Source: Sulfitobacter alexandrii (GTDB lineage Bacteria; Pseudomonadota; Alphaproteobacteria; Rhodobacterales; Rhodobacteraceae). Taken from it: DNA of 64,000 bases. The notes below the pieces were generated by a model that was given only the letters and a program-made list of their open reading frames with translations, was not told where the DNA came from and did not search any database. The translations under genes and the position numbers were made by a program. The first letter of the stretch is position 1. Each line of letters opens with the position of its first letter. Location of the stretch: positions 62,001 through 126,000 of the forward strand of contig NZ_CP018077.1 of assembly GCF_001886735.1 (NCBI RefSeq), given 5' to 3'. Below, in pieces: positions 1 through 64,000 of this stretch.

Positions 1-424
1 CGTCGGCGGCTTCCGCCGTGTTCACCACCAGACCCGAGGTGCCCCAGACGTGCGGCACGCCATAGACTTCGCCGTCCACCGTGGTGTTGCCCTTGGTCGC
101 TTCCAGCATCGAGGGGATGAACAGGCTCGTATCGATCTTGGACATGTCGAGCGGCTTGTAGATGCCGAATTCGGCCTGCGGACCCGCGATGCGGTCCTGG
201 CTCGGCTGGGCAAGGTCAAAGCCGCCGCCGTTGGTCGCGCGCAGCTTCGCGATCATTTCCTCGTTGTTGGATTTCGTCACCTCGACGGTATGGCCGGTCT
301 CGGCCTCGAACATCTCGATCACGTTCTCGGGGGCGTAGCCTCCCCAGGTGAGAAGGCGCAGCGTGTCCGCCTGCGCGGCCGAGCAGAGCGCCACGGCGGC
401 AACGGTTGTCAGAATGGTTTTCAT
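1..424 (-). CDS. Polyamine-type extracellular solute-binding protein, 3' end cut by window
   Basis: This is the N-terminal 141 residues of a periplasmic binding protein (bacterial extracellular solute-binding family 1, PotD/PotF-like). The reading starts MKTILTTVAAVALCSAAQA, a clear Sec signal peptide, followed by DTLRLLTWGGYAPENVIEMF, typical of the spermidine/putrescine group. A GGAGAA ribosome site precedes the ATG. The rest of the gene and any permease or ATPase lie outside the window. A perfect Pho box sits about 70 bases upstream, so the true substrate may be a phosphorylated or phosphonate amine (for example a 2-aminoethylphosphonate-type compound) and not a plain polyamine; that is inference. 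The same strand carries ugpC 110 bases upstream. Confidence 0.82.
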   Translation of the reverse strand, partial: MKTILTTVAAVALCSAAQADTLRLLTWGGYAPENVIEMFEAETGHTVEVTKSNNEEMIAKLRATNGGGFDLAQPSQDRIAGPQAEFGIYKPLDMSKIDTSLFIPSMLEATKGNTTVDGEVYGVPHVWGTSGLVVNTAEAAD

Positions 425-443
425 GTATCTTCTCCAATGTTTG

Positions 444-466
444 CCGGCGCGGTCAGGCCGCGCCGG
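444..466 (-). terminator. GC-rich hairpin between ugpC and the binding-protein gene
   Basis: Nine-base perfect stem (CCGGCGCGG with CCGCGCCGG) around a five-base loop. It lies about 70 bases beyond the ugpC stop and just before the ribosome site of the next gene. No T-run follows, so it may be an attenuator or transcript-stabilising hairpin and not a simple terminator. Confidence 0.45.
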
Positions 467-490
467 ACGTCCGGGTCGTAGTATCGAGAT

Positions 491-508
491 GTGACAGCGA
501 CGTGACAG
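491..508 (-). promoter_or_regulatory. Perfect Pho box upstream of the binding-protein gene
   Basis: On the minus strand the site reads CTGTCAC, four bases (GTCG), CTGTCAC: two exact copies of the 7-base PhoB half-site at the usual 11-base period. It points toward the gene starting at 424 and lies in the 110-base gap after ugpC. PhoB control under phosphate limitation is the natural reading. Confidence 0.75.
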
Positions 509-533
509 CCGGACGTTTCCCCATGCCGCCAGA

Positions 534-1535
534 TCAGCACCGTCGGCCCTCCGTGTCAAAGAATATCCGGTCGGTGTCCCGCCACTGCAGGTGAACGGCG
601 GCGCCTTCGGTCGGCAGAGGCACATTGGCATCCTGACGCACGGTGGCGCGGGTGCCGTCGGCGAGGTCCACATGCACCAGCGTTTCGGCGCCCAGTGCCT
701 CGTTGTAGATCGCGGTCGCCGCGGTCCCCTGCCCCGCCAGCACCATGTTCTCCGGCCGGACGCCCAGCGTCTTTGCCCCCTCCGGCGCGTCCGTCGCCAG
801 ACCGGCGGGCAGAAAGTTCATCGGCGGCGAGCCGATGAAACCGGCGACGAATTCGGTCTGCGGGTTCGCGTAGACCTCCAGCGGCGCGCCGATCTGGTCC
901 GCGCGGCCCGCGTTCATCACGATCATCCGGTCGGCAAGGGTCATCGCCTCCACCTGGTCGTGGGTCACGTACAGCGAAGTGACCCCCAGCCGACGCTGCA
1001 ACTGCTTGATCTCCAGCCGCATCTGCACCCGCAGCTTGGCGTCGAGGTTCGACAGCGGCTCGTCGAACAGGAACGCCGAGGGCTTGCGCACGATGGCGCG
1101 TCCCATGGCAACGCGCTGGCGCTGCCCGCCGGACAACTCGCGCGGCCGCCGTTTCAGGTAGTCGCCCAGTTGCAGCAGCGCCGCCGCCTCGTTCACCCGC
1201 TCGGCGATCTCGGCCTTGGGGGTGCCCGCGATCTTGAGCCCGTAAGCCATGTTGTCGAAAACCGACATGTGGGGATAAAGCGCGTAGTTCTGGAACACCA
1301 TGGCGATGTCGCGCTCCATCGGTTCGCGGTCGTTCACCCGCGCGCCGCCGATCCGCACCTCGCCCTCGGTCACGGTCTCCAGCCCCGCCACCATACGCAA
1401 CAGCGTGGACTTGCCGCAGCCCGACGGCCCGACGATCACGATGAACTCGCCGTCCTCGATCTCCATGTCGATGCCGTGGATCACCTCGGTCTTGCCGAAT
1501 GTCTTCTTGATGCCGTCCAGGCTGACTGTCGCCAT
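534..1535 (-). CDS. ugpC: sn-glycerol-3-phosphate ABC transporter ATPase UgpC
   Basis: This ATPase powers uptake of sn-glycerol-3-phosphate or glycerophosphodiesters. At 333 residues it is slightly shorter than E. coli UgpC. Walker [10 protein letters not shown] lies near residue 36, the Q-loop FQNYALYPH near 80, the signature [15 protein letters not shown] near 133 and Walker [13 protein letters not shown] near 155, followed by the His switch [15 protein letters not shown]. The C-terminal OB-fold/TOBE region of the MalK/UgpC group includes a recognisable GVRPENM segment. It is the last gene of ugpA-ugpE-ugpC; three bases separate it from the ugpE stop, so translation is probably coupled. MalK-type ATPases of other sugar importers look similar; the adjoining ugpB and Pho boxes favour Ugp. 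Confidence 0.88.
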
Positions 1536-1538
1536 ACT

Positions 1539-2384
1539 CTATTTCTCACTGTCTACGAGGCCGCGGATGAACAGCTTCTGCATGCTGATCACCACGATGA
1601 CCGGCGGGATCATCGCCAGGATGGAAGTCGCCATGATGACCGGCCAGTCCGCGATGTCGTCGCCGCTCGGGAACATCTGCTTGATCCCCATGACGATGGT
1701 GTTCATCGACGGGTCCGTCGTGATCAGCAAAGGCCACAGGTACTGGTTCCAGCCGTAGATGAACAGGATCACGAAAAGCGCCGCGATGTTCGTGCGGCTC
1801 ATGGGCAGCAGGATGTCCCAGAAGAAGCGCATCGGTTTCGCCCCGTCCACGCGCGCCGCCTCGGCCAGTTCGTCCGGCACGGTCATGAAGAACTGGCGAA
1901 ACAGGAAGGTCGCCGTGGCGCTGGCAATCAGCGGAAAGATCAGCCCGGAATAGCTGTTCAGCATGCCGAAGTTCGCCACGACCTCGTAGGTCGGGACAAT
2001 GCGCACTTCGACCGGCAGCATCAGCGTCAGGAAGATCAGCCAGAAGAACAGGCGCCGCCCCGGAAACTTGAAATAGACGATCGCGAAGGCCGACAGCAGC
2101 GAGATCACGATCTTGCCAAAGGTGATCCCCAGCGCCATCACCAGCGAATTCAGCATCATCAGCGCCACCGGCGCATTGATGCCGGACACCAGCGCCTTGC
2201 GGTAGTTTTCAAAGAACTGGTCACCCGGCAGCAAGGGCATCGGCGGCTTCACGATCTCGGGTTGCGACACCGTCGAGGCGACGAAGGCCAGCCAGATCGG
2301 GAAGAAGATGAACAGCAGCCCGATGATCAGTCCCACATGGGTCATCCAATGCCCGAAACCGCGTTTCTCGACCATTCCCGACAT
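1539..2384 (-). CDS. ugpE: sn-glycerol-3-phosphate ABC transporter permease UgpE
   Basis: Inner-membrane permease subunit of 281 residues with about six hydrophobic segments. The first runs through HVGLIIGLLFIFFPIWLAFV. The cytoplasmic EAA loop is present (EAARVDGAKPMRFFWDILLP), where the permease docks on the ATPase. It belongs to the MalG-type binding-protein-dependent permeases and pairs with UgpA. The ATG overlaps the ugpA stop codon (TGATG), which indicates translational coupling. It would form the translocation pore for glycerol-3-phosphate delivered by UgpB. Confidence 0.88.
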   Translation of the reverse strand: MSGMVEKRGFGHWMTHVGLIIGLLFIFFPIWLAFVASTVSQPEIVKPPMPLLPGDQFFENYRKALVSGINAPVALMMLNSLVMALGITFGKIVISLLSAFAIVYFKFPGRRLFFWLIFLTLMLPVEVRIVPTYEVVANFGMLNSYSGLIFPLIASATATFLFRQFFMTVPDELAEAARVDGAKPMRFFWDILLPMSRTNIAALFVILFIYGWNQYLWPLLITTDPSMNTIVMGIKQMFPSGDDIADWPVIMATSILAMIPPVIVVISMQKLFIRGLVDSEK

Positions 2385-3265
2385 CAGTAATGCACCCTGC
2401 GTTCGATGAATTTGAACTGCACGATGGTCAGCGCCCCGACGATCAGCAGCAGGATCACCGATTGCGCCGCCGACGATCCAAGGTCCTGCCCGACAAACCC
2501 GTCCTTGTAGACCTTGTAGACGAGGATCGTGGTCGATTGCTGCGGCCCGCCGCTGGTGATCGTATGGATCACGCCGAAGGTCTCGAAGAAGGCATAGACG
2601 ATGTTCACCACCAGCAGGAAGAACGTCGTCGGTGACAGCAGCGGCCAGACGATGGTGCGAAACCGGGTCCAGAACCGCGCGCCGTCGATTGCCGCCGCCT
2701 CGATCACGCTGCGCGGGATCGCCTGCAGACCGGCGAGGAAGAACAGGAAGTTATAGCTGATCCGCCCCCATGCGGACGCGATGACGACAAGGGTCATCGC
2801 CTCGTCCCCGTTCAGGACGTGGTTCCAGTCATAGCCCAGCATCCCGAGGTACCATGTCACCACGCCCACGCGCGTGTTGAACATGAACAGCCACAGCACC
2901 CCGGCCACGGCAGGCGCCACGGCGTAAGGCCAGATCAACAGCGTCCGGTAGACACCCGACCCCTTGATCAGCCGGTCCGCCAGCACGGCGAGGTAAAGCG
3001 CGACGCCCATCGACACCACCGTCACGGCGACGGAAAAGATCGCGGTGGTGACGAAACTCGCACGGTAATAGGAGTTGCTTAGCAGGTATTCGAAATTGCC
3101 AAGGCCCACGTACTGCATCGACAGGCCGAAGGGATCGGGAATGAACAGCGACTGCCAGATCGCCTGCCCCGCCGGGTAGAAGAAGAAGACCGCCGTGATG
3201 ATCATCTGCGGCAGAACCAGCAGCAGCGGCAGCCAAACGCCCTTGAAGGTGACGCGCTTTTCCAT
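2384..3265 (-). CDS. ugpA: sn-glycerol-3-phosphate ABC transporter permease UgpA
   Basis: Permease partner of UgpE, 293 residues from the start [16 protein letters not shown]. An in-frame ATG 39 bases upstream would add a hydrophilic tail with no family counterpart, so I use 3265. About six membrane segments are visible, and the coupling loop reads [20 protein letters not shown]. The gene normally follows ugpB directly. Here a parDE pair on the opposite strand lies between them, leaving nearly 700 bases from the ugpB stop to this start. Either a ugpB transcript runs through as antisense to parDE, or ugpAEC has its own promoter; I see no Pho box immediately in front of ugpA. Confidence 0.87.
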
Positions 3266-3316
3266 CACTTGACTCCGGTGCGACTGGGTAGCACCTTGAT
3301 GCAAAGGAGTTCCGCC

Positions 3317-3592
3317 ATGACCGTCAAGATCTCAGTCTCCATTTCGGATCAACAGGCCGAATACGCCCGCAAGCAGGTGGCCGAAGGCCGGTTTTCGTCC
3401 ACCTCCGCCGTGATCCAGCAAGCGCTGGAGGCCAAGCGGAAGGAGGACGAGGAATACGAGGCGGAGAAAGAGGCGTTTCGCACCCTTCTTGAACGCCGCG
3501 CGAAAGGTGGCTTCGTCCCGTTGTCGACGTTCCGCGAGAACATGATGCGGACGTTGGACGAAAAGGCGGGCAGGATTGACCTGGACGATTGA
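3317..3592 (+). CDS. parD: ParD-type antitoxin
   Basis: A 91-residue antitoxin of the CopG/ParD ribbon-helix-helix family. The N-terminal half, [20 protein letters not shown] and [13 protein letters not shown], is the DNA-binding ribbon-helix-helix. The acidic C-terminal half ([20 protein letters not shown]) would wrap the toxin. I start at ATG 3317 because AAAGGAG lies at the right distance; an in-frame codon 48 bases upstream lacks one. It overlaps parE by 17 bases. The dimer probably represses its own promoter. The pair lies antisense inside the ugp locus, between ugpB and ugpA. Confidence 0.85.
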
Positions 3593-3938
3593 AATTTCCG
3601 AAGAAGCCTATGTCGATCTCGAACTTCACCATGCGCATCTGCTGAAATCGCAGATCGCGTTCGGCCATGCACCGGACGATGCGATGGCCCTGGCGCGCAC
3701 CGGGATCGTCAGGATGCTGGACATCGCGGAACGGCTTGCCGACATGCCGCATGTGGGTACCAAGCATCCCGACCTTCTGGTCGGAATACGGCACGTCACG
3801 ATAGAACGCTGCATTTTCTGGTTCCGTCCCGATACGGACACGCGCGTCATCCGCATATTGGCCGTCTTCAGGAGCGGTCAGGATCATTTCAAGCACATCA
3901 TCGCCCGCCTCGGGAATGCGGAGAAGGAGGACGGCTGA
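3576..3938 (+). CDS. parE: ParE/RelE-superfamily toxin
   Basis: A 120-residue small toxin paired with the ParD upstream. Family features include the N-terminal strand [20 protein letters not shown], the segment LADMPHVGTKHPDL, and the C-terminal strands GIRHVTIERCIFWFRPDTD and VIRILAVFRSGQDHFKHI. ParE toxins poison DNA gyrase; RelE-type relatives cut mRNA, and sequence alone does not settle which applies. The start is a TTG overlapping the parD reading frame, so translation is probably coupled. It is slightly longer than typical ParE (about 100 residues). Confidence 0.8.
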   Translation: MTWTIEISEEAYVDLELHHAHLLKSQIAFGHAPDDAMALARTGIVRMLDIAERLADMPHVGTKHPDLLVGIRHVTIERCIFWFRPDTDTRVIRILAVFRSGQDHFKHIIARLGNAEKEDG

Positions 3939-3944
3939 CCGTCC
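3929..3944. terminator. Hairpin between convergent parE and ugpB
   Basis: GGACGG and CCGTCC pair around a four-base loop that contains the parE stop codon. A pyrimidine-rich stretch follows on the plus strand. It lies in the 21-base gap between the two convergent genes and may act in both directions; the stem is short. Confidence 0.35.
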
Positions 3945-3959
3945 CCCTCCCCGCCCGTT

Positions 3960-5270
3960 TCAGCGGTTGGCCTGCTCGAAGCGGCGCAGCAGCTCGTCGC
4001 CACGCTGTTTCGCGCTGTCCAGCGCCCCCTGCGCATCCTTGTCACCGGCCCAGACCGCTTCCAGTTCCTCGTCGATGATGCCGCGGATCTGGTCGAAGGA
4101 CCCCAGGCGCAGACCCTTGGAGTTCTCGGTCGGCTCCTTGGCTGTCATCTGCTTGACCGCGATATCGGTGCCGGGGTTCTCCTCGTAGAAGCCCTGCTCA
4201 CGCGTCAGGTCCGCAGCGGCCTGCGTAATCGGCAGATAGCCGGTGTCCTGGTGCCACTTGGCCTGCACCTCGGGCGAGGACAGGAAGTTCAGGAAGGCGG
4301 CGACGCCCTCGTACTCCGCGTCAGACTGGCCGGCCATCACCCACAGCGACGCACCGCCGATGATCGTGTTCTGCGGCGCCCCTTCGACGTCGGACCAGTA
4401 CGGCAGCGGCCGCACGTCGAAATCGAAGGTCGCCTCGGACTTGATGCCGGCGTAGCCCGCGGAACTTTCGGTAAAGAGCGCGCATTCACCGCTGCGGAAA
4501 TTCGCGCCGCCCTCGTTGCGGCGGCCCGTGTAGATGAACTTGCCGTCCTTGGCCCACTGACCCATCGTCTCGATGTGCTTGGTCTGCACCGGGCCATTCA
4601 GCTCAAGCTCCGTACCCACTCCGCCGAAACCGTTGGCCTCGGAGGCGAAGGGCACGTTGTGGTAGGCGCTCAGGTTCTCGAGGTGAATCCAGCTTTGCCA
4701 TGCGGTGACCAGGGGGCAATCGTTGCCCGACGCCTTGAGGGTATCCAGCACCTCGCCGACCTGTTCCCATGTGCTCAGATCGACGTCAGGGTCGATGTCG
4801 GCCGCCTCCAGCGCATCGCGGTTCACCCACAGAACCGGCGTGGACGAGTTGAACGGCATGGACAGCATCTGGCCGTCCGCGGTGGTGTAGTACCCCTTGA
4901 CCGACCCGATGAAGGCGTCCGGGTCGAAATCGGCGCCCGCGTCGGCCATCACTTCATAGACCGGCTTGATCGCACCCTCGGCGGCCATCATCGTGGCGGT
5001 GCCGACCTCGAACACCATCAGGATGTCCGGCTGTTCCCCCGCGCGGAAGGCGGCGATGCCCGCGTTCAGCGTCTCGGAGTAGTTTCCCTTGTGGGTGGCG
5101 TTCACAACGTAATCGGACTGCGATCCGTTGAAGGTCTCGACCTGCTCGGCCACCAGTTCGCCCAGGCGTCCGGTGAAGGCGTGCCAGAACTCGATCTCGG
5201 TCTGGGCCATCGCGGGCGCCGCCGCCATCACGGCCGCAACGCTGGCCATCATCGTGTTTCGCATCTTCAT
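3960..5270 (-). CDS. ugpB: sn-glycerol-3-phosphate periplasmic binding protein UgpB
   Basis: Periplasmic receptor of the Ugp importer, 436 residues, the usual length. A Sec signal peptide (MRNTMMASVAAVMAAAPAMA) ends before QTEIEFWHAFTGRLGELVAE, the standard UgpB opening with the ligand-binding WHA motif. Later segments such as GYLPITQAA and the NFRSGECALF region fit the family. A GGGAG ribosome site precedes the start; a second Met two codons later is also possible. A Pho-box-like site lies 106 bases upstream on the same strand. The permease and ATPase genes follow only after the antisense parDE pair. Confidence 0.9.
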   Translation of the reverse strand: MKMRNTMMASVAAVMAAAPAMAQTEIEFWHAFTGRLGELVAEQVETFNGSQSDYVVNATHKGNYSETLNAGIAAFRAGEQPDILMVFEVGTATMMAAEGAIKPVYEVMADAGADFDPDAFIGSVKGYYTTADGQMLSMPFNSSTPVLWVNRDALEAADIDPDVDLSTWEQVGEVLDTLKASGNDCPLVTAWQSWIHLENLSAYHNVPFASEANGFGGVGTELELNGPVQTKHIETMGQWAKDGKFIYTGRRNEGGANFRSGECALFTESSAGYAGIKSEATFDFDVRPLPYWSDVEGAPQNTIIGGASLWVMAGQSDAEYEGVAAFLNFLSSPEVQAKWHQDTGYLPITQAAADLTREQGFYEENPGTDIAVKQMTAKEPTENSKGLRLGSFDQIRGIIDEELEAVWAGDKDAQGALDSAKQRGDELLRRFEQANR

Positions 5271-5375
5271 TTGGCTTCTCCCCCTCTGGATTGTCGCCGC
5301 CAGCGTAGTAGGTCACAACCTTCGCTGGCAATACATCATTCAAGTTTCAGACTGGGCGCGGTATCTACCCGTTCT

Positions 5376-5393
5376 GTAACGGGCGTATGACGC
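5376..5393 (-). promoter_or_regulatory. Pho-box-like site upstream of ugpB
   Basis: Minus strand reads GCGTCAT, ACGC, CCGTTAC: two degenerate copies of the CTGTCAT/C half-site with the correct 11-base period, about 10 of 14 positions matching. It faces ugpB. The ugp operon is a classic PhoB target in E. coli. Confidence 0.5.
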
Positions 5394-5460
5394 CCCGAAG
5401 AACAGCCGAGTTTTTTCCGGCACGCGCCCCCGCGACCTGCCAAAGAGCGCATCTGGTCTA

Positions 5461-5478
5461 TCGTTACGAAACTGTTAC
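5461..5478 (+). promoter_or_regulatory. Pho-box-like site upstream of the Na/phosphate cotransporter
   Basis: Plus strand reads TCGTTAC, GAAA, CTGTTAC: the second half-site matches 6 of 7 positions and the first 4 of 7, again with an 11-base period. It lies 49 bases before the TTG start. With the site at 5376-5393 it makes the 256-base gap 5271-5526 a divergent phosphate-responsive control region; I see no other feature in that gap. Confidence 0.5.
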
Positions 5479-5526
5479 ATACCAAGTCCGGGCGCCCGCC
5501 GCCCGCCGAGCCACGAAAGACCCGCC

Positions 5527-7185
5527 TTGCAAGAACCCGCTCTCCTGTCCTTCCTCCTGCACATCGCAGGTGCCGCCGCGCTGCTGATCTGGTCCGTGCG
5601 GCTGGTGCGCACCGGGGTCGAACGCGCCTTCGCTCCGCAGCTGCGTCAGGCCTTGCGGCGCGCCTCGGGCAACCGGGCGCTGGCCGCGGGCACCGGGACA
5701 CTGGCCGCCGTCTTCCTGCAAAGCTCGACCGCCGTGGCGGTGCTGGTGGCGAACTTCGTGGCCAAGGGAAGCCTTGTGCCGGCCATCGGGCTGGCGATCC
5801 TGCTGGGCGCGGATGTCGGATCGGCCGTCGTGTCGCAGATCCTGCTGATCCGGCAGGACTTCCTCGTGCCGCTCCTGCTTCTGGCAGGCGTGGTGCTGTT
5901 CCTGCGCGGCCGGTCGGGGACGGTGCGCCAGACGGGGCGGATCCTCATCGGTCTCGCGCTGATCTTCCTGTCGCTCGACATGATCCGCGACGCGACCGCG
6001 CCGATGGTGGACAGCACCGGCACGCAGGCGGTCATGGCCTACCTCGGGCGCGACATCTTCTCCGCCTTCGCGGTCGGGGCGCTTTTTGCATGGGCCGTCC
6101 ATTCCAGCGTCGCGGCGGTGCTGCTATTCGTCACGCTGGCGTCGCAGTCCCTGCTGCCCGTGGAAGGGGCGGCGGCGATGGTGCTGGGGGCGAACCTCGG
6201 CGGCGCCTTCATCGCTTACGTGCTCACGCTCGCCTCGCCCGCCCCGGCACGCCAGATGATCTGCGCCAACTTGCTGCTGCGCGGCGGCGGGGCCGCCCTG
6301 CTGCTTCTCGTCCTGTCCCAGCGGCCCGACCTTTTGGGCTATCTGGGTGCCGAGGCAAGCCGCCAGGCGATCAACCTCCACCTCGCGTTCAACGCGGCGC
6401 TGGCGCTGGTGGCGCTGGGGCTCATCCATCCGCTCTGCGCGCTGTGCGCGAAACTGATCACCGGCAAGGCGGACCGCGAGGCCGCAACCCTGGCCGAGAT
6501 CAGCGCGCTCGACCCCGCCGCGATGGACAGGCCGGGACGCGGGCTCGATTCCACCGCGCGCGAACTGCTGCGCATGGGCCAGAAGATCGAGGGGATGCTG
6601 AATGCCATCGACCCGCTCTACGACCAATGGGACGCCGCCGCGGCCACCGCCATCCGCGAACAGGACAAGACGGTCAAGAAGATCCACTTCGAGATCAAGC
6701 TGTACCTCGCCCAGCTTGGCCGGGGCGGGCTGGACGAGGAACTGGGCAAGCGGTCGATGGAACTGGCCGGGATCTCCACCGCGCTGGAGGCGGCGTCGGA
6801 CACGATCGTGCGCAGCCTGCTGACGCTGGCCCGACGCCGCGACAACGAAGGCGTCGCCTTCTCCGAGGTGGGCCGGCGCGAGATCAGCGATTTCCTCGAT
6901 CGCGTGCAGGGCAACGTCCACCTCGCGCTGAACGTCATGATGAACCAGAACCCGGCAGAAGCGCGCGACCTCGTCGAGGCCAAGGAAAAGGTCCGTACCG
7001 TGGAACAGAAGCTGCAGCGCAACCACCTGGGTCGCCTGCGCGAGGGGCTGACCGAAAGCATCGAGACCAGCAGCATCCACCAGGAAACCCTGCGCTCGCT
7101 CAAGCAGATCAACACCTCGTTCAGCATGGTCGGCTACCCGATCCTCGCGCGGACGGGTGATCTGCTGAAAAGCCGGCTCAGCTGA
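5527..7185 (+). CDS. Na/phosphate cotransporter family protein with PhoU-like tail
   Basis: Sodium-coupled inorganic phosphate transporter (NptA/PNaS family), 552 residues. The N-terminal 310 residues hold about eight to nine membrane segments with the duplicated family motif: the first copy is FLQSSTAVAVLVANF near residue 63 and the second is in AWAVHSSVAAVLLFVTLASQ near 190. Residues 330-552 form a helical, PhoU-like cytoplasmic domain. The start is TTG with a weak ribosome site; no ATG fits better. It diverges from ugpB across a gap carrying two Pho-box-like sites, so it is probably induced together with ugp during phosphate limitation. Confidence 0.82.
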   Translation: MQEPALLSFLLHIAGAAALLIWSVRLVRTGVERAFAPQLRQALRRASGNRALAAGTGTLAAVFLQSSTAVAVLVANFVAKGSLVPAIGLAILLGADVGSAVVSQILLIRQDFLVPLLLLAGVVLFLRGRSGTVRQTGRILIGLALIFLSLDMIRDATAPMVDSTGTQAVMAYLGRDIFSAFAVGALFAWAVHSSVAAVLLFVTLASQSLLPVEGAAAMVLGANLGGAFIAYVLTLASPAPARQMICANLLLRGGGAALLLLVLSQRPDLLGYLGAEASRQAINLHLAFNAALALVALGLIHPLCALCAKLITGKADREAATLAEISALDPAAMDRPGRGLDSTARELLRMGQKIEGMLNAIDPLYDQWDAAAATAIREQDKTVKKIHFEIKLYLAQLGRGGLDEELGKRSMELAGISTALEAASDTIVRSLLTLARRRDNEGVAFSEVGRREISDFLDRVQGNVHLALNVMMNQNPAEARDLVEAKEKVRTVEQKLQRNHLGRLREGLTESIETSSIHQETLRSLKQINTSFSMVGYPILARTGDLLKSRLS

Positions 7186-7328
7186 TCGCGACAGTCCGAT
7201 TGCAGCTTTGCGATGTTTTGGTGACTTCCCATGCATATGCATTGACCCTGAACGCCCGACTGCGCAGACTGGACCCAAGCACCCCGGCCCCCCGGCCCGC
7301 TTCCCACGTCCAGCAAGGAGTTCCGCAC

Positions 7329-8822
7329 ATGCCTGGCCTACCGAAACTGACCGCACTTTCCCTTATCGCCCTCACGGCCGGACTGGCGACCGCGCCCCTG
7401 TCCGCCTTGGCGGATACCCTGCGCGTCGGCCTGCAACAGGAACCGACATCGCTGGACCCGACGGCGGACGCCACGGCGTCGATCGACGGCATGCTGACGA
7501 TGAACGTCTACGAATCGCTGACCATCGTGGCCGAGAACGGCGAAGTTGGCCCGAACCTCGCGACCGACTGGACCGTGTCGGACGACGGGCTGACCTACAC
7601 GTTCACCCTCGCCTCGGGCGTGAAGTTCCATGACGGCACGGTTTTCGATGCCGAAGACGTGGTGTTTTCCTTCGACCGCGCCATGGCCGAGGACAGCACG
7701 AACCCGTCCAAGGACATCTTCAAGCCGATCGAGTCCGTCACCGCGGTTGACCCGCAGACCGTCGAGATCAAGCTGAAGAACAAGGACGCCTTCTTCCTGT
7801 TCAACATGGGACAGGGCGACAGTTCCATCGTCGCGCCTGAATCGGCAGACACCAACAACACCGATCCCGTCGGCACCGGCCCCTTCAGGATGGAAAGCTG
7901 GACACGCGGCGACCGTCTGACGCTGGTCAAGAACGAGGACTACCGCGATGCGGAGAACGTGGCGCTCGACAAGGTCGAGTTCCGTTTCATCTCCGATCCC
8001 GCTGCCGCGACCGCCGCGATGATGGCCGAAGAGCTGGACGCCTTCCCCGGATTCCCCGCGCCAGAGTTGTTGCCGCAGTTCGAAGCCGACCCGCGGTTCC
8101 GCGTCAACATCGGCTCGACCGAGGGCGAGGTAATTCTCGCCATGAACAACGCCAAGGCGCCTTTCGACAACATCGAGGTGCGCCGCGCCGTGGCCACCGC
8201 CATCGACCGCGAGGAAATAATCGAAGGCGCGATGTACGGACAGGCCGTGCCCATCGGCAGCTTCTATCCGCCCCACGGCGCTGCTTACGTGGACCTGACC
8301 GGCAAGTACCCGCATGACACCGAAAAGGCGAAACAGATGTTCGCCGATGCGGGTGTCGAGGGCACCACCATGACCCTGCGGGTGCCGCCGTTCCCCTATG
8401 CCACCCGCTCGGCCGAGATCATCCAGCAGGAGCTTTCCAACGCCGGCATCGACGCCAAGGTCGAGAACGTGGAATGGGGCTTCTGGATCGACGAGGTCTA
8501 CAAGAAGAAGAACTACGACATGACGATCATCGCGCATACCTCGCCCAACGACATGGGCAACTTCGCGCGCGGGCCCGACTATTTCTACGGCTACGACGAT
8601 GCCGAATTCACGGCCCTGTGGAACCAGATCGAAACCGAGGCCGACGCCGACAAGCGCAACGAATTGCTGAAGCAGGGGCAGGAATATCTGGCCGACCAGT
8701 CCGTGCACGCCTTCCTGTTCCAGCTTCCCCTGCTGGGCGTCTTCCGCACCGGTGTCGAAGGCTACTGGTCCTCTTCGCCGGTTCTCTACATGCCGCTCAA
8801 GGGCGTGAGCAACGCGGGCTGA
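7329..8822 (+). CDS. Peptide/nickel-type ABC transporter substrate-binding protein (family 5)
   Basis: Periplasmic receptor of 497 residues, extracellular solute-binding family 5 (DppA/OppA-like). The start at 7329 follows AAGGAG and opens a signal peptide (MPGLPKLTALSLIALTAGLA, cleaved after SALA). The mature start DTLRVGLQQEPTSLDPTADA and the segment LATDWTVSDDGLTYTFTLASGVKFHDG are diagnostic. It heads an operon with two permeases, two ATPases, a phosphoesterase and a phosphatase. That tail suggests the ligand is phosphorylated or a phosphodiester, not an ordinary peptide; this is inference. A weak promoter-like pair (TTGACC, 17 bases, CAGACT) lies at 7242-7270. I found no Pho box upstream. 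Confidence 0.85.
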   Translation: MPGLPKLTALSLIALTAGLATAPLSALADTLRVGLQQEPTSLDPTADATASIDGMLTMNVYESLTIVAENGEVGPNLATDWTVSDDGLTYTFTLASGVKFHDGTVFDAEDVVFSFDRAMAEDSTNPSKDIFKPIESVTAVDPQTVEIKLKNKDAFFLFNMGQGDSSIVAPESADTNNTDPVGTGPFRMESWTRGDRLTLVKNEDYRDAENVALDKVEFRFISDPAAATAAMMAEELDAFPGFPAPELLPQFEADPRFRVNIGSTEGEVILAMNNAKAPFDNIEVRRAVATAIDREEIIEGAMYGQAVPIGSFYPPHGAAYVDLTGKYPHDTEKAKQMFADAGVEGTTMTLRVPPFPYATRSAEIIQQELSNAGIDAKVENVEWGFWIDEVYKKKNYDMTIIAHTSPNDMGNFARGPDYFYGYDDAEFTALWNQIETEADADKRNELLKQGQEYLADQSVHAFLFQLPLLGVFRTGVEGYWSSSPVLYMPLKGVSNAG

Positions 8823-8827
8823 AGACA

Positions 8828-8861
8828 GGGGCCCGCGCGGGTCTGACCCGCCGCGGGCCCC
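8828..8861 (+). terminator. Strong GC hairpin between binding-protein and permease genes
   Basis: A ten-base outer stem (GGGGCCCGCG with CGCGGGCCCC) continues through a five-base inner stem (CGGGT with ACCCG), with a CTG loop and one bulged base. It starts six bases after the stop codon. Such hairpins are common after binding-protein genes, protecting that mRNA and lowering expression of the permease genes; a C-run, not a T-run, follows. Confidence 0.6.
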
Positions 8862-8885
8862 GTCCCCCCCTATCCTGCCGACCGC

Positions 8886-9830
8886 ATGACGTATTTCCTG
8901 CTCCGCCGGACCGCCGGTTTCATCCTGACGCTGCTGGCAGTCTCGATCGTCGTATTCGCGGTCATGAACGTGCTGCCGGGCGACCCGGCGCTCACCATTC
9001 TTGGCCTCGACGCGACGGATGACGCGCTGGCCGCCCTGCGCGACCAGCTTGGCCTGAACGAACCCGTGGTCTCGCGGTATTTCTCGTGGGTCTGGCACGC
9101 GGTGCAGGGTGACTTCGGCATCAGCCATTCGTTCGGCGTGCCCGTGTCCACCCTGATCGGGGAAAGGCTGGGCATGACCGTGGCGCTGGCCGTCGCCGGG
9201 ATGATCGCCACGCTGGTGCTGGCCCTGACGATGGGTATCGGCGCCGCCGCGCGGCACCGCCGTGTCGGAGACTGGGGCGTGATGTTCCTCAGCCAGCTCG
9301 GGATCGCGGTGCCCGCCTTCTGGCTGTCGATGCTGCTGGTGCTGCTTTTCGCGGTCAAGCTGCGCTGGCTGCCGCCGGGCGGCTTTGCCGGCTGGTCCGA
9401 TCCCGTCGCCGCCGCGCGGTCGCTGATCCTGCCCACCATCGCGCTGGCTCTGGTGCAATCGGCGGTGCTGGCCCGCGTGACCCGGTCCTCCGCGCTCGAA
9501 GTCATGCGGCAGGATTTCGTACGCACCGCCCGCGCCAGCGGGCTGTCGCGCCGCCGGGTGCTGTGGCGTCACGTGCTGCCCAATGCGCTGGTGCCCATCG
9601 TCACCATCGTCGGCATGCAGTTCGCCGCGCTGGTCACCGGCACCATCGTCATCGAGAACGTGTTCTACCTTCCCGGCCTGGGGCGGCTGATCTTCCAGTC
9701 GATCTCCAACCGCGACCTTCCGACGGTTCAGGCGCTGGTGATGCTGTTCGCCGCCATCGTCGTGACCGCCAATTTCGTGGTCGACCTGCTATATGTCGTG
9801 ATCGACCCCCGCCTGAAGGCCCGCGCATGA
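8886..9830 (+). CDS. Peptide-type ABC transporter permease (DppB-like)
   Basis: First permease of the family 5 importer, 314 residues. The N-terminus (FLLRRTAGFILTLLAVSIVVF, then MNVLPGDPA) is the standard DppB opening, and residues up to about 80 contain the periplasmic loop region with QLGLNEPVVSRYFSWV. About six membrane segments are present, and the coupling loop includes RTARASGLSRRRVLWRHVLP. The stop overlaps the next start (ATGA). No convincing ribosome site precedes the ATG, so it may rely on readthrough past the upstream hairpin. Confidence 0.87.
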   Translation: MTYFLLRRTAGFILTLLAVSIVVFAVMNVLPGDPALTILGLDATDDALAALRDQLGLNEPVVSRYFSWVWHAVQGDFGISHSFGVPVSTLIGERLGMTVALAVAGMIATLVLALTMGIGAAARHRRVGDWGVMFLSQLGIAVPAFWLSMLLVLLFAVKLRWLPPGGFAGWSDPVAAARSLILPTIALALVQSAVLARVTRSSALEVMRQDFVRTARASGLSRRRVLWRHVLPNALVPIVTIVGMQFAALVTGTIVIENVFYLPGLGRLIFQSISNRDLPTVQALVMLFAAIVVTANFVVDLLYVVIDPRLKARA

Positions 9831-10648
9831 CCCGCCGCCTGCCCGCCAACTTCGTGATCGGCGCCGTGCTGGTCTCGCTGGTCGTCGGCACCGCCGCCCT
9901 GTCGCTGGTCTGGACCCCGCACGACCCGACCGCGATGAACATCCGCGACAAGTTCGCGGATCCCTCCGCCGTCCACTGGCTGGGCACCGACCAGCTGGGC
10001 CGCGACGTGGTCAGCCAGCTGATGGCGGCGGCCCGCAATTCCATGGCGGTGGCGCTGATCGCCGTCCTGCTCGGCGGGTCCGTGGGCGTGGCGCTGGGGC
10101 TGACGGCATCCGCCATCGGCGGCTGGGTCGAGGACGGGGTGATGCGGCTGGCCGACCTCGGCTTCGCCTTCCCCGCGCTGCTTTTCGCGATCATGCTGGC
10201 GGCGGTTTTCGGCCCCTCGCTGACCAACGCGGTGCTCGCCATCGCGTTCATCAACATACCGGTCTTCGCCCGTGTCGCGCGCGGCTCGGCCAACCAGGTC
10301 TGGACGCTCGATTACGTCTCGGCGGCGCGGGCCGCCGGCATGAACCGCTTTGCCATCAGCCGCGACCACATCCTGCCCAACATCGCCGCCGCGGTGATCG
10401 TGCAGGGCACCATCGAATTCGCCGTCGCCATCCTGGCCGAGGCGGCACTGTCCTACCTCGGGCTCGGCGCGCAACCCCCCGCATCCAGCTGGGGCCGGAT
10501 GCTGTCCGAGGCGCAGACGCTAATGTACCTCGCCCCGCAGCTGGCGATCTATCCGGGCCTCTGCATCGTCGCCGCCGTTCTGGGCTTCGGTCTCCTCGGC
10601 GACGGGCTGCGCGACATGACCGATCCGCGCCTCGCACGGGAGCGTTAG
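9827..10648 (+). CDS. Peptide-type ABC transporter permease (DppC-like)
   Basis: Second permease, 273 residues, starting at the ATG that overlaps the stop of the upstream gene. Family marks are the segment HWLGTDQLGRDVVSQLMAAA near residue 45 and the coupling loop YVSAARAAGMNRFAISRDHI. The C-terminus has ALSYLGLGAQPPASSWGRML, nearly invariant in DppC/OppC proteins. About five to six membrane segments are visible. The next gene begins directly after its stop codon. Confidence 0.87.
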   Translation: MTRRLPANFVIGAVLVSLVVGTAALSLVWTPHDPTAMNIRDKFADPSAVHWLGTDQLGRDVVSQLMAAARNSMAVALIAVLLGGSVGVALGLTASAIGGWVEDGVMRLADLGFAFPALLFAIMLAAVFGPSLTNAVLAIAFINIPVFARVARGSANQVWTLDYVSAARAAGMNRFAISRDHILPNIAAAVIVQGTIEFAVAILAEAALSYLGLGAQPPASSWGRMLSEAQTLMYLAPQLAIYPGLCIVAAVLGFGLLGDGLRDMTDPRLARER

Positions 10649-11620
10649 ATGTTCGAACTCGACAACCTTTCGGCCTCCTTCGGATCGGCCACCGCCCTGC
10701 GCAACGCCAGTCTCACGATCCGTCCGGGCGACCGGCTCGGCATCGTCGGCGAAAGCGGGTCGGGCAAGACCATGCTGGCCCTCTGCCTGATGGGCATGTC
10801 TCCCGAGGGCGCGCGCCTTACCGGGGCGCTGCGCATCGACGGACAGGACATGACCCACGCGGAGGAAAAGGACTGGCAGCGTCTCCGCGCAAGGCGCGTC
10901 GCGATGATCTTTCAGGAACCCATGGCGGCGCTGAACCCGCTGGTCCGGGTGGGCGACACCGTGGCCGAACCGATCATGGTCCACGAAGGGCTGGGCCGCC
11001 GCGCCGCAGAGCAGCGGGTGCTGTCCCTGTTCGAGGAAGTCGGCATCCCCGATCCCGCCGCGCGGATGCGGCAATTCCCGCACGAACTCAGCGGCGGTCA
11101 GCGGCAGCGCGTGCTGATCGCACTGGCACTGTCGTGCAACCCCGCGCTGCTGATCGCGGACGAACCCACGACCGCGCTCGATGCGAACATCGCGCTGCGC
11201 ATCACCGACCTGCTGGTGCGGCTCACCGGCCAGCGCGACATGGCGCTGGTCTTCATCACCCATGACCTTGCCGCCGTGGCGCGTGCCACGCGCGACATCG
11301 TGGTGATGTACGGCGGCGACATGGTCGAGCGCGGACCGACCGACGCGGTACTGGCCGAGCCTGCCCATCCCTACACGCGCGGCCTGCTGGCGGCCCGGCC
11401 CGACCCGGTCGCACAGGCCCGCCTGCCGGGTCAGCCGCGGCCCCGCCTGCCCACCATCCCCGGCACCGTGCCCTCGCTTCCCGACCTGCCGGAGGGATGC
11501 CGTTTCGCCGGCCGCTGCCCGGTGCAGATCGACCGCTGCGCCACCGTCAGGCCGAACCGCACCGATCTTGGCGGCAGCCGCAGCGCGGCCTGCCATCTGT
11601 TGACCGGGGGCACGCCATGA
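10649..11620 (+). CDS. Peptide-type ABC transporter ATPase (DppD-like)
   Basis: ATPase of 323 residues. Walker A GESGSGKT is near residue 34, the Q-loop IFQEPMAALNPL near 88, the signature [15 protein letters not shown] near 148 and Walker B LIADEPTTALD near 168. The C-terminal oligopeptide extension has the Cys pattern of DppD/OppD proteins (CRFAGRCPVQIDRC, then a Cys near the end), which may carry an Fe-S cluster. It overlaps the next ATPase gene by four bases (ATGA). Confidence 0.86.
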   Translation: MFELDNLSASFGSATALRNASLTIRPGDRLGIVGESGSGKTMLALCLMGMSPEGARLTGALRIDGQDMTHAEEKDWQRLRARRVAMIFQEPMAALNPLVRVGDTVAEPIMVHEGLGRRAAEQRVLSLFEEVGIPDPAARMRQFPHELSGGQRQRVLIALALSCNPALLIADEPTTALDANIALRITDLLVRLTGQRDMALVFITHDLAAVARATRDIVVMYGGDMVERGPTDAVLAEPAHPYTRGLLAARPDPVAQARLPGQPRPRLPTIPGTVPSLPDLPEGCRFAGRCPVQIDRCATVRPNRTDLGGSRSAACHLLTGGTP

Positions 11621-12405
11621 CGGAGGCCCCCCTGCTTGACGCGCGCAACCTGACGCGCCGCTACAAGCTGCCGCGCACCTCGGTATTGGGCGCCGCGCCC
11701 GTCCTGACGGCGGTGGACGACGTCAGCTTCACCATCCGCGCGGGCGAAACGCTGGGCGTCGTCGGCGAAAGCGGGTCCGGCAAATCGACCCTCGCCCGCA
11801 TGGTCATGGCGTTCGAGCAGCCCGATGCCGGCAGGATCCTGTTCCAGGGCGACGACCTGCACGCCCTGCCCGCCGCGGCGTTGCGCAAGCGCAGGCGGCA
11901 CTTCCAGATGGTCTATCAGGATCCTTTCGGATCGCTCGACCCGCGCCGCACCGTGGGCTGGTCCATCGCCGAACCGCTGCGCGCCATCGGCACCGATTCC
12001 GACACGGGCCGCCGCACCGCCGAGGCACTGGAACAGGTGGGCCTGCACCCGCGTGACGGCACGAAGTACCCGCATGAATTCTCCGGCGGTCAGCGCCAGC
12101 GCATCGCCATCGCCCGGGCCATCGTCACCCGCCCTGCCCTTCTGGTCGCGGACGAAGCGGTGTCGGCCCTCGACGTGTCGGTGCAGGCCCAGATCCTGAA
12201 CCTGCTGATGGACCTGCAGGACGATCTCGGGCTCGGCATACTTTTCATCAGCCACGATCTGGCAGTCGTCGCCTCGATCTGCGATCATCTGCTGGTGATG
12301 CAGCATGGCAAACCCGTCGAAACCGGCCCCGCCGCCGGTGTCCTGCGCCATCCTGCCCACAGCTACACGCAAACCCTGCTCAAGGCCGCCGGAGTATCCA
12401 CATGA
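11617..12405 (+). CDS. Peptide-type ABC transporter ATPase (DppF-like)
   Basis: Second ATPase, 262 residues, forming a heterodimer with the upstream ATPase. It opens LDARNLTRRYKLPR and has Walker A GESGSGKST, the Q-loop YQDPFGSLDPRRTV, the signature FSGGQRQRIAIARAI and Walker B LVADEAVSALDVSVQAQIL, which is close to the DppF/OppF consensus. The usual C-terminal Cys-rich extension is absent, so it is shorter than DppF (about 330). The stop overlaps the start of the phosphoesterase gene (ATGA), showing that gene belongs to the operon. Confidence 0.86.
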   Translation: MTEAPLLDARNLTRRYKLPRTSVLGAAPVLTAVDDVSFTIRAGETLGVVGESGSGKSTLARMVMAFEQPDAGRILFQGDDLHALPAAALRKRRRHFQMVYQDPFGSLDPRRTVGWSIAEPLRAIGTDSDTGRRTAEALEQVGLHPRDGTKYPHEFSGGQRQRIAIARAIVTRPALLVADEAVSALDVSVQAQILNLLMDLQDDLGLGILFISHDLAVVASICDHLLVMQHGKPVETGPAAGVLRHPAHSYTQTLLKAAGVST

Positions 12406-13208
12406 CCCGATTCATCCACCTGACCGATCTGCACGTATCGCACCCCCGCTCCCCGGACCCGAGCGACAAGTCCGGCGCGGTAGAGACGCTCAAGCGGGTC
12501 GTGCAGATCATCAACGGCATGGAACGGCAGCCGGATTTCGTCGTCGCCAGCGGCGACCTGACCAACATGGGCGACGCGGACAGCTACCGCCTGCTGAAGG
12601 AGATCATCGCCCCCCTGAAACCGCCGCTTGTCATGGCGCTCGGCAACCATGACAAGCGCGCGTCCTTTCACGAGGTCATGGGCAACGCGGGGTCCGATGC
12701 CCCCTATTTCCACGACGCCGTGCACGCCGGGATGCACGTCATCACGCTGGATACGATGAAACCGGGCCACGTGGCCGGAACCATCTGCGATGCGCAGTTC
12801 GAATTCCTGTCCAATGCGCTGTCGCGCCATGCCGACCTGCCCCGCGTGATCGTGATGCACCACCCGCCGCGCGTCGACGCCGACGGCCTGCCCTGGGGCA
12901 GCATCGACATGCCCGCCACCGAACGGCTGGCCGGGATGCTCGAGGGGCACCACGTCGCCGGGATCCTCTCGGGACACATCCACATCAACCAAGTCAACCA
13001 CTGGCACGGGATCCCGATCGTCATCTCCAACGGGCAGGATTCCACCATCGACCTGCTGGAAACCGATGGCCTGCGCATCGTCGAGGGCACCGGCATGGGC
13101 ATCTGCCAATGGCGCCCTTCCGGTCTTTCCGTCAGTTTCGTTCCGCTCTCGCCAGAGGCAAGGGAACTGCGCATGATCGACCGTGCGCGGCTGCTGGCCT
13201 TCGCATGA
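12402..13208 (+). CDS. Metallophosphoesterase, class III cyclic-nucleotide PDE (CpdA-like)
   Basis: Cytoplasmic dimetal phosphodiesterase of 268 residues. All metal-binding motifs of the calcineurin-like fold are present: LTDLHVSH near residue 8, SGDLTNMGD near 50, LGNHDKR near 80, VMHHPP near 150 and SGHIHINQ near 190. There is no signal peptide. Homologues hydrolyse cyclic nucleotides or glycerophosphodiesters. It overlaps both neighbours by four bases, between the ABC importer and a phosphatase gene, so it probably cleaves the imported ligand. Which phosphodiester is unknown. Confidence 0.82.
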   Translation: MTRFIHLTDLHVSHPRSPDPSDKSGAVETLKRVVQIINGMERQPDFVVASGDLTNMGDADSYRLLKEIIAPLKPPLVMALGNHDKRASFHEVMGNAGSDAPYFHDAVHAGMHVITLDTMKPGHVAGTICDAQFEFLSNALSRHADLPRVIVMHHPPRVDADGLPWGSIDMPATERLAGMLEGHHVAGILSGHIHINQVNHWHGIPIVISNGQDSTIDLLETDGLRIVEGTGMGICQWRPSGLSVSFVPLSPEARELRMIDRARLLAFA

Positions 13209-13954
13209 CGCAGATGACCCGACACCTGCCCGTCAGGGGCGCCTACAATATCCGCGACCTCGGCGGCTACACCACCGCCTCCGGCGGCACGATCCCGTGG
13301 CGCCGTTTCCTGCGCGCCGACAGCCTCCACCGCATCGACCCGTCCGAGATCACCCGCCTCCACGACGAGGGCCTCCGCATGGTGATCGACCTGCGGACGG
13401 AAGACGAGGTGACAACCGCTCCCAACCCCTTCGCGGCCTTCGCCGACGTGCACTTCGCCAACATGCCGTTGTTCGACGATCTTTCGCCCGAGGCGCTGTC
13501 CCTCGCCGCCGTCGAAGAAGCGCACCCGCTGGAGGCATTCTATCTCGCCGCGCTGGAAACCCGCGCCGGGGCGATCCGCGACATCCTCTCGGCCATGGCC
13601 GGGGTGCAGGAGGGCGCGGTGCTGTTCAACTGCACGGCGGGCAAGGACCGGACCGGCATCGTCGCGGCGCTGCTTCTGGGGATCGCCGATGTGGATCGCG
13701 ACCAGATCATCGCCGATTACACGCTGACCGCCGATTTCATTCCCGACCTCGTGGCGGAGTTTCTCGATCTTTCCCGCGAGCGGGGCGGCGACGTGGAAAG
13801 CTACGCCCGCCTGCTGGAGAGCCCGGCGCCGGCCATCGCCGCCACGCTCGACCACATCGACAACCGCTATGGCAGCGTCAACGGCTACCTGCAGCATATC
13901 GGCCTGCCGCCCGCGGACCTGCGACAGCTTTTTAGGCGCCTGACGGAAAATTGA
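13205..13954 (+). CDS. Tyrosine-type protein/small-molecule phosphatase
   Basis: A 249-residue phosphatase of the bacterial dual-specificity family (Y_phosphatase3, PtpA/MptpB-like). The N-terminal GAYNIRDLGGYTTASGG and RADSLHRI segments are hallmarks, and the P-loop is NCTAGKDRTG, fitting CX5R with nucleophilic Cys and Arg. There is no signal peptide. The ATG overlaps the phosphoesterase stop. As last gene of the operon it could remove the monoester phosphate left after the phosphodiesterase step, freeing phosphate; this is inference from order. Members of this family also act on phosphoinositides and phosphoproteins. Confidence 0.82.
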   Translation: MTQMTRHLPVRGAYNIRDLGGYTTASGGTIPWRRFLRADSLHRIDPSEITRLHDEGLRMVIDLRTEDEVTTAPNPFAAFADVHFANMPLFDDLSPEALSLAAVEEAHPLEAFYLAALETRAGAIRDILSAMAGVQEGAVLFNCTAGKDRTGIVAALLLGIADVDRDQIIADYTLTADFIPDLVAEFLDLSRERGGDVESYARLLESPAPAIAATLDHIDNRYGSVNGYLQHIGLPPADLRQLFRRLTEN

Positions 13955-14034
13955 TTCCGCGCAGGCCGCCGCAAACCGATGATTCTGGTGTCTCCGCGCA
14001 CGGAAACGGGTAAGCTGTCGCAATCTTTAGGAAC

Positions 14035-15216
14035 ATGGCGGCGATCCCACCGATGAAGGCCCTGCAGCAACTTGTCCTGTTCGTGCTCGTGCTTTGCGCG
14101 GGTCTGTATGTCTGGATCGCCTACGTTCCCGCGGCGCGCCCGCTGCTTGAAAGGACGGGCATTCCCGATCTGCTGGGCATCCAGTTTCCGCAGGCCGAAG
14201 CGGCACAGGCACCGGGGCGGCAATGGGGCGGCGGTGGCCCGTCCAAGGTCATGGTGGCCCCGGTGGGCGAAACCGCCATCGCGGACCGCATCACCGCCAT
14301 CGGCGACGGCCGGGCAAGACGTGCCGTCACCGTGCGCGCCAACGCGGGCGGCATCATCACCGAGCTGAACCTTCAGCCCGGCGCGCGGGTCGAGGCCGGC
14401 AGCGTCATCGCCCGGCTTCAGGACGAAGAGGAAGCGATCGCCCTCGAACAGGCGCAGATCAACCTCGAAGAAGCGCAGCGCGAGGAAACCCGCATCAAGC
14501 AGCTCTCGTCGACCGGCGCCGTCACCGAAGTGCGCCTGCGCGCGACCGAGGTGGCCCTGCGCAGCGCGGAACTGGCGGTGCGCCAAGCGGAATTCGACCT
14601 GTCCCAACGCCAGATCGTCGCGCCGATCTCCGGCCGGGTCGGCATCACCGACATCGAGGTCGGAGACCGCGTGAATGCACAAGATATCGTGGCCACCATC
14701 ACGGACCGCAGCGATATATTGATCGACTTTCGAGTCCCCGAACGGGTCGTCAGCAAGATCCGGATCGGTCAGGAGATCACGATCATGCCCCTCGGCCTGC
14801 GCGAAACCGTGATGACGGGCGAAGTCGCCGCCATCGATACGGTGGTGGATCGCACCAGCCGGACCCTGCTGGTGCAGGGCCGCGTCGCCAACACCGACGA
14901 CACCCTGCGCGTCGGCATGGCGTTCTCCGTCGCGATGACCTTCCCCGGCGAAACCTTCCTGTCGATTCCCCCGCTGTCGTTGCAATGGTCCAGCGAAGGC
15001 CCCTTCGTCTGGGCAGTGCGCGATGGCAAGGCCGCCCGCGCGGACGTCACCATCGCGCAGCGCAACAGCGATTCCGTCCTGATCCGCGCCGAGGGGCTGA
15101 AACCGGGCGAAACCGTGGTGACCGAAGGGGTCCAGACCCTCCGCGAGGGCGCCGAGGTCGCTCCCGTGAATGCCGAGGGAGCCACCGCCGCCCGCACCGA
15201 CAAGGCCACGCTGTGA
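14035..15216 (+). CDS. RND efflux membrane-fusion protein
   Basis: Periplasmic adaptor of 393 residues (HlyD/AcrA group) with an N-terminal membrane anchor (ALQQLVLFVLVLCAGLYVWI). Then come the barrel-sandwich/lipoyl half (NAGGIITELNLQPGARVEAG), a helical hairpin around residues 135-195, the second lipoyl half (IVAPISGRVGITDIEVGDRV) and the beta-barrel. The start could also be the Met at 14053. The stop overlaps the GTG start of the RND pump. No outer-membrane channel gene follows, so a TolC encoded elsewhere is presumably used. Confidence 0.87.
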   Translation: MAAIPPMKALQQLVLFVLVLCAGLYVWIAYVPAARPLLERTGIPDLLGIQFPQAEAAQAPGRQWGGGGPSKVMVAPVGETAIADRITAIGDGRARRAVTVRANAGGIITELNLQPGARVEAGSVIARLQDEEEAIALEQAQINLEEAQREETRIKQLSSTGAVTEVRLRATEVALRSAELAVRQAEFDLSQRQIVAPISGRVGITDIEVGDRVNAQDIVATITDRSDILIDFRVPERVVSKIRIGQEITIMPLGLRETVMTGEVAAIDTVVDRTSRTLLVQGRVANTDDTLRVGMAFSVAMTFPGETFLSIPPLSLQWSSEGPFVWAVRDGKAARADVTIAQRNSDSVLIRAEGLKPGETVVTEGVQTLREGAEVAPVNAEGATAARTDKATL

Positions 15217-18200
15217 GCGCGCCCGAAGCCCGCTCGCCGGGCACCGCGATCTTTGTCCGCCGGCCCATCCTCGCCTTCGTGCTCAACGCGCTGATCGTGC
15301 TGGCGGGCCTCGCCGGCCTGTTCGGCGCCGAGATCCGGGAACTGCCCAACGTGGACCGGCCCGTGGTCACCGTCACCACCCAGTATCCCGGCGCCTCGCC
15401 CGAGGCGGTGGATCAGGAACTCACCGGGCGGATCGAAGGCGCGGTCGGCCGTGTCTCCGGTGTCCGGTCGATCTCCTCGAATTCCCGCTTCGGGCGCAGC
15501 CGCGTCACGCTCGAATTCAACGATTCCGTCGATATCGACGTGGCCGCCACCGATGTCCGCGATGCCGTCGCGCGCATCGCCAACCAGCTGCCCGAAGGCG
15601 CCGAACAGCCCGAAATCGTCAAGGCGGACGCCAACGCCCAGCCGGTCATGCGCATCGCGGTCACCTCCAGCGGGCGCTCGCCACAGGAACTGACCCAGAT
15701 CGTCCAGGATCGCGTGGAAGACCGCCTGATCTCCGTGAACGGGGTGGCCGACCTGCAGATCTACGGCGACCGCGAACAGATCTTCCGCGTGGACATCGAC
15801 CTTCTGGAACTTGCCAGCCGGGGCCTGACGCTGGGGGATGTCCAGCGCGGGCTTGCCGATGTGGCCTACGACACGCCAGCGGGGGATCTGACGGGCGACC
15901 GGCAGTCGATCAACGTCCGCACCACCGCCAGCGTGGACACCGCGCAGGCCTTCGAAGCCCTTGAAATCCGCGATAATGTCACGGTGGGCGACATTGCACG
16001 GGTCTCGCTCGGCCCCGCGCCCGGCGAAACGGTGCTGCGCGCCAACGGTCAGCAGGGCATGGGTATCGGGGTGATCCGTCAGGCCACGTCGAACACGCTG
16101 GAAATCTCCGAAAGCGTCCGCGCCGTCGTGGCCGAGCTGAACGAGACCCTGCCGGACGACATCAGCATCTTCGTCACCTCCGACGACGCGATCTTCATCT
16201 CCGGATCGATCCAGGAGGTGCTGACCACGCTCGGCATCGCCGTGGCCATCGTGATCGCGGTGATCTTCCTTTTCCTGCGGGATGCCCGCGCCACGCTGAT
16301 CCCCGCGCTGACACTGCCGGTTTCGCTGATCGGAACGCTGGCCGCGATCTATCTGGTGGGGTTCTCCATCAACATCCTGACCCTGCTGGCACTGGTGCTT
16401 GCCACCGGCATGGTGGTGGACGACGCCATCGTGGTGCTGGAAAACATCGTGCGCCAGCGTTCCCTGGGAATGGGGCCCCGCGCCGCCGCGGTGAACGGGA
16501 CCGCGCAGGTGTTCTTTGCCGTCGTTACGACCACCGCGACGCTGGCCGCTGTTTTCGTCCCGCTGTCCTTTCTGCCGGGACAGGCGGGCGGTTTGTTCCG
16601 CGAATTCGGCTTTACGCTGGCCATGGCGGTGCTGCTGTCCTCCATCGTCGCGCTCAGCCTGTGCCCCGTACTGGCCAGCCGCCTGCTGACCGCGGCCCCC
16701 GAGGAAGACCCCCGTGGCCCGATAATTTGGCTCGGCAACCGGCTCCATGCCCTCTATGAAACAAGCTTGCGCGGTGCGCTCGCCATGCCTTTCGTCGTCG
16801 TGCTGATCGCGGTCTTCGTGGCCGCCACGGCCGCCCTGATGGCCGGTGGCATCCGGCAGGAGCTGACCCCCCGCGAGGACCGTGCCGTTGCCTTGCTGAG
16901 CGTCACGGCGCCGCAGGGCGTATCTCTGGAGTATACCCAAGGCAAAATGCGCGAAATCGAGGACGCGGTCGCGCCCCTGCAGGAATCGGGCGAGATCACC
17001 AATGTCTTTTCCATCTCGGGTTTCGGCGCCACCAACCGGGGTTTCATGGTCTTCACCCTCGCCCGGTGGGATGCCCGCACACGAAGCCAGCAAGAGATCG
17101 TGGATGACATCAACGCCGGCCTGCGCGACATCATCGGCGTCCGGGCCTTTGCCATCCAGCCCAATTCCCTCGGCATCCGCGGCGCGGGCCGGGGGCTCGC
17201 ATTCGCCATCACCGGCAACGACTACGACCAGCTTGCCGATGTGGCGCAAACCATGGTGGACCGGCTGTCGCAGAACCCCGCCATGGGGCAGGTCCGGCTT
17301 GAATACGAACGCACCCAGCCGCAGCTTTTCGTGCAGATCGACCGCACGCTCGCCGCCGACCTCGGGGTGGACATCACCGGCCTCGGGCAGGCCCTGCAGT
17401 CGGTGTTGGACGGCCGCGAGGTCGCTTCGGTGTTCATAGGTGACACCAACTTTGGCGTGCAGATGCTGTCCACGTCCGACCCGGTGAACGACTCGGGCGA
17501 CCTTGAGAACATCTTCATGCAGGCGGGCAACGGGCAGATGGTGCCACTTTCCAGCTTCGTCACCTTCGAAGAGCGCGCGGTCGCCCCCGAACTCGACCGC
17601 GAGGGCCAGAACCGATCCGTCGAGCTGACCGCCGGTCTGACGCCCGAACTGTCACTGGGCGACGCAATGGCCGAGGTCGAGCGCATCGGCGACGAGATCC
17701 TTGCCGAACAGAACCGCATCGTGCCCCTGGCCGAAGCGGCGACGCTGGACCAGACCAACGGGGGCATGTTCATCACCTTCGGTTTCGCCATACTCGTGGT
17801 GTTCCTGGTGCTGTCGGCGCAGTTCGAAAGTTTCGTTTCCGCGGTCGTCGTGATGGCCACGGTCCCGCTCGGCCTCGCCTGCGCCGTCTTTGCCCTGCTG
17901 CTGACGGGGCAGAGCCTGAACGTCTACAGCCAGATCGGGCTGGTGATGCTCATCGGGATCATGGCCAAGAACGGTATCCTCATCGTCGAATTCGCGAACC
18001 AGTTGCGCGACAAGGGCGCAGACGTGCGCGCGGCGATCCTCGATGCCTCCACCATCCGCCTGCGGCCGGTCATGATGACCATGACCTCCACCGTGCTGGG
18101 TGGCGTGCCGCTGATCCTGTCCTCCGGCGCGGGGGCAGAAGCGCGCGAGGCGCTCGGCTGGGTCATCGTCGGGGGCCTCGGGCTCGCCACCCTGTCCACC

Positions 18201-18308
18201 CTTTATCTCACCCCCGTGGCCTATCTGCTGCTGGCGCGTTTCTCCGTGCCCAAGGCCGAAGCGGAGAAGCGGCTGCAACGCGAACTGGCCGCCGCAGAGG
18301 CAGGCTGA
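15213..18308 (+). CDS. RND efflux pump (HAE1/AcrB family)
   Basis: Inner-membrane proton-driven exporter of 1031 residues, typical length. The N-terminus has FVRRPILAFVLNALIVLAG and the NVDRPVVTVTTQYPGASPEA segment common to RND pumps. The proton-relay Asp pair lies in ATGMVVDDAIVVLEN near residue 405. Twelve membrane segments and two large periplasmic loops are laid out as in AcrB. It starts at GTG 15213, overlapping the adaptor stop; the open frame extends about 1 kb upstream but only as an overlap with the adaptor gene. Substrates are unknown. It converges on the replication gene with a 12-base gap. Confidence 0.9.
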   Translation: MSAPEARSPGTAIFVRRPILAFVLNALIVLAGLAGLFGAEIRELPNVDRPVVTVTTQYPGASPEAVDQELTGRIEGAVGRVSGVRSISSNSRFGRSRVTLEFNDSVDIDVAATDVRDAVARIANQLPEGAEQPEIVKADANAQPVMRIAVTSSGRSPQELTQIVQDRVEDRLISVNGVADLQIYGDREQIFRVDIDLLELASRGLTLGDVQRGLADVAYDTPAGDLTGDRQSINVRTTASVDTAQAFEALEIRDNVTVGDIARVSLGPAPGETVLRANGQQGMGIGVIRQATSNTLEISESVRAVVAELNETLPDDISIFVTSDDAIFISGSIQEVLTTLGIAVAIVIAVIFLFLRDARATLIPALTLPVSLIGTLAAIYLVGFSINILTLLALVLATGMVVDDAIVVLENIVRQRSLGMGPRAAAVNGTAQVFFAVVTTTATLAAVFVPLSFLPGQAGGLFREFGFTLAMAVLLSSIVALSLCPVLASRLLTAAPEEDPRGPIIWLGNRLHALYETSLRGALAMPFVVVLIAVFVAATAALMAGGIRQELTPREDRAVALLSVTAPQGVSLEYTQGKMREIEDAVAPLQESGEITNVFSISGFGATNRGFMVFTLARWDARTRSQQEIVDDINAGLRDIIGVRAFAIQPNSLGIRGAGRGLAFAITGNDYDQLADVAQTMVDRLSQNPAMGQVRLEYERTQPQLFVQIDRTLAADLGVDITGLGQALQSVLDGREVASVFIGDTNFGVQMLSTSDPVNDSGDLENIFMQAGNGQMVPLSSFVTFEERAVAPELDREGQNRSVELTAGLTPELSLGDAMAEVERIGDEILAEQNRIVPLAEAATLDQTNGGMFITFGFAILVVFLVLSAQFESFVSAVVVMATVPLGLACAVFALLLTGQSLNVYSQIGLVMLIGIMAKNGILIVEFANQLRDKGADVRAAILDASTIRLRPVMMTMTSTVLGGVPLILSSGAGAEAREALGWVIVGGLGLATLSTLYLTPVAYLLLARFSVPKAEAEKRLQRELAAAEAG

Positions 18309-18320
18309 CCCCCCTGCCCT

Positions 18321-19019
18321 TCAGACCCGGATACGGACCTCGGAGACGCCGCCGAACTCCGCCCGCACCGCGTTCAGCAGTCTCTGCATGAGGTGCGTTT
18401 CGATATAGCGGCGGATAAACGCGCTGGGGCAGGTCACATGCACCACCCCGCCTTCCACGCTCAGATAGCCCAGCCTCTGGAACCAGGCTTCGTACTGGGC
18501 CTTGTCCTCGCTGCGCAGGGTCGCCATGGCGCGGGCCCAGGGCGTGCCCGACGCCCCGGTGTCCTTCGCCGGCTCGGCGGCGGCGACATAGTCGCCCAAC
18601 CGCACGACCTTCTCGGCCTCGTCAGCCCCGTAGCGGGCCTGCATGCGGGCTTCGAAATCCGGCCCGACCAGATGCCACGTGGGCGCCGACAACCGGGCGA
18701 TTCCCCCGTGATTGAGACGATAGGCCCCTACCCTGCCCCGCACGCCGGGCCGCTTGCAGATCAGCACCTCCGCCTCGAGCAGCCGCTTGATCTGCCGTTT
18801 CACCGTCCGCTCGTCCACGGACCACATGCGCGCCATGTCCTTCTGACCGACGCAGAATTCGTCCTCGCGCCAGTTGTACCGCGCGGTCACCAACGCGATC
18901 AGCCGCATCAACGACGTCGCCAGACCGGGACTGCCCGCCAGCCCCGCGACGGAAAGCGCGGTCAGCAGATCGTATTTCACGACGCCCGCATCCGGGCCCA
19001 TCGCGCGTTGGATTTTCAT
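18321..19019 (-). CDS. DnaA-like plasmid replication initiator
   Basis: Replication protein of 232 residues. Residues 20-120 form a winged-helix unit (LMRLIALVTARYNW, then WSVDERTVKRQIKRLLEAEV). The C-terminal part resembles DnaA domain I: WARAMATLRSEDKAQYEAWF, then LSVEGGVVHVTCPSAFIRRY and ETHLMQRLLNAVRAEFG. This architecture, beside divergent parAB, is the DnaA-like replicon type described for Roseobacter plasmids, and that type has been linked to photosynthesis plasmids. I start at ATG 19019, where a GAGCGGGA sequence lies upstream; an in-frame ATG at 19091 would add 24 residues. AAA and DNA-binding domains III and IV of chromosomal DnaA are absent. Confidence 0.8.
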   Translation of the reverse strand: MKIQRAMGPDAGVVKYDLLTALSVAGLAGSPGLATSLMRLIALVTARYNWREDEFCVGQKDMARMWSVDERTVKRQIKRLLEAEVLICKRPGVRGRVGAYRLNHGGIARLSAPTWHLVGPDFEARMQARYGADEAEKVVRLGDYVAAAEPAKDTGASGTPWARAMATLRSEDKAQYEAWFQRLGYLSVEGGVVHVTCPSAFIRRYIETHLMQRLLNAVRAEFGGVSEVRIRV

Positions 19020-19405
19020 GTTTGCGTCCCGCTCATCATCGTACTGTTGCCTCGGGAGACCGATCTTGGCTGTCGATTCTCCGTGCCTCATTGAAGTCTG
19101 AAATCCCGTCTTTTGTCAATCATCTGTGAATAAGCGGAATTAGCCCCCCAAAATCAAATAAAACAATATCTAAAGGGTAATAGGTTTAGGGGGACAGTGT
19201 AGTGTCACCATATCCGGCGTGGTTTGTCACCCTATTCTTCTCTGCAGCGGGTTCAGTGTCACCAAATTGCGCCAAGCCTCCGGCATTTCGCTCCAGACAC
19301 GTGAAATTCGGGAGTGCCGATTTCCCCGATTTCGGGAATTTATCTTTGAACAATTTTCGAAATCGCGTTATCGAGGACGCGTAGCAGAAAAACACGAGAA
19401 TTCTC
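19020..19405. other. Candidate origin of replication between rep and parA
   Basis: This gap between divergent rep and parA is AT-rich compared with its surroundings, especially 19130-19200. It has a perfect DnaA-box match (TTATTCACA, minus strand, 19125-19133) and three short direct repeats of (G/T)TGTCACC at 19202, 19224 and 19256. The spacings are 22 and 32 bases, roughly two and three helical turns. The segment 19300-19385 holds interrupted inverted motifs (TTCGGGA and TTTCGGGAA). I see no gene here. Origin function is inferred from position and motifs. Confidence 0.55.
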
Positions 19406-20716
19406 ATGAGAGACCACAACGATTTGCTTAACATGAACGAACGCAGCCTCGCGCAACAGGCGGCGGTGCGGCGGGCGACCTTCTCTCCCGGCGAGGTGAA
19501 GGAGCTGCGGCCCTTCTCCATCTGGGAGATCAGCCAGTTCATGTTCGATGTGCCCGCCGACACGCTGCGCAAGAAGCTGGCGGAGGACACCTCCCTGCCC
19601 CAGGGCCTGACGGAGGAAGACGGCCGGCAAAGGTGGTTCACCCTGGCCGAGATCAGCGAACTGCGCCGCAGGCTGCGCTTTCGCGGGAAATCCCTGTCGC
19701 CCGAACGGCCCAAGGGCCGCGCGATGCGCGTCGCGGTGTCCAACTTCAAGGGCGGCGTGGGCAAGACGGTCGTGGCCCAGCACCTCGCCCATGCCGCGGC
19801 CCTTGATGGCTATCGGATCCTCTGCGTCGACTTCGACCCGCAGGCGACGCTGACCCATTCGATGGGCCTCACGGAGGTCAAGGAATGGCACACCGTCTGG
19901 GGGATCATGTGCCGTGATCTCTGCCGCGAGGCGGACCGCTTCATGGAAAGCTACGACAACCCGGAAGACTGCCCCTACCCTTCTTCCGAGGAACTGCCCG
20001 AGGACGTGCGTTCGATCGGCGCGCAGCGGTTCCAGGACTTCATCCAAAAGACCTGCTGGCCCACCATCGACATCATCCCGTCGTGCGCGAACGCGGCGTT
20101 CGTCGAATTCGCCAGTGCGCAATACCGGTCTCTGCACAAGGCGTGGTCGTTCTTTGGCTGCATGGACCGGTACCTGAACGAACTGCCGGACGATCAGTAC
20201 GACATCATCATCTTCGACTGTCCGCCCGCCATCGGCTATCAGTCTCTGAACGCGGCGTTTGCGGCTGATATTCTCTATATTCCCTCCGGACCGGGGTATT
20301 GGGAATACGACAGCACGACAAGCTATCTCGGCCAGTTGGGCGACGCCATGGCCGACATTTCGGAAGGGTTCGCCGAACTGGCACCGGACGCCGGCATCAC
20401 CCTTCCGAAACGGTTTGCCGATATCCGGTTGCTGATGACGCGGTACGAGGCGACGAACCCGTTGCATATCGCGATGATGGAGGCGCTGCGAAACGTCTTC
20501 GGGGATGATGTCTGTAATAATCCCATCGAAATGACCCGCGCGGTCGAACAATCTGGCCGGTTCCAGATGTCGGTCTACGAGCAGGACTATCGGCAGATGA
20601 CGCGGGAAACCTGGAAGCGCGCCCGGCAAAGTTTCGACCGGGCCTACGATGAGTTCCTGCAGACCGTGCTGAATGCATGGCGCAGCAATGCGAAGGGCAA
20701 GGAGAGCGTGAAATGA
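19406..20716 (+). CDS. parA: Plasmid partition ATPase ParA
   Basis: Partition ATPase of 436 residues, long because of an N-terminal region of about 105 residues with a MerR-like helix-turn-helix (IWEISQFMFDVPADTLRKKL). The ATPase core has the deviant Walker A KGGVGKT (FKGGVGKTVVAQHLAHAAAL near residue 115), the Walker A' CVDFDPQATLTHSMG and Walker B IIIFDCPPAIGYQSLNAAFA. The long N-terminus matches type Ia ParA proteins (P1 style) that also repress their own operon. It is divergent from the initiator gene and its stop overlaps the parB start (ATGA). Confidence 0.9.
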   Translation: MRDHNDLLNMNERSLAQQAAVRRATFSPGEVKELRPFSIWEISQFMFDVPADTLRKKLAEDTSLPQGLTEEDGRQRWFTLAEISELRRRLRFRGKSLSPERPKGRAMRVAVSNFKGGVGKTVVAQHLAHAAALDGYRILCVDFDPQATLTHSMGLTEVKEWHTVWGIMCRDLCREADRFMESYDNPEDCPYPSSEELPEDVRSIGAQRFQDFIQKTCWPTIDIIPSCANAAFVEFASAQYRSLHKAWSFFGCMDRYLNELPDDQYDIIIFDCPPAIGYQSLNAAFAADILYIPSGPGYWEYDSTTSYLGQLGDAMADISEGFAELAPDAGITLPKRFADIRLLMTRYEATNPLHIAMMEALRNVFGDDVCNNPIEMTRAVEQSGRFQMSVYEQDYRQMTRETWKRARQSFDRAYDEFLQTVLNAWRSNAKGKESVK

Positions 20717-21768
20717 GCAGCAAGAACAAGTTCGGGTTCGCCCCCGTAGAGCCGTCGGCCGAACGGCCGACCCGAAGCCGGTCGGTGGGGCCGATGGGCG
20801 CGGCGGTGCGTGATGCTGCCGACAGCCTGCAGGAATCCACCGCGGCCAAGGTCGAACAGCGGCGGCGCAATTCGGAAGACGCCGAGGCGTGGCGCACGGC
20901 GCAGGAGCAGGGCAGGGTGCTTGTGGTTCTGCCCCTGCAGGACATCTCGACCGACGATCTGCCGCGCGACCGGCTGGACCTCGATGGCGTCGCGGTCTCG
21001 GATGAGATGGAAGAGCTCAAGGCGTCGATCCGGGATCGCGGCCAGAAGGAACCGGTCGAGGTCTATCCGGGCGAGGACGGTCGCTATCAGCTCAAGAAGG
21101 GGTGGCGGCGGTTCACGGCGCTGTCCCAGCTCCACCGCGAAACAGGAGAGGACGCTTTCGCGACCATCATCGCGCGCGTCGAAACAGGGCCGTCGGACAG
21201 GATCAGCCGCTACGTCGACATGGTGGAAGAGAACGTCGTGCGCGAGGATCTGACCTTTGCCGAGATGGCGCAGGTCGCCATCGAGGCGGCGCGCGACGAA
21301 GGCGTGGACGAACCGGACGCCGCGGAGCTTGTGAACCGCCTGTACGCGGCGCTGCACAAGACCAAGCGGTCCTACATCCGCAACTTCGTCTTCATGCTCA
21401 ACGTGCTGGGCGACAGCCTGAAATGGCCCAAGGCGGTGGCGCGGAACCTTGGCGTCGATGTGGCCCGGGCAATCTCGGACCCCGAACAGGTGGAGGCGTT
21501 GAAGGCCGCGCTGGAGCGGTGCGGGTCGCCGGAGGCGCAGACGCGTGTGCTGAAATCCTTTGTCAGCGCCGGGACCAAGCCGGAACGGGATGCGCCCAAG
21601 CCCAAGCAGAAGTTCGAGTTCTTCGTCGGGGAAACCAAGGTCACGGCTCGGGCGGGGGAGTGCCGGCTCGTGAGCGACGTCGACTTCACGTCCTTGCCAA
21701 AGGGGGCGCTCGAGGAAGCGGTGAAGGCCTTTCACGAGGCGCTGAGGGGCGGGCCCCGGATCAGGTAG
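20713..21768 (+). CDS. parB: Plasmid partition protein ParB
   Basis: Centromere-binding protein of 351 residues, starting at the ATG overlapping the parA stop. The ParB/Srx-like N-domain is seen in EMEELKASIRDRGQKEPVEV and the GRYQLKKGWRRFTALSQL stretch near residue 120. The following motif, YVDMVEENVVREDLTFAEMA, is typical of ParB/RepB proteins just before the helix-turn-helix, which lies around residues 195-230. The C-terminal third is basic-acidic and probably dimerises. Three palindromes starting at the stop codon are likely its parS targets. Confidence 0.88.
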   Translation: MSSKNKFGFAPVEPSAERPTRSRSVGPMGAAVRDAADSLQESTAAKVEQRRRNSEDAEAWRTAQEQGRVLVVLPLQDISTDDLPRDRLDLDGVAVSDEMEELKASIRDRGQKEPVEVYPGEDGRYQLKKGWRRFTALSQLHRETGEDAFATIIARVETGPSDRISRYVDMVEENVVREDLTFAEMAQVAIEAARDEGVDEPDAAELVNRLYAALHKTKRSYIRNFVFMLNVLGDSLKWPKAVARNLGVDVARAISDPEQVEALKAALERCGSPEAQTRVLKSFVSAGTKPERDAPKPKQKFEFFVGETKVTARAGECRLVSDVDFTSLPKGALEEAVKAFHEALRGGPRIR

Positions 21769-21792
21769 GCCGGTTACCCACGGGTAACCGGC
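21769..21792. repeat. parS-like palindrome 1
   Basis: A 24-base inverted repeat whose 18-base core is GGTTACCCACGGGTAACC, symmetrical except at the central base pair. It begins directly after the parB stop codon. Confidence 0.7.
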
Positions 21793-21806
21793 TGATGGGC
21801 CAGGGT

Positions 21807-21824
21807 GGTTACCCATGGGTAACC
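21807..21824. repeat. parS-like palindrome 2
   Basis: A perfect 18-base palindrome, GGTTACCCATGGGTAACC, with its centre 35 bases from that of palindrome 1. The NcoI-like CCATGG lies at the centre. Confidence 0.72.
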
Positions 21825-21868
21825 GGCACCAAGCCCGCCCCGCGTGTCGTTATAGCGGATTGAAGTGC

Positions 21869-21900
21869 GGATAACGGTTACCCATGGGTAACCGTTATCC
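21869..21900. repeat. parS-like palindrome 3
   Basis: A perfect 32-base palindrome with the same 18-base core as palindrome 2 and extended arms (GGATAAC and GTTATCC). Its centre is 69 bases from that of palindrome 2. The right edge overlaps a near DnaA box (TTATCCATA, 21895-21903). The stretch 21901-22054 that follows is AT-rich at first (an eight-T run near 21920) and holds no gene I can recognise. Confidence 0.72.
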
Positions 21901-22054
21901 ATAATGCATAGAAAAATCGTTTTTTTTCAACGTATTAAACGAATACCGGCGTTCCGTCAGCGTAAATGCTGCGCTATCGCCACTCTCTCGCTAAGTCTGT
22001 TCACCGGATCAGGCAGCGCCTATCCTGCCAGCGGACAAACAGGGGGAGCACGCC

Positions 22055-22375
22055 ATGAATTCCGAAGAGATCCAGACGTTTCTGAAGGGCCGCAGTGTCT
22101 ACGGGCTGGACCCGGACACCCACGAGGTCGTCGCCTGCATCGACTACGGCACCGACGGCACCTGCCTGTGCCGCTTCGCGAACGGCGACACCGACAAGGG
22201 GGTCTACGGGTTCGAGGGGGACACGTACTGGACCCGGTACGAGACCTTCAGGGAGGGCAAACGCCACGCCTTTCGGCTGGAACGGAAAGGCCCTGGCGTT
22301 GCCCAGGCCTATTTCACGGATGGCAGGATCGCGTTTCTTCAGTCCCACGACGCAAAGCCCGACATCCGGGAATAA
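22055..22375 (+). CDS. Hypothetical 106-residue protein
   Basis: Small soluble protein I do not recognise. A GGGGGAG ribosome site lies seven bases before the ATG, and codon use matches neighbouring genes, so it is probably real. It has no signal peptide or membrane segment. The sequence is rich in short beta-type stretches with aromatic residues (GVYGFEGDTYWTRYETF and GKRHAFRLERKGPGVAQAYF), suggesting a small beta-sheet domain. It lies alone between the parS palindromes and the TRAP operon and may be a partition-linked or simply plasmid-resident gene. Confidence 0.6.
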   Translation: MNSEEIQTFLKGRSVYGLDPDTHEVVACIDYGTDGTCLCRFANGDTDKGVYGFEGDTYWTRYETFREGKRHAFRLERKGPGVAQAYFTDGRIAFLQSHDAKPDIRE

Positions 22376-22390
22376 GCCGACGCGGGGCAG

Positions 22391-22414
22391 GGGCGGCGGG
22401 GCGAACCGCCGCCC
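22391..22414. terminator. Hairpin between convergent small gene and TRAP operon
   Basis: Perfect nine-base stem (GGGCGGCGG with CCGCCGCCC) around a six-base loop, in the 46-base gap between convergent genes. Probably a bidirectional terminator, although a T-run is missing. Confidence 0.5.
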
Positions 22415-22421
22415 GGTGTTG

Positions 22422-23456
22422 TCATTCGATGGTCATGCCCAGCGTCTGGCCGATGGTGTCGTTCCACGTGGCGACGCAATCGGCACCGCAGCGGTCGGCG
22501 AATTCCGGCAGGATCGCCTCGCTCACGGCTTCGGCCCGCAGCGCGTCGTCCGCTTCGGTCATCGGCACCAGCGTCATGCCGGCCGCGTCCCCCTGCGAGC
22601 AGGGCCCCGAGGTGTTGCAGGCAAGGCCCGTCTCGGTTTCGGTCGCGGCGAGTTCGAAGATGGATGTTTCCAATTCACCCAGGCTCTTGGTCAGGTAGTC
22701 CTGCACCGACGCGTCGAGGCCGTTCCACCAGTCAAGGTTGGCGAGCTGTGCGGCAAGGCCGAAGTTCACCGGCATGGGAGAGATGAAGCGCGCGGATTCG
22801 TTCCATTTCGCCTTGTATCCCGACAGCGCGCCGGTGATGGCGCAATCCACCACACCGCTGGCCAGCGCGGGCTGCACCTCGGCAAAGGCGATGGACAGGG
22901 GCGATCCCCCCAGATGGCTGACAAAAGCCTGCTGCGATGCCCCCGACGCGCGCACCTTCCGGCCCTGCAGATCGGCGAGGGAGGTGAATTCATCGCGGCA
23001 GTAGATCACCTGCGCCTGGTAGGTGCCGAAGCCGAGCAGCTTGATGTTGTGCTGGGTTTCGAGGAACTCGGCATAGGCGTCGCGCCAGCTGTCCACGGCC
23101 TGTTGCAGCTCTTCCACGCTGCCGATCACGCCGACAAGATCGACGGATTCGTTCATCGGCACTTCGCCCGAGTTGTAGGCCAGCACGGTCGTGGCCATCT
23201 GCAGCGTGCCGTTGCTGACAAGGCGGAAGATCTCGCCCCCCTTGAAGCCCAGTTCGGTGAAGGGTTTCACGTCGGCCTTGATCTTGCCGTTGGTCTCTTC
23301 GGGCACCTGCTCGGTCCAGAAGGGAAGTTCCTTGTCGGTGTACATGGACAGCCCGCCGATGGATCCGACGACATTGAATTCCGTTTCCGGCATGTCCTGC
23401 GCCAGCGCGGGCAGCGCCAGCAAGCCCGTCAGGGCGGCGGTTACCAGTCTTTTCAT
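22422..23456 (-). CDS. TRAP transporter substrate-binding protein (DctP family)
   Basis: Periplasmic receptor of 344 residues with a signal peptide (MKRLVTAALTGLLALPALA, then Q). The DctP fold is seen in GIVDCAITG-like usage (SGVVDCAITGALSGYKAKWN, residues about 200-220) and the segment LQGRKVRASGASQQAFVSHL. The usual Arg that binds a carboxylate lies in the KVRASG stretch. GGGAG precedes the ATG. It is the last gene of hyuA-hyuB-dctQ-dctM-dctP, so the ligand is probably a small organic acid such as 5-oxoproline, a hydantoin or a related amide; the ligand is inferred from context. Confidence 0.86.
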   Translation of the reverse strand: MKRLVTAALTGLLALPALAQDMPETEFNVVGSIGGLSMYTDKELPFWTEQVPEETNGKIKADVKPFTELGFKGGEIFRLVSNGTLQMATTVLAYNSGEVPMNESVDLVGVIGSVEELQQAVDSWRDAYAEFLETQHNIKLLGFGTYQAQVIYCRDEFTSLADLQGRKVRASGASQQAFVSHLGGSPLSIAFAEVQPALASGVVDCAITGALSGYKAKWNESARFISPMPVNFGLAAQLANLDWWNGLDASVQDYLTKSLGELETSIFELAATETETGLACNTSGPCSQGDAAGMTLVPMTEADDALRAEAVSEAILPEFADRCGADCVATWNDTIGQTLGMTIE

Positions 23457-23484
23457 TGCAATTACTCCCTTGGTTGGTCGGGCT

Positions 23485-24792
23485 TCAGCCGCCCGGTTTC
23501 GGATTGACGATGGTGGGCAGCCACAGCGCGAGCTGCGGGAACAGGACCAGCAGCGCGATCATCAGCAGCATGGCCCCGAGAAACGGGGCCGCGCCCTTGA
23601 ACAGGTCGGTGAACTCGCCGCCCGCCTTGCGCACGGCCTGCACCACGTAAAGGTTCATGCCCACCGGGGGCGTGATCAGTGCCGCCTCGATCAGGATGAC
23701 AAACACGACGCCCCACCACACCGGCGAATAGCCAAGACCCACGACCACCGGCACGATGATCGGGGTGGTGGCGATCATCATGGACAGCGTTTCCATGAAA
23801 CAGCCCAGCAGCAGGTAGAAGCAGATGATCGCCACCAGCATCCCCAGCGGGGGCCAGCCGAGGGCCAGAACGGCATCGGTTATCGCCTCGACCAGTCCGA
23901 TGCTGACCATCACGAAATTGAGGAAGAAGGCGGCGATGACGATCAGCATGATCATGCAGGTCGTTCTTACCGTGCCCTCGAAGGCGGCCAGCAGGACGGG
24001 CACGCTCAACTTGCGATTGAGAGCGACCAGTCCGACCGTCGCGATCAGGCCAAGGGCCGCGGCTTCGGTGGGGGTTGCGATACCGGCGTAGATGCTGCCG
24101 ACGACGATGGCGAACAAGGCCAGCGGTGGCAGCAGCTGGGGCAGGCCGCGCAGGCGGGCCGACCAAAGGGATTCGGCCCTGATCCTGTGCCCGCCCCAGC
24201 GCGGCCGCCACAGCACCAGCACCAGCACGATGCCGGAAAACAGCGAGGCGAGCAGGAAGCCCGGAATGAACCCCGCGGCATAGAGATCGGCCACGGAGGT
24301 ATCCGTCAGCACAGCGTAGATGATCATGTTGATCGAGGGCGGGATGAGGATCCCCAGCGTGCCGCCCGCCGCGATGGACCCGAGGAACAGGGGCCGGTTG
24401 TAGCCGCCCTTGTCCATGTTGGGGATCGCCACCGTTCCGATGGTCGCCGCGGTGGCGATGGACGATCCGGAGGTCGCGGCGAAAACGGCACTGGCCGCGA
24501 TGTTGGTGTGCATCAGGCGGCCCGGCAGGCGCGAGAACCATGGCGTCAGCGCATCGAACAGCCGACCCGAAACACCGGATCGGTGCATCAGTTCGCCCAT
24601 CATGATGAACATCGGCGCGGCGATCAGGATGAAGTCGGCGGAGGAGTTCCACGCCAGCTCTCCGGCCGCGCCGGTCATCGGGAAGAAGGCGTAGTTTTCC
24701 GACAGGATGTAGCCCGTGAGGGCCAGCACCGCGGCCACGGGCAGCGACAGGACCAGCATCACGATCAGCAGGAGAAAGGCGGTCAGGATCAT
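23485..24792 (-). CDS. TRAP transporter large permease (DctM family)
   Basis: Membrane component of 435 residues with about twelve hydrophobic segments, consistent with sodium-coupled TRAP transport. Family marks include FSRLPGRLMHTNIAASAVFA near residue 90, GGTLGILIPPSINMIIYAVL near 145 and the C-terminal LITPPVGMNLYVVQAV. Its ATG overlaps the stop of the small permease gene, and 28 bases separate it from the binding-protein gene. Confidence 0.9.
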   Translation of the reverse strand: MILTAFLLLIVMLVLSLPVAAVLALTGYILSENYAFFPMTGAAGELAWNSSADFILIAAPMFIMMGELMHRSGVSGRLFDALTPWFSRLPGRLMHTNIAASAVFAATSGSSIATAATIGTVAIPNMDKGGYNRPLFLGSIAAGGTLGILIPPSINMIIYAVLTDTSVADLYAAGFIPGFLLASLFSGIVLVLVLWRPRWGGHRIRAESLWSARLRGLPQLLPPLALFAIVVGSIYAGIATPTEAAALGLIATVGLVALNRKLSVPVLLAAFEGTVRTTCMIMLIVIAAFFLNFVMVSIGLVEAITDAVLALGWPPLGMLVAIICFYLLLGCFMETLSMMIATTPIIVPVVVGLGYSPVWWGVVFVILIEAALITPPVGMNLYVVQAVRKAGGEFTDLFKGAAPFLGAMLLMIALLVLFPQLALWLPTIVNPKPGG

Positions 24793-25364
24793 GGCGCGCC
24801 ATCCGTGGCGTGCACGGCCTCGGCGATCTCGGCGTCGAGGTCTGCGGAGCCGATGGCCGCGTCAAAGCCCGCCCGGTCGCCGCGCCACAGCCGCAGCACC
24901 GCCTGCACCGGCGCGAGAATGGCGGTGCAGGCGAACCAGAACAGGCCGATCCACCAGATGCCCTGCGGCAGGATCAGCGGCACCCGCATCTGGCTCATGG
25001 AGCGGGCGCCCATGCGCCATGATTGTTCCAGCGTGCCCCAGGTGAACCACGCCAGCGCCGCCGCAATGAGGGCCAGCGCCAGTCCCGCCAGCAAGTCGCA
25101 GGCCGCGCGGAGAGGGAAGGGCAGGCGGGTGACGAGGAAATCGACCCGGATATGCGCCTTGGTCGTGACGGTATAGGCGAGGCCCAGACCGATGCAGGCG
25201 GCAAGTCCGTAGGACGAGAGTTCAAAGCTGTCGATGGCGCTCTGGTTGAAGAAATACCGCATCGACACGTCGAGGGTGATCGGGACGGCGCAACCGAACA
25301 GGATGATCGCCCCTGCCACCCAGGCCAGCCAGCGCGAGACACGTTGCGGCAGCGGCTCTTTCAT
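24789..25364 (-). CDS. TRAP transporter small permease (DctQ family)
   Basis: Membrane component of 191 residues with four hydrophobic segments, starting VSRWLAWVAGAIILFGCAVP. The segment ITLDVSMRYFFNQSAIDSFE is typical of DctQ proteins. A hydrophilic tail of about 35 residues rich in Asp and Ala follows the last segment. It overlaps dctM by four bases. A gap of 124 bases separates it from hyuB upstream; I see no promoter there and treat them as one operon. Confidence 0.87.
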   Translation of the reverse strand: MKEPLPQRVSRWLAWVAGAIILFGCAVPITLDVSMRYFFNQSAIDSFELSSYGLAACIGLGLAYTVTTKAHIRVDFLVTRLPFPLRAACDLLAGLALALIAAALAWFTWGTLEQSWRMGARSMSQMRVPLILPQGIWWIGLFWFACTAILAPVQAVLRLWRGDRAGFDAAIGSADLDAEIAEAVHATDGAP

Positions 25365-25488
25365 ACCGATTTTTCCATGTGGATGAGCCGAGCACAGGTC
25401 CGGCGGCTTGTCCAGCGAATCGGATGGCGGCGCGGGGCTGTCGGCCCGTTCCCGGCCCGGTCCGCTCGTGGCGTGGGCACGTGCTTCG

Positions 25489-27135
25489 TCATGCGCCGGA
25501 CCCCCGTGTCACGTAGCCGTCGGCGATGTCCTCTGCGCGGGCGGTTTCGTCGCGCAGGGCAGGGTCGCCGTGGCCGCCGCCGCCCGGGGTTTCCATGCGC
25601 ACGATGTCGCCCGGCCGCAGCGCTTGGCCGATGGTCTTGGCCGACAGCGGCGTGGTCACACCGTCCCGCGTCACGCTCAGGCTGCCGCCGCGCCCCGGTG
25701 CGCCCCCGTCAAGCCCGTAGGGCAGGGAGGTGAAGGCATCGAACGAGGCATTGAGCAGCCCGCTTTCGGCGAGAAACTCCCATTCCCTCACGATTCCCAG
25801 ACCGCCGCGCATCCGACCGTCGCCGCCCGAATCCGGCACCAGCCCGTAGCGGGTGAAGCGCAGGGGAAAGAGTGCCTCGATCATCTCGACCGGCGTGTTC
25901 TGCCCGTTGTGAAAGCCCGCCGACAGCCCGTTCGGCCCGTCCTGTTCGGGGTGCGCGCCCCAGCCGCCCAGTTCGCTGTCGAAATAGACCTGCCGCCGAC
26001 CGTCGGCGTGCCGGATGTTGACCGCGTGGTTGAAGGTGGTGCCGTAGTAGGACGCGGGGATGCGGTCCGGCAGGACCTGTGCAAAGGCCCGCAGCACGGC
26101 CGTGGCAATCTTGTGGCCCGGCAACATGCGCATGGATACCGGGGCCGGGAAGGCTGCGTTGACGAGGCAGCCTTCGGGGGCTGTCACGGTGATCGGGCGG
26201 TAACAGCCGGCGTTCACCGTTCCGGTCACCTCGCAGGCGGCGATCACCGCGTAGTAGACGGCGGAGGTCGTGGTCGCCAGCGTGGCATTGATCGGCCCGA
26301 GCGCCTGATCGGCGGTGCCGGTGAAATCCAGCGCGATGCTGTCCCCGTCGATGGTCAGGGCGACGGCGATACGCTTCACGCCGTCCTCCAGCCCATCGCC
26401 ATCGACGAAATCCTCCGCGCGGTAGGTGCCATCGGGCAGGGCCGACAGCGCCGCGCGCATTTCGTGCTCGGCATGGTCGAGCAGGGCCGTGCCGATCTGG
26501 TTCAGGGCGTCCACCCCGTAGCGGTCGGCCAGTCGCAGCATGGCGCGCGCGCCCACGTCGAGCGCGGCGATCTGGCTGAGGAAATCGCCCCGGAAGGTTT
26601 CCGGCTCGCGGACGTTCTGCAGGATGGTGGCGAAGAGATCGTCCTGCATCCTGCCGTCACGGACGATCCGCACCGGGGGGAGGCGCAGACCCTCCTGGAA
26701 AACCTCGACCGCCTTTGCGTTGTAGCCCCCCGCCGCGCCGCCGCCGACATCGACATGGTGGATCAGGACGCAGGTGATGGCGATGCGCCGGCCGTCGCGG
26801 AACACAGGCTTGAAGGCGATGAAGTCCGGCAGGTGCTGCCCGCCGCAGTAGGGATCGTTGGTCACGATCACGTCGCCGTCGCGCCAGTCCGCCAGCGGGA
26901 TGTGGTGCGCGATGATGTGTTGCAGGCACAGTTCCATCGAATTGAGGTGCACCGGCATCCGCGCGGCCTGCGCCACGTTGCGGCCCTCGGCGTCGAAAAC
27001 GGCGGTGGAATAGTCCAGCAGTTCCCGCACGGTGGTGGAGCGCGAGGTGCGCCAGACCGTCACGGACATTTCCTCGGCCACCGACACCAGCGCGGCGGAG
27101 ACGATTTCGAGCAGGACGGGATCGGGGCGGCTCAT
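25489..27135 (-). CDS. hyuB: Hydantoinase B / 5-oxoprolinase family subunit
   Basis: A 548-residue protein of the HyuB/oxoprolinase C family, which with HyuA hydrolyses cyclic amides (hydantoins, 5-oxoproline or related lactams) with ATP. It opens PDPVLLEIVSAALVSVAEEM, and the family landmarks AIFDAEGR-like (STAVFDAEGRNVAQAARMPV), VTNDPYCGGQHLPDFIAFKP and the C-terminal METPGGGGHGDP are all present. The length is normal. The ATG overlaps the hyuA stop (ATGA). The exact substrate cannot be read from sequence; the neighbouring gamma-glutamyltransferase-like gene would fit a 5-oxoproline route. Confidence 0.88.
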   Translation of the reverse strand: MSRPDPVLLEIVSAALVSVAEEMSVTVWRTSRSTTVRELLDYSTAVFDAEGRNVAQAARMPVHLNSMELCLQHIIAHHIPLADWRDGDVIVTNDPYCGGQHLPDFIAFKPVFRDGRRIAITCVLIHHVDVGGGAAGGYNAKAVEVFQEGLRLPPVRIVRDGRMQDDLFATILQNVREPETFRGDFLSQIAALDVGARAMLRLADRYGVDALNQIGTALLDHAEHEMRAALSALPDGTYRAEDFVDGDGLEDGVKRIAVALTIDGDSIALDFTGTADQALGPINATLATTTSAVYYAVIAACEVTGTVNAGCYRPITVTAPEGCLVNAAFPAPVSMRMLPGHKIATAVLRAFAQVLPDRIPASYYGTTFNHAVNIRHADGRRQVYFDSELGGWGAHPEQDGPNGLSAGFHNGQNTPVEMIEALFPLRFTRYGLVPDSGGDGRMRGGLGIVREWEFLAESGLLNASFDAFTSLPYGLDGGAPGRGGSLSVTRDGVTTPLSAKTIGQALRPGDIVRMETPGGGGHGDPALRDETARAEDIADGYVTRGSGA

Positions 27136-29186
27136 GGCTGTTTCCTCGCGGTCATGTCGCCGGTGCCGGTCATGGTCAGCGACCAGTGGCGCGGGATCAG
27201 AAGGGTGGTGTATTCCTGTTCGACGATCGCGGGGCCGTCGATCACCTCTCCGGCGGCGAGCGACAGTTGCCGGTGGACGGGCACGTCCGCCCAGGCGCCG
27301 TTGACGTGGACGGGGCGCGTCGCGGTGCTGCGTTTCTCCGAGGGTTCATGGACGGCACCTGCACGGTCGTCCGCGCCCAGCTTTCCGATGGCGACCAACC
27401 GCAGGGTGACAAGCTCCACCGCCTCGGCGGGATCGTCGAAGGAGAACCGCTGGCGGTGCTGTTCCTCGAACCGCGTGCGCAGCGTCGTCAGGGTTTCCGG
27501 CGTGCAGTCGCCGTCGGGCATATCGGTCATCAGCTCGAACGCCTGCCCGCGGTAGCGCAGGTCCGCCGAGAGCCGCAGGACGCGGTTTTCGGGGGCGATC
27601 CCGTCGGTTTCCAGCAGCGCGGCCCCCTGTGCGCGCAGGTCGCCGGCCATGGCCGTCAGCGCCGGCAAGCTATCGGGGGCAAGCGGCAGGATTTCGGTGC
27701 GCGAAAGGTCGTGCTGGATGTCCGAGGACAGGATGCCGTGGGCCGAGAAGGTCGAGGGATCGCAAGGAAAGATCACGCGGGTGATGCCCAGTTCCTCGGC
27801 CACTTCGACGGCATGCACCCCGCCCGCGCCACCGAAGCTCATCAGGGCGAAATCGCGCGGGTCCAGCCCCTTGGCGAACAGGGAAAACTTGATCGAGGCC
27901 GCCAGTTTCGCGTTTACCACGCTGAGGATGCCGGCGGCGGCCCGATCCGTATCGAGGTGCAGCGGTTCTTCCATACGTGTGCGTAGGGCGTTGCGGGCGC
28001 CGTCGATGTCCAGCGCGAACCGTCCGCCGAGGAACGTCGCCGGGTCGAGCCGCCCGAGGATGAGGTTCACGTCGGTCACGGTGGGTTCCTCGCCGCCCCG
28101 CCCGTAGCAGACCGGCCCCGGCACCGCGCCGGCGCTGCGCGGCCCGACCTGAAGCCGCCCCGAGGCGTCGACGAAGGCGATGGAGCCGCCGCCGGCGCCG
28201 ATCGTGTGCATTTCCACCATCGGCACCCGCACTGGCAGGCCGTCGATCTCGCCCTGCGTGACAACGGTGCGCTGGCCGCCGGAGATGACGGCGACATCGT
28301 AGCTGGTGCCGCCCATGTCCACGCCGACGACATCGGGCATGTCGAGCCTGCGGGCGAGTTTCTGCGCCGCCAGCACGCCCCCCGAAGGTCCGGACAGCAG
28401 CAGCTTGACCGGGGCCTGCACGGCGGCGTCGAGGCTGATCGCGCCGCCGTTGGACTGGATCAGGTAGACCGGTGCGGTCACGCCCGCATCGGCAAGCCGG
28501 CGACGTACCGCCCTGACGTAGCGGTCGATCACGGGGACCAGTTGCGCGTTCAGGACGGTGGTTGCGGTACGTTCGAATTCGCGGATCTCGGGCGAGACCT
28601 GATGGCTGCAGGATACCGCCATCTCCGGGCAGCGGGCCAGCAGCGCGTCCCGTATGGCGATTTCGTGCGCCGGGTTCGCAAAGGCGTTGAGCAGGCAGAT
28701 CGCGGTGGCCTCCACGCCGGTGGCCGCGACACGGTTGATCACGGTGTCCAGCGCGCCGGGGTCGAGCGGACGGACCTCGTCGCCTGCCGCGCCGATCCGG
28801 CCCGGCGCCCCGAATCGCCGACGGCGCGGCACCAGCGGGCTGCGGGCCGGACCGCGCAGGGCGTAGATGTCGCGGCGGGCATGGCGGCCGATTTCCAGCA
28901 CGTCCTCGAACCCTTCGGTGGTGATCAGCGCGCCGTCGGGCAGATCGCGGGTGAGCACGGCGTTGGTGGCGATGGTGGTGCCATGCAGGATCAGGCCGAT
29001 GTCGGACAGGGCGAAGCCGAAGCGGTCCGCCGCGAGCAGCAGCGCATCCGCCAGTCCGCGCGCGGGATCGTCAGGGGTGGTCGGAGACTTCAGGCTGTGG
29101 GAAAGGCCCGTCTTTTCGTCGCGCAGTTCCAGATCCGTGAAGGTGCCGCCGATGTCCACGGCGATTGTGATGCGGTTTTGCGGCAT
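27132..29186 (-). CDS. hyuA: Hydantoinase A / 5-oxoprolinase family subunit
   Basis: A 684-residue ATP-binding subunit of the HyuA/oxoprolinase N family. It starts at MPQNRITIAVDIGGTFTD, whose actin/ASKHA-type phosphate loop is conserved; an ATG 48 bases upstream would add a tail with no family counterpart. The segment KSPTTPDDPARGLADAL, then LILHGTTIATNAVL near residue 75, and the hydantoinase-domain GVDMGGTSYDVAVISGG near 290 are typical. It forms a two-subunit enzyme with HyuB. A LysR regulator gene lies directly upstream on the same strand. Confidence 0.88.
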   Translation of the reverse strand: MPQNRITIAVDIGGTFTDLELRDEKTGLSHSLKSPTTPDDPARGLADALLLAADRFGFALSDIGLILHGTTIATNAVLTRDLPDGALITTEGFEDVLEIGRHARRDIYALRGPARSPLVPRRRRFGAPGRIGAAGDEVRPLDPGALDTVINRVAATGVEATAICLLNAFANPAHEIAIRDALLARCPEMAVSCSHQVSPEIREFERTATTVLNAQLVPVIDRYVRAVRRRLADAGVTAPVYLIQSNGGAISLDAAVQAPVKLLLSGPSGGVLAAQKLARRLDMPDVVGVDMGGTSYDVAVISGGQRTVVTQGEIDGLPVRVPMVEMHTIGAGGGSIAFVDASGRLQVGPRSAGAVPGPVCYGRGGEEPTVTDVNLILGRLDPATFLGGRFALDIDGARNALRTRMEEPLHLDTDRAAAGILSVVNAKLAASIKFSLFAKGLDPRDFALMSFGGAGGVHAVEVAEELGITRVIFPCDPSTFSAHGILSSDIQHDLSRTEILPLAPDSLPALTAMAGDLRAQGAALLETDGIAPENRVLRLSADLRYRGQAFELMTDMPDGDCTPETLTTLRTRFEEQHRQRFSFDDPAEAVELVTLRLVAIGKLGADDRAGAVHEPSEKRSTATRPVHVNGAWADVPVHRQLSLAAGEVIDGPAIVEQEYTTLLIPRHWSLTMTGTGDMTARKQP

Positions 29187-29267
29187 GTCCGGGCAGGCTT
29201 TCTGCGGTTTCGTCCGGAACAGCGTTGCAAGCAATCGCTATCAAATCAAATCGAATGTTTTTTAGTC

Positions 29268-30176
29268 TTACGATAAGATATTCTGATCGGTGTGCCGCAG
29301 GGCCGTGCTGTGCGCGAGTTGGGCGGCGGTTTCCACCACGTGGCTTTTCGGATCGCCGAGATAGGAGGCGGTGAATTGAAGCGGGGCAGGGCACCAGCCC
29401 GGATCGAAGCGGCGCAGCTGGCCGCGCGACACCCAGTCCCGGCCGAGGATCTCGGGCAGGGCGGCGACGCCGAGACCGGCTTCGACCAGACGGAAACAGG
29501 CCGACAAGGACGAGGACGAGAAGATCTGCGTGCCCGGCCCCAGCCGTTCGTACAGCGCGCGCCGCATTTCCCGGTTGGGCCGCGTGCCGCGGGCGTAGGT
29601 GATAACGGGATGCCGGGCGATCAGCTCCGCCTGCGCTTCGGGCGCATCGGGCACCGTGTTGGAAACGTACCAGGCGAGGGTGAAGCCGGGCAGGGCGATG
29701 TTGCTGACCGTCGCCTCGGACACCGGGCCGAGCAGGATGGCGAGGTCGATCTCGCGGTCGAGCAGTCTCTGGCGCAGGTTGGTGGAGACGTCGACGTCGA
29801 TCTCGATCTCGACCTTCTTGAACTGGCGGTGCAGGCCGGTGACGAAATCCGGCAGCCATGATTGTGCGACGGTTTCGGCGACACCGAGGCGCAGCTGCCG
29901 TTCGATGCCCTCGGGCGACATGATGTCGGCGGTGACCTGTTCGGTCAGGATCTCGAACTGTTCGGCGTAGCGGACGAGCATGTCGCCCCGCTTGGTCAGG
30001 GTGAGGTGCCCTTCACTGCGCTCGAACAGCGGCACGGCCAGCGTGTCTTCGAGCGCCTTGATCCGGGCGCTGACGGCGGGCTGCGTGATGTTCAGGCTCT
30101 GCGCGGCGCGGCGCATGCCGCCGAGGCGCACCACCTCGAGAAAGGTGCGAAGCTGTTCGATGTTGAGCCGGGTCAT
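29268..30176 (-). CDS. LysR-family transcriptional regulator
   Basis: Regulator of 302 residues. The winged helix-turn-helix is at the N-terminus (MTRLNIEQLRTFLEVVRLGG, then AAQSLNITQPAVSARIKALE). The effector domain follows from about residue 90 (QLRLGVAETVAQSWLPDFVT). I start at MTRLNIEQL; a Met 17 codons earlier gives an unusual extension. It lies between the gamma-glutamyltransferase-like gene and hyuA on the same strand and probably controls hyuAB-TRAP. The 81-base gap before hyuA is AT-rich and could contain its operator, but I cannot define one. Confidence 0.85.
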   Translation of the reverse strand: MTRLNIEQLRTFLEVVRLGGMRRAAQSLNITQPAVSARIKALEDTLAVPLFERSEGHLTLTKRGDMLVRYAEQFEILTEQVTADIMSPEGIERQLRLGVAETVAQSWLPDFVTGLHRQFKKVEIEIDVDVSTNLRQRLLDREIDLAILLGPVSEATVSNIALPGFTLAWYVSNTVPDAPEAQAELIARHPVITYARGTRPNREMRRALYERLGPGTQIFSSSSLSACFRLVEAGLGVAALPEILGRDWVSRGQLRRFDPGWCPAPLQFTASYLGDPKSHVVETAAQLAHSTALRHTDQNILS

Positions 30177-30259
30177 GTGCCGTTCCGTTCGCGCCTGCCG
30201 CTGGTCGGGCGATCCTGCCCGATCCACGGGCAGGCACGCAAGGCCGGGCAGCGCCGCGA

Positions 30260-31843
30260 TCAGTAGCCGACGGCGCAGCCATCCTTGCGATGGTCCGAGC
30301 CTGCGACATAGCCGCCGCCGTGGCGGGCGATCAACTGTGCGCCGCCAAAGCCGAAGCTGTTGTCGGGCGGGTCGTGGACGATCTCGTGCCCCATCTGCTG
30401 CAGGGCCTTCACGGTGGCATCGGGCATCGCAGGCTCGACCGCGACCCGGCGCCCGCTGACGAAACGCCAGCGCGGCGCGTCGCTGGCAGCCTGGGGCGAC
30501 TGGCCGTGCACCATCGTCCGGGTGACCATCTGGACATGGCCCTGCGCCTGCATCGGGCCGCCCATGACGCCGAAGCTCATCTCGGGGCGGCCATCGCGGG
30601 TGACGAAGCCGGGGATGATGGTGTGGAACGGCCGCTTGCGGGGCCCGACTCGGTTCGGATGGCCCGGCGTCGTGGCGAAGCCCGCGCCGCGGTTCTGAAG
30701 GTGGATGCCGGTGCCGGGCACCACGACACCGGCGCCGAAGCCCATGTAGTTCGACTGGATCAGCGAGACCATGCGCCCCGCGGCATCGGCGGCGGTGACA
30801 TAGACGGTGCCGCCGGCACGGGGCGCACCATGCGTGGCGAGGCTGGCCTTGCGCGCGTGGATGAGGGCGGCGCGCTGGCCCAGGTAGGCCGGAGACAGCA
30901 GCGCCTCGGCGGGGGTGGCCATCGCGTCAGGGTCGCCGACGAAGGCTTCGGCATCGGCGAGGCCCAGCTTCACCGCTTCGATCTGCAGGTGCAGGGCCTG
31001 CGGATCGTCCGGGTCCAGCGCGGCGAGGTCGTGGTGCCCGAGGATGCCGAGCGCGATCAGCGCCGCGATGCCCTGGCCGTTGGGCGGGATCTCGTGCAGG
31101 TCGATACCGGCGTAGGACTGGCGCAGGGTGCCGCACCAATCGACATGGTGCGCGGCGAGGTCTTCGGAAGTCAGGGCCGCGCCATGGCGGGCGGACTCCT
31201 GCGCGATCAGCTCTGCGATATCGCCGGTATAGAAGGCGGCGCCGCGGGTGTGCGCGATCCGCTCGAGCGTTTGCGCCAGCGCGGGGTTGCGGAAGGTTTC
31301 GCCGGCCCGTGGCGCCCGGCCGTCCGGCAGGAAGCAGTCAGCGAAACCGGGCTGATCCGACAGGGTGGCGCCGCCCAGCTTCCAGAGCCGCGCGATGATG
31401 GGCGACACCGCGAAGCCGTCGCGGGCGTAGGCGATGGCGGGTGCGAAGAGGTCGGGGAAGGGCAGCGCGCCGAACCGGTCGGACAGGGCGACCCAGCCCG
31501 AGACCGCGCCTGGCACCGTCACGCTTTCCCATCCCCGTTCCGGCATGGTCGACCCTGCGGCAAAGCGGTCTGGCGTCCATCCTGCGGGGGACCGGCCCGA
31601 TGCGTTGAGCCCGTGGAGCGCGGCGCCGTCCCACAGCACCGCGAAGGCATCGCTGCCCAGCCCGTTGCCCGTGGGTTCCACCACGGTGAGCGCGATGGCG
31701 GCGGCGAGCGCCGCGTCCACCGCGTTGCCGCCCGCCAGCAGCATCCGCAGCCCGGCCTGCGCCGCCAGCGGCTGCGATGTGGCGACGACGTTGCGCGCCA
31801 TCAGCGGCGCGCGACGGGACGGGTAGGGCAGTTCGAAGTGCAT
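30260..31843 (-). CDS. Gamma-glutamyltransferase family protein
   Basis: A 527-residue Ntn-hydrolase (GGT/acylase family), made as a precursor that cuts itself before a Thr. The large-subunit opening RNVVATSQPLAAQAGLRMLL and LAGGNAVDAALAAAIALTVV are strongly conserved. The likely nucleophile is the Thr in AGGTVYVTAADAAG, and the LQNRGAGFATTPGHPNRVGP and GVMGGPMQAQGHVQMVTR segments complete the active site. No signal peptide is visible, so it is probably cytoplasmic, unlike E. coli GGT. It heads the minus-strand set with LysR, hyuAB and TRAP, suggesting gamma-glutamyl or amide breakdown feeding 5-oxoproline to HyuAB; this is inference. Confidence 0.83.
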   Translation of the reverse strand: MHFELPYPSRRAPLMARNVVATSQPLAAQAGLRMLLAGGNAVDAALAAAIALTVVEPTGNGLGSDAFAVLWDGAALHGLNASGRSPAGWTPDRFAAGSTMPERGWESVTVPGAVSGWVALSDRFGALPFPDLFAPAIAYARDGFAVSPIIARLWKLGGATLSDQPGFADCFLPDGRAPRAGETFRNPALAQTLERIAHTRGAAFYTGDIAELIAQESARHGAALTSEDLAAHHVDWCGTLRQSYAGIDLHEIPPNGQGIAALIALGILGHHDLAALDPDDPQALHLQIEAVKLGLADAEAFVGDPDAMATPAEALLSPAYLGQRAALIHARKASLATHGAPRAGGTVYVTAADAAGRMVSLIQSNYMGFGAGVVVPGTGIHLQNRGAGFATTPGHPNRVGPRKRPFHTIIPGFVTRDGRPEMSFGVMGGPMQAQGHVQMVTRTMVHGQSPQAASDAPRWRFVSGRRVAVEPAMPDATVKALQQMGHEIVHDPPDNSFGFGGAQLIARHGGGYVAGSDHRKDGCAVGY

Positions 31844-31919
31844 CAGTGACCCCTTTTCCGGCCGGTCTGGCAAGGCCTCCGAGCGCCGTGGTGGCAGCAC
31901 ATGGCCCGAGCGGTGTCGT

Positions 31920-32342
31920 TCACGCCAGCTTCGACAGCAGGCGCCGCAGGGTTTCGCCGTTCTCGGACTCGAGCAGTTCCATGAGCGCGTGGTCCTGATC
32001 CTCGGCGTCCTGGCGGATCTGCAGCATCCGCCGACGGCCGAGGTTGGTCAGCATGAGGTTTACTTGGCGCTGATCGACGCTGGAAATCTGGCGATGCACG
32101 AGCCCTTCGGACACCATGCGATCCACCAGCTTGCTGAGTGCCGGGGGGTTGAGCAACGCGCGCCGCGCCAGTTCGCCCATGGTCAGACGTTCGTTGCCGT
32201 CAAGACATTCCATCACCCTCCAGGCGGTGACCTGGATGCCGTGCGCCTTGAGCCGGGTGGCCAGTGAGTTGCTGACCGAGCGATGCGCGGCCTCGAGCAC
32301 GTAGGACAGATGGCGTTCGAAGGTGATCGGCTCTTTCGGCAT
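31920..32342 (-). CDS. MarR-family transcriptional regulator
   Basis: Regulator of 140 residues with the MarR winged-helix fold: helices RHLSYVLEAAHRSVSNSLAT, the recognition unit LTMGELARRALLNPPALSKL and the wing DRMVSEGLVHRQISSVDQRQ. The open frame extends far upstream, but MPKEPITFERHL at 32342 is the sensible start. The gene diverges from the AmiC-like sensor gene. The shared 75-base gap carries overlapping promoters and direct repeats, which fits self-regulation and control of the amide operon. Rhodobacterales MarR proteins beside catabolic genes commonly respond to aromatic acids or CoA thioesters. Confidence 0.85.
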   Translation of the reverse strand: MPKEPITFERHLSYVLEAAHRSVSNSLATRLKAHGIQVTAWRVMECLDGNERLTMGELARRALLNPPALSKLVDRMVSEGLVHRQISSVDQRQVNLMLTNLGRRRMLQIRQDAEDQDHALMELLESENGETLRRLLSKLA

Positions 32343-32367
32343 GGGTCCGTCCGGTTGTGGTACAATG

Positions 32368-32405
32368 GGAAAATAGTTGACTTGGAAAATAGTTTCAATT
32401 GGAAT
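32368..32405. promoter_or_regulatory. Overlapping divergent promoters and repeats between marR-like and amiC-like genes
   Basis: Two direct copies of GGAAAATAGTT begin at 32368 and 32384, exactly 16 bases apart. On the minus strand TTGAAA (32398-32393), 17 bases and TATTTT (32375-32370) make a good promoter for the MarR gene. On the plus strand TTGACT (32377-32382), 17 bases and TGGAAT (32400-32405) make one for the sensor gene. The repeats overlap both, as expected for a MarR operator. Confidence 0.6.
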
Positions 32406-32417
32406 GTGCAAATTGCC

Positions 32418-33563
32418 ATGCTGATCCGGGGGAGACGGGCGCTGGGATACACGAAAGAAGATGTCGCGCTGCCGATCGAGCTCGCGGATTACCGCGAGAG
32501 CGGTTTGCTGGTCGCTTCCGGCAGCTTTCGTGTCGCGCTTCTGATCCCCATGTGCGGCCCGGCGGGCATCTGGGCACCGTCCTGCATTTCCAGCGCGCAG
32601 GTCGCGGCGGCGGAACTGAACCGCGGCGACGGGATCGGCGGGCGGCGGGTGCAGCTCATCATGATCGACGCGGCGGTCGAGGCGGACGAGCCGATCGAGG
32701 AAACGGTGAACGACCTGATCGAGCTGAACGCCATCGACGCCATCGTCGGCATGCATCTGAGCGCGGTGCGGCAGCGGCTGTCGAAGGTCGTGCGCCAGCG
32801 TATTCCCTACATCTATACGCCGCTTTACGAGGGGGGCGAGACCACGCCGGGCCTGTTCGCCATCGGCGAAACCCCGAAGGAACAGCTTGCCCCGGCCCTG
32901 CTGGCGCTGCAGGCACGGTACCGCCCGCGTTCCTGGGCGCTGGTCGGCAACGATTATGTCTGGCCCCGCAGTTCTCATTCGCTGGCCAAGAGCATCCTCA
33001 AGGCGTCGGGCGTCGATCTGGCCATGGAACGTTATGTACCCTTCGGTCTGCCGAACATGTCCGACATGGTGGACCGGGTGGAGGCTTCGGGTGCGGAGGC
33101 GGTTCTCGTGTCGCTGGTGGGACAGGACGCCGTCAACTTCAACCGGCAATTCGGCAGGCGGGGGTTGCATCGCAAGGCCGTGCGCCTGTCCTGCGCGCTG
33201 GAAGAGAACGGGCTGATGGCCTGCGGGCGGGGCAACCTTGAGCGGATGTTCTCCGTCTCGTCCTATTTCGGGTCGATCGCGACCGAGGCGAACGCCTGCT
33301 TCAAGGAGCGGTACTACGGGCTGCACGGCGATGCCGCGCCCGCCCTGAACGCGATCGGGCAATCCACCTACGAGGGGATGCATTATCTGTCCGCGCTGCT
33401 GCGGGACCATGGCACCGTCTGGCGTCAGCGGTCGAGCCGGGACATGCTGCCGGTGATTCACGCAAGCGGCAGATCCTACGTCAGGGACGGAGGTCTGAAA
33501 CGGCCCGACATCTACCTGGCGCGGGCGGATGGCATCGCCTTCAGCGACTTCAAGGTACTGTAA
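32418..33563 (+). CDS. AmiC-like amide sensor / urea-type periplasmic-binding-fold protein
   Basis: A 381-residue protein with the type I periplasmic-binding fold (Peripla_BP_5, AmiC/FmdD/UrtA group). The core begins FRVALLIPMCGPAGIWAPSC near residue 37, and QVAAAELNRGDGIGGRRVQL, AIVGMHLSAVRQRL and YIYTPLYEGGETTPG follow. No signal peptide is visible: the N-terminal 36 residues are polar and charged. It therefore looks like a cytoplasmic ligand sensor, as AmiC is for amidase operons, and not a transporter receptor. The predicted promoter places transcription only a few bases before the ATG. It is divergent from marR and first in the amide operon. An AmiR-type antiterminator is not present. 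Confidence 0.72.
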   Translation: MLIRGRRALGYTKEDVALPIELADYRESGLLVASGSFRVALLIPMCGPAGIWAPSCISSAQVAAAELNRGDGIGGRRVQLIMIDAAVEADEPIEETVNDLIELNAIDAIVGMHLSAVRQRLSKVVRQRIPYIYTPLYEGGETTPGLFAIGETPKEQLAPALLALQARYRPRSWALVGNDYVWPRSSHSLAKSILKASGVDLAMERYVPFGLPNMSDMVDRVEASGAEAVLVSLVGQDAVNFNRQFGRRGLHRKAVRLSCALEENGLMACGRGNLERMFSVSSYFGSIATEANACFKERYYGLHGDAAPALNAIGQSTYEGMHYLSALLRDHGTVWRQRSSRDMLPVIHASGRSYVRDGGLKRPDIYLARADGIAFSDFKVL

Positions 33564-33582
33564 TCTAACGAGATATTGAAAA

Positions 33583-33623
33583 TCATTTTCCAGTTCAAAC
33601 AATTTACTTGAAATGGAAAATGA
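33583..33623. repeat. Long inverted repeat before the flotillin-like gene, candidate operator
   Basis: Arms TCATTTTCCAGTTCAA and TTGAAATGGAAAATGA (16 bases, one mismatch) flank a nine-base spacer. The half-site TTGAxxTGGAAAAT also occurs in the marR promoter region at 32377, so the MarR protein may bind both places. As RNA it would form a hairpin after the sensor gene, but no T-run follows. Confidence 0.55.
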
Positions 33624-33697
33624 AATCGCTCACCGTCGAGAGAGTGACAGGCCATGGCCCCGCGAGGCGGGGCAGGGCGCGACGGGGAGAAATCATT

Positions 33698-35291
33698 TTG
33701 TACTGGCTATTGGCATGCGTCGTCATCATCGCGGTCCTGCTGTTCGGGATCTGGTTCCTGCAACGATTCTACGCCAAGGCGACGCTGGAAACCGCGTTGG
33801 TCCGCACCGGCATGGGCGACCGACGGGGGCTGTCTGGCGCTGCCGATCGTGCACCAGCTTCAGCGGGTGTCGATGCAGACCGCCGCGGTGACGCTCGCGC
33901 GGACGGGGCGCGAAGCGGTGCTGACCGCAGATGCGCTGCGCGCCGATATCCTGATGGAATTCGAACTGCGTGTCGGATCGGATGCGGCCAGCATCGCCAC
34001 CGCCGCGCAGGCCTTCGGTCACCGGGTTGCGCGCGGCGGTGACGCATTCGAAGAAGTGCTGACCGGGCCGCTGGCCAACGCCGTCCAGACCGCCGCCGCG
34101 GCGCGGGGGATCAACGAGATCCATCTGGAGCGCGCGGCCTTTACCCGCGAAGTGTCGGCAATGGTTGCGGATCACGCCGGCCGGCTGGGGCTGGAACTGG
34201 TCACGGCGGCGCTGGTGTCGGTGGATCAGAGCGATTTCGCGCAGCGCGACGAGAACAACAGTTTCAACGCGCGGGGGATGCGCAGGCTGGCCGAGATGGT
34301 CGCCGAAGAGCGCAAGGCCCGGATCGCGGTCGAGACCAGCACGGAGATCGCGGTGCGCGAGCATCGCCTTGCCCAGCATCAGCGGCAGATCGAACTTCAG
34401 CGCGCCGAGCGGGAAGCGGAGATCGCGCAGCGCGAGCATCTTGCGCGGCTCGAGGCGGAATCCGAAAGCCGTTCGGCACAGTCCCGCGCCGAACAGCATC
34501 GCGCGTCGGAGACCATTCGCATCCGCGAGGAGCAGGAAGCCAGGGCGGCGCAGGTGTCGGCGGACGAGGCGCTGCGCAAGGCCGAGATGAAGGCGCTGCT
34601 GGAACTGGAGGAAGCCAAGATCGCCAACGGCATCCGGCTGGCGCAGTCCCGGGCCAAGGAAGCCAAGGCCAAGGCCGAGGAAGAGGAGGCGCGGGCGCAG
34701 GTGATCCTCGCGGCCGAGAGCGTGCAGGCCCAGAAGGAGCGTGCCGTGACCGAGCGGGAGCGCGAAATCGCCCGGCTGAGGCAGGCGCGCGATCTGGAAC
34801 TGGAGGACGCGCGGGTCAAGAGCGACGTCAGCACGCTGCTGGCGCGGGCGCAGGCGGATGCATCGGCGCGGACCGCGACCGCCAACGCCGAGAAGGCCGC
34901 GATGGAGGCCGAGGCGGCGGGCCGTGCGGCGCTGAACCAGGCCGAGAACACCCTGAGCGACGCGGTTATCCGGATGCGGCTGGAAGAGCGCAAGCTGGAC
35001 CGGATGCCAGAGATCATGACCCAGATGATGAAGCCGGTGGAAAAGATCGAGTCGATCCGCATCAACCAGATCGGCGGCGGCATGGGCGGGTCGCAGGGCG
35101 AGGGCGGGGGCGTCGACAGCGCCTTCGGTGCCGCGATGGACCAGATCCTGGGCATGGCCGTGCGCCTGCCCGCGATGAAGCAGATGGGCGAGGAGATCGG
35201 ACTGGATTTCGACGTCGCCAACGCGGGGCGCACCGCCGATTACGCCAACCGCATCAAGGCCAAGGACGACCCCAAGACACCCAAAGAGTGA
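33698..35291 (+). pseudogene. Flotillin-like (SPFH domain) gene with a frameshift
   Basis: The N-terminal part (frame from TTG 33698 behind GGGGAG, or ATG 33620) encodes a membrane anchor, LYWLLACVVIIAVLLFGIWF, and YAKATLETALVRTGMG. The rest of the family sequence, DGGCLALPIVHQLQRVSMQT onward, continues one base out of phase. Only four bases (33818-33821) stand between the two parts, where relatives have about five or six codons, so a short deletion is likely. Downstream the SPFH domain, a long Glu/Ala/Arg coiled coil (residues about 220-430) and a C-terminal tail appear intact. Flotillins scaffold membrane microdomains. A sequencing error or an extra G in the G-run at 33825-33829 is also possible. 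Confidence 0.7.
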
Positions 35292-35334
35292 CGCTCGGTC
35301 ACCGACACTGAAACCGACCAACGGAGGACATACG

Positions 35335-36555
35335 ATGTCTCTGAACAGAAGAGAATTGCTTGGCGGTGCCGCCGCCCTGACCACGGCGGGCCTGCTGCCA
35401 CGGGTGGCGCTGGCCGCCGACACGATCCGGCTGGGGTCCATCCTCGACCAGTCCGGCCCCTTTGACGCCTACGGCAAGCCGATGGCGATGGCGACGCAGC
35501 TTGCCGTGGCCGAGATCAACGAGGCCGGTGGCCTTCTGGGCCGCGAGGTCGAGGTGGTGGCCTATGACACCCAATCCGACATGGCGCTTTATTCGCAGTA
35601 CGCGCAGCAACTGACCCGGCAGGACAGGGTCGACGTGGTGCACGGCGGCATCCTCTCCGCCTCGCGCGAGGCGATCCGCCAGACCATGCGCAAGACCGGC
35701 ACGCTGTATTTCTACAACGTGCTTTACGAGGGCGGTGTCTGCGACCGCAATATCTTCATCAACGGGGTGACACCGGCACAGCAGGTCGAGGCGCTGGTGC
35801 CCTACGCGATGAACAACTCGGGCAAGAAGGTCTATATCCTCGCGGCGGATTACAATTACGGCCAGATCACCGCCCGCTGGATCGAGAAATTCGTGCGCGA
35901 CAACGGTGGCGAAGTGGTGGGCACCGATTTCTTTCCGCTGGACGTGAGCGATTTCGGATCGACCATCGCCAAGGTTCAGACAGCCGCGCCCGACCTCGTC
36001 ATCGCGCCGCTGGTGGGCGGGCCGCACCTGTCGTTCTTCCGCCAGTGGGCCGCGGCAGGCATGAAGGACAAGATCGCGCTGGCCTCCACGACGCTGGGGG
36101 TGGGCAACGAGCACAAGGTGCTGACCCCGGAAGAAGGCAACGGGATCATGTGTGCCTACAACTACAGCCAGGAACTGGACACGCCCGAGAACCGGGAATT
36201 CATGGCGCGGTGGGCGGCGATGTTCGACGGGGACCAGTCGATGCACGAGATCGCGGTGTCGCATTACCATGGCCTGCATACATGGGCGGAAGGCGTGCGC
36301 AAGGCCGACAGCATAGAGCGCGAGGCCGTGATCGAGGCGCTGGAGACGGGGGTTTCGATCACCGGGCCGGGCGGCAAGGTGACGGTCGATCCGCAGACCC
36401 ACCATGCCATTCTGGATGTGCACCTGATGGAGATGCGCGACCAGAAGATGGCGGTCATCGAAACCTTGCCGCAGCGCGCGCCGATCGACACGCAGGCGGT
36501 CTGCGACCTGGGCGCGAACCCCGACGACAACACGCAGTACGAGATCGAGATCTGA
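35335..36555 (+). CDS. Urea/short-chain amide ABC transporter substrate-binding protein
   Basis: Periplasmic receptor of 406 residues (Peripla_BP_5; UrtA/FmdD group). The N-terminus MSLNRRELLGGAAALTTAGL carries a twin-Arg-like signal ending ALA. The mature protein starts DTIRLGSILDQSGPFDAYGK, and DVVHGGILSASREAIR, TGTLYFYNVLYEGGVCDRN and the TTLGVGNEHK segment fit the urea/amide branch. A good GGAGGA site precedes the ATG. It delivers ligand to the permeases encoded directly downstream. It resembles the cytoplasmic sensor at 32418 in fold, so the two probably see the same or related ligands. Confidence 0.86.
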   Translation: MSLNRRELLGGAAALTTAGLLPRVALAADTIRLGSILDQSGPFDAYGKPMAMATQLAVAEINEAGGLLGREVEVVAYDTQSDMALYSQYAQQLTRQDRVDVVHGGILSASREAIRQTMRKTGTLYFYNVLYEGGVCDRNIFINGVTPAQQVEALVPYAMNNSGKKVYILAADYNYGQITARWIEKFVRDNGGEVVGTDFFPLDVSDFGSTIAKVQTAAPDLVIAPLVGGPHLSFFRQWAAAGMKDKIALASTTLGVGNEHKVLTPEEGNGIMCAYNYSQELDTPENREFMARWAAMFDGDQSMHEIAVSHYHGLHTWAEGVRKADSIEREAVIEALETGVSITGPGGKVTVDPQTHHAILDVHLMEMRDQKMAVIETLPQRAPIDTQAVCDLGANPDDNTQYEIEI

Positions 36556-36619
36556 TCCGTCCCTCCCACGGGCCGGGGCGGTCGAGGCTGCCCCGGTCCC
36601 CCAATTCCAGGCGGGCATC

Positions 36620-37486
36620 ATGGACCTGAGTTTCGTTATCCTTGTCGAGATCCTCTACGCGGTGGCATCGCTGGTGCTGATCAGCGCGGGCCTTGCGGTC
36701 GTGTTCGGCATGATGAAGGTCATCAATCTCGCGCACGGGGAATTCATGATGATGGGCGGCTACGTGACCATCACCGCCGTTGGGCTGGGCGTGAACGTGT
36801 TTGTCGCCATGCTGGTGATCGCACCGCTGATCGTGGGGCTGATCGGTCTGGTGGTCGAACGGCTGGTCATCCGGCACCTGTACGGGCGGCTGGTGGACAC
36901 GATGCTGGCGACATGGGGTCTGAGCCTCGTGTTCATCGGACTGGCGACGATGATCTTCGGCAATACGACGACCGGCATTTCCACACCGATCCCCGGCTTC
37001 GCGGTCGGGGCCTACCAGATCAACGGCTACAATTTCTTCATCATCGTTGTCTCGGTGCTGCTGGTTGCCGGCATGTACGCGGTGCTGCGCGGCACGCGCG
37101 GGGGGCTGATCGCGCGGGGCACGATGCAGCGGGCCGACATGGCCGCCGCACTGGGCTACAGCCCCGACCGCATCTACATGGCCACGTTCTTTTGCGGCTC
37201 GGCGTTGTCGGGGCTGGCGGGCGCGGTGCTGGCGCCGCTGGTGGGGCTGGTGCCGACTTCGGGCGGGGCCTACATCGCCAAGGCGTTCATCACGGTGATC
37301 GCGGGCGGTCCGGCGCTGATCGCGGGGCTTGTCAGCTCCGCCGCGAGCTTTGGCGTCGTCAGCCAGATCTTTACCTTCGCCATGTCACCGGTGATCGGCG
37401 AAGTCGCGCTGCTGGTCGCGGCGGTGATCCTGCTGCGGGCCATGCCGCAGGGCATCACCGCCCGGCTGTTCAGGGGGAAGCTGTGA
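36620..37486 (+). CDS. Branched-chain/urea-type ABC permease (LivH/UrtB-like)
   Basis: Inner-membrane permease of 288 residues with about eight hydrophobic segments. The opening LVEILYAVASLVLISAGLAV and VFGMMKVINLAHGEFMMMGG is the LivH/UrtB signature. Later come VVERLVIRHLYGRLVDTMLA, LATWGLSLV and the cytoplasmic loop RADMAAALGYSPDRIYMATF. The stop shares a base with the next start. It pairs with the LivM-like permease. Confidence 0.88.
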   Translation: MDLSFVILVEILYAVASLVLISAGLAVVFGMMKVINLAHGEFMMMGGYVTITAVGLGVNVFVAMLVIAPLIVGLIGLVVERLVIRHLYGRLVDTMLATWGLSLVFIGLATMIFGNTTTGISTPIPGFAVGAYQINGYNFFIIVVSVLLVAGMYAVLRGTRGGLIARGTMQRADMAAALGYSPDRIYMATFFCGSALSGLAGAVLAPLVGLVPTSGGAYIAKAFITVIAGGPALIAGLVSSAASFGVVSQIFTFAMSPVIGEVALLVAAVILLRAMPQGITARLFRGKL

Positions 37487-38511
37487 TGACGCGGACGGTT
37501 GCGCGCGAAGTCCTGCTGACGCTTGTGGTCTCGGCCCTGCTGATCTGGATCCTGCCGATGCTGATCGGCACCTATACGCTGACGGTGCTGGTGATCTACG
37601 GGATGCTGGGCCTCAGCCTCGGGCTGATCTGGGGCTTCGGCGGGATCCTGTGTTTCGGGCAGGCGGCGTTCTTTGGCCTCGGCGCCTATACCTACGCCAT
37701 CGCGGCGATCAACATCGGGGAAAGCACCCTGCCGATGCTGCTGGCCGTCGCGGTGCCCGCCGTCTTTGCCGCGCTGCTGGGTGCGATGATGTTCTACGGG
37801 CGGCTGGGGGATGTCTATCTTGGCGTGATCACGCTGGTGGTGACGCTGATCCTGTTCAAGTTCGTCAATTCCACCGCCGGGCCGCAATACGCGATCGGAA
37901 ACGCCCGGCTGGGTGGGTTCAACGGCATCCCCGGTTTCCAGACCCTGAATGTTCCGGGCGATCCGGGGGCGTACATCTGGGGCGATCCCTATTTCTACGT
38001 CTGCGCCGTGGCGCTGGTGATCGTGTTCCTGCTGGTCACGTGGCTGTTGCGGTCGTCCTTTGGGCGGGTGGCCGTCGGTATTCGCGAGAACGAGACCCGG
38101 ATGGGGCTGATGGGCTACGACGTGGCGGCGCGCAAGACGGTGCTCTTCGCCATCGGTGCTGCCATCGCGGGGCTGGCGGGGGCGCTGTTCGCCAACTGGG
38201 CCGAGATCGTCACGCCGAACCTGTTTTCGCTGGGGCAGTCGGCCGAGATCATCATCTGGTGCATCGTCGGCGGGCTGGGCACCCGGATCGGGCCGATCCT
38301 TGGGGCGGCGGGGCTTGCCTATCTCAAGTTCCTGCTGGGCCAGCAGAGCCTGATCGACAACACGCTGATCACCGGGCTGATCCTTGTGCTTTTCGTGCTG
38401 TTCCTGCCACGTGGACTGGCGCCCGCCGTGGCGGCGCTGATCCGTGCCGTTTTTGGCCGCGCAGGGCGCAAGCCGGATCTCCGCCGGATGCGGAGGGTGC
38501 GGCATGGCTGA
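37486..38511 (+). CDS. Branched-chain/urea-type ABC permease (LivM/UrtC-like)
   Basis: Second permease, 341 residues, starting at the ATG that overlaps the LivH-like stop. The longer open frame upstream is only an overlap with that gene. Landmarks are GMLGLSLGLIWGFGGILCFG and QAAFFGLGAYTYAIAAIN near residue 60, RVAVGIRENETRMGLMGYDV near 200 and the C-terminal WCIVGGLGTRIGPILGAAGL. About nine to ten membrane segments. The C-terminal tail is Arg-rich. Its end overlaps the next gene by eight bases. Confidence 0.88.
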   Translation: MTRTVAREVLLTLVVSALLIWILPMLIGTYTLTVLVIYGMLGLSLGLIWGFGGILCFGQAAFFGLGAYTYAIAAINIGESTLPMLLAVAVPAVFAALLGAMMFYGRLGDVYLGVITLVVTLILFKFVNSTAGPQYAIGNARLGGFNGIPGFQTLNVPGDPGAYIWGDPYFYVCAVALVIVFLLVTWLLRSSFGRVAVGIRENETRMGLMGYDVAARKTVLFAIGAAIAGLAGALFANWAEIVTPNLFSLGQSAEIIIWCIVGGLGTRIGPILGAAGLAYLKFLLGQQSLIDNTLITGLILVLFVLFLPRGLAPAVAALIRAVFGRAGRKPDLRRMRRVRHG

Positions 38512-39220
38512 GACGGTGCTGGAAACCCATGGGCTGACCATGCGGTTCGGCGGGGTGACCGCAAGCGACAACGTGGACTTCAAGCTGAAATCCCGCGAAC
38601 TGCGCTGCCTGATCGGGCCGAACGGGGCGGGCAAGTCGACCTTCTTCAAATGCGTGACAGGGTTGCTGACCCCGACGGAGGGCCATGTCTTCATGCGCGG
38701 GCAGGAGGTGACGGGGTGGCAGCCGCACCAGATCGCGGCGCTGGGAGTCGGGATCAAGACCCAGACGCCCAATGTGCTGGACGCGCTGAGTGTGCACGAG
38801 AACATCTGGCTGGCCGCAAGACGGTTTCATCCGGTGGCGGAGGCGCGCGCGCGCACCGACGAGATGATTGCGCGGCTGGCGCTGGGAAACATCGCCCGCA
38901 CCCCGCTTGGGGAGCTGGCCCACGGTGAACGGCAGCGGGTGGAACTGGGGCTGGTCGCGGTCGCAGACCCTTGGCTGGTGCTGCTCGACGAACCCGCGGC
39001 GGGGATGAGCGCGCAGGATGTGGAACGGATGACCGCGATCATCCACGACCTGACCCGGACGGCGGCGGTGGTGATCGTCGAGCACGACATGCAGTTCATC
39101 CGCGCCATCGCGGACCGGGTGACGGTGTTTCATCAAGGCGCGGTCCTCATGGAGGACCACGTGGACCGCGTGATGTCCGATGCCCGGGTGCGGGCTGTCT
39201 ACCTCGGGAAGAAAAGCTGA
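38504..39220 (+). CDS. Branched-chain/urea-type ABC ATPase (LivG/UrtD-like)
   Basis: ATPase of 238 residues. Walker A is GPNGAGKST near residue 37, the Q-loop KTQTPNVLDALSVHEN near 85, the signature LAHGERQRVELGLVAVADP near 140 (LAHGE is the UrtD/LivG variant) and Walker B LVLLDEPAAGMSAQDVERM near 160, with the His switch VIVEHDMQFIR. It starts at ATG 38504 inside the end of the permease gene. The stop shares a base with the start of the ATPase-amidase fusion. Confidence 0.87.
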   Translation: MAETVLETHGLTMRFGGVTASDNVDFKLKSRELRCLIGPNGAGKSTFFKCVTGLLTPTEGHVFMRGQEVTGWQPHQIAALGVGIKTQTPNVLDALSVHENIWLAARRFHPVAEARARTDEMIARLALGNIARTPLGELAHGERQRVELGLVAVADPWLVLLDEPAAGMSAQDVERMTAIIHDLTRTAAVVIVEHDMQFIRAIADRVTVFHQGAVLMEDHVDRVMSDARVRAVYLGKKS

Positions 39221-41601
39221 TGGATCAGGACGAAGAAGCGCTGCTGTCGGCCCATGGCCTTTCGGGCGGCTATGGCCGGGTGCCGATCCTGCATGGGATC
39301 GATCTGGATGTCGCGGCGAACGAGGTCGTCGGCGTGCTGGGGCACAACGGCATGGGCAAGACAACGCTGCTGAAGACGCTGATGGGGTTCCTGCCGCCGA
39401 CCGCCGGGCGGGTCCGGTTCGGCCAGACCGACATCACCCGCCTGCCGCCCAACGAACGCGGGCGGCTGGGGCTGGGCTATGTCCCGCAGGGGCGGGGCAT
39501 CTTTCCGCAGTTGTCGGTGCGCGACAACCTGCGCTTTGCCTGGCATGACTACGGCGCCGGCACCGAAGCGGAGGTGATGGAAAGCGTGCTGGCCGATTTC
39601 CCGCGCCTGACCCGGTTGCTGGACCGCGACGGCGGGGCGCTGTCGGGGGGCGAACAGCAGCTTCTGTCGCTGGCGCGCTGCCTGATGGGCGACCCGGCGT
39701 TCCTGCTGCTCGACGAGCCGACGGAGGGCATCCAGCCGTCGATCATCGAGGAGATGGCCGAGACGTTGCTGAGCCTGCGGGACAAGCGCGGTCTGTCGAT
39801 CCTGCTCGTGGAACAGAACTTCGACTTCATCTCGGATCTGTCGGACCGGGTGTTGGTGCTGGAGCGGGGCCGGATCACCGGCACCCTGAGCCGGGCCGAT
39901 TTGTCGGACAGGACGAAGGTGGACAGCTTTCTTGGCTTCGGCGCCGCACGCGCCACGCGCGGCGGTCCCGGCACCACACCCGGCCCCGCGCGGCGCGCGG
40001 GCCAGCCCGATGTGCCGCCGCCCCCAGATATGCGCCAGCCGCGCGCCGCGCCCGAGCTCCCCTCAACATTTGCATCAACGGTGACTTCAATGACCATCAG
40101 ACGCCCCACCCTCGCCCAGATGCGCAGCATGGCCGACCGCTTTGGCATGTCGCTGTCGGACGCGGACCTGCAGGAATACACCGAGATCATCGAGCCCTAC
40201 ATGCAGGCCTATGATCGGCTGGACGCCATGCCCGACAACCTGCCGGAGGTCCGGTATCCGCGCAGTCCGGGGCATTTCCCGTCGCCTTCCGAGAACCCGA
40301 TGAACGCATGGTACGTCAAGACGGAGGTGCGCGGGGCGCCGGACGGACGGTTGCGCGGCAAGCGGATCGCGCTGAAGGACACGATCTGCCTCGCCGGGGT
40401 GCCGATGATGAACGGCTCGTCCATCATGGAAGGCTACACGCCCGAGATCGACGCCACCATTGTCACCCGGATGCTGGACGAGGGCGCAGTGATCGCCGGC
40501 AAGGCGCATTGCGAGAACTTCTGCCTGTCGGGCGGATCGCACACCAACGCCAAGGGGCCTGTGCACAACCCGTGGAAGCGCGGCTACATGGCCGGCGGAT
40601 CATCGTCGGGCTCGGCGGCGCTGGTGGCAGCGGGCGAGGTGGACATGGCCATCGCCGGGGACCAGGGCGGGTCGATCCGTATCCCGTCATCGAACTGCGG
40701 CTGCTACGGGATGAAACCCACCCACGGACTGGTGCCCTATACCGGCGCGATGGGGGTCGAACAGACCATCGACCACCTTGGCCCGGTCACGAACACGGTG
40801 GCCGACAACGCGCTGCTGCTCGAAGTGCTGGCGGGCGAAGACGGTCTGGACCCGCGCCAGTACAAGCCGAAGGTCTTCAGCTATACCGAGGCGCTGGGGC
40901 GCGGGGCGCAGGGCATGCGCATCGGCATCCTGAAGGAAGGCTTCGGGCACCCCAACTCGGAAACGGATGTAGACCAGAAGGTGTTGCAGGCGGCGGAGCG
41001 GTTCCGCGATCTGGGCGCGCGGGTCGAAGAGGTGTCGGTGCCCGAGCATCATGTCGCGATGGACGCCTGGACCGCGATCACGCTGGAGGGGCTACAGGAC
41101 GGGATGATGTGGGGCAATTCGACAGGCACCAACTATCGCGGGCTGTTCCTGCCGTCGATGACGGACCACATGGCGCAGTGGCGCGGCCGGGCCGACGAGC
41201 TGAGCCATTCGCTGAAGACCTGCATGTTCGTGGGCGAACATTTCCAGCGCCAATACCGGGGGCGTTTCTACGGCAAGGCGCAGAACATCATGCGGCGCTG
41301 CAACGACCGCTATCTTGCCGCATTGAAGCAGTACGACCTGCTGCTGATGCCGACCCTGCCGATCAAGCCGCAGCCGCACCCGCCCGCCGACAGTTCGCTG
41401 AGCTTGTATGTTCAGCGGGCGTTTGAGATGGTGGCGAATACCGCGCCGTTCAACGGTGGCCTTCCGGCGATGAGCCTGCCCTGCGGCCTTGCCGAGGGGT
41501 TGCCCATCGGGATGATGCTGGTCGGACCGCACTACGGCGAGATGAAGATCTACCAGGCCGCCCATGCCTTTGAACAATCGGGCGACTGGCGCAGCATGTG
41601 A
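39220..41601 (+). CDS. Fusion of ABC ATPase (LivF/UrtE-like) and amidase
   Basis: One uninterrupted frame of 793 residues. Residues 1-245 are a complete LivF/UrtE ATPase: Walker A GHNGMGKTT near 40, signature LSGGEQQLLSLARCL near 141, Walker B FLLLDEPTEGIQP near 160, ending SFLGFGA. Residues 246-290 form a Pro/Ala/Gly/Arg-rich linker. Residues 291-793 are a complete signature amidase: catalytic Lys in ALKDTICLAG, cis-Ser in GGSSSGSAAL, nucleophile Ser in GDQGGSIRIPSS. An internal ATG (40090) where the amidase would normally begin lacks a visible ribosome site, favouring one polypeptide, though loss of a stop codon and internal initiation cannot be excluded. The amidase would act cytoplasmically on the imported amide as it leaves the transporter. 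Confidence 0.82.
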   Translation: MDQDEEALLSAHGLSGGYGRVPILHGIDLDVAANEVVGVLGHNGMGKTTLLKTLMGFLPPTAGRVRFGQTDITRLPPNERGRLGLGYVPQGRGIFPQLSVRDNLRFAWHDYGAGTEAEVMESVLADFPRLTRLLDRDGGALSGGEQQLLSLARCLMGDPAFLLLDEPTEGIQPSIIEEMAETLLSLRDKRGLSILLVEQNFDFISDLSDRVLVLERGRITGTLSRADLSDRTKVDSFLGFGAARATRGGPGTTPGPARRAGQPDVPPPPDMRQPRAAPELPSTFASTVTSMTIRRPTLAQMRSMADRFGMSLSDADLQEYTEIIEPYMQAYDRLDAMPDNLPEVRYPRSPGHFPSPSENPMNAWYVKTEVRGAPDGRLRGKRIALKDTICLAGVPMMNGSSIMEGYTPEIDATIVTRMLDEGAVIAGKAHCENFCLSGGSHTNAKGPVHNPWKRGYMAGGSSSGSAALVAAGEVDMAIAGDQGGSIRIPSSNCGCYGMKPTHGLVPYTGAMGVEQTIDHLGPVTNTVADNALLLEVLAGEDGLDPRQYKPKVFSYTEALGRGAQGMRIGILKEGFGHPNSETDVDQKVLQAAERFRDLGARVEEVSVPEHHVAMDAWTAITLEGLQDGMMWGNSTGTNYRGLFLPSMTDHMAQWRGRADELSHSLKTCMFVGEHFQRQYRGRFYGKAQNIMRRCNDRYLAALKQYDLLLMPTLPIKPQPHPPADSSLSLYVQRAFEMVANTAPFNGGLPAMSLPCGLAEGLPIGMMLVGPHYGEMKIYQAAHAFEQSGDWRSM

Positions 41602-41612
41602 GGAGATTTCGG

Positions 41613-43376
41613 ATGACAATCCTGAATGAAAGCATCGCCGGTCGCATCCAGAACTTCGGTCTGGAAGACGGCGTGGCGGAAACCGCCGCCGACCTCGCGC
41701 CGCAGGACGGCAAATCCTACGCGAAAGGGGGCGCGCACCCGCCGCTGGCCTTTGCCACGATCCCGCAGTTGCTGCGCGACGCGGTCGCCCGGTATGGCCC
41801 GCGCGACGCGCTGGTCTTTCCGGGATCACGGCTGAGCTATTACGATCTGGACCGGGCGGTGGATGCGCTGGCATCCGGTCTGCTGGCGATGGGGCTGACC
41901 AAGGGCGATCGGCTGGGCATCTGGTCACCCAACCGGCTGGAATGGGTGCTGACCCAGTTCGCCACGGCGCGGATCGGGGTGATCCTTGTGAACATCAACC
42001 CGGCCTATCGCCTGTCCGAGCTGGAGTACGCGCTGAACAAGGTCGGCTGCAAGGCGCTGGTGCTGGCGCGGTCCTTCAAGACGTCGAACTACGTCGAGAT
42101 GCTGCGCGCTCTCGCGCCCGAACTGGACAGCAGCGAGAAGGGCCGCCTGCGCGCCGCGCGCCTGCCGCAGTTGCGGCACGTGGTGGTGATGGGTGATGCG
42201 GCGGACGAAAAGGGAGTCTGGAGTTTCGGGGAGGTGTCGAACCTCGGCGGTCCCGCGCAACAGCTCCGCCTGCCCGAGATCGACCGTACGCTGCAGCCCG
42301 ACGAGGCGATCAACATCCAGTTCACGTCGGGCACGACGGGCCAGCCCAAGGGGGCGACGCTGTCGCATTACAACATTCTCAACAACGGGCGTTTCGTGAC
42401 CGACCGCATCCGGTTGACCGAGAACGACCGGCTGGCGATCCCGGTGCCGCTGTATCACTGCTTTGGCATGGTGATGGGCGTTTTGGGCGCGGTCAGCAAG
42501 GGCGCCGCGATGGTGTTTCCGGGCGAAGCCTTCGACCCCGACCAGACGCTCGATGCGCTGGCCGCCGAAAGCTGCACCGCGCTCTACGGCGTGCCGACCA
42601 TGTTCGTCGCGATGCTCCAGAAGCTGGACGAGGTGCCGCGCGACCTGTCGTCGCTGCGCACCGGCATCATGGCGGGTGCCCCCTGTCCGGTGGACGTGAT
42701 GAAGCGGGTGAACGACCGGATGAACATGAAGGAGGTCACGATCTGCTACGGCATGACCGAAACCTCGCCGGTCTCCTTTCAGAGCTTCGTGGACGACACC
42801 CTGCGCCAGCGGTGCGAGACGGTGGGCCGGGTCCATCCGCATCTCGAGGTCAAGATCGTCGACGAGGACGGCCAGATCGTACCGGCGGGGGTTCAGGGCG
42901 AACTGTGCACGCGCGGTTATTCCGTGATGAAGGGGTATTGGGACGACGACGCGCGCACCGCCGAGGCGATCCGCGACGGCTGGATGCACACGGGCGATCT
43001 GGCGGTGCTGGACGAGGAAGGTTTCTGTTCGATTACCGGGCGGGTGAAGGACATGATCATCCGCGGGGGTGAAAACATCTATCCGCGCGAGATCGAGGAG
43101 TTCCTGTACGGCCATCCGGACATCAGCGACGTGCAGGTCTTTGGCATCCCCGACGACAGGCTGGGCGAGGAGGTCTGCGCATGGGTGATCCCGAGGCGGA
43201 ACAGCGCGCTGACGCCCGAGGCGGTTGTGGCCCATTGCCAGGGCAATATCGCCCATTTCAAGGTGCCCCGTCACGTGCGGATCGTCGAGGAATTGCCGAT
43301 GACGATCACCGGCAAGCCGCAGAAGTTCGTCATGCGCGACCGCATGGTCGAGGAACTGGGCCAGCAGGGCGGGTAG
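41613..43376 (+). CDS. AMP-dependent acyl-CoA synthetase (FadD-like)
   Basis: Adenylate-forming ligase of 587 residues that joins a carboxylic acid to CoA with ATP. Motifs are the phosphate loop FTSGTTGQPKGATLSHYN, the adenine-binding CYGMTETSP, the hinge region GWMHTGDLAVLDEEGFCSIT and GRVKDMIIRGGENIYPREIE, and the C-terminal catalytic Lys in MTITGKPQKF. AGGAG precedes ATG 41613; a GTG 15 bases earlier is possible. It follows the fusion gene by 11 bases and would activate the acid released by the amidase. Substrate chain length is not evident. Confidence 0.87.
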   Translation: MTILNESIAGRIQNFGLEDGVAETAADLAPQDGKSYAKGGAHPPLAFATIPQLLRDAVARYGPRDALVFPGSRLSYYDLDRAVDALASGLLAMGLTKGDRLGIWSPNRLEWVLTQFATARIGVILVNINPAYRLSELEYALNKVGCKALVLARSFKTSNYVEMLRALAPELDSSEKGRLRAARLPQLRHVVVMGDAADEKGVWSFGEVSNLGGPAQQLRLPEIDRTLQPDEAINIQFTSGTTGQPKGATLSHYNILNNGRFVTDRIRLTENDRLAIPVPLYHCFGMVMGVLGAVSKGAAMVFPGEAFDPDQTLDALAAESCTALYGVPTMFVAMLQKLDEVPRDLSSLRTGIMAGAPCPVDVMKRVNDRMNMKEVTICYGMTETSPVSFQSFVDDTLRQRCETVGRVHPHLEVKIVDEDGQIVPAGVQGELCTRGYSVMKGYWDDDARTAEAIRDGWMHTGDLAVLDEEGFCSITGRVKDMIIRGGENIYPREIEEFLYGHPDISDVQVFGIPDDRLGEEVCAWVIPRRNSALTPEAVVAHCQGNIAHFKVPRHVRIVEELPMTITGKPQKFVMRDRMVEELGQQGG

Positions 43377-43388
43377 GCCTGCGCCGGC

Positions 43389-44282
43389 TCAGGGGCCGGG
43401 CGGTTTGGCGGGGCGGTGTTCGCGCCAGATGATGAACAGCCCGCTGCAGATGATGACGCCCGCGCCGATGAAGGCGGGCGCATCCGGCACCTCGCGCCAG
43501 ATCAGCCAGCCAAAGGCGGTGGCCCAGACGATGCCGGTGTAATCCAGCGGTGCGACGATCCCGGCCGGGGCGAGGCGGAACGCCTGTGTCATCATCGTCA
43601 TGCCCGCGGTGCCGAACAGCGCGATGGCGACGAAGAGCCACAGGTTCTCGGGGCGGACCGGGGTCCAGAAGAACGGCACGATCAGCGCGCTCAGCACGGC
43701 GCTGGTGCCCGTGAGGTAAAGCAGCATGGTCCAGACGCTTTCGCGGCTGTCGACCCAGCGTGCGCTGAGCATCAGCAGGGCGTAGATCAGCGCGGTCAGC
43801 ACCGGCAGCAGCGATACCGGCTGAAACGCCGCGGTGCCGGGACGGATCACGATCAGCACGCCGACGAAACCGGCGATGACCGCCAGCCAGCGCCGCCTGC
43901 CCACGACCTCGCCCAGAAACAGCGCGGACAGGGCGGTGATGAACAGCGGGGCAACGAAGATCAGCGCCGTCGCCTCGGCCAGTTCGAGGTATCGGAAGCT
44001 GGTGAAGAAGAGGATCGTGGCGGCGATCCACAGAACCCCACGTACAAGGTGCGCCGCGGGCCGGTGCGAGCGCAACGCGCCGGTGCCGCCGATCGCGAGG
44101 ACCAGTGCCAGCGCGAAAGGCAGGGCGATCACGTTGCGCATGAACAGGATCTGCAGGGGCGCGTGGTCTTCGACCAGCAATTTCGCCAGCGCGTCGTTCG
44201 CGCTGAGGCTGGCGACACCGGCGCACATCAAGGCGATTCCCGAAGTTGTCCGTTCAGGTTGTTCCGTGGCGGTGTTTGTCAT
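43389..44282 (-). CDS. DMT-superfamily transporter (EamA domains)
   Basis: Membrane protein of 297 residues with ten hydrophobic segments in two EamA repeats (about residues 10-145 and 160-290). Typical pieces are SLSANDALAKLLVEDHAPLQ, the EATALIFVAPLFITALSALF segment and PAGIVAPLDYTGIVWATAFG in the second half. Such proteins usually export amino acids or metabolites; the ligand is unknown. It converges with the acyl-CoA synthetase gene and diverges from a LysR gene across 98 bases, so that regulator may control it. Confidence 0.85.
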   Translation of the reverse strand: MTNTATEQPERTTSGIALMCAGVASLSANDALAKLLVEDHAPLQILFMRNVIALPFALALVLAIGGTGALRSHRPAAHLVRGVLWIAATILFFTSFRYLELAEATALIFVAPLFITALSALFLGEVVGRRRWLAVIAGFVGVLIVIRPGTAAFQPVSLLPVLTALIYALLMLSARWVDSRESVWTMLLYLTGTSAVLSALIVPFFWTPVRPENLWLFVAIALFGTAGMTMMTQAFRLAPAGIVAPLDYTGIVWATAFGWLIWREVPDAPAFIGAGVIICSGLFIIWREHRPAKPPGP

Positions 44283-44380
44283 GCCTGTTCCCTTCCTGCG
44301 GGCAGGGTAGGGGCGGCCCGTGACAATGGGAAATATATTGTTCAGTCTGCATTGATACGGAACGCATATCGGACTTCGGC

Positions 44381-45274
44381 ATGAACCTGCGCCAGATCAG
44401 GCATTTCGTCATCGTTGCGGAAGAGCTGCACTTTGCCCGTGCCGCGGCCCGGCTGAACATGACACAGCCGCCGTTGAGCATGTCGATCCGCAAGCTGGAA
44501 CGGAGCATCGGCGTCGCGCTGTTCGACCGGAGCGCCAAGCGGGTCGCGTTGACACCGGCGGGTGCCATCTGGCTGGAGTACGCGCGGCGGCTGCTGGCAG
44601 AGGCGGAGGCGATGCCGCAGATCGCCCGCCGCGCGGCGCGGGGCGAGACGGGGGTGCTGCGCCTGTCCTTCGTCAGCATCGCGTCCTTCACCCTGCTGCC
44701 GGATCTGGTGTGCCGCTATCGTCGCGCCTTGCCCGACGTGCGGGTCGAGCTGCGCGAGGCGACCAGCGACGTGCAGCTCGAGGGCCTGCGCAAGGGCGAG
44801 ATCGACGCCGGTATCGTGATCGGGCCGACCGGACATTTCGGCGGCGGGTTGGCGCACAGGCCGCTCTTGCAGGAGCCGCTGGTGGCGGCGGTGCCGGCGG
44901 CATGGCCTGTCGCGCGGCATGAAGATGTCGATTTCGCGGCCCTTGCCGATGCGCCGCTGATCCTGTTTCCACGCCACTTCGCCCCCTCCTACCACGATGC
45001 CGTCGCGGCGTGCTATGCCGGGCAGGGCCGGTCCATGCGGATACACCAGGAAGCCATCCAGATACCGACGATCCTGGGACTGGTGGCGGCAGGTATGGGG
45101 ATGTCCCTTGTGCCCCGTTCCATGCTCGGCATGGAACGGTCGGGCGTGCGGTACCTGTCGTTGAAAGGGACCGCGCCGCTGATCGAGCTTTGCATGGTCT
45201 GGCGCGACGACCAATCGAAGCCGGTGCTGAAGTCTTTCCTGAGCCTGCTGGACCGGGACGACCGGCAGGCCTGA
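44381..45274 (+). CDS. LysR-family transcriptional regulator
   Basis: Regulator of 297 residues. The N-terminal helix-turn-helix reads MNLRQIRHFVIVAEELHFAR and AAARLNMTQPPLSMSIRKLE, close to the BenM/CatM-type LysR branch that senses aromatic or dicarboxylic acids. The effector domain starts near residue 90 (LRLSFVSIASFTLLPDLV). It diverges from the DMT transporter and converges with the dehydrogenase and malonyl-CoA synthetase genes, with a four-base gap. It could regulate either set. Confidence 0.86.
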   Translation: MNLRQIRHFVIVAEELHFARAAARLNMTQPPLSMSIRKLERSIGVALFDRSAKRVALTPAGAIWLEYARRLLAEAEAMPQIARRAARGETGVLRLSFVSIASFTLLPDLVCRYRRALPDVRVELREATSDVQLEGLRKGEIDAGIVIGPTGHFGGGLAHRPLLQEPLVAAVPAAWPVARHEDVDFAALADAPLILFPRHFAPSYHDAVAACYAGQGRSMRIHQEAIQIPTILGLVAAGMGMSLVPRSMLGMERSGVRYLSLKGTAPLIELCMVWRDDQSKPVLKSFLSLLDRDDRQA

Positions 45275-45278
45275 GAGG

Positions 45279-46157
45279 TCAGCTTCGGCGGGTCTGAAGC
45301 AGCCGGATCGCTTCGGGGACATGGGCATCGCCCGCGCCGCCCTCGACAAGGTCGGCCAGCGTGCGCTGCACCGCCTCGGCCACCAGTCGGGACGCGCCCA
45401 GATCGCTTGCCATGTCGGTGTAATAGCGCGCGTCCTTGTGGGCGTTGGCGATGCTGAAACGGAGCGCGGACGAGTCCCCCTCGAGGATGAAGGGGGCCAC
45501 CCGCTCAAGCGCGACGCCTCCGGCGCCGCCCTTGCGCAGGCAGTCCACCATGGCCTCGGGGTCCATCCCGTCAGCGAGGGCGCAGGCCGCGGCTTCGGCG
45601 ATGAGCGTCACGGTGCCGAGCGAGATGATGTTGTGAATGAGCTTGAGCTGGTGACCGCTGCCCGATCCGCCGGCGAGAAAGATGTTCTCGGCAAAGGTTT
45701 CGAGGATCGGAGTCACCGCCGTCACGGCGGCCGTGTCGCCGCCCACCAGCAGGTTGAGCCTGCCTGCCTCGGCTTCCTTCGGGGTGCGGGTCATGGCCGC
45801 ATCGACCAGCGAGCAACCGGCGGACCGCAGCCGTTCGGCCAGCGCGCGGGTGGAGGCCGGTGTGGCGGTTGAGCAGTCGATGACGATGCTGCCGGGGCGG
45901 AGCGCCTCAAGCAGCGCGCCGGAGCCGAGCAGGACATCCTCGACCTGCGGGCTGCCGGTGACGCAGAGGATCACGGTATCGCAAAGCTCGGCGATCGATG
46001 CCGCGCTGTCGTGGCCCGTGGCCCCCAGCGCCACCAGATCCCCGGTCGGCTGGTTGCCCGCGTGGTGGAGGAAGTGCAGCGCGCGGCCCTTGGCTGCGAT
46101 GTTCCTGCCGATGCCGTGGCCCATCAGGCCAACGCCGATCAATCCGATGTTCTGCAA
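45279..46157 (-). CDS. NAD(P)-dependent beta-hydroxyacid dehydrogenase (3-hydroxyisobutyrate dehydrogenase family)
   Basis: Oxidoreductase of 292 residues. The Rossmann start is LQNIGLIGVGLMGHGIGRNI with the GxGxMG dinucleotide motif, and the substrate-binding DCSTATPASTRALAERL segment and the catalytic-Lys helix HQLKLIHNIISLGTVTLIAE are conserved. The start is TTG behind AGAGGA; the nearest ATG is in another frame. Fifteen bases separate it from matB upstream on the same strand. Family members reduce or oxidise 3-hydroxyisobutyrate, tartronate semialdehyde, glyoxylate or related acids; the malonate context could favour a C3 acid, but this is a guess. Confidence 0.83.
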   Translation of the reverse strand: MQNIGLIGVGLMGHGIGRNIAAKGRALHFLHHAGNQPTGDLVALGATGHDSAASIAELCDTVILCVTGSPQVEDVLLGSGALLEALRPGSIVIDCSTATPASTRALAERLRSAGCSLVDAAMTRTPKEAEAGRLNLLVGGDTAAVTAVTPILETFAENIFLAGGSGSGHQLKLIHNIISLGTVTLIAEAAACALADGMDPEAMVDCLRKGGAGGVALERVAPFILEGDSSALRFSIANAHKDARYYTDMASDLGASRLVAEAVQRTLADLVEGGAGDAHVPEAIRLLQTRRS

Positions 46158-46172
46158 GTCATGTCCTCTTGT

Positions 46173-47705
46173 TCAGGGTGTGCCGGACGCGGGTGCGGTG
46201 AACATGTCCGCATAGCGTTCGCGCAGCATGTTCTTCTGCACCTTGCCCATGGTGTTGCGGGGCAGCTCGTCGAGCATCACCAGCCTCCGGGGATGCTTGA
46301 ACCGGGCGAGCGACTGCGTCACGGCGGCCATGATCGCCGCCTCGTCCGGGGGCGTGTCGCCGGACGGTACGATGACGCCCAGCACGGTTTCCCCGAAATC
46401 GGGATGCGGCACGCCGATCACCGCGCTTTCCAGCACGCCGTCCTGCGCGTCGAGCAGTTCCTCGATCTCCTTGGGATAGATGTTGTATCCCCCCGAGATG
46501 ATGAGATCCTTGTTCCGTCCGATGATGTGGACGTAGCCATCCGCGTCCTGCCTGCCCAGATCGCCGGTGATGAAGAAGCCGTCGTCGCGCAGTTCGGCCG
46601 CGGTCTTTTCGGGCATCTGCCAGTATCCCTTGAAGACATTCTCGCCCCGAACCTCGATCTGTCCGATCTCGCCCGCAGGCAGGGTCTGCCCGCTTTCGGG
46701 GTCGGTGATCTTGAGCTCGACCCCCGGCAGGGGGAAACCGACCGTGCCGGCGCGGCGCTCGCCGTCGTAGGGGTTCGAGGTGTTCATGTTCGTTTCGGTC
46801 ATGCCGTAGCGTTCGAGGATCTTGTGGCCGGTGCGGTCCTCGAACTGCACATGGGTTTCGGAGAGCAGCGGTGCAGAGCCGGAGATGAACAGCCGCATGC
46901 CCTTGGCAAGGTCACGGGTGAAGCGGCTGTCTGAAAGCAGCCGGGTGTAGAAGGTGGGCACGCCCATCATCGTCGTCGCCCGCGGCAGATGTTCGATGAT
47001 CTGGTCGAGATCGAACTTGGGCAGGAAGATCATGCTGCCGCCCGTGGCGAGGATGATGTTCGTCGCCACGAACAGGCCATGGGTATGGAAGATCGGCAGC
47101 GCGTGCAACAACACGTCCGTGGCGCTGAAATGCCAGTAGCGCGCCAGCGTGTCGGCATTGGACAGCAGGTTGTGCTGGGTCAGCATCGCGCCCTTGGACC
47201 GCCCGGTGGTGCCCGATGTATAAAGCAGTGCGGCCAGATCCTCCGCCTGCCGCTCTGCCGTCGGGAAGTCGGCGGGCATGTCGCGGGCGCGGTCCATCAG
47301 CGTGCCGGTCCCGTCCCTGTCGAGCGTTTCCACCTGCGCGCCGAGCCTGCCGGCGATGGGCGCGAGCGTGTCCTTCTTGGCGCTGTCGCAGATCACCAGT
47401 GCCGCGCCGCTGTTCTCGACGAAATAGTCGAGCTCCTGCGCGGTATAGCCCGTGTTCAGCGGGAGAAACACCAGCCCCGCCTGGGCGCAGGCGGCATAGA
47501 GGGCCAGTGCCTCGGGCGATTTTTCCACCTGCACCGCAACCCGGTCACCCGGTTTCAGTCCGGCTTCGGCGGTGGCGTGGGCCATCCGTGCGGCCTGTTC
47601 GAGGAAGGCGCGGTGGGAGATCACCGTGCCGTTGGCGAGGTGCAGGAACGGCGTATCCTTTCCCGCGTGGATGCCGAAAAGAGTGTCGAAAAGCGGGTTT
47701 CTCAT
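46173..47705 (-). CDS. matB: Malonyl-CoA synthetase
   Basis: Adenylate-forming ligase of 510 residues that makes malonyl-CoA from malonate, CoA and ATP. The phosphate loop is LLYTSGTTGRSKGAMLTQHN, and the MatB-specific segments are ERYGMTETNMNTSNPYDGER, which includes the Arg-rich dicarboxylate site, and RRAGTVGFPLPGVELKITDP. The catalytic Lys lies in LPRNTMGKVQKNML. Length matches Rhizobium and Rhodopseudomonas MatB. The usual partner, malonyl-CoA decarboxylase, is not seen here; a dehydrogenase gene follows. Confidence 0.88.
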   Translation of the reverse strand: MRNPLFDTLFGIHAGKDTPFLHLANGTVISHRAFLEQAARMAHATAEAGLKPGDRVAVQVEKSPEALALYAACAQAGLVFLPLNTGYTAQELDYFVENSGAALVICDSAKKDTLAPIAGRLGAQVETLDRDGTGTLMDRARDMPADFPTAERQAEDLAALLYTSGTTGRSKGAMLTQHNLLSNADTLARYWHFSATDVLLHALPIFHTHGLFVATNIILATGGSMIFLPKFDLDQIIEHLPRATTMMGVPTFYTRLLSDSRFTRDLAKGMRLFISGSAPLLSETHVQFEDRTGHKILERYGMTETNMNTSNPYDGERRAGTVGFPLPGVELKITDPESGQTLPAGEIGQIEVRGENVFKGYWQMPEKTAAELRDDGFFITGDLGRQDADGYVHIIGRNKDLIISGGYNIYPKEIEELLDAQDGVLESAVIGVPHPDFGETVLGVIVPSGDTPPDEAAIMAAVTQSLARFKHPRRLVMLDELPRNTMGKVQKNMLRERYADMFTAPASGTP

Positions 47706-47798
47706 GGGTGTCTTCCTGATCTGTCGGTCCCGCCGGACGGGTTGTGTCAGGTTTCCCGCCCGGCGCGGCGCGGGTCAACCCCATTACCGCATCCGGTG

Positions 47799-47815
47799 GC
47801 CGACCGGCGGTCGGC
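47799..47815. promoter_or_regulatory. Perfect palindrome in the matB / molybdenum-hydroxylase gap
   Basis: Seventeen bases, GCCGACCGGCGGTCGGC, perfectly symmetrical around one central base, lie in the 268-base gap between divergent matB and the Fe-S subunit gene. A regulator site or a hairpin is possible. I see no gene or other clear element in this gap. Confidence 0.35.
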
Positions 47816-47973
47816 GCGCGCGGTCGCGACGCCCGGAAGGGGCAGTCGCGGGTGCCGTGCGGTCATTTTCAGGAACATCCGGTGGCCTGCCGTGTTGAGC
47901 GACTGATGCGCGCCGCGCGTCATCCCGCTTGCCGAACCGCGCAGGCATGACCGCACCAGGCAGGAGCACGCCC

Positions 47974-48480
47974 ATGCACACACAGCTGAACATCAACGGA
48001 GCTTCCCACGAGCTGGAGGCCGACAGCCGAACCACCCTGCTGGACGCGTTGCGCAACCATCTTGGGCTGACCGGATCGAAAAAGGGCTGCGACCATGGGC
48101 AATGCGGTGCCTGCACCGTTCTGGTCAACGGACGGCGGATCAACAGTTGTCTCACGCTAGCCTGCATGCACGACGGGGACGAGATCACGACGATCGAGGG
48201 CCTGGGCACGCCGGACGCGCTTTCGCCGATGCAGGACGCCTTCGTGCGGCACGACGGATACCAGTGCGGATACTGCACGCCCGGCCAGATCTGTTCGGCC
48301 ACGGCGATGCTGGAGGAACTCAGGGCGGGGTGGCCCAGCAACGTCACGGAAAACCTTGAAGCGGAGGTCGGCTTGTCGGTCGAGGAGATCGCCGAGCGGA
48401 TGAGCGGCAACATCTGCCGCTGCGCCGCCTACCCCAATATCGTCGCGGCCATCGCCGAAATCGCGGAGCAGAAGACATGA
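47974..48480 (+). CDS. Molybdenum hydroxylase 2Fe-2S subunit (PaoA/YagT-like)
   Basis: Electron-transfer subunit of 168 residues from the xanthine-dehydrogenase family. The plant-type ferredoxin cluster motif is [16 protein letters not shown] near residue 40, and the second cluster motif is [14 protein letters not shown] near 100 with [16 protein letters not shown] near 145. I start at 47974 behind GGAG; earlier in-frame ATGs lack a ribosome site. No twin-Arg signal is present, so unlike E. coli PaoA the enzyme is probably cytoplasmic. It overlaps the FAD subunit gene by four bases. Confidence 0.88.
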
Positions 48481-49469
48481 GACCTTTCGACTACAGCCGC
48501 GCGACCGATCCCGCCGATGCGGCGCGGGCCGCAGGGCAGGGGGCCACGATCATCGCGGGCGGCACCAACCTGCTCGACCTGATGAAGCTGGAGGTCATGA
48601 GCCCCGACAAGCTGGTCGACATCAACCGTCTGGATCTGCATCAGGTCACGACGACCGAGCAGGGGGGCCTGCGCATCGGGGCATTGGTGACGAACAGCGA
48701 TCTTGCCGCGCATCCCGAGGTCCGGCGCAATCACGCGGTGCTGTCGCGGGCCCTGCTTGCCGGGGCCTCGGGGCAGTTGCGCAACAAGGCGACCACTGGC
48801 GGCAACCTCTGCCAGCGCACGCGCTGCTATTATTTCTATGACACGTCGACACCCTGCAACAAGCGCGAGCCCGGTTCGGGATGTTCCGCGAAAGAGGGTT
48901 TCAACAGGATACACGCCATCCTTGGCGCCAGCGACGCATGTATCGCCACACATCCCAGCGACATGGCCGTGGCGCTTCGGGCCCTCGGAGCGGAAGTGGA
49001 GATCCTCGGTCAGGACGGCGGTTATCGGACCATCGGTCTGGAAACTTTCTATCGGCTGCCCGGCGATACGCCGGAGCGGGACAATACGCTCGAACCGGGT
49101 GACGTGATCACCGCGGTGATCCTGCCCGCACCCATGGCCGATGCGCGGCACGTCTATCGCAAGGTGCGGGACCGCGCATCCTATGCGTTCGCTCTCGTGT
49201 CCGTCGCGGCGGTGGGCCGGTTGAAGAACGGCAAGATCGACGACATCGCGCTGGCGTTCGGCGGCGTGGCGCACATGCCATGGCGCGACACGGCGGTCGA
49301 GGACCTGCTCAGGGGTCAGGCGCCGTCGGAGGATCTGTTCTCCAAGGCGGCCGACAGCCTGCTGGCGGAAGCGCAAACGTACGGCGGCAATGATTTCAAG
49401 GTGCCCTTGATGCGCCGGACGCTGATCGCGGTCCTGAAGGACATTTGCGGCTTGGGAGACACGGCATGA
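48477..49469 (+). CDS. Molybdenum hydroxylase FAD/4Fe-4S subunit (PaoB/YagS-like)
   Basis: FAD-binding subunit of 330 residues. The FAD loop is [20 protein letters not shown] near residue 21. After the second FAD motif ([20 protein letters not shown]) there is an insertion with four Cys, [20 protein letters not shown] followed by GCSA, the extra 4Fe-4S-binding loop known from PaoB and 4-hydroxybenzoyl-CoA reductase. It hands electrons from the Mo site to the acceptor. Both ends overlap neighbouring genes by four bases. Confidence 0.87.
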
Positions 49470-51673
49470 ACAAGCATCTGAAGATGGACGAGGCGGCGAC
49501 GACGCACCGGCTGGATGACACGCGGCAGGGCCTTGTCGGCCGTCCGCTCGACCGGCAGGAAGGCCCGTTGAAGGTCAGTGGACTGGCCCGCTATGCGCAT
49601 GAGTGGAACCTGCCCGGAACGGCCTATGGCGTTCTGGTACGCGCGCCATTCGCTCGAGGGACGATCACCTCTTTCGGCCGGGACGCGGTTCTTGAAATGG
49701 CGGGCGTGCTCGACGTGATCACCGACGAAAGGCTGCTTCGGAACCCGGCGCAGGGCACGGCGGGCGAGGCCCCCGCGCAGGGGCCGACCGAGGTCTTCTA
49801 TGCCGGTCAGCCGGTGGCGCTGGTGGTGGCGGACAGCTTCGAAGCGGCCCGCCACGGGGCGCAGTCGCTCAAGCTGAGCTGGGACGCGAAAGAGCCGGCG
49901 CTGGACGCCGAGGCGGCAGAGACCGACGGGAACGAGGATTTCACGCAAGGCGACCTCGACACGGCCATGAAAGAGGCGGAGGTCAGCGTGGACGCGGTAT
50001 ACCGGACCCCCGGCCACAACAGTGCCGCGATGGAACCGCATTGCGCCGCGGCGACGTGGGATGGCGATGCGCTGACGCTCTATGCCAGCTACCAGATGCT
50101 GAACTACAACGTGGATGAAGTGGCGGATTCACTCGGGATCGATCCCGGCAAGGTCCGCATCCACGCCGCCTATGTCGGGGGCGGCTTCGGGTCCAAGCTT
50201 GGGGTCTCGCCCGAAACGGTCGCCGCGGCGATCGCGGCAAAAGAGATCGGACGGCCCGTCGTCGTCGCGCTGACCAGACCGCAGGTGTTCGAAGCGACGA
50301 TGCGCCGGTCCGAGACCCGCCAGCGCCTGCGGCTTGCGGCGAAGGCCGATGGCACACTCACCGGCATCGGGCACGAAGCGCTAGTGTCGAACCTCGAGGG
50401 CGAGGAGTTCGCCGAGCCGGTCACGCAGTCGACCCACTTTCTCTATGCCGGGGAACACCGCAAACTGTCGATCGACATTGCCCGGCTCAACCGGACGTGC
50501 GCCGGATCGGTACGTGCGCCGGGCGAAGCGGTCGGCATGCCCACGCTGGAAAACGCGATGGATGAACTGGCCGAGAAGCTGGACATGGATCCGGTCGAGC
50601 TGCGGATGCGCAACCTGCCGGACCGCCACCCCGAGGAGGACATTCCGTTCTCTTCGCACACCTACGCCGAGGCAATGAAGGTCGGCGCGAAACAGTTCGG
50701 GTGGGACAAGCGCAACAGGACGCCCGGCGGCCAGCGCGAGGGCGAATGGCTGATCGGGCATGGCATGGCCGGCGCGAGCCGGGTCAACATGATCGGCAAG
50801 GCATCGGCGCGTGTCACACTCGACCTCGATGAGGGGGGTGACGTGCTGGCGGTGGTCGAGACCGACATGACCGATATCGGCACCGGCACCTATACCGTCC
50901 TCGCGCAGGTCGCGGGCGAGATGCTGGGCCTGCCGATGAAGCAGGTGACGACCCGTCTGGGAGATTCCTCGCTGCCCAAGGGGGCAGGGTCGGGCGGATC
51001 ATGGGGCGCGTCCTCGTCAGGCTCGGCGGTGTTTCTCGCCTGCGAGGCGCTCAGGTCCGAGATGAGCCGCAGGCTCGACGTCCGGGAAGAGGATCTCGCG
51101 CTGCAGGACGGCACGGCGACCGCGGGGAACGTGCGCCGCACGCTCAAGGAAATTCTGGCAGACGGCGCCATGTCCGCCGAGGGAACGGTAGAGCCGGGCG
51201 ATACCGCCTCGGCCGTCGCGCAGGCGTCTTACGGGGCCTATTTCTGCGAAGTGGCGGTCAATGCCGTCACCGGCGAAACCCGTGTGCGGCGCATGACCGG
51301 CGTTTTCGGCGCGGGCCGCATCCTGAACGAAAAGACGGCGACGTCCCAATGCTATGGCGGCATGACATGGGGTATCGGGATGGCCCTCACCGAAGAACTG
51401 ATGCACGACCCGCGCGACGGACGGATCGTGAACCACAATCTGGCCGAATACCACGTTCCGGTGAACCTGGATGTGCCGCAACTGGACGTGATCCTGCTTG
51501 ACGAAAGGGACGACTGGGCCTGTCCGATCCAGACCAAGGGGATTGGCGAGCTGGGATTCTGCGGCGGCGCGGGGGCTGTGCTGAATGCGATCTACAACGC
51601 GACGGGCGTGCGGGTGCGGGATTACCCGGCTACGCTGGACAAGCTGCTGGAGGGGTTGCCCGAGGTGATCTAG
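49466..51673 (+). CDS. Molybdenum hydroxylase catalytic subunit (PaoC/YagR-like)
   Basis: Molybdopterin-binding subunit of 735 residues, typical of the aldehyde-oxidising PaoC group. The N-terminal aldehyde-oxidase domain ([20 protein letters not shown]) is followed by Mo-site segments: [10 protein letters not shown] near residue 240, [20 protein letters not shown] near 350 with the conserved Arg, [20 protein letters not shown] near 510 and the base Glu in [15 protein letters not shown] near 690. Substrate is probably an aldehyde or N-heterocycle. Cofactor-insertion chaperones (PaoD/XdhC type) are not in the window. Confidence 0.88.
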
Positions 51674-51697
51674 CGGGAGGCGACTACTTCGCTTGTA

Positions 51698-51726
51698 TTG
51701 CCTGAAAGGGTCGCCTTGCCTATACT
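51698..51726 (+). promoter_or_regulatory. Promoter for ccdAB
   Basis: TTGCCT (51698-51703), a 17-base spacer and TATACT (51721-51726), ending 32 bases before the ccdA ATG, with GGGAGG as ribosome site. The spacing is optimal and the -10 matches 5 of 6 consensus positions. Confidence 0.6.
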
Positions 51727-51758
51727 CCTGACTGATACGCATCGCACGGGAGGCGCAT

Positions 51759-51980
51759 ATGGGCCGCGTGAAGGTCAACCTGACCCTCGATGCCGAGGTC
51801 GCACGGACGGCCCGGTCGCTTGGGCTTAACATGTCGCGCCTCGCCGAAGCGGCCATCGCGGAGGCGTCGAAGGTCGAGCGCAACCGCCAGTGGCGGGAAG
51901 AGAACCGAGGGGCGATCGACGCCTACGCGGACGAGATCGCGCGGGACGGTCTGCCGCTGGCCAGGTTCCGCAGTTTCTGA
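51759..51980 (+). CDS. ccdA: CcdA-type antitoxin
   Basis: Antitoxin of 73 residues. The N-terminal ribbon-helix-helix reads MGRVKVNLTLDAEVARTARS with LGLNMSRLAEAAIAEASK. The C-terminal toxin-binding tail RNRQWREENRGAIDAYADEI, then DGLPLARFRSF, is almost the CcdA family consensus. The length equals F-plasmid CcdA (72). It precedes ccdB by 11 bases and has its own promoter, probably self-repressed by the CcdA-CcdB complex. It is placed between the molybdenum-hydroxylase operon and hemE. Confidence 0.9.
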   Translation: MGRVKVNLTLDAEVARTARSLGLNMSRLAEAAIAEASKVERNRQWREENRGAIDAYADEIARDGLPLARFRSF

Positions 51981-51991
51981 GGCGGCAAGCC

Positions 51992-52285
51992 ATGGCGCAG
52001 TTCGACCTTTACCGTCTTGAAGGCGGGCAGATCGTCGTGGACCTTCAGACCGACCTGATTGGGATCGAAGCGTCGCGGGTCGTGGCCCCCTTGCGGGATG
52101 CAGGGCGCTACGCCGCCTTTCCGGGGCTGACCCCGACGGTGGAACTGGACGGAACGACATGGATCGTGCGGGTGCAGGAGCTGGCCGCGGTTCCGGGATC
52201 GGAACTGCGGAACCGGATCGGATCACTGGCGGACCATCGCGATGCCATCAAACGGGCTTTGGACATCCTGATCGACGGCGTTTGA
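51992..52285 (+). CDS. ccdB: CcdB-type gyrase toxin
   Basis: Toxin of 97 residues, close to F-plasmid CcdB (101). It opens MAQFDLYRLEGGQIVVDLQT and has the segment RVVAPLRDAGRYAAFPGLTP, then TTWIVRVQELAAVPGSEL. The typical C-terminal helix ends RALDILIDGV in place of the WGI/FGI ending of gyrase-poisoning CcdB, so its potency may differ. CcdB traps DNA gyrase when the antitoxin is lost, stabilising the replicon. It converges with hemE after a 23-base gap. Confidence 0.87.
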   Translation: MAQFDLYRLEGGQIVVDLQTDLIGIEASRVVAPLRDAGRYAAFPGLTPTVELDGTTWIVRVQELAAVPGSELRNRIGSLADHRDAIKRALDILIDGV

Positions 52286-52308
52286 CGCTGGGGCCGCTGG
52301 ATCGGGGC

Positions 52309-53349
52309 CTAACGCTGCCCCTCTCTCACCGTGTCGATCATCAGCTGCACGTTTTCAGGGTCGGCATCGGGCGTGATGCCGTGCCCGAGGTTGAAGATAT
52401 GCGGACCGCCGGACAGGGCCTTGGCGATGCGCCGGGTCTCGGAAACCAGCGCGTCGCCGCCGGTGACCATGTGCGACGATTTCAGGTTGCCCTGCACGCA
52501 GCCGTCCGGCTGGACGTTCGTCGCGGCCCATTCCGCGGAAACGCCGTCATCGATGGCAATGCATTCCGCCCCGATGGCGGCATGCGCCCCCTCGTACCGG
52601 GTGTCGGCCCCGCGCGGAAAGGCGATGACGGGCACGCCCGGATGCATATCGTGCAGCGCGGCGGTGATCCGCTGCATCGGCTTCAGCGAGTATGCGTCGA
52701 AATCATCGCCCTCCAAGGATCCGGCCCAGCTGTCGAAAATCTTGACCACCTCGGCGCCGGCCTTGATCTGCTCCGACAGGTAAAGGACGGTCGCGTCCGT
52801 GATCTTTTCGATCAGAGCCTCGAACACGGGCCGGTCCTCGGATTTCAGGGCATGTGCGGGAGCCTGATCGGGCGTGCCGCGCCCGGCGATCATGTAGGTC
52901 GCGACGGTCCACGGGGCGCCGGCGAAACCGATCAGCGTGGTCTCCTCCGGCAGACCCCTGGACAGGATCTTGACCGTCTCGTAGATCGGATTCAGCCTGT
53001 CATGGATGGCTTCGGCCGGCTTGAGCGCGTCCACTTCGGCGCGGGTGGTGACGGTGGACAGGCGCGGCCCTTCGCCCGTGACGAACCACAGGTCGGCCCC
53101 CAGTGCCTGCGGCACCAGAAGGATGTCGGCAAAGAGGATCGCCGCGTCGAAACCGTAGCGCCGGATCGGCTGAAAGGTGACTTCGGCCGCGAGATCGGGA
53201 TTGTAGCACAGTGACAGGAAATCGCCCGCCTGCGCGCGGGTCGCCTTGTATTCCGGCAGGTAGCGCCCCGCCTGCCGCATCATCCAGATCGGCGGCACCG
53301 GAAGGGTTTCGCCCGCCAGCGCGCGCAGGATGGTCTTTGACTTGCTCAT
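52309..53349 (-). CDS. hemE: Uroporphyrinogen decarboxylase
   Basis: Converts uroporphyrinogen III to coproporphyrinogen III by four decarboxylations, upstream of both haem and bacteriochlorophyll. Length 346 residues from [14 protein letters not shown]; an ATG 60 bases earlier is unlikely. The family signature [16 protein letters not shown] is near residue 19, and [18 protein letters not shown] and the C-terminal [16 protein letters not shown] are conserved. It is divergent from hemC across 97 bases that include a PpsR/CrtJ site. Confidence 0.93.
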
Positions 53350-53413
53350 GGGGGTACTCTTAGCTGGAAGTGTTCGCGCCATCATGCTTTTTCGATGGCA
53401 CAGATACAAGAGT

Positions 53414-53431
53414 TGTCAGCCTGGGTTTACA
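53414..53431. promoter_or_regulatory. PpsR/CrtJ binding site between hemE and hemC
   Basis: TGTCA, eight bases, TTACA: a full match to the TGT-N12-ACA consensus with preferred inner bases. It lies 16 bases before the hemC start, placed to repress hemC and perhaps hemE under oxygen. Hem genes are known targets of CrtJ/PpsR in Rhodobacter. Confidence 0.65.
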
Positions 53432-53446
53432 GAGGTACGAGAGAGC

Positions 53447-54397
53447 ATGATCAAGAATTTGCCCACCCCGCAGAACCCGCTCAACATCGGCACACGTGGC
53501 TCGCCCCTTGCGCTGGCGCAGGCCGAAGAGACCCGCGAGCGGCTGGCGCAGGCGTTCGAACTGCCGCTCGAGGCATTCACCATCGTGGTGATCAAGACCA
53601 CCGGCGACCGGATCATCGACCGCCCCCTCAAGGAGATCGGCGGCAAGGGCCTGTTCACCCGCGAGATCGAGGCCGAACTGCTGGGCGGAGGGATCGACAT
53701 CGCCGTGCATTCGATGAAGGACATGCCGACGATCCAGCCGGAGGGGCTGATCCTCGACACCTACCTGCCGCGCGAGGATGTGCGCGACGCCTTCATCTCG
53801 CCGACCTCGCGGGCGCTTGCCGACCTGCCGCAGGGGACGGTCGTGGGCACGTCGAGCCTGCGGCGGCGCGCCCAGCTCAAGCTGCGGCGGCCCGACCTCG
53901 AGGTCGTGGAATTCCGCGGGAATCTGCAGACGCGGCTCATGAAGCTCGATCAGGGGGTGGCTGCGGCCACGTTCCTCGCGATGGCGGGGCTGAACCGTCT
54001 GGGCATGATGGAAGAGGTGCCCGCAAGCCCGATCGAGGTGGAGACGATGCTGCCCGCTGTCGCGCAGGGGGCCATCGGAATCGAGCGGCGCGTGGACGAC
54101 AGCCGCGTGGCCGAAATGCTCGAGGCGATCCACGATCACACCACGAGCCAGCGCCTTGCGGCGGAACGGGCGTTCCTGCTGGAGCTTGACGGTTCCTGCG
54201 AGACCCCCATCGCGGGCCTTGCGGTTCTGGAGGGCGGCACGCTGCACCTGCGCGGAGAGGTCCTGCGCCCGGACGGATCCGAGGCCTTGGACGACGCGAC
54301 CAGCTGCCCGGTGGAGGACGGCGCCGAAGCGGGCCACGAGATGGCGCGCAAGCTGCTGGAACGCGCGGGCGAGGGCTTCTTCGACTGGCGCACGTAA
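53447..54397 (+). CDS. hemC: Hydroxymethylbilane synthase (porphobilinogen deaminase)
   Basis: Joins four porphobilinogen units into hydroxymethylbilane. Length 316 residues from ATG 53447. Motifs are LNIGTRGSPLALAQAEETRE near residue 10, the catalytic-Asp region ELLGGGIDIAVHSMKDMPT, the Arg-rich GTSSLRRRAQLKLRRPDLEV and the dipyrromethane-cofactor Cys in LDGSCETPIAGLA near residue 245. It is convergent with hemA, with a hairpin between. It probably shares redox control with hemE through the PpsR site. Confidence 0.93.
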   Translation: MIKNLPTPQNPLNIGTRGSPLALAQAEETRERLAQAFELPLEAFTIVVIKTTGDRIIDRPLKEIGGKGLFTREIEAELLGGGIDIAVHSMKDMPTIQPEGLILDTYLPREDVRDAFISPTSRALADLPQGTVVGTSSLRRRAQLKLRRPDLEVVEFRGNLQTRLMKLDQGVAAATFLAMAGLNRLGMMEEVPASPIEVETMLPAVAQGAIGIERRVDDSRVAEMLEAIHDHTTSQRLAAERAFLLELDGSCETPIAGLAVLEGGTLHLRGEVLRPDGSEALDDATSCPVEDGAEAGHEMARKLLERAGEGFFDWRT

Positions 54398-54432
54398 GGC
54401 CGGCGGTTCAGTTGGATCGAAAGACGGGCCGA

Positions 54433-54451
54433 TCCACCGCGGCGCGGTGGA
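54433..54451. terminator. Hairpin between convergent hemC and hemA
   Basis: Perfect eight-base stem (TCCACCGC with GCGGTGGA), three-base loop, then ACCTTTC on the plus strand. It lies 35 bases after hemC and about 75 after hemA, so it can stop either transcript. The rest of the 129-base gap shows nothing else. Confidence 0.5.
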
Positions 54452-54526
54452 CCTTTCAGGATGATGCACTGTGCGCATGGCACCCCGCCCGGCGTCGATC
54501 TTGGCCGTACTGACGGGCGGAGACGG

Positions 54527-55741
54527 TCAGGCGACCGCGTGGCTGATCGCGCATTGCCGCCAGAGGTGTGACAGCGCCTCCACCAGGTGGGCAAGGTCCG
54601 CGTCCGTGTGCAGCGGCGACGGGGTAAAGCGCAGCCGCTCCGTCCCCTTCGGCACGGTGGGATAGTTGATCGGCTGCACGTAGATGTCCCATTCCTGCAT
54701 CAGGTAGTCGGCCAGCATCCGGGTCTTGACCGGATCCTTGATCATCACCGGAACGATATGACTGGTGTTGTGCATATGCGGGATGCCCGCACGGTCCAGC
54801 ATCTCGCGCAGTTTGGCGACCTGCTTTTGCTGCAGGTCGCGTTCGAGGCTGCTGGATTTCAGGTGCCGGATGGAGGCGCGCGCCGCCGCGGCGACGGCGG
54901 GGGGCAGGGCGGTCGTGAAGATGAAACCGCTGGCGAAGCTGCGGATGAAATCGCACAGCGCGGCGGAACCGGTGATATAGCCGCCGACGACGCCGAACGC
55001 CTTGCCCAGCGTACCTTCGATGAGCGTGATGCGGTCCGCGAGGCCTTCACGTTCGGACACGCCGCCCCCGCGCGGGCCGTACATGCCGACGGCGTGCACC
55101 TCGTCGAGATAGGTCATGGCGCCGTATTTCTCGGCCACCTCCACGATCTCGCGCATCGGGCAGATGTCGCCGTCCATCGAATAGACGGATTCGAAGGCGA
55201 CGATCTTTGGCACGTTGGCGGGCAGGGCGGCCAGCTTGGCCTCGAGGTCGCGCCAGTCGTTGTGTTTCCAGATCACCTTCTGTGCGCGGGAATGGCGGAT
55301 GCCTTCGATCATGCTGGCGTGGTTGCCCGCATCGCTGAGGATGACGCAGTTTTCCAGCCGGCTGCCGAGGCACGAGAGCGCGGCCCAGTTCGACACGTAG
55401 CCGGAAGTAAAGAGCAGTGCCGCGTCCTTGCCGTGCAGGTCGGCCAGTTCGGCCTCGAGCAGGAGATGATCGTGGTTGGTGCCGGAAATGTTGCGGGTGC
55501 CGCCCGCGCCGGTTCCGGTGCGGCGCACGGCCTCGCACATGGCGTCGATCACCAGCGGGTTCTGCCCCATGCCCAGATAGTCGTTGGAACACCAGACCGT
55601 CACGTCGCGCTTTTCACCGTCGACGTGGTTGGCCGCGCGGGGGAACTTGCCGCACTTGCGTTCGAGTTCCGCGAAGTAGCGGTAATTGCCCTCCTGCTTC
55701 AGCTTGTCGATCTGGGTTTGAAAGAGGGCGTCAAAGTTCAT
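54527..55741 (-). CDS. hemA: 5-aminolevulinate synthase
   Basis: PLP enzyme (404 residues) that condenses glycine and succinyl-CoA, the first tetrapyrrole step in alphaproteobacteria. Seen are the N-terminal [20 protein letters not shown], the substrate-site [40 protein letters not shown] and the PLP Lys in [19 protein letters not shown] near residue 245. Length is normal. The ATG overlaps the end of puhE by 11 bases, making it the last gene of the photosynthesis superoperon, which links precursor supply to photosystem synthesis. Another copy for housekeeping haem may lie elsewhere. Confidence 0.94.
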
Positions 55742-56531
55742 GGGTCTTGTCCTTGGCTTGATAGGCTGGGGAGTCCGGCAGCATCCAGCGCCAGAGCTTG
55801 GCGTCGGGCAGCGGAACCACCATCAGCCAGTGTTCGAGCGTGGCCAGTGCGGCCAGCGCGGTCAGCAGGGTAAACCCCACCAGGGCCTCCGGGCTTGGCG
55901 CCGAGACGATCCGTTCGGCAAAGCACGCGGCGGTGATCGACAGGAAGGTGACCCCGATGGGGAAGGCCATCGTGATCGGCCCCTGCCGGAAATAGGATTT
56001 CAGGTGTGCCAGCGGTCGCGGCACGAATTCGGTGTTGATGCGCGGCACCCCGAAGTACAGGTTCAGCTTGGCCGAGATGCGCGCGACGAAAAGGATCAGG
56101 TAGGTCCAGAAGGCGACCGTGTTGTCGGCGCCGCGGGTGATCGTCAGGATCGCCAGCAGGGCGAACAGAAGCAGCAATTCGTGGTAGCTGACCGTGCGCC
56201 ACGCGCGGCGGAAGCGGTCGCCGCCCCGCAGCCCCGGTGGACAGGGGCGGCGTTCGGGCCCGGTGATGACCCCGGCAAGAAAAGCCAGTTCGATCCAGCC
56301 CCAGACCATCAGGGTGCCGAGAAAGGCGATGTGGACATTGGCCACCGTCAGCTCCTGCGCGGACACGACGATCGCCGCCGCCCCAAGCGCCAGAAGGGGC
56401 ACGGCCAGAAAGACATTGCGCCCGTGCGCCACCGCGTCGCCCCCGTCGGCGCGCCGCACCACCAGCAGGATGATCCCGGTGAAGAACCACCAGGAGAATA
56501 CTGCGATGAAGGCGGCGAGCCAGGGCGACAT
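55731..56531 (-). CDS. puhE: Photosynthetic complex assembly protein PuhE
   Basis: Membrane protein of 266 residues with about seven hydrophobic segments. The opening [20 protein letters not shown] and the central [20 protein letters not shown] with [20 protein letters not shown] are characteristic of PuhE. It is reported to affect reaction-centre assembly and bacteriochlorophyll levels in Rhodobacter. GAGGAA, overlapping the acsF stop, precedes the ATG. Its end overlaps hemA. Confidence 0.9.
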
Positions 56532-56540
56532 GGCGGTTCC

Positions 56541-57683
56541 TCAGTAGGCCGGTTGCAGACGCGGGCTGTCGGGCACCGCGTTCTTCTGGGCGGGAATGGT
56601 GAAGATCGCGGCAAAGGCGAAGCTGGCCTTGGCCATGCCGCCGATCCGCGACAGCATCCCCGCGATACCTCCGCGTTGCTTGGCGCGGGAGATCTGGCGC
56701 GAGGCAGCCTCCATCCGGTCGAGGTTAGGCCGCCAGCGCGGATGGTCGATGTCGAGCGTGATGGGGAAGACCTGCCGGGAAATCTCGGAGGTCTTGCGGA
56801 ACACTTCCTGCCCGTACCATGTGACATCCACGCCAAGCGCGTCGTGGAACACGGGGCGCTGATGGTCGCGGACCCACATGGTGGAATAGACCGCTGTCAG
56901 GAAGAACTTGATCCAGAGCTTGTTGGCAAAGCTTTGCGTCAGCTTGGGGTCGGTCTTCATCAGCAGGGCAAAGGCCTCGCCGTGGGAGAACTCGTCGTTG
57001 CACCACTCGCGGAACCACTTGAAGATCGGGTGAAAGCGGTGCTCGGGATGTGCCTCGAGGTGGCGGTAGATCGTGATGTAGCGGGCGTATCCGATCTTCT
57101 CGCTGAGGTAGGTCGCGTAATAGATGAACTTGGGCCGGAAATAGGTGTACTTCTTGGCCTGCGTCAGGAAGCCGAGGTTCACCCGGATACCGGCCTCGCG
57201 CAGGGCGTCGTTGATGAAGCCCGCGTGCCGCGCCTCGTCCCGTGCCATGAGCTGGAACAGCGTCGTGATGTCCTCGTTGGTGCCGCGGCGCTTCATCTCC
57301 TTGTAAAGCACGCAGCCCGAGAATTCGGCGGTGCAGGACGAGATCAGGAAGTCGGTGAACTCGGCTTTCAGGCGGGGCTCCATCCCGTCCCAGTCCACGG
57401 TGTCCCAGTCCTCGTTCTTCTTGAAATGGCCCTTGTTGGGGTCGGATTTCATCTGCGCGATCAGCTTGTCCCATTCCCCGCGGACCGGGGTCACGTCGAT
57501 CGCGTCCATCTCGTCGAAGTCGGTGGTGTAGAAGCGCGGGGTGAGCAGGGTGTTCTGCATCGCCACCTCTGTCGCGCGCTCCGATGTCATCGGTCCGTCG
57601 AGCGCGTCCTGCGCCGCGATGGCTTCTTCCGCGGTGGCAGCATAAGCGGAGTGGGTGGTGGGTGTCTTGGCGTGGGCGTTCAT
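56541..57683 (-). CDS. acsF: Mg-protoporphyrin IX monomethyl ester oxidative cyclase AcsF
   Basis: Diiron, oxygen-dependent cyclase of 380 residues that forms ring E of bacteriochlorophyll, allowing pigment synthesis under air. Seen are the family start NTLLTPRFYTTDFDEMDAID, the diiron ligands in SSCTAEFSGCVLYKEMKRRG and MARDEARHAGFINDALREAG, and WCNDEFSHGEAFALLM. The start MNAHAKTPTT overlaps the stop of the 98-residue orf; an ATG 33 bases earlier is less likely. Aerobic anoxygenic phototrophs rely on AcsF. Confidence 0.94.
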   Translation of the reverse strand: MNAHAKTPTTHSAYAATAEEAIAAQDALDGPMTSERATEVAMQNTLLTPRFYTTDFDEMDAIDVTPVRGEWDKLIAQMKSDPNKGHFKKNEDWDTVDWDGMEPRLKAEFTDFLISSCTAEFSGCVLYKEMKRRGTNEDITTLFQLMARDEARHAGFINDALREAGIRVNLGFLTQAKKYTYFRPKFIYYATYLSEKIGYARYITIYRHLEAHPEHRFHPIFKWFREWCNDEFSHGEAFALLMKTDPKLTQSFANKLWIKFFLTAVYSTMWVRDHQRPVFHDALGVDVTWYGQEVFRKTSEISRQVFPITLDIDHPRWRPNLDRMEAASRQISRAKQRGGIAGMLSRIGGMAKASFAFAAIFTIPAQKNAVPDSPRLQPAY

Positions 57684-57976
57684 GACAGCACCTCTTCGGA
57701 GAAGGAGAATTCGCACAGTTCCATGAATTCGAAATCGCCGGTCCAGCGGGTCCAGAACCGTTCGATGCCGCTGGCGCGCGTGATGGTCGCGGTCCGGTCC
57801 TCCTCGACGATTTCACCGTAGGGGGCCATGATCTCGGCCCCGTGGACCAAGACGGTATCACCGGGGTTGACCACCGCGCCGTTTAGGAACTTGACGTGTG
57901 CCGACAGTTCCTCGAAGCGATGCGAAATCGTCACCCTGCAGGGGGCTTGTTCCCTTGATCTTGTCAGAAATCCCAT
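57680..57976 (-). CDS. Conserved photosynthesis-cluster protein of unknown function, 98 residues
   Basis: Small soluble protein between puhC and acsF, behind a strong AAGGGACAAGGAA ribosome site. It has a short Arg-rich start, then beta-type sequence including AHVKFLNGAVVNPGDTVLVH and an acidic C-terminus (FEFMELCEFSFSEEVLS) ending at the acsF start (ATGA). An open frame occupies this slot in other Rhodobacterales clusters. No catalytic motif is visible. Tight coupling to acsF suggests a helper of the cyclase or of complex assembly; this is inference. Confidence 0.75.
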   Translation of the reverse strand: MGFLTRSREQAPCRVTISHRFEELSAHVKFLNGAVVNPGDTVLVHGAEIMAPYGEIVEEDRTATITRASGIERFWTRWTGDFEFMELCEFSFSEEVLS

Positions 57977-57997
57977 TTCCTTGTCCCTTTCCTTGGT

Positions 57998-58468
57998 TCA
58001 GTCGATCAGCCTGGCGAAAGCTGCGACGTTGTCTGCCCCGTATCCGATCAGGTCGATGGACCAGCCGGTTGCGGGGTCGATGATGGCGGTGTGACCGTTC
58101 TCGCGCCGGGCGAGGGTCAGAGGCGGGTTGCCGGTGACGCCCTGCACCTTGCGCTCCCGCGTGACGGAGACCCAGATCACATCGATGAAACCGGACTTTT
58201 CCTCGGCCGAGAACGCGATCTGCCGGCCGGCGTCGTCGAGCACGGCGACACCGTCGCTGCGCGTGCCTTCCAGCGTGATGCTGCGTTCAGCCGCGATGGG
58301 GCTGTGCGGCACCACGCCGCGCAGGGGCTGCCCGGTCAGCTGGTCGAAGGCGACCAGCGCCAGTGCGGCCGCCATGAGAGAGAACATGGCGATCACCAGC
58401 GTGCGCGGGACCATTTCGCGGTCGCGGGCCTTCATCTGGTTGGCGAGTGAGGATGTCTGATGGGCCAT
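57998..58468 (-). CDS. puhC: Photosynthetic complex assembly protein PuhC
   Basis: Protein of 156 residues anchored by one membrane helix near residues 23-43 (TLVIAMFSLMAAALALVAFD), with the rest probably periplasmic. The segment ISFSAEEKSG-like (RQIAFSAEEKSGFIDVIWVS) and GVTGNPPLTLARRENGHTAI match PuhC, which is needed for full levels of reaction centre and LH1 in Rhodobacter. It starts four bases after the puhB stop. The open frame upstream of the Met is only overlap with puhB. Confidence 0.88.
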   Translation of the reverse strand: MAHQTSSLANQMKARDREMVPRTLVIAMFSLMAAALALVAFDQLTGQPLRGVVPHSPIAAERSITLEGTRSDGVAVLDDAGRQIAFSAEEKSGFIDVIWVSVTRERKVQGVTGNPPLTLARRENGHTAIIDPATGWSIDLIGYGADNVAAFARLID

Positions 58469-58472
58469 GGGA

Positions 58473-59117
58473 CTATTCCGCCGCAATCGGCGCGGTCGCG
58501 CCTTGATCTGGCGCAAGTTTCGCGACTTTCGGTTGCGAGACGCGGGTTTCCGCCGCCTCGGCGAAGATGGCGGCGACCTTGGCCGCGTCGGGGATGGCAC
58601 GCAGCGCCGGCTGGGCGCGGCGGATCTGCCACGGGCGGACGTGCGGCCACGTCATGATGTAGCTGAGCCGCGTGTCGCCGATCAGCTCGAAGCTGATGGT
58701 GCCGGTGCCGTTGCGGCGAACGAGGGCGGCGGCGTTTCCGATGCAGACGTAGGGCAGGTTCAGCGTCATGGTCAGGGCCGCGCCGATCCGCATCGCCACG
58801 CGCTTGTTGGTCAACGTGTAGACGGTGCTGCGCGCCTGCACGGTCGCCATCCCGAGGATGACAAGTGCCGCCAGCGTGCCGGCGACGATGAACGGGATGC
58901 CGGTCAACAGCGCCTGGGGCAGGGGGGCAAAGCCGGTGGAGAGGATCACCCGGATCGCCGCCAGCGCCGCGAAATAGCCCAGCACCCAGCGCAGTTTCCA
59001 GGCTTCGATGGCCAGGCGGAGGCTGTCCGGCCGACCCTGCCACAGGATGTGCTCGTCGGCTGGCAAGGCTTCCGGAAGGCCGTGGACGGGTTCGAACTTG
59101 AAATCATCGTGGTGCAT
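58473..59117 (-). CDS. puhB: Photosynthetic complex assembly protein PuhB
   Basis: Membrane protein of 214 residues, the same length as the Rhodobacter capsulatus protein once called Orf214. It has a cytoplasmic PH-like region and three membrane segments; VHGLPEALPADEHILWQGRP opens it, and ARSTVYTLTNKRVAMRIGAA and SFELIGDTRLSYIMTWPHVR are family marks. PuhB aids reaction-centre assembly. I start at MHHDDFKF behind GAGGGA; a long upstream frame overlaps puhA and is not part of it. Confidence 0.9.
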   Translation of the reverse strand: MHHDDFKFEPVHGLPEALPADEHILWQGRPDSLRLAIEAWKLRWVLGYFAALAAIRVILSTGFAPLPQALLTGIPFIVAGTLAALVILGMATVQARSTVYTLTNKRVAMRIGAALTMTLNLPYVCIGNAAALVRRNGTGTISFELIGDTRLSYIMTWPHVRPWQIRRAQPALRAIPDAAKVAAIFAEAAETRVSQPKVAKLAPDQGATAPIAAE

Positions 59118-59178
59118 GGTGCTATCCCTCGGGTCTTGGTCCCGTGCCGGCGGCTGACCGGCACGGGGAGTGGTCAGA

Positions 59179-59952
59179 TCAGAACTTGGGTTCCTGGCGG
59201 CGGGGATCGGCGTACATGGTGCCGCCGCCGAAATAGGCCATGACCTTTTCCTCTTCGAGCAGGGTGATCTGGTCACCGCCGCCGATCGTCGGGATATCGG
59301 CCACGTTGTGGGCATAGAGCGACCGGATGGTGACCCTGTCCGATCCCACCTTGGCAAAGTTCATCGGGATCAGGCGTGTCTGGCCGGTGCCTTCGGGGTT
59401 GAGGTCCATCGTCAGGTAACGGACCAGCTGTTCGGGCACGTCGATCCACATGTCCGTGACGCGGCCCACGACCTCTCCGTCGCCGGTGACGACCGGCTTG
59501 CCGCGCGGGTCGCGCCCGGCAGAGACGGTGAAATCGGCGAGCGCCGACATCGGCTTGATCTTGGCATGACCGTGGGCGTCCAGTTCGGGAACATCGCGCC
59601 GAGGTGCCCAGGCGGCGGGACCGACGCCGTCCATCATCGCGTCGCCGGTGGGTACGTAGGGCGACCCGGCCGCCTTGGACGTGCGTTGCAGTGCCAGAAC
59701 CTGCCGGTCCGGATGCTGGCCCGAAGGCACGGTCAGTTCGCCGCGACCGTCGCGCAGGATGAAGGTCTTGTCCTTGGGAACCGGGAACGGTCCCTGGTTC
59801 GGCGCGATCGCGCCATCGTCCGTTTCAAGCGGGTAGCCTTCGCGCATGTTCTCGGTCTGCAGGTAGTAGATGAGACCGGCGAAGAAGATCCAGAAGAGCC
59901 ATATCGCGGCACTTGCCAGATCGAAGTTGCCGAAGAAGTCAGTGCCAACCAT
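59179..59952 (-). CDS. puhA: Photosynthetic reaction centre H subunit
   Basis: The H subunit (257 residues) caps the reaction centre on the cytoplasmic side and helps proton delivery to quinone QB. One N-terminal membrane helix (LASAAIWLFWIFFAGLIYYL) leads into NMREGYPLETDDG, followed by the PRC-barrel domain with KPVVTGDGEVVGRVTDMWID near residue 155. GGAGGA precedes the ATG. Together with L and M subunits (pufLM, not in window) it forms the reaction centre. Confidence 0.95.
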   Translation of the reverse strand: MVGTDFFGNFDLASAAIWLFWIFFAGLIYYLQTENMREGYPLETDDGAIAPNQGPFPVPKDKTFILRDGRGELTVPSGQHPDRQVLALQRTSKAAGSPYVPTGDAMMDGVGPAAWAPRRDVPELDAHGHAKIKPMSALADFTVSAGRDPRGKPVVTGDGEVVGRVTDMWIDVPEQLVRYLTMDLNPEGTGQTRLIPMNFAKVGSDRVTIRSLYAHNVADIPTIGGGDQITLLEEEKVMAYFGGGTMYADPRRQEPKF

Positions 59953-59985
59953 GTTGTAGTCCTCCGTGGTGTATTTGAATCGTCG

Positions 59986-61413
59986 TCATGTCGGGAAGTC
60001 CGCCAGCCCCATGGGCCGGGAGACGGGTTCGGAAAGGGCGCGGACCCGTACCAGCGGGCCAAGCGCGACGAGCGTGGCGAACAGCAGGCCGATCTCGATG
60101 TGGTAGACCACCGAGTAGCCGGTGCTGGCCGATTGCAGCGCCTCGCCCAGCCGGCCATCGACCGCGGCGGCGTTGATCACGTCGCGCAGCGCGCCGCCGA
60201 TGAAGATGGAAAGCCCGGCGGCGGTGGCCTGTGCCGCGCCCCATGCGCCGAGCGCCAGACCCTTGCCCGCCATGCCGCGCGTCTCGATCGCCATGGCGGC
60301 GGTCAGCGTCGACACGGCAAAGAGCCCGCCGCCCAGACCGATGCCGAAGGCCCCGGAGAAGAACAGCAGCGTGCTGCCCGTGGGGGCGGCGAAGATCACC
60401 GCGCAGAAGGCCATCAGCCCGAACAGGATCCCGCGTGCCGCCATGCGGTGCGGCTGTATCCCCGCCTTGAGCCATCGCGCGGCGAGGCCGAACCCCAAGA
60501 GCGCGCCCACGGCCCACATCGCGGTCAGCAGCGTCGTGGCGGACACCGACAGGCCGAGGATTTCGCCGCCATAGGGCTCGAGCAGGACATCCTGCATGTT
60601 GAAGGCCAGCGTTCCCAGAAAGACGACCACCAGCAGGCGACCTGCCTCCGACCCTTCGGTCAGGTCGCGCCATGCGTCGCGGAAAAGCGGCCGCGGGGCG
60701 GCACGTTCCGCCTTGGTCATGGGGGCGACCTTTTCCTGTTTCCAGAGCGCGATCAGGTTGAGCACGATGGTGACGACGGCGGCGCCCTGAACCACCTGCA
60801 CGAGGCGGAGGGCACTGAAATCCCGCAGCAGCGTGCCGATCAGCACGGCCGACAGGCCCATCCCCACGAGGAACATCACGTAGAGCAGGGCGACGACCTG
60901 GGGCCGGGTTTCCTCGCTCGCGCGGTCGGCGGCCAGTGCCAGACCCGCGGTCTGGGTCATGTGCATCCCCAGCCCGGTGAGCAGGAAGGCCAGCGCCGCG
61001 CCCACCTCGCCGGCCCACTCCGGGCCCGCGACCTGGTCACCCGACAGCACGAGAAGGCCCATCGGCATGATGGCGAGGCCGCCGAATTGCCAGAGCGAGC
61101 CGAACCAGAGGTAGGGGATGCGTTTCCACCCGATGGCGGATCTGTGCGTGTCCGAGCGGAAGCCCAGCAGTGCGCGGAAGGGCGCGACGAGCACCGGGAT
61201 CGCGATCATCACGGCCACGATCCAGGCCATCACGCCCAGTTCGACGATCATCACGCGGTTGAGCGTGCCCAGCAGCATGACCGACGCCATCCCGACGCTG
61301 ATCTGGAACAGCGAAAGCCGCAAGAGCTGGTTCAGCGGCAGTTGCTCGGATACCGCGTCGGAGAAGGGCAGCATCCGCAGGCCCGCGTTCTTGATCAGGC
61401 GGCGGGGGATCAT
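59986..61413 (-). CDS. lhaA: Light-harvesting complex 1 assembly protein LhaA (PucC family)
   Basis: Membrane protein of 475 residues with twelve hydrophobic segments, PucC branch of the major facilitator superfamily. The N-terminus LPLNQLLRLSLFQISVGMAS is typical, as are ALLGFRSDTHRSAIGWKRIP, AFNMQDVLLEPYGGEILGLS and AWGAAQATAAGLSIFIGGAL. It promotes LH1 assembly, possibly by bringing bacteriochlorophyll. Its ATG overlaps the bchM stop (ATGA). The longer open frame upstream is overlap with bchM. Confidence 0.92.
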   Translation of the reverse strand: MIPRRLIKNAGLRMLPFSDAVSEQLPLNQLLRLSLFQISVGMASVMLLGTLNRVMIVELGVMAWIVAVMIAIPVLVAPFRALLGFRSDTHRSAIGWKRIPYLWFGSLWQFGGLAIMPMGLLVLSGDQVAGPEWAGEVGAALAFLLTGLGMHMTQTAGLALAADRASEETRPQVVALLYVMFLVGMGLSAVLIGTLLRDFSALRLVQVVQGAAVVTIVLNLIALWKQEKVAPMTKAERAAPRPLFRDAWRDLTEGSEAGRLLVVVFLGTLAFNMQDVLLEPYGGEILGLSVSATTLLTAMWAVGALLGFGLAARWLKAGIQPHRMAARGILFGLMAFCAVIFAAPTGSTLLFFSGAFGIGLGGGLFAVSTLTAAMAIETRGMAGKGLALGAWGAAQATAAGLSIFIGGALRDVINAAAVDGRLGEALQSASTGYSVVYHIEIGLLFATLVALGPLVRVRALSEPVSRPMGLADFPT

Positions 61414-62149
61414 GGGCGATACTCCAGCGCGTTGGAGATATAGAAGCCCGAGGTGATCCGCCCTAGGTCGCGCAGCCGACCGCCGGCCAGCGCGTGTGCG
61501 ATGCGCGCGGGGCTGTGGGGCACCATGCTCGGGGACCGGTCGGACCGGGGAAACAGCTTGCCCGCCCGCCACATCAGCATCAGCAACGGGGTACGCGGCG
61601 CGACCGTCAGGATCATGCTGCCGCGCAGCCGCGGCGACAGGTTGGCCAGCATCCGCGCGATATCCGGGGCGGCGTAGTAGATCAGGCTGTCCATCGCGAC
61701 CACGTGGTCGAAGCTGCCGAGGGCAGGGTCCAGCATGTCGCCCGCGTGAAAGTCGAGCCGGTGTTCCAAGTGCCGGGGCTGGCGCCGCCTTGCGATGGCC
61801 ACCAGTTGCGGCGAGATGTCGACACCCACCACCTGGGCGCCCCTTTCCGCCAGTTCGAAGGCCAGCGCACCGGTGCCGCACCCGGCGTCCAGCACCCGCG
61901 CACCGTCAAGGTCGGACGGCAGTTGCGACAGGATGAGCGCGCGCATCCGGTCGCGCCCCTCGCGCACGGTGGCGCGGATGCCCGAGACCGGCGCGTCCGA
62001 GGTCAGCCGCTCCCACGTGCGGGTGGCGGTGCGGTCGAAATAATGTTCGACGCGGTCGCGTGTCCGCAGGTAGGCGGGCGTGTCGTCACCGGAGATGCCG
62101 GGCCGGGGCCCGAGGATGACGTTACCCTTCATGTCGGCGGCATCGCTCA

Positions 62150-62150
<1 letters not shown>
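61410..62150 (-). CDS. bchM: Mg-protoporphyrin IX methyltransferase
   Basis: SAM-dependent enzyme of 246 residues that methylates the C13 propionate of Mg-protoporphyrin IX, the step before AcsF. SAM motif I is ARVLDAGCGTGALAFELAER near residue 85, with VVGVDISPQLVAIARRR, and FDHVVAMDSLIYY follows as motif II. The opening RDRVEHYFDRTATRTWERLT is typical of BchM. The start at 62150 overlaps the bchL stop; its end overlaps lhaA. Confidence 0.93.

Positions 62151-64000
<1,850 letters not shown>

Follow-up and report, generated by a model that had tools for sequence, protein, structure and literature searches.

Does an open reading frame that runs from a transporter ATPase directly into an amidase specify a single protein, and would that protein be the only form in which the amidase is made? 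The question is raised by positions 39220-41601 of the window (the whole stretch of 64,000 nucleotides of DNA that was analysed), which contain the following features:

39220-41601, + strand: ATPase-amidase fusion ORF of 793 residues, ATG at 39220, TGA at 41599-41601
39220..39942, + strand: LivF/UrtE-like ABC ATPase domain, residues 1-241 (Pfam ABC_tran, 109.1 bits)
39943..40089, + strand: linker rich in Pro, Ala, Ser and Thr, residues 242-290, open in frame and hypervariable in length and sequence
40080-40084, + strand: Shine-Dalgarno-like GGTGA, 5 bases upstream of the ATG at 40090
40090..41601, + strand: amidase-signature enzyme, residues 291-793 (Pfam Amidase, 299.8 bits), with an internal ATG at 40090-40092

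An ATPase and a complete amidase in one frame

The ATG of the fusion gene shares one base with the stop codon of the upstream ATPase gene. Within the protein, Pfam ABC_tran spans residues 24-168 and Pfam Amidase residues 369-775. The ATPase half carries a Walker A motif (GHNGMGKTT), the signature LSGGEQQ, a Walker B motif (LLLDEP) and Gln at the switch position. It scored 254.3 bits against the UrtE model (TIGR03410), below the equivalog cut-off of 285.8, and we therefore file it only as LivF/UrtE-like. Its end at residue 241 was placed by the position of the stop codon in 12 of 20 homologues in which ATPase and amidase are encoded by split genes. The pairing of a switch Gln with an LSGGEQQ-type signature, and of a switch His with the alternative signature type, recurs in other such ATPases of the genome.

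The amidase half scores well above the cut-off of 27 bits for PF01425, and residues 291-792 match NCBIfam PRK07235 over profile positions 1-505 of 506, reaching 755.8 bits where the cut-off is 545. It aligns with PDB 3a1k over positions 5-496, a span that takes in the N-terminal region as well as the Lys/Ser/Ser motifs. We take 3a1i and 3a1k to be the amidase of Rhodococcus sp. N-771, a homologue that stands alone, whereas the amidase of the window comes after an ATPase and a linker. The Lys/cis-Ser/Ser triad (K386, S461 and S485), which we presume, individual roles included, to be the catalytic residues, is invariant in a 74-row alignment drawn from the 240 listed fused matches, and so are the key residues of the ATPase motifs. 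In 23 independent close pairs, dN/dS was 0.10 for the ATPase, 0.58 for the linker and 0.05 for the amidase core, indicating that both halves are strongly constrained. The preliminary description of an ATPase and a complete amidase joined in one frame by a Pro/Ala-rich linker thus agrees with the 793-residue ORF and its Pfam and PRK07235 matches.

The linker, of about 49-52 residues, is consistent with a tether that is flexible: in an AlphaFold model of middling quality, used for the linker only (whole-model pLDDT 66.7, pTM 0.51), residues 240-291 have pLDDT values below 50.

The linker is kept open across relatives

A search with the window protein returned both domains in all of the 120 best matches (78-88% identity, its own entry excluded), and a distant fused relative labelled Minwuia, used as query, gave another 120 matches among those listed, again all two-domain; each search reports the best 120 of about 7900-8000 scored proteins. 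The preliminary description had proposed looking for the same fusion in other genomes, where the best 80 of 193 relatives among named genomes proved to be fused and uninterrupted without exception (80/80). Titles of the fused relatives include Sulfitobacter, Ruegeria, Phaeobacter, Roseibium, Hoeflea, Nitratireductor and Sneathiella. With the window's own genome counted each time, the fused gene was present in 22/248 sampled genomes of the same family, 11/385 of the class and 1/398 of the phylum sample. The last of these is the window's own, so that this sample gives no indication of the fusion beyond the Alphaproteobacteria. Two loci filed under Halieaceae (L046) and Chloroflexi (L113) resemble alphaproteobacterial ones (85% and 70% identity) and look like mis-binned MAG contigs. 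The fusion is common among sampled Alphaproteobacteria and belongs to many marine and soil bacteria.

We compiled loci whose amidase matched at 40% identity or more over more than 430 residues, with some genomes counted twice. The 157 rows before L173 comprise 113 fused, 20 split, 23 without an adjoining ATPase and 1 that runs into the end of its contig. Once identical sequences were dropped, 101 distinct fused loci remained, with linkers of 37-90 residues from the aligned ATPase end to Met291. Their 5425 linker codons contain no stop in frame, compared with 122 and 63 stops in the other two frames and 107 in shuffled sequences, a result that is partly circular because "fused" is defined by one open frame.

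Searches of whole genomes also report interrupted frames, and their loci (33 fused, 5 split and 2 other rows) give a fairer count. Not one of the 1876 linker codons in the 33 fused rows is a stop, where shuffles predict 37 (minimum 21 in 300), and on average only 13 of 33 shuffled linkers, at most 21, stay open. The 80 named loci likewise have 0 stops in 4186 codons, against 83 by shuffles. No split row lies inside the fused clade in either amidase tree described below (84 and 52 rows), and the 5 split rows from the whole-genome searches sit outside it in the 84-row tree. The absence of stops where many were expected, together with the absence of split rows from the fused clade, argues that read-through is kept by selection.

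These data bear on the view that the ATPase and the amidase are made separately and that the open frame is an accident or an assembly error. Split operons do exist, as the 20 split rows attest, but the stop-free linkers of the 33 and 80 fused rows argue against a chance frame, and so do assemblies of independent origin, including that of a complete plasmid with a single 793-residue CDS, against an assembly error. We give this view hardly any credence for the window, and for the family separate products or a chance frame are very unlikely. On this comparative evidence the ATPase-amidase fusion is real and conserved.

Operon context and the predicted importer

The fusion gene is flanked by genes on the same strand:

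32283..33563, + strand: AmiC-like ligand-binding protein (Pfam Peripla_BP_6; PDB matches 8tg1, urea-binding proteins, AmiC)
33608..35291, + strand: flotillin/SPFH gene (Pfam Flot and Band_7), its N-terminal part and the rest in two frames
35335..36555, + strand: periplasmic binding protein (top match among solved structures 8tg1, followed by urea-binding proteins and, lower down, AmiC)
36620..37486, + strand: permease 1, LivH/UrtB-like (Pfam BPD_transp_2)
37483..38511, + strand: permease 2, LivM/UrtC-like (Pfam BPD_transp_2)
38504..39220, + strand: second ABC ATPase, LivG/UrtD-like, with a switch His (profile matches)
41613..43376, + strand: acyl-CoA ligase (AMP-binding), ATG at 41613 preceded by GAGGAG

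A binding protein, two BPD_transp_2 permeases and two ATPases make up the gene set of a HAAT-type importer operon, with homologues of LivG, LivH, LivM and the binding protein. The fusion shares its ABC motifs with the LivF/UrtE ATPases of HAAT importers for branched-chain amino acids, urea or amides, and differs from them in its score below the UrtE cut-off and in its C-terminal amidase. The matches of the binding protein, taken with the gene set, point to a small amide as the predicted transported substrate; a literature search returned no paper on the substrate, which stays "small amide". The AmiC-like protein at 32283..33563 is a possible amide sensor.

The preliminary description envisaged an importer with two fused subunits. 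The operon argues against this, as it encodes a separate LivG-type ATPase whose switch motif is EHD in all 95 fused rows with enough flank (95/95), compared with VEQ, with Gln at the switch, in the fused ATPase of 112/113 rows. The separate gene and the His/Gln difference make an importer with one fused and one plain ATPase the more likely arrangement.

A flotillin gene lies upstream in 87/87 fused loci (of 96 with long flanks, those whose upstream sequence reaches 6.5 kb or more) and in 0/17 split loci (each with 6 kb or more, and 5 of them with another transporter type); in the layouts drawn it directly precedes the binding-protein gene. The acyl-CoA ligase follows in 89/91 fused loci, L193 and L206 being the exceptions, compared with one weak match (33%) in the 17 split loci, and its start spacing is identical in Sulfitobacter sp. 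THAF37. Since the fused loci form one clade, both co-occurrences represent a single shared history and not independent events. In the window itself the flotillin gene is in two frames near its start, a region in which the plasmid copy is 14 bases longer, so the strain may lack flotillin or the assembly may be wrong.

A conserved internal start signal precedes the amidase

The preliminary description saw no start signal before the amidase, a statement at odds with both the window and its relatives. The GGTGA upstream of ATG 40090 complements the UCACC of the 16S tail, and that tail is present in the organism's own genome. The window's Shine-Dalgarno (SD) element is modest, at -6.0 kcal/mol, and -6 is reached by 27% of 2303 internal ATG controls. 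As it is unremarkable alone, the case for an internal start is built on conservation.

Across 80 loci, thinned from 101 to less than 86% DNA identity, we compared anti-SD pairing at 15 conserved Met columns with that after synonymous randomisation. At Met291 the pairing was -6.72 versus -3.55 kcal/mol (z -13.5, 0/200), and none of the other 14 columns fell below z -2.5. Two of these control columns departed in the opposite direction (z +5.7 and +7.0), which indicates that the randomisation null is imperfect. The reversed 16S tail also beat randomised codons (z -6.9 and -3.9), and the true tail did so more strongly (-11.4 and -8.5), so that mere richness in purines explains part of the signal.

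The codons before Met291 carry the same signal. For the 64 thinned loci of the near set, the codon at -4 encodes ten amino acids and nonetheless has G as its third base in 60/64 loci, compared with a mean of 0.31 over 81 variable columns, the next highest reaching 69%. Val at -3 is written GTG in 47/50 cases, against a median of 0.41 across 39 Val columns and 75% in the next highest. In the distant set (17 loci), Arg occupies -4 in 12 loci and is encoded by AGG in all of them, a codon that accounts for 43/780 Arg codons in this set, those 12 included. The two sets were divided by identity (66.6%) and not by the tree, so that L115 and L116 were placed in the near set, and the tree groups L115 with the distant loci. 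Most of the 12 distant loci with Arg-AGG are close kin. By lineage, the SD strings and the peptides encoded there run AAGGAGG/KEAY, CAGGAGG/QEAIY, GAAAGG/ERMSY and GGTGA/TVTS; the nucleotides before Met291 are conserved though the amino acids vary.

This pattern is relevant to an alternative in which fusion is all that happened: every amidase would be tethered, and the SD-like bases would be an unused remnant of an ancestral start. A true start does occupy the same place in split homologues, the window's SD is modest, and Met has been lost in 6 of 240 fused proteins among the matches listed. A remnant, however, should drift at the synonymous rate, and in 23 close pairs the five SD core bases changed in 3/115 cases compared with 443/1415 for linker blocks. 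Likewise, pS is 0.165 at residues 286-290 versus 0.29-0.39 in other segments, and the SD strings differ between lineages. A caveat to the core count is that 2.1% of the 751 five-base blocks in the ORF equal the SD core in conservation. We consider this alternative unlikely.

A start codon and an SD element at proper spacing, both under nucleotide-level selection, are what a two-product gene should retain, and both are found here with few exceptions. Met stands at position 291 in 234/240 fused proteins among the matches listed; the 6 exceptions are 2 Val and 4 Lys, the latter belonging to a long-linker group. At the DNA level, ATC replaces the internal ATG in 1/101 loci (L061), whose relative L215 keeps ATG. 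The distance from SD to ATG is 4-9 nt in 71/80 loci and 8 nt in 51/80, and an SD word in register is absent from 8/80. All of these loci share one ancestry and are not independent events.

The constancy of the ATG and its spacing also bears on a second alternative, in which the SD-like element would pause the ribosome at the domain border, allowing the ATPase to fold, with no initiation. Ribosome pausing at internal SD-like sites has been proposed and is disputed. The element does lie at the end of the linker, adjoining a domain border, yet pausing requires neither an ATG nor a set spacing, and both are kept in most loci, which renders this reading quite improbable.

As judged from the aligned genes, the internal start signal is maintained by selection in the relatives, and a free amidase of 503 residues (~54 kDa) is probably also made from the fusion gene. 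The preliminary description regarded separate ATPase and amidase polypeptides as a refutation of the fusion; with a long and a short product both expected, their detection would offer no clean either/or test.

Probable origin of the fusion from neighbouring genes

The split rows suggest how the fusion arose. In 12 of 20, the last ATPase residue falls close to position 241, a few residues away at most; 3 others have an ATPase of this type that ends elsewhere, and 5, like L212, have a different LivF-type ATPase. The spacer between ATPase and amidase measures 10-372 bases. Amidases of split or lone genes mostly have a strong SD at their start (median -9.1 kcal/mol; 34 of 43 rows were scored, those in which an ATG lies close to the aligned start). 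A split HAAT-amidase operon on p1 of Paracoccus methylovorus has the same order as the window operon (binding protein, permease, permease, ATPase, ATPase, amidase) with the last two encoded separately; among the split loci examined, flotillin is absent (17/17) and there is no close CoA ligase. Behind the amidase of this split relative stand AmiC-like and ANTAR genes, as in amide-induced operons, in which AmiC and AmiR have their roles.

Fused amidases form one clade in two trees. The quick one holds 84 rows, obtained by thinning 150 at 88% identity (SH-aLRT 95). The careful one keeps 52 of the 84 (support 98/93, with the clade present in 98% of 200 bootstrap trees), 15 long, loosely placed or unknown-state rows and 17 fused rows having been dropped. 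On the ATPase tree (62 rows), the fused label takes two changes, because six split loci hold a distant ATPase on a long branch; a single clade of fused loci survived an AU test (p 0.43). As the ATPase tree does not itself show a fused clade, the argument for a single origin comes from the amidase trees. Split ATPases that end where the linker starts, together with a single fused clade, suggest that the spacer turned into the linker, a change that most likely happened once.

Proposed mechanism and relation to known systems

We consider it fairly likely that the opening of a spacer fused neighbouring genes of an amide-uptake operon without loss of the amidase's ribosome-binding site (RBS), giving a tethered and probably also a free amidase. 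In the ancestor, the LivF-type ATPase and the amidase would have been adjacent, separate genes, and the spacer would then have opened in frame to become the linker. Ribosomes starting at 39220 would read through to produce an 85-kDa protein, with the amidase flexibly tethered at the cytoplasmic face of the importer. From the RBS and ATG retained at 40080-40092, the free amidase would be made on the same mRNA. The HAAT-type importer (binding protein, two permeases, LivG-like and LivF-like ATPases) would bring in a small amide, the amidase would cleave it to ammonia and a carboxylic acid, and the downstream ligase would convert the acid to its CoA ester. A coupling of uptake and hydrolysis, as predicted in the preliminary description, would be plausible on such a model, any kinetic coupling being putative.

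The Rhodococcus enzyme is a dimer. If the amidase of the window dimerises as well, the one fused and one plain ATPase expected per importer would leave the tethered amidase to find its partner elsewhere, and a free subunit could supply it. More tentatively, and as a possibility that we rate somewhat below the probable, free subunits from the internal RBS would dimerise onto the read-through, tethered amidase, and the co-inherited flotillin would gather importers with the CoA ligase in membrane patches, forming an uptake-and-hydrolysis station. The locus thus poses a stoichiometric question, one tether versus a two-subunit enzyme, and the flotillin co-occurrence bears on whether bacterial flotillins join nutrient uptake and metabolism.

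The fusion appears to be undescribed, as the preliminary description had supposed: titles and abstract starts among the best 10-15 open-access PMC matches listed per search contained no ABC ATPase-amidase fusion. Genes with two nested products are documented. Excerpts of published reports describe one gene giving a long protein and a C-terminal product through an internal start for the endolysin CTP1L (PMC4777826), a C-terminal product from an internal in-frame start for Cas11b (PMC11899642), and long and C-terminal products of one gene for two-polypeptide endolysins (PMC9430671). As far as these excerpts go, none of the three is a transporter, and the fusion differs from them in that its putative short product is a whole enzyme that formerly had a gene of its own. 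We regard the internal start as the most interesting and an overlooked feature of this transporter-enzyme fusion. Such a conserved start offers a route to gene fusion without loss of the free enzyme; if the proposal is true, fusion nested the old gene instead of replacing it.

Annotation can mask both the fusion and a second product. On plasmid pTHAF37_e of Sulfitobacter sp. THAF37, a 96%-identical gene is given as a single 793-residue CDS annotated as amidase, and public records mostly name the fusion proteins plain "amidase".

Fused proteins lacking the predicted internal start at Met291 and other arrangements of the amidase

Four fused proteins of 850-869 aa (P0141, P0150, P0164 and P0188) carry Lys in place of Met291, the residue of the 793-aa window fusion that is encoded by the predicted internal start (ATG 40090) of a free amidase. 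All four represent a natural loss of the predicted internal start at that position.

Analysis of the split loci, in which ATPase and amidase are separate genes, revealed that in Paracoccus methylovorus (L214) the two genes lie in the same frame with 3 bases between them and a single stop separating them (8597-8601), an arrangement close to the fused state. Its AmiC-like and ANTAR genes are located 3' of the amidase. At six further loci (L034, L131, L137, L138, L146 and L212), a related amidase follows a different LivF-type ATPase, and the remaining transporter genes are also less similar at those with long flanks: more than one importer has been the partner of this amidase. At L193 (G083:C28, 8324-11307), which has no CoA ligase, a second amidase gene, with 55% identity to the window amidase, lies directly 3' of the fused gene. 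The fusions on two MAG contigs labeled Halieaceae (L046) and Chloroflexi (L113) resemble alphaproteobacterial ones, and these contigs are probably mis-binned.

Genes surrounding the putative amide operon

The following features of the window flank the putative amide operon:

25489-31900, minus strand, genes for gamma-glutamyltranspeptidase, a LysR regulator and hydantoinase/oxoprolinase A and B, adjoining the operon
32283-33563, plus strand, AmiC-like ligand-binding protein with ~80 N-terminal residues beyond the domain
33608-35291, plus strand, flotillin gene, preceding the operon and split across two frames close to the gene start

The minus-strand genes possibly constitute another nitrogen pathway, for an amide or lactam. 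Inspection of the AmiC-like protein by eye identified no obvious signal peptide, and homologs occur 5' of the operon in several loci, both fused and split; it may serve as a cytoplasmic amide sensor. Sequence comparison showed that, near the gene start, the window flotillin has 14 bp fewer than its plasmid-borne counterpart in Sulfitobacter sp. THAF37; this counterpart is intact. The two-frame flotillin would represent either a broken gene in the S. alexandrii strain or an assembly error.
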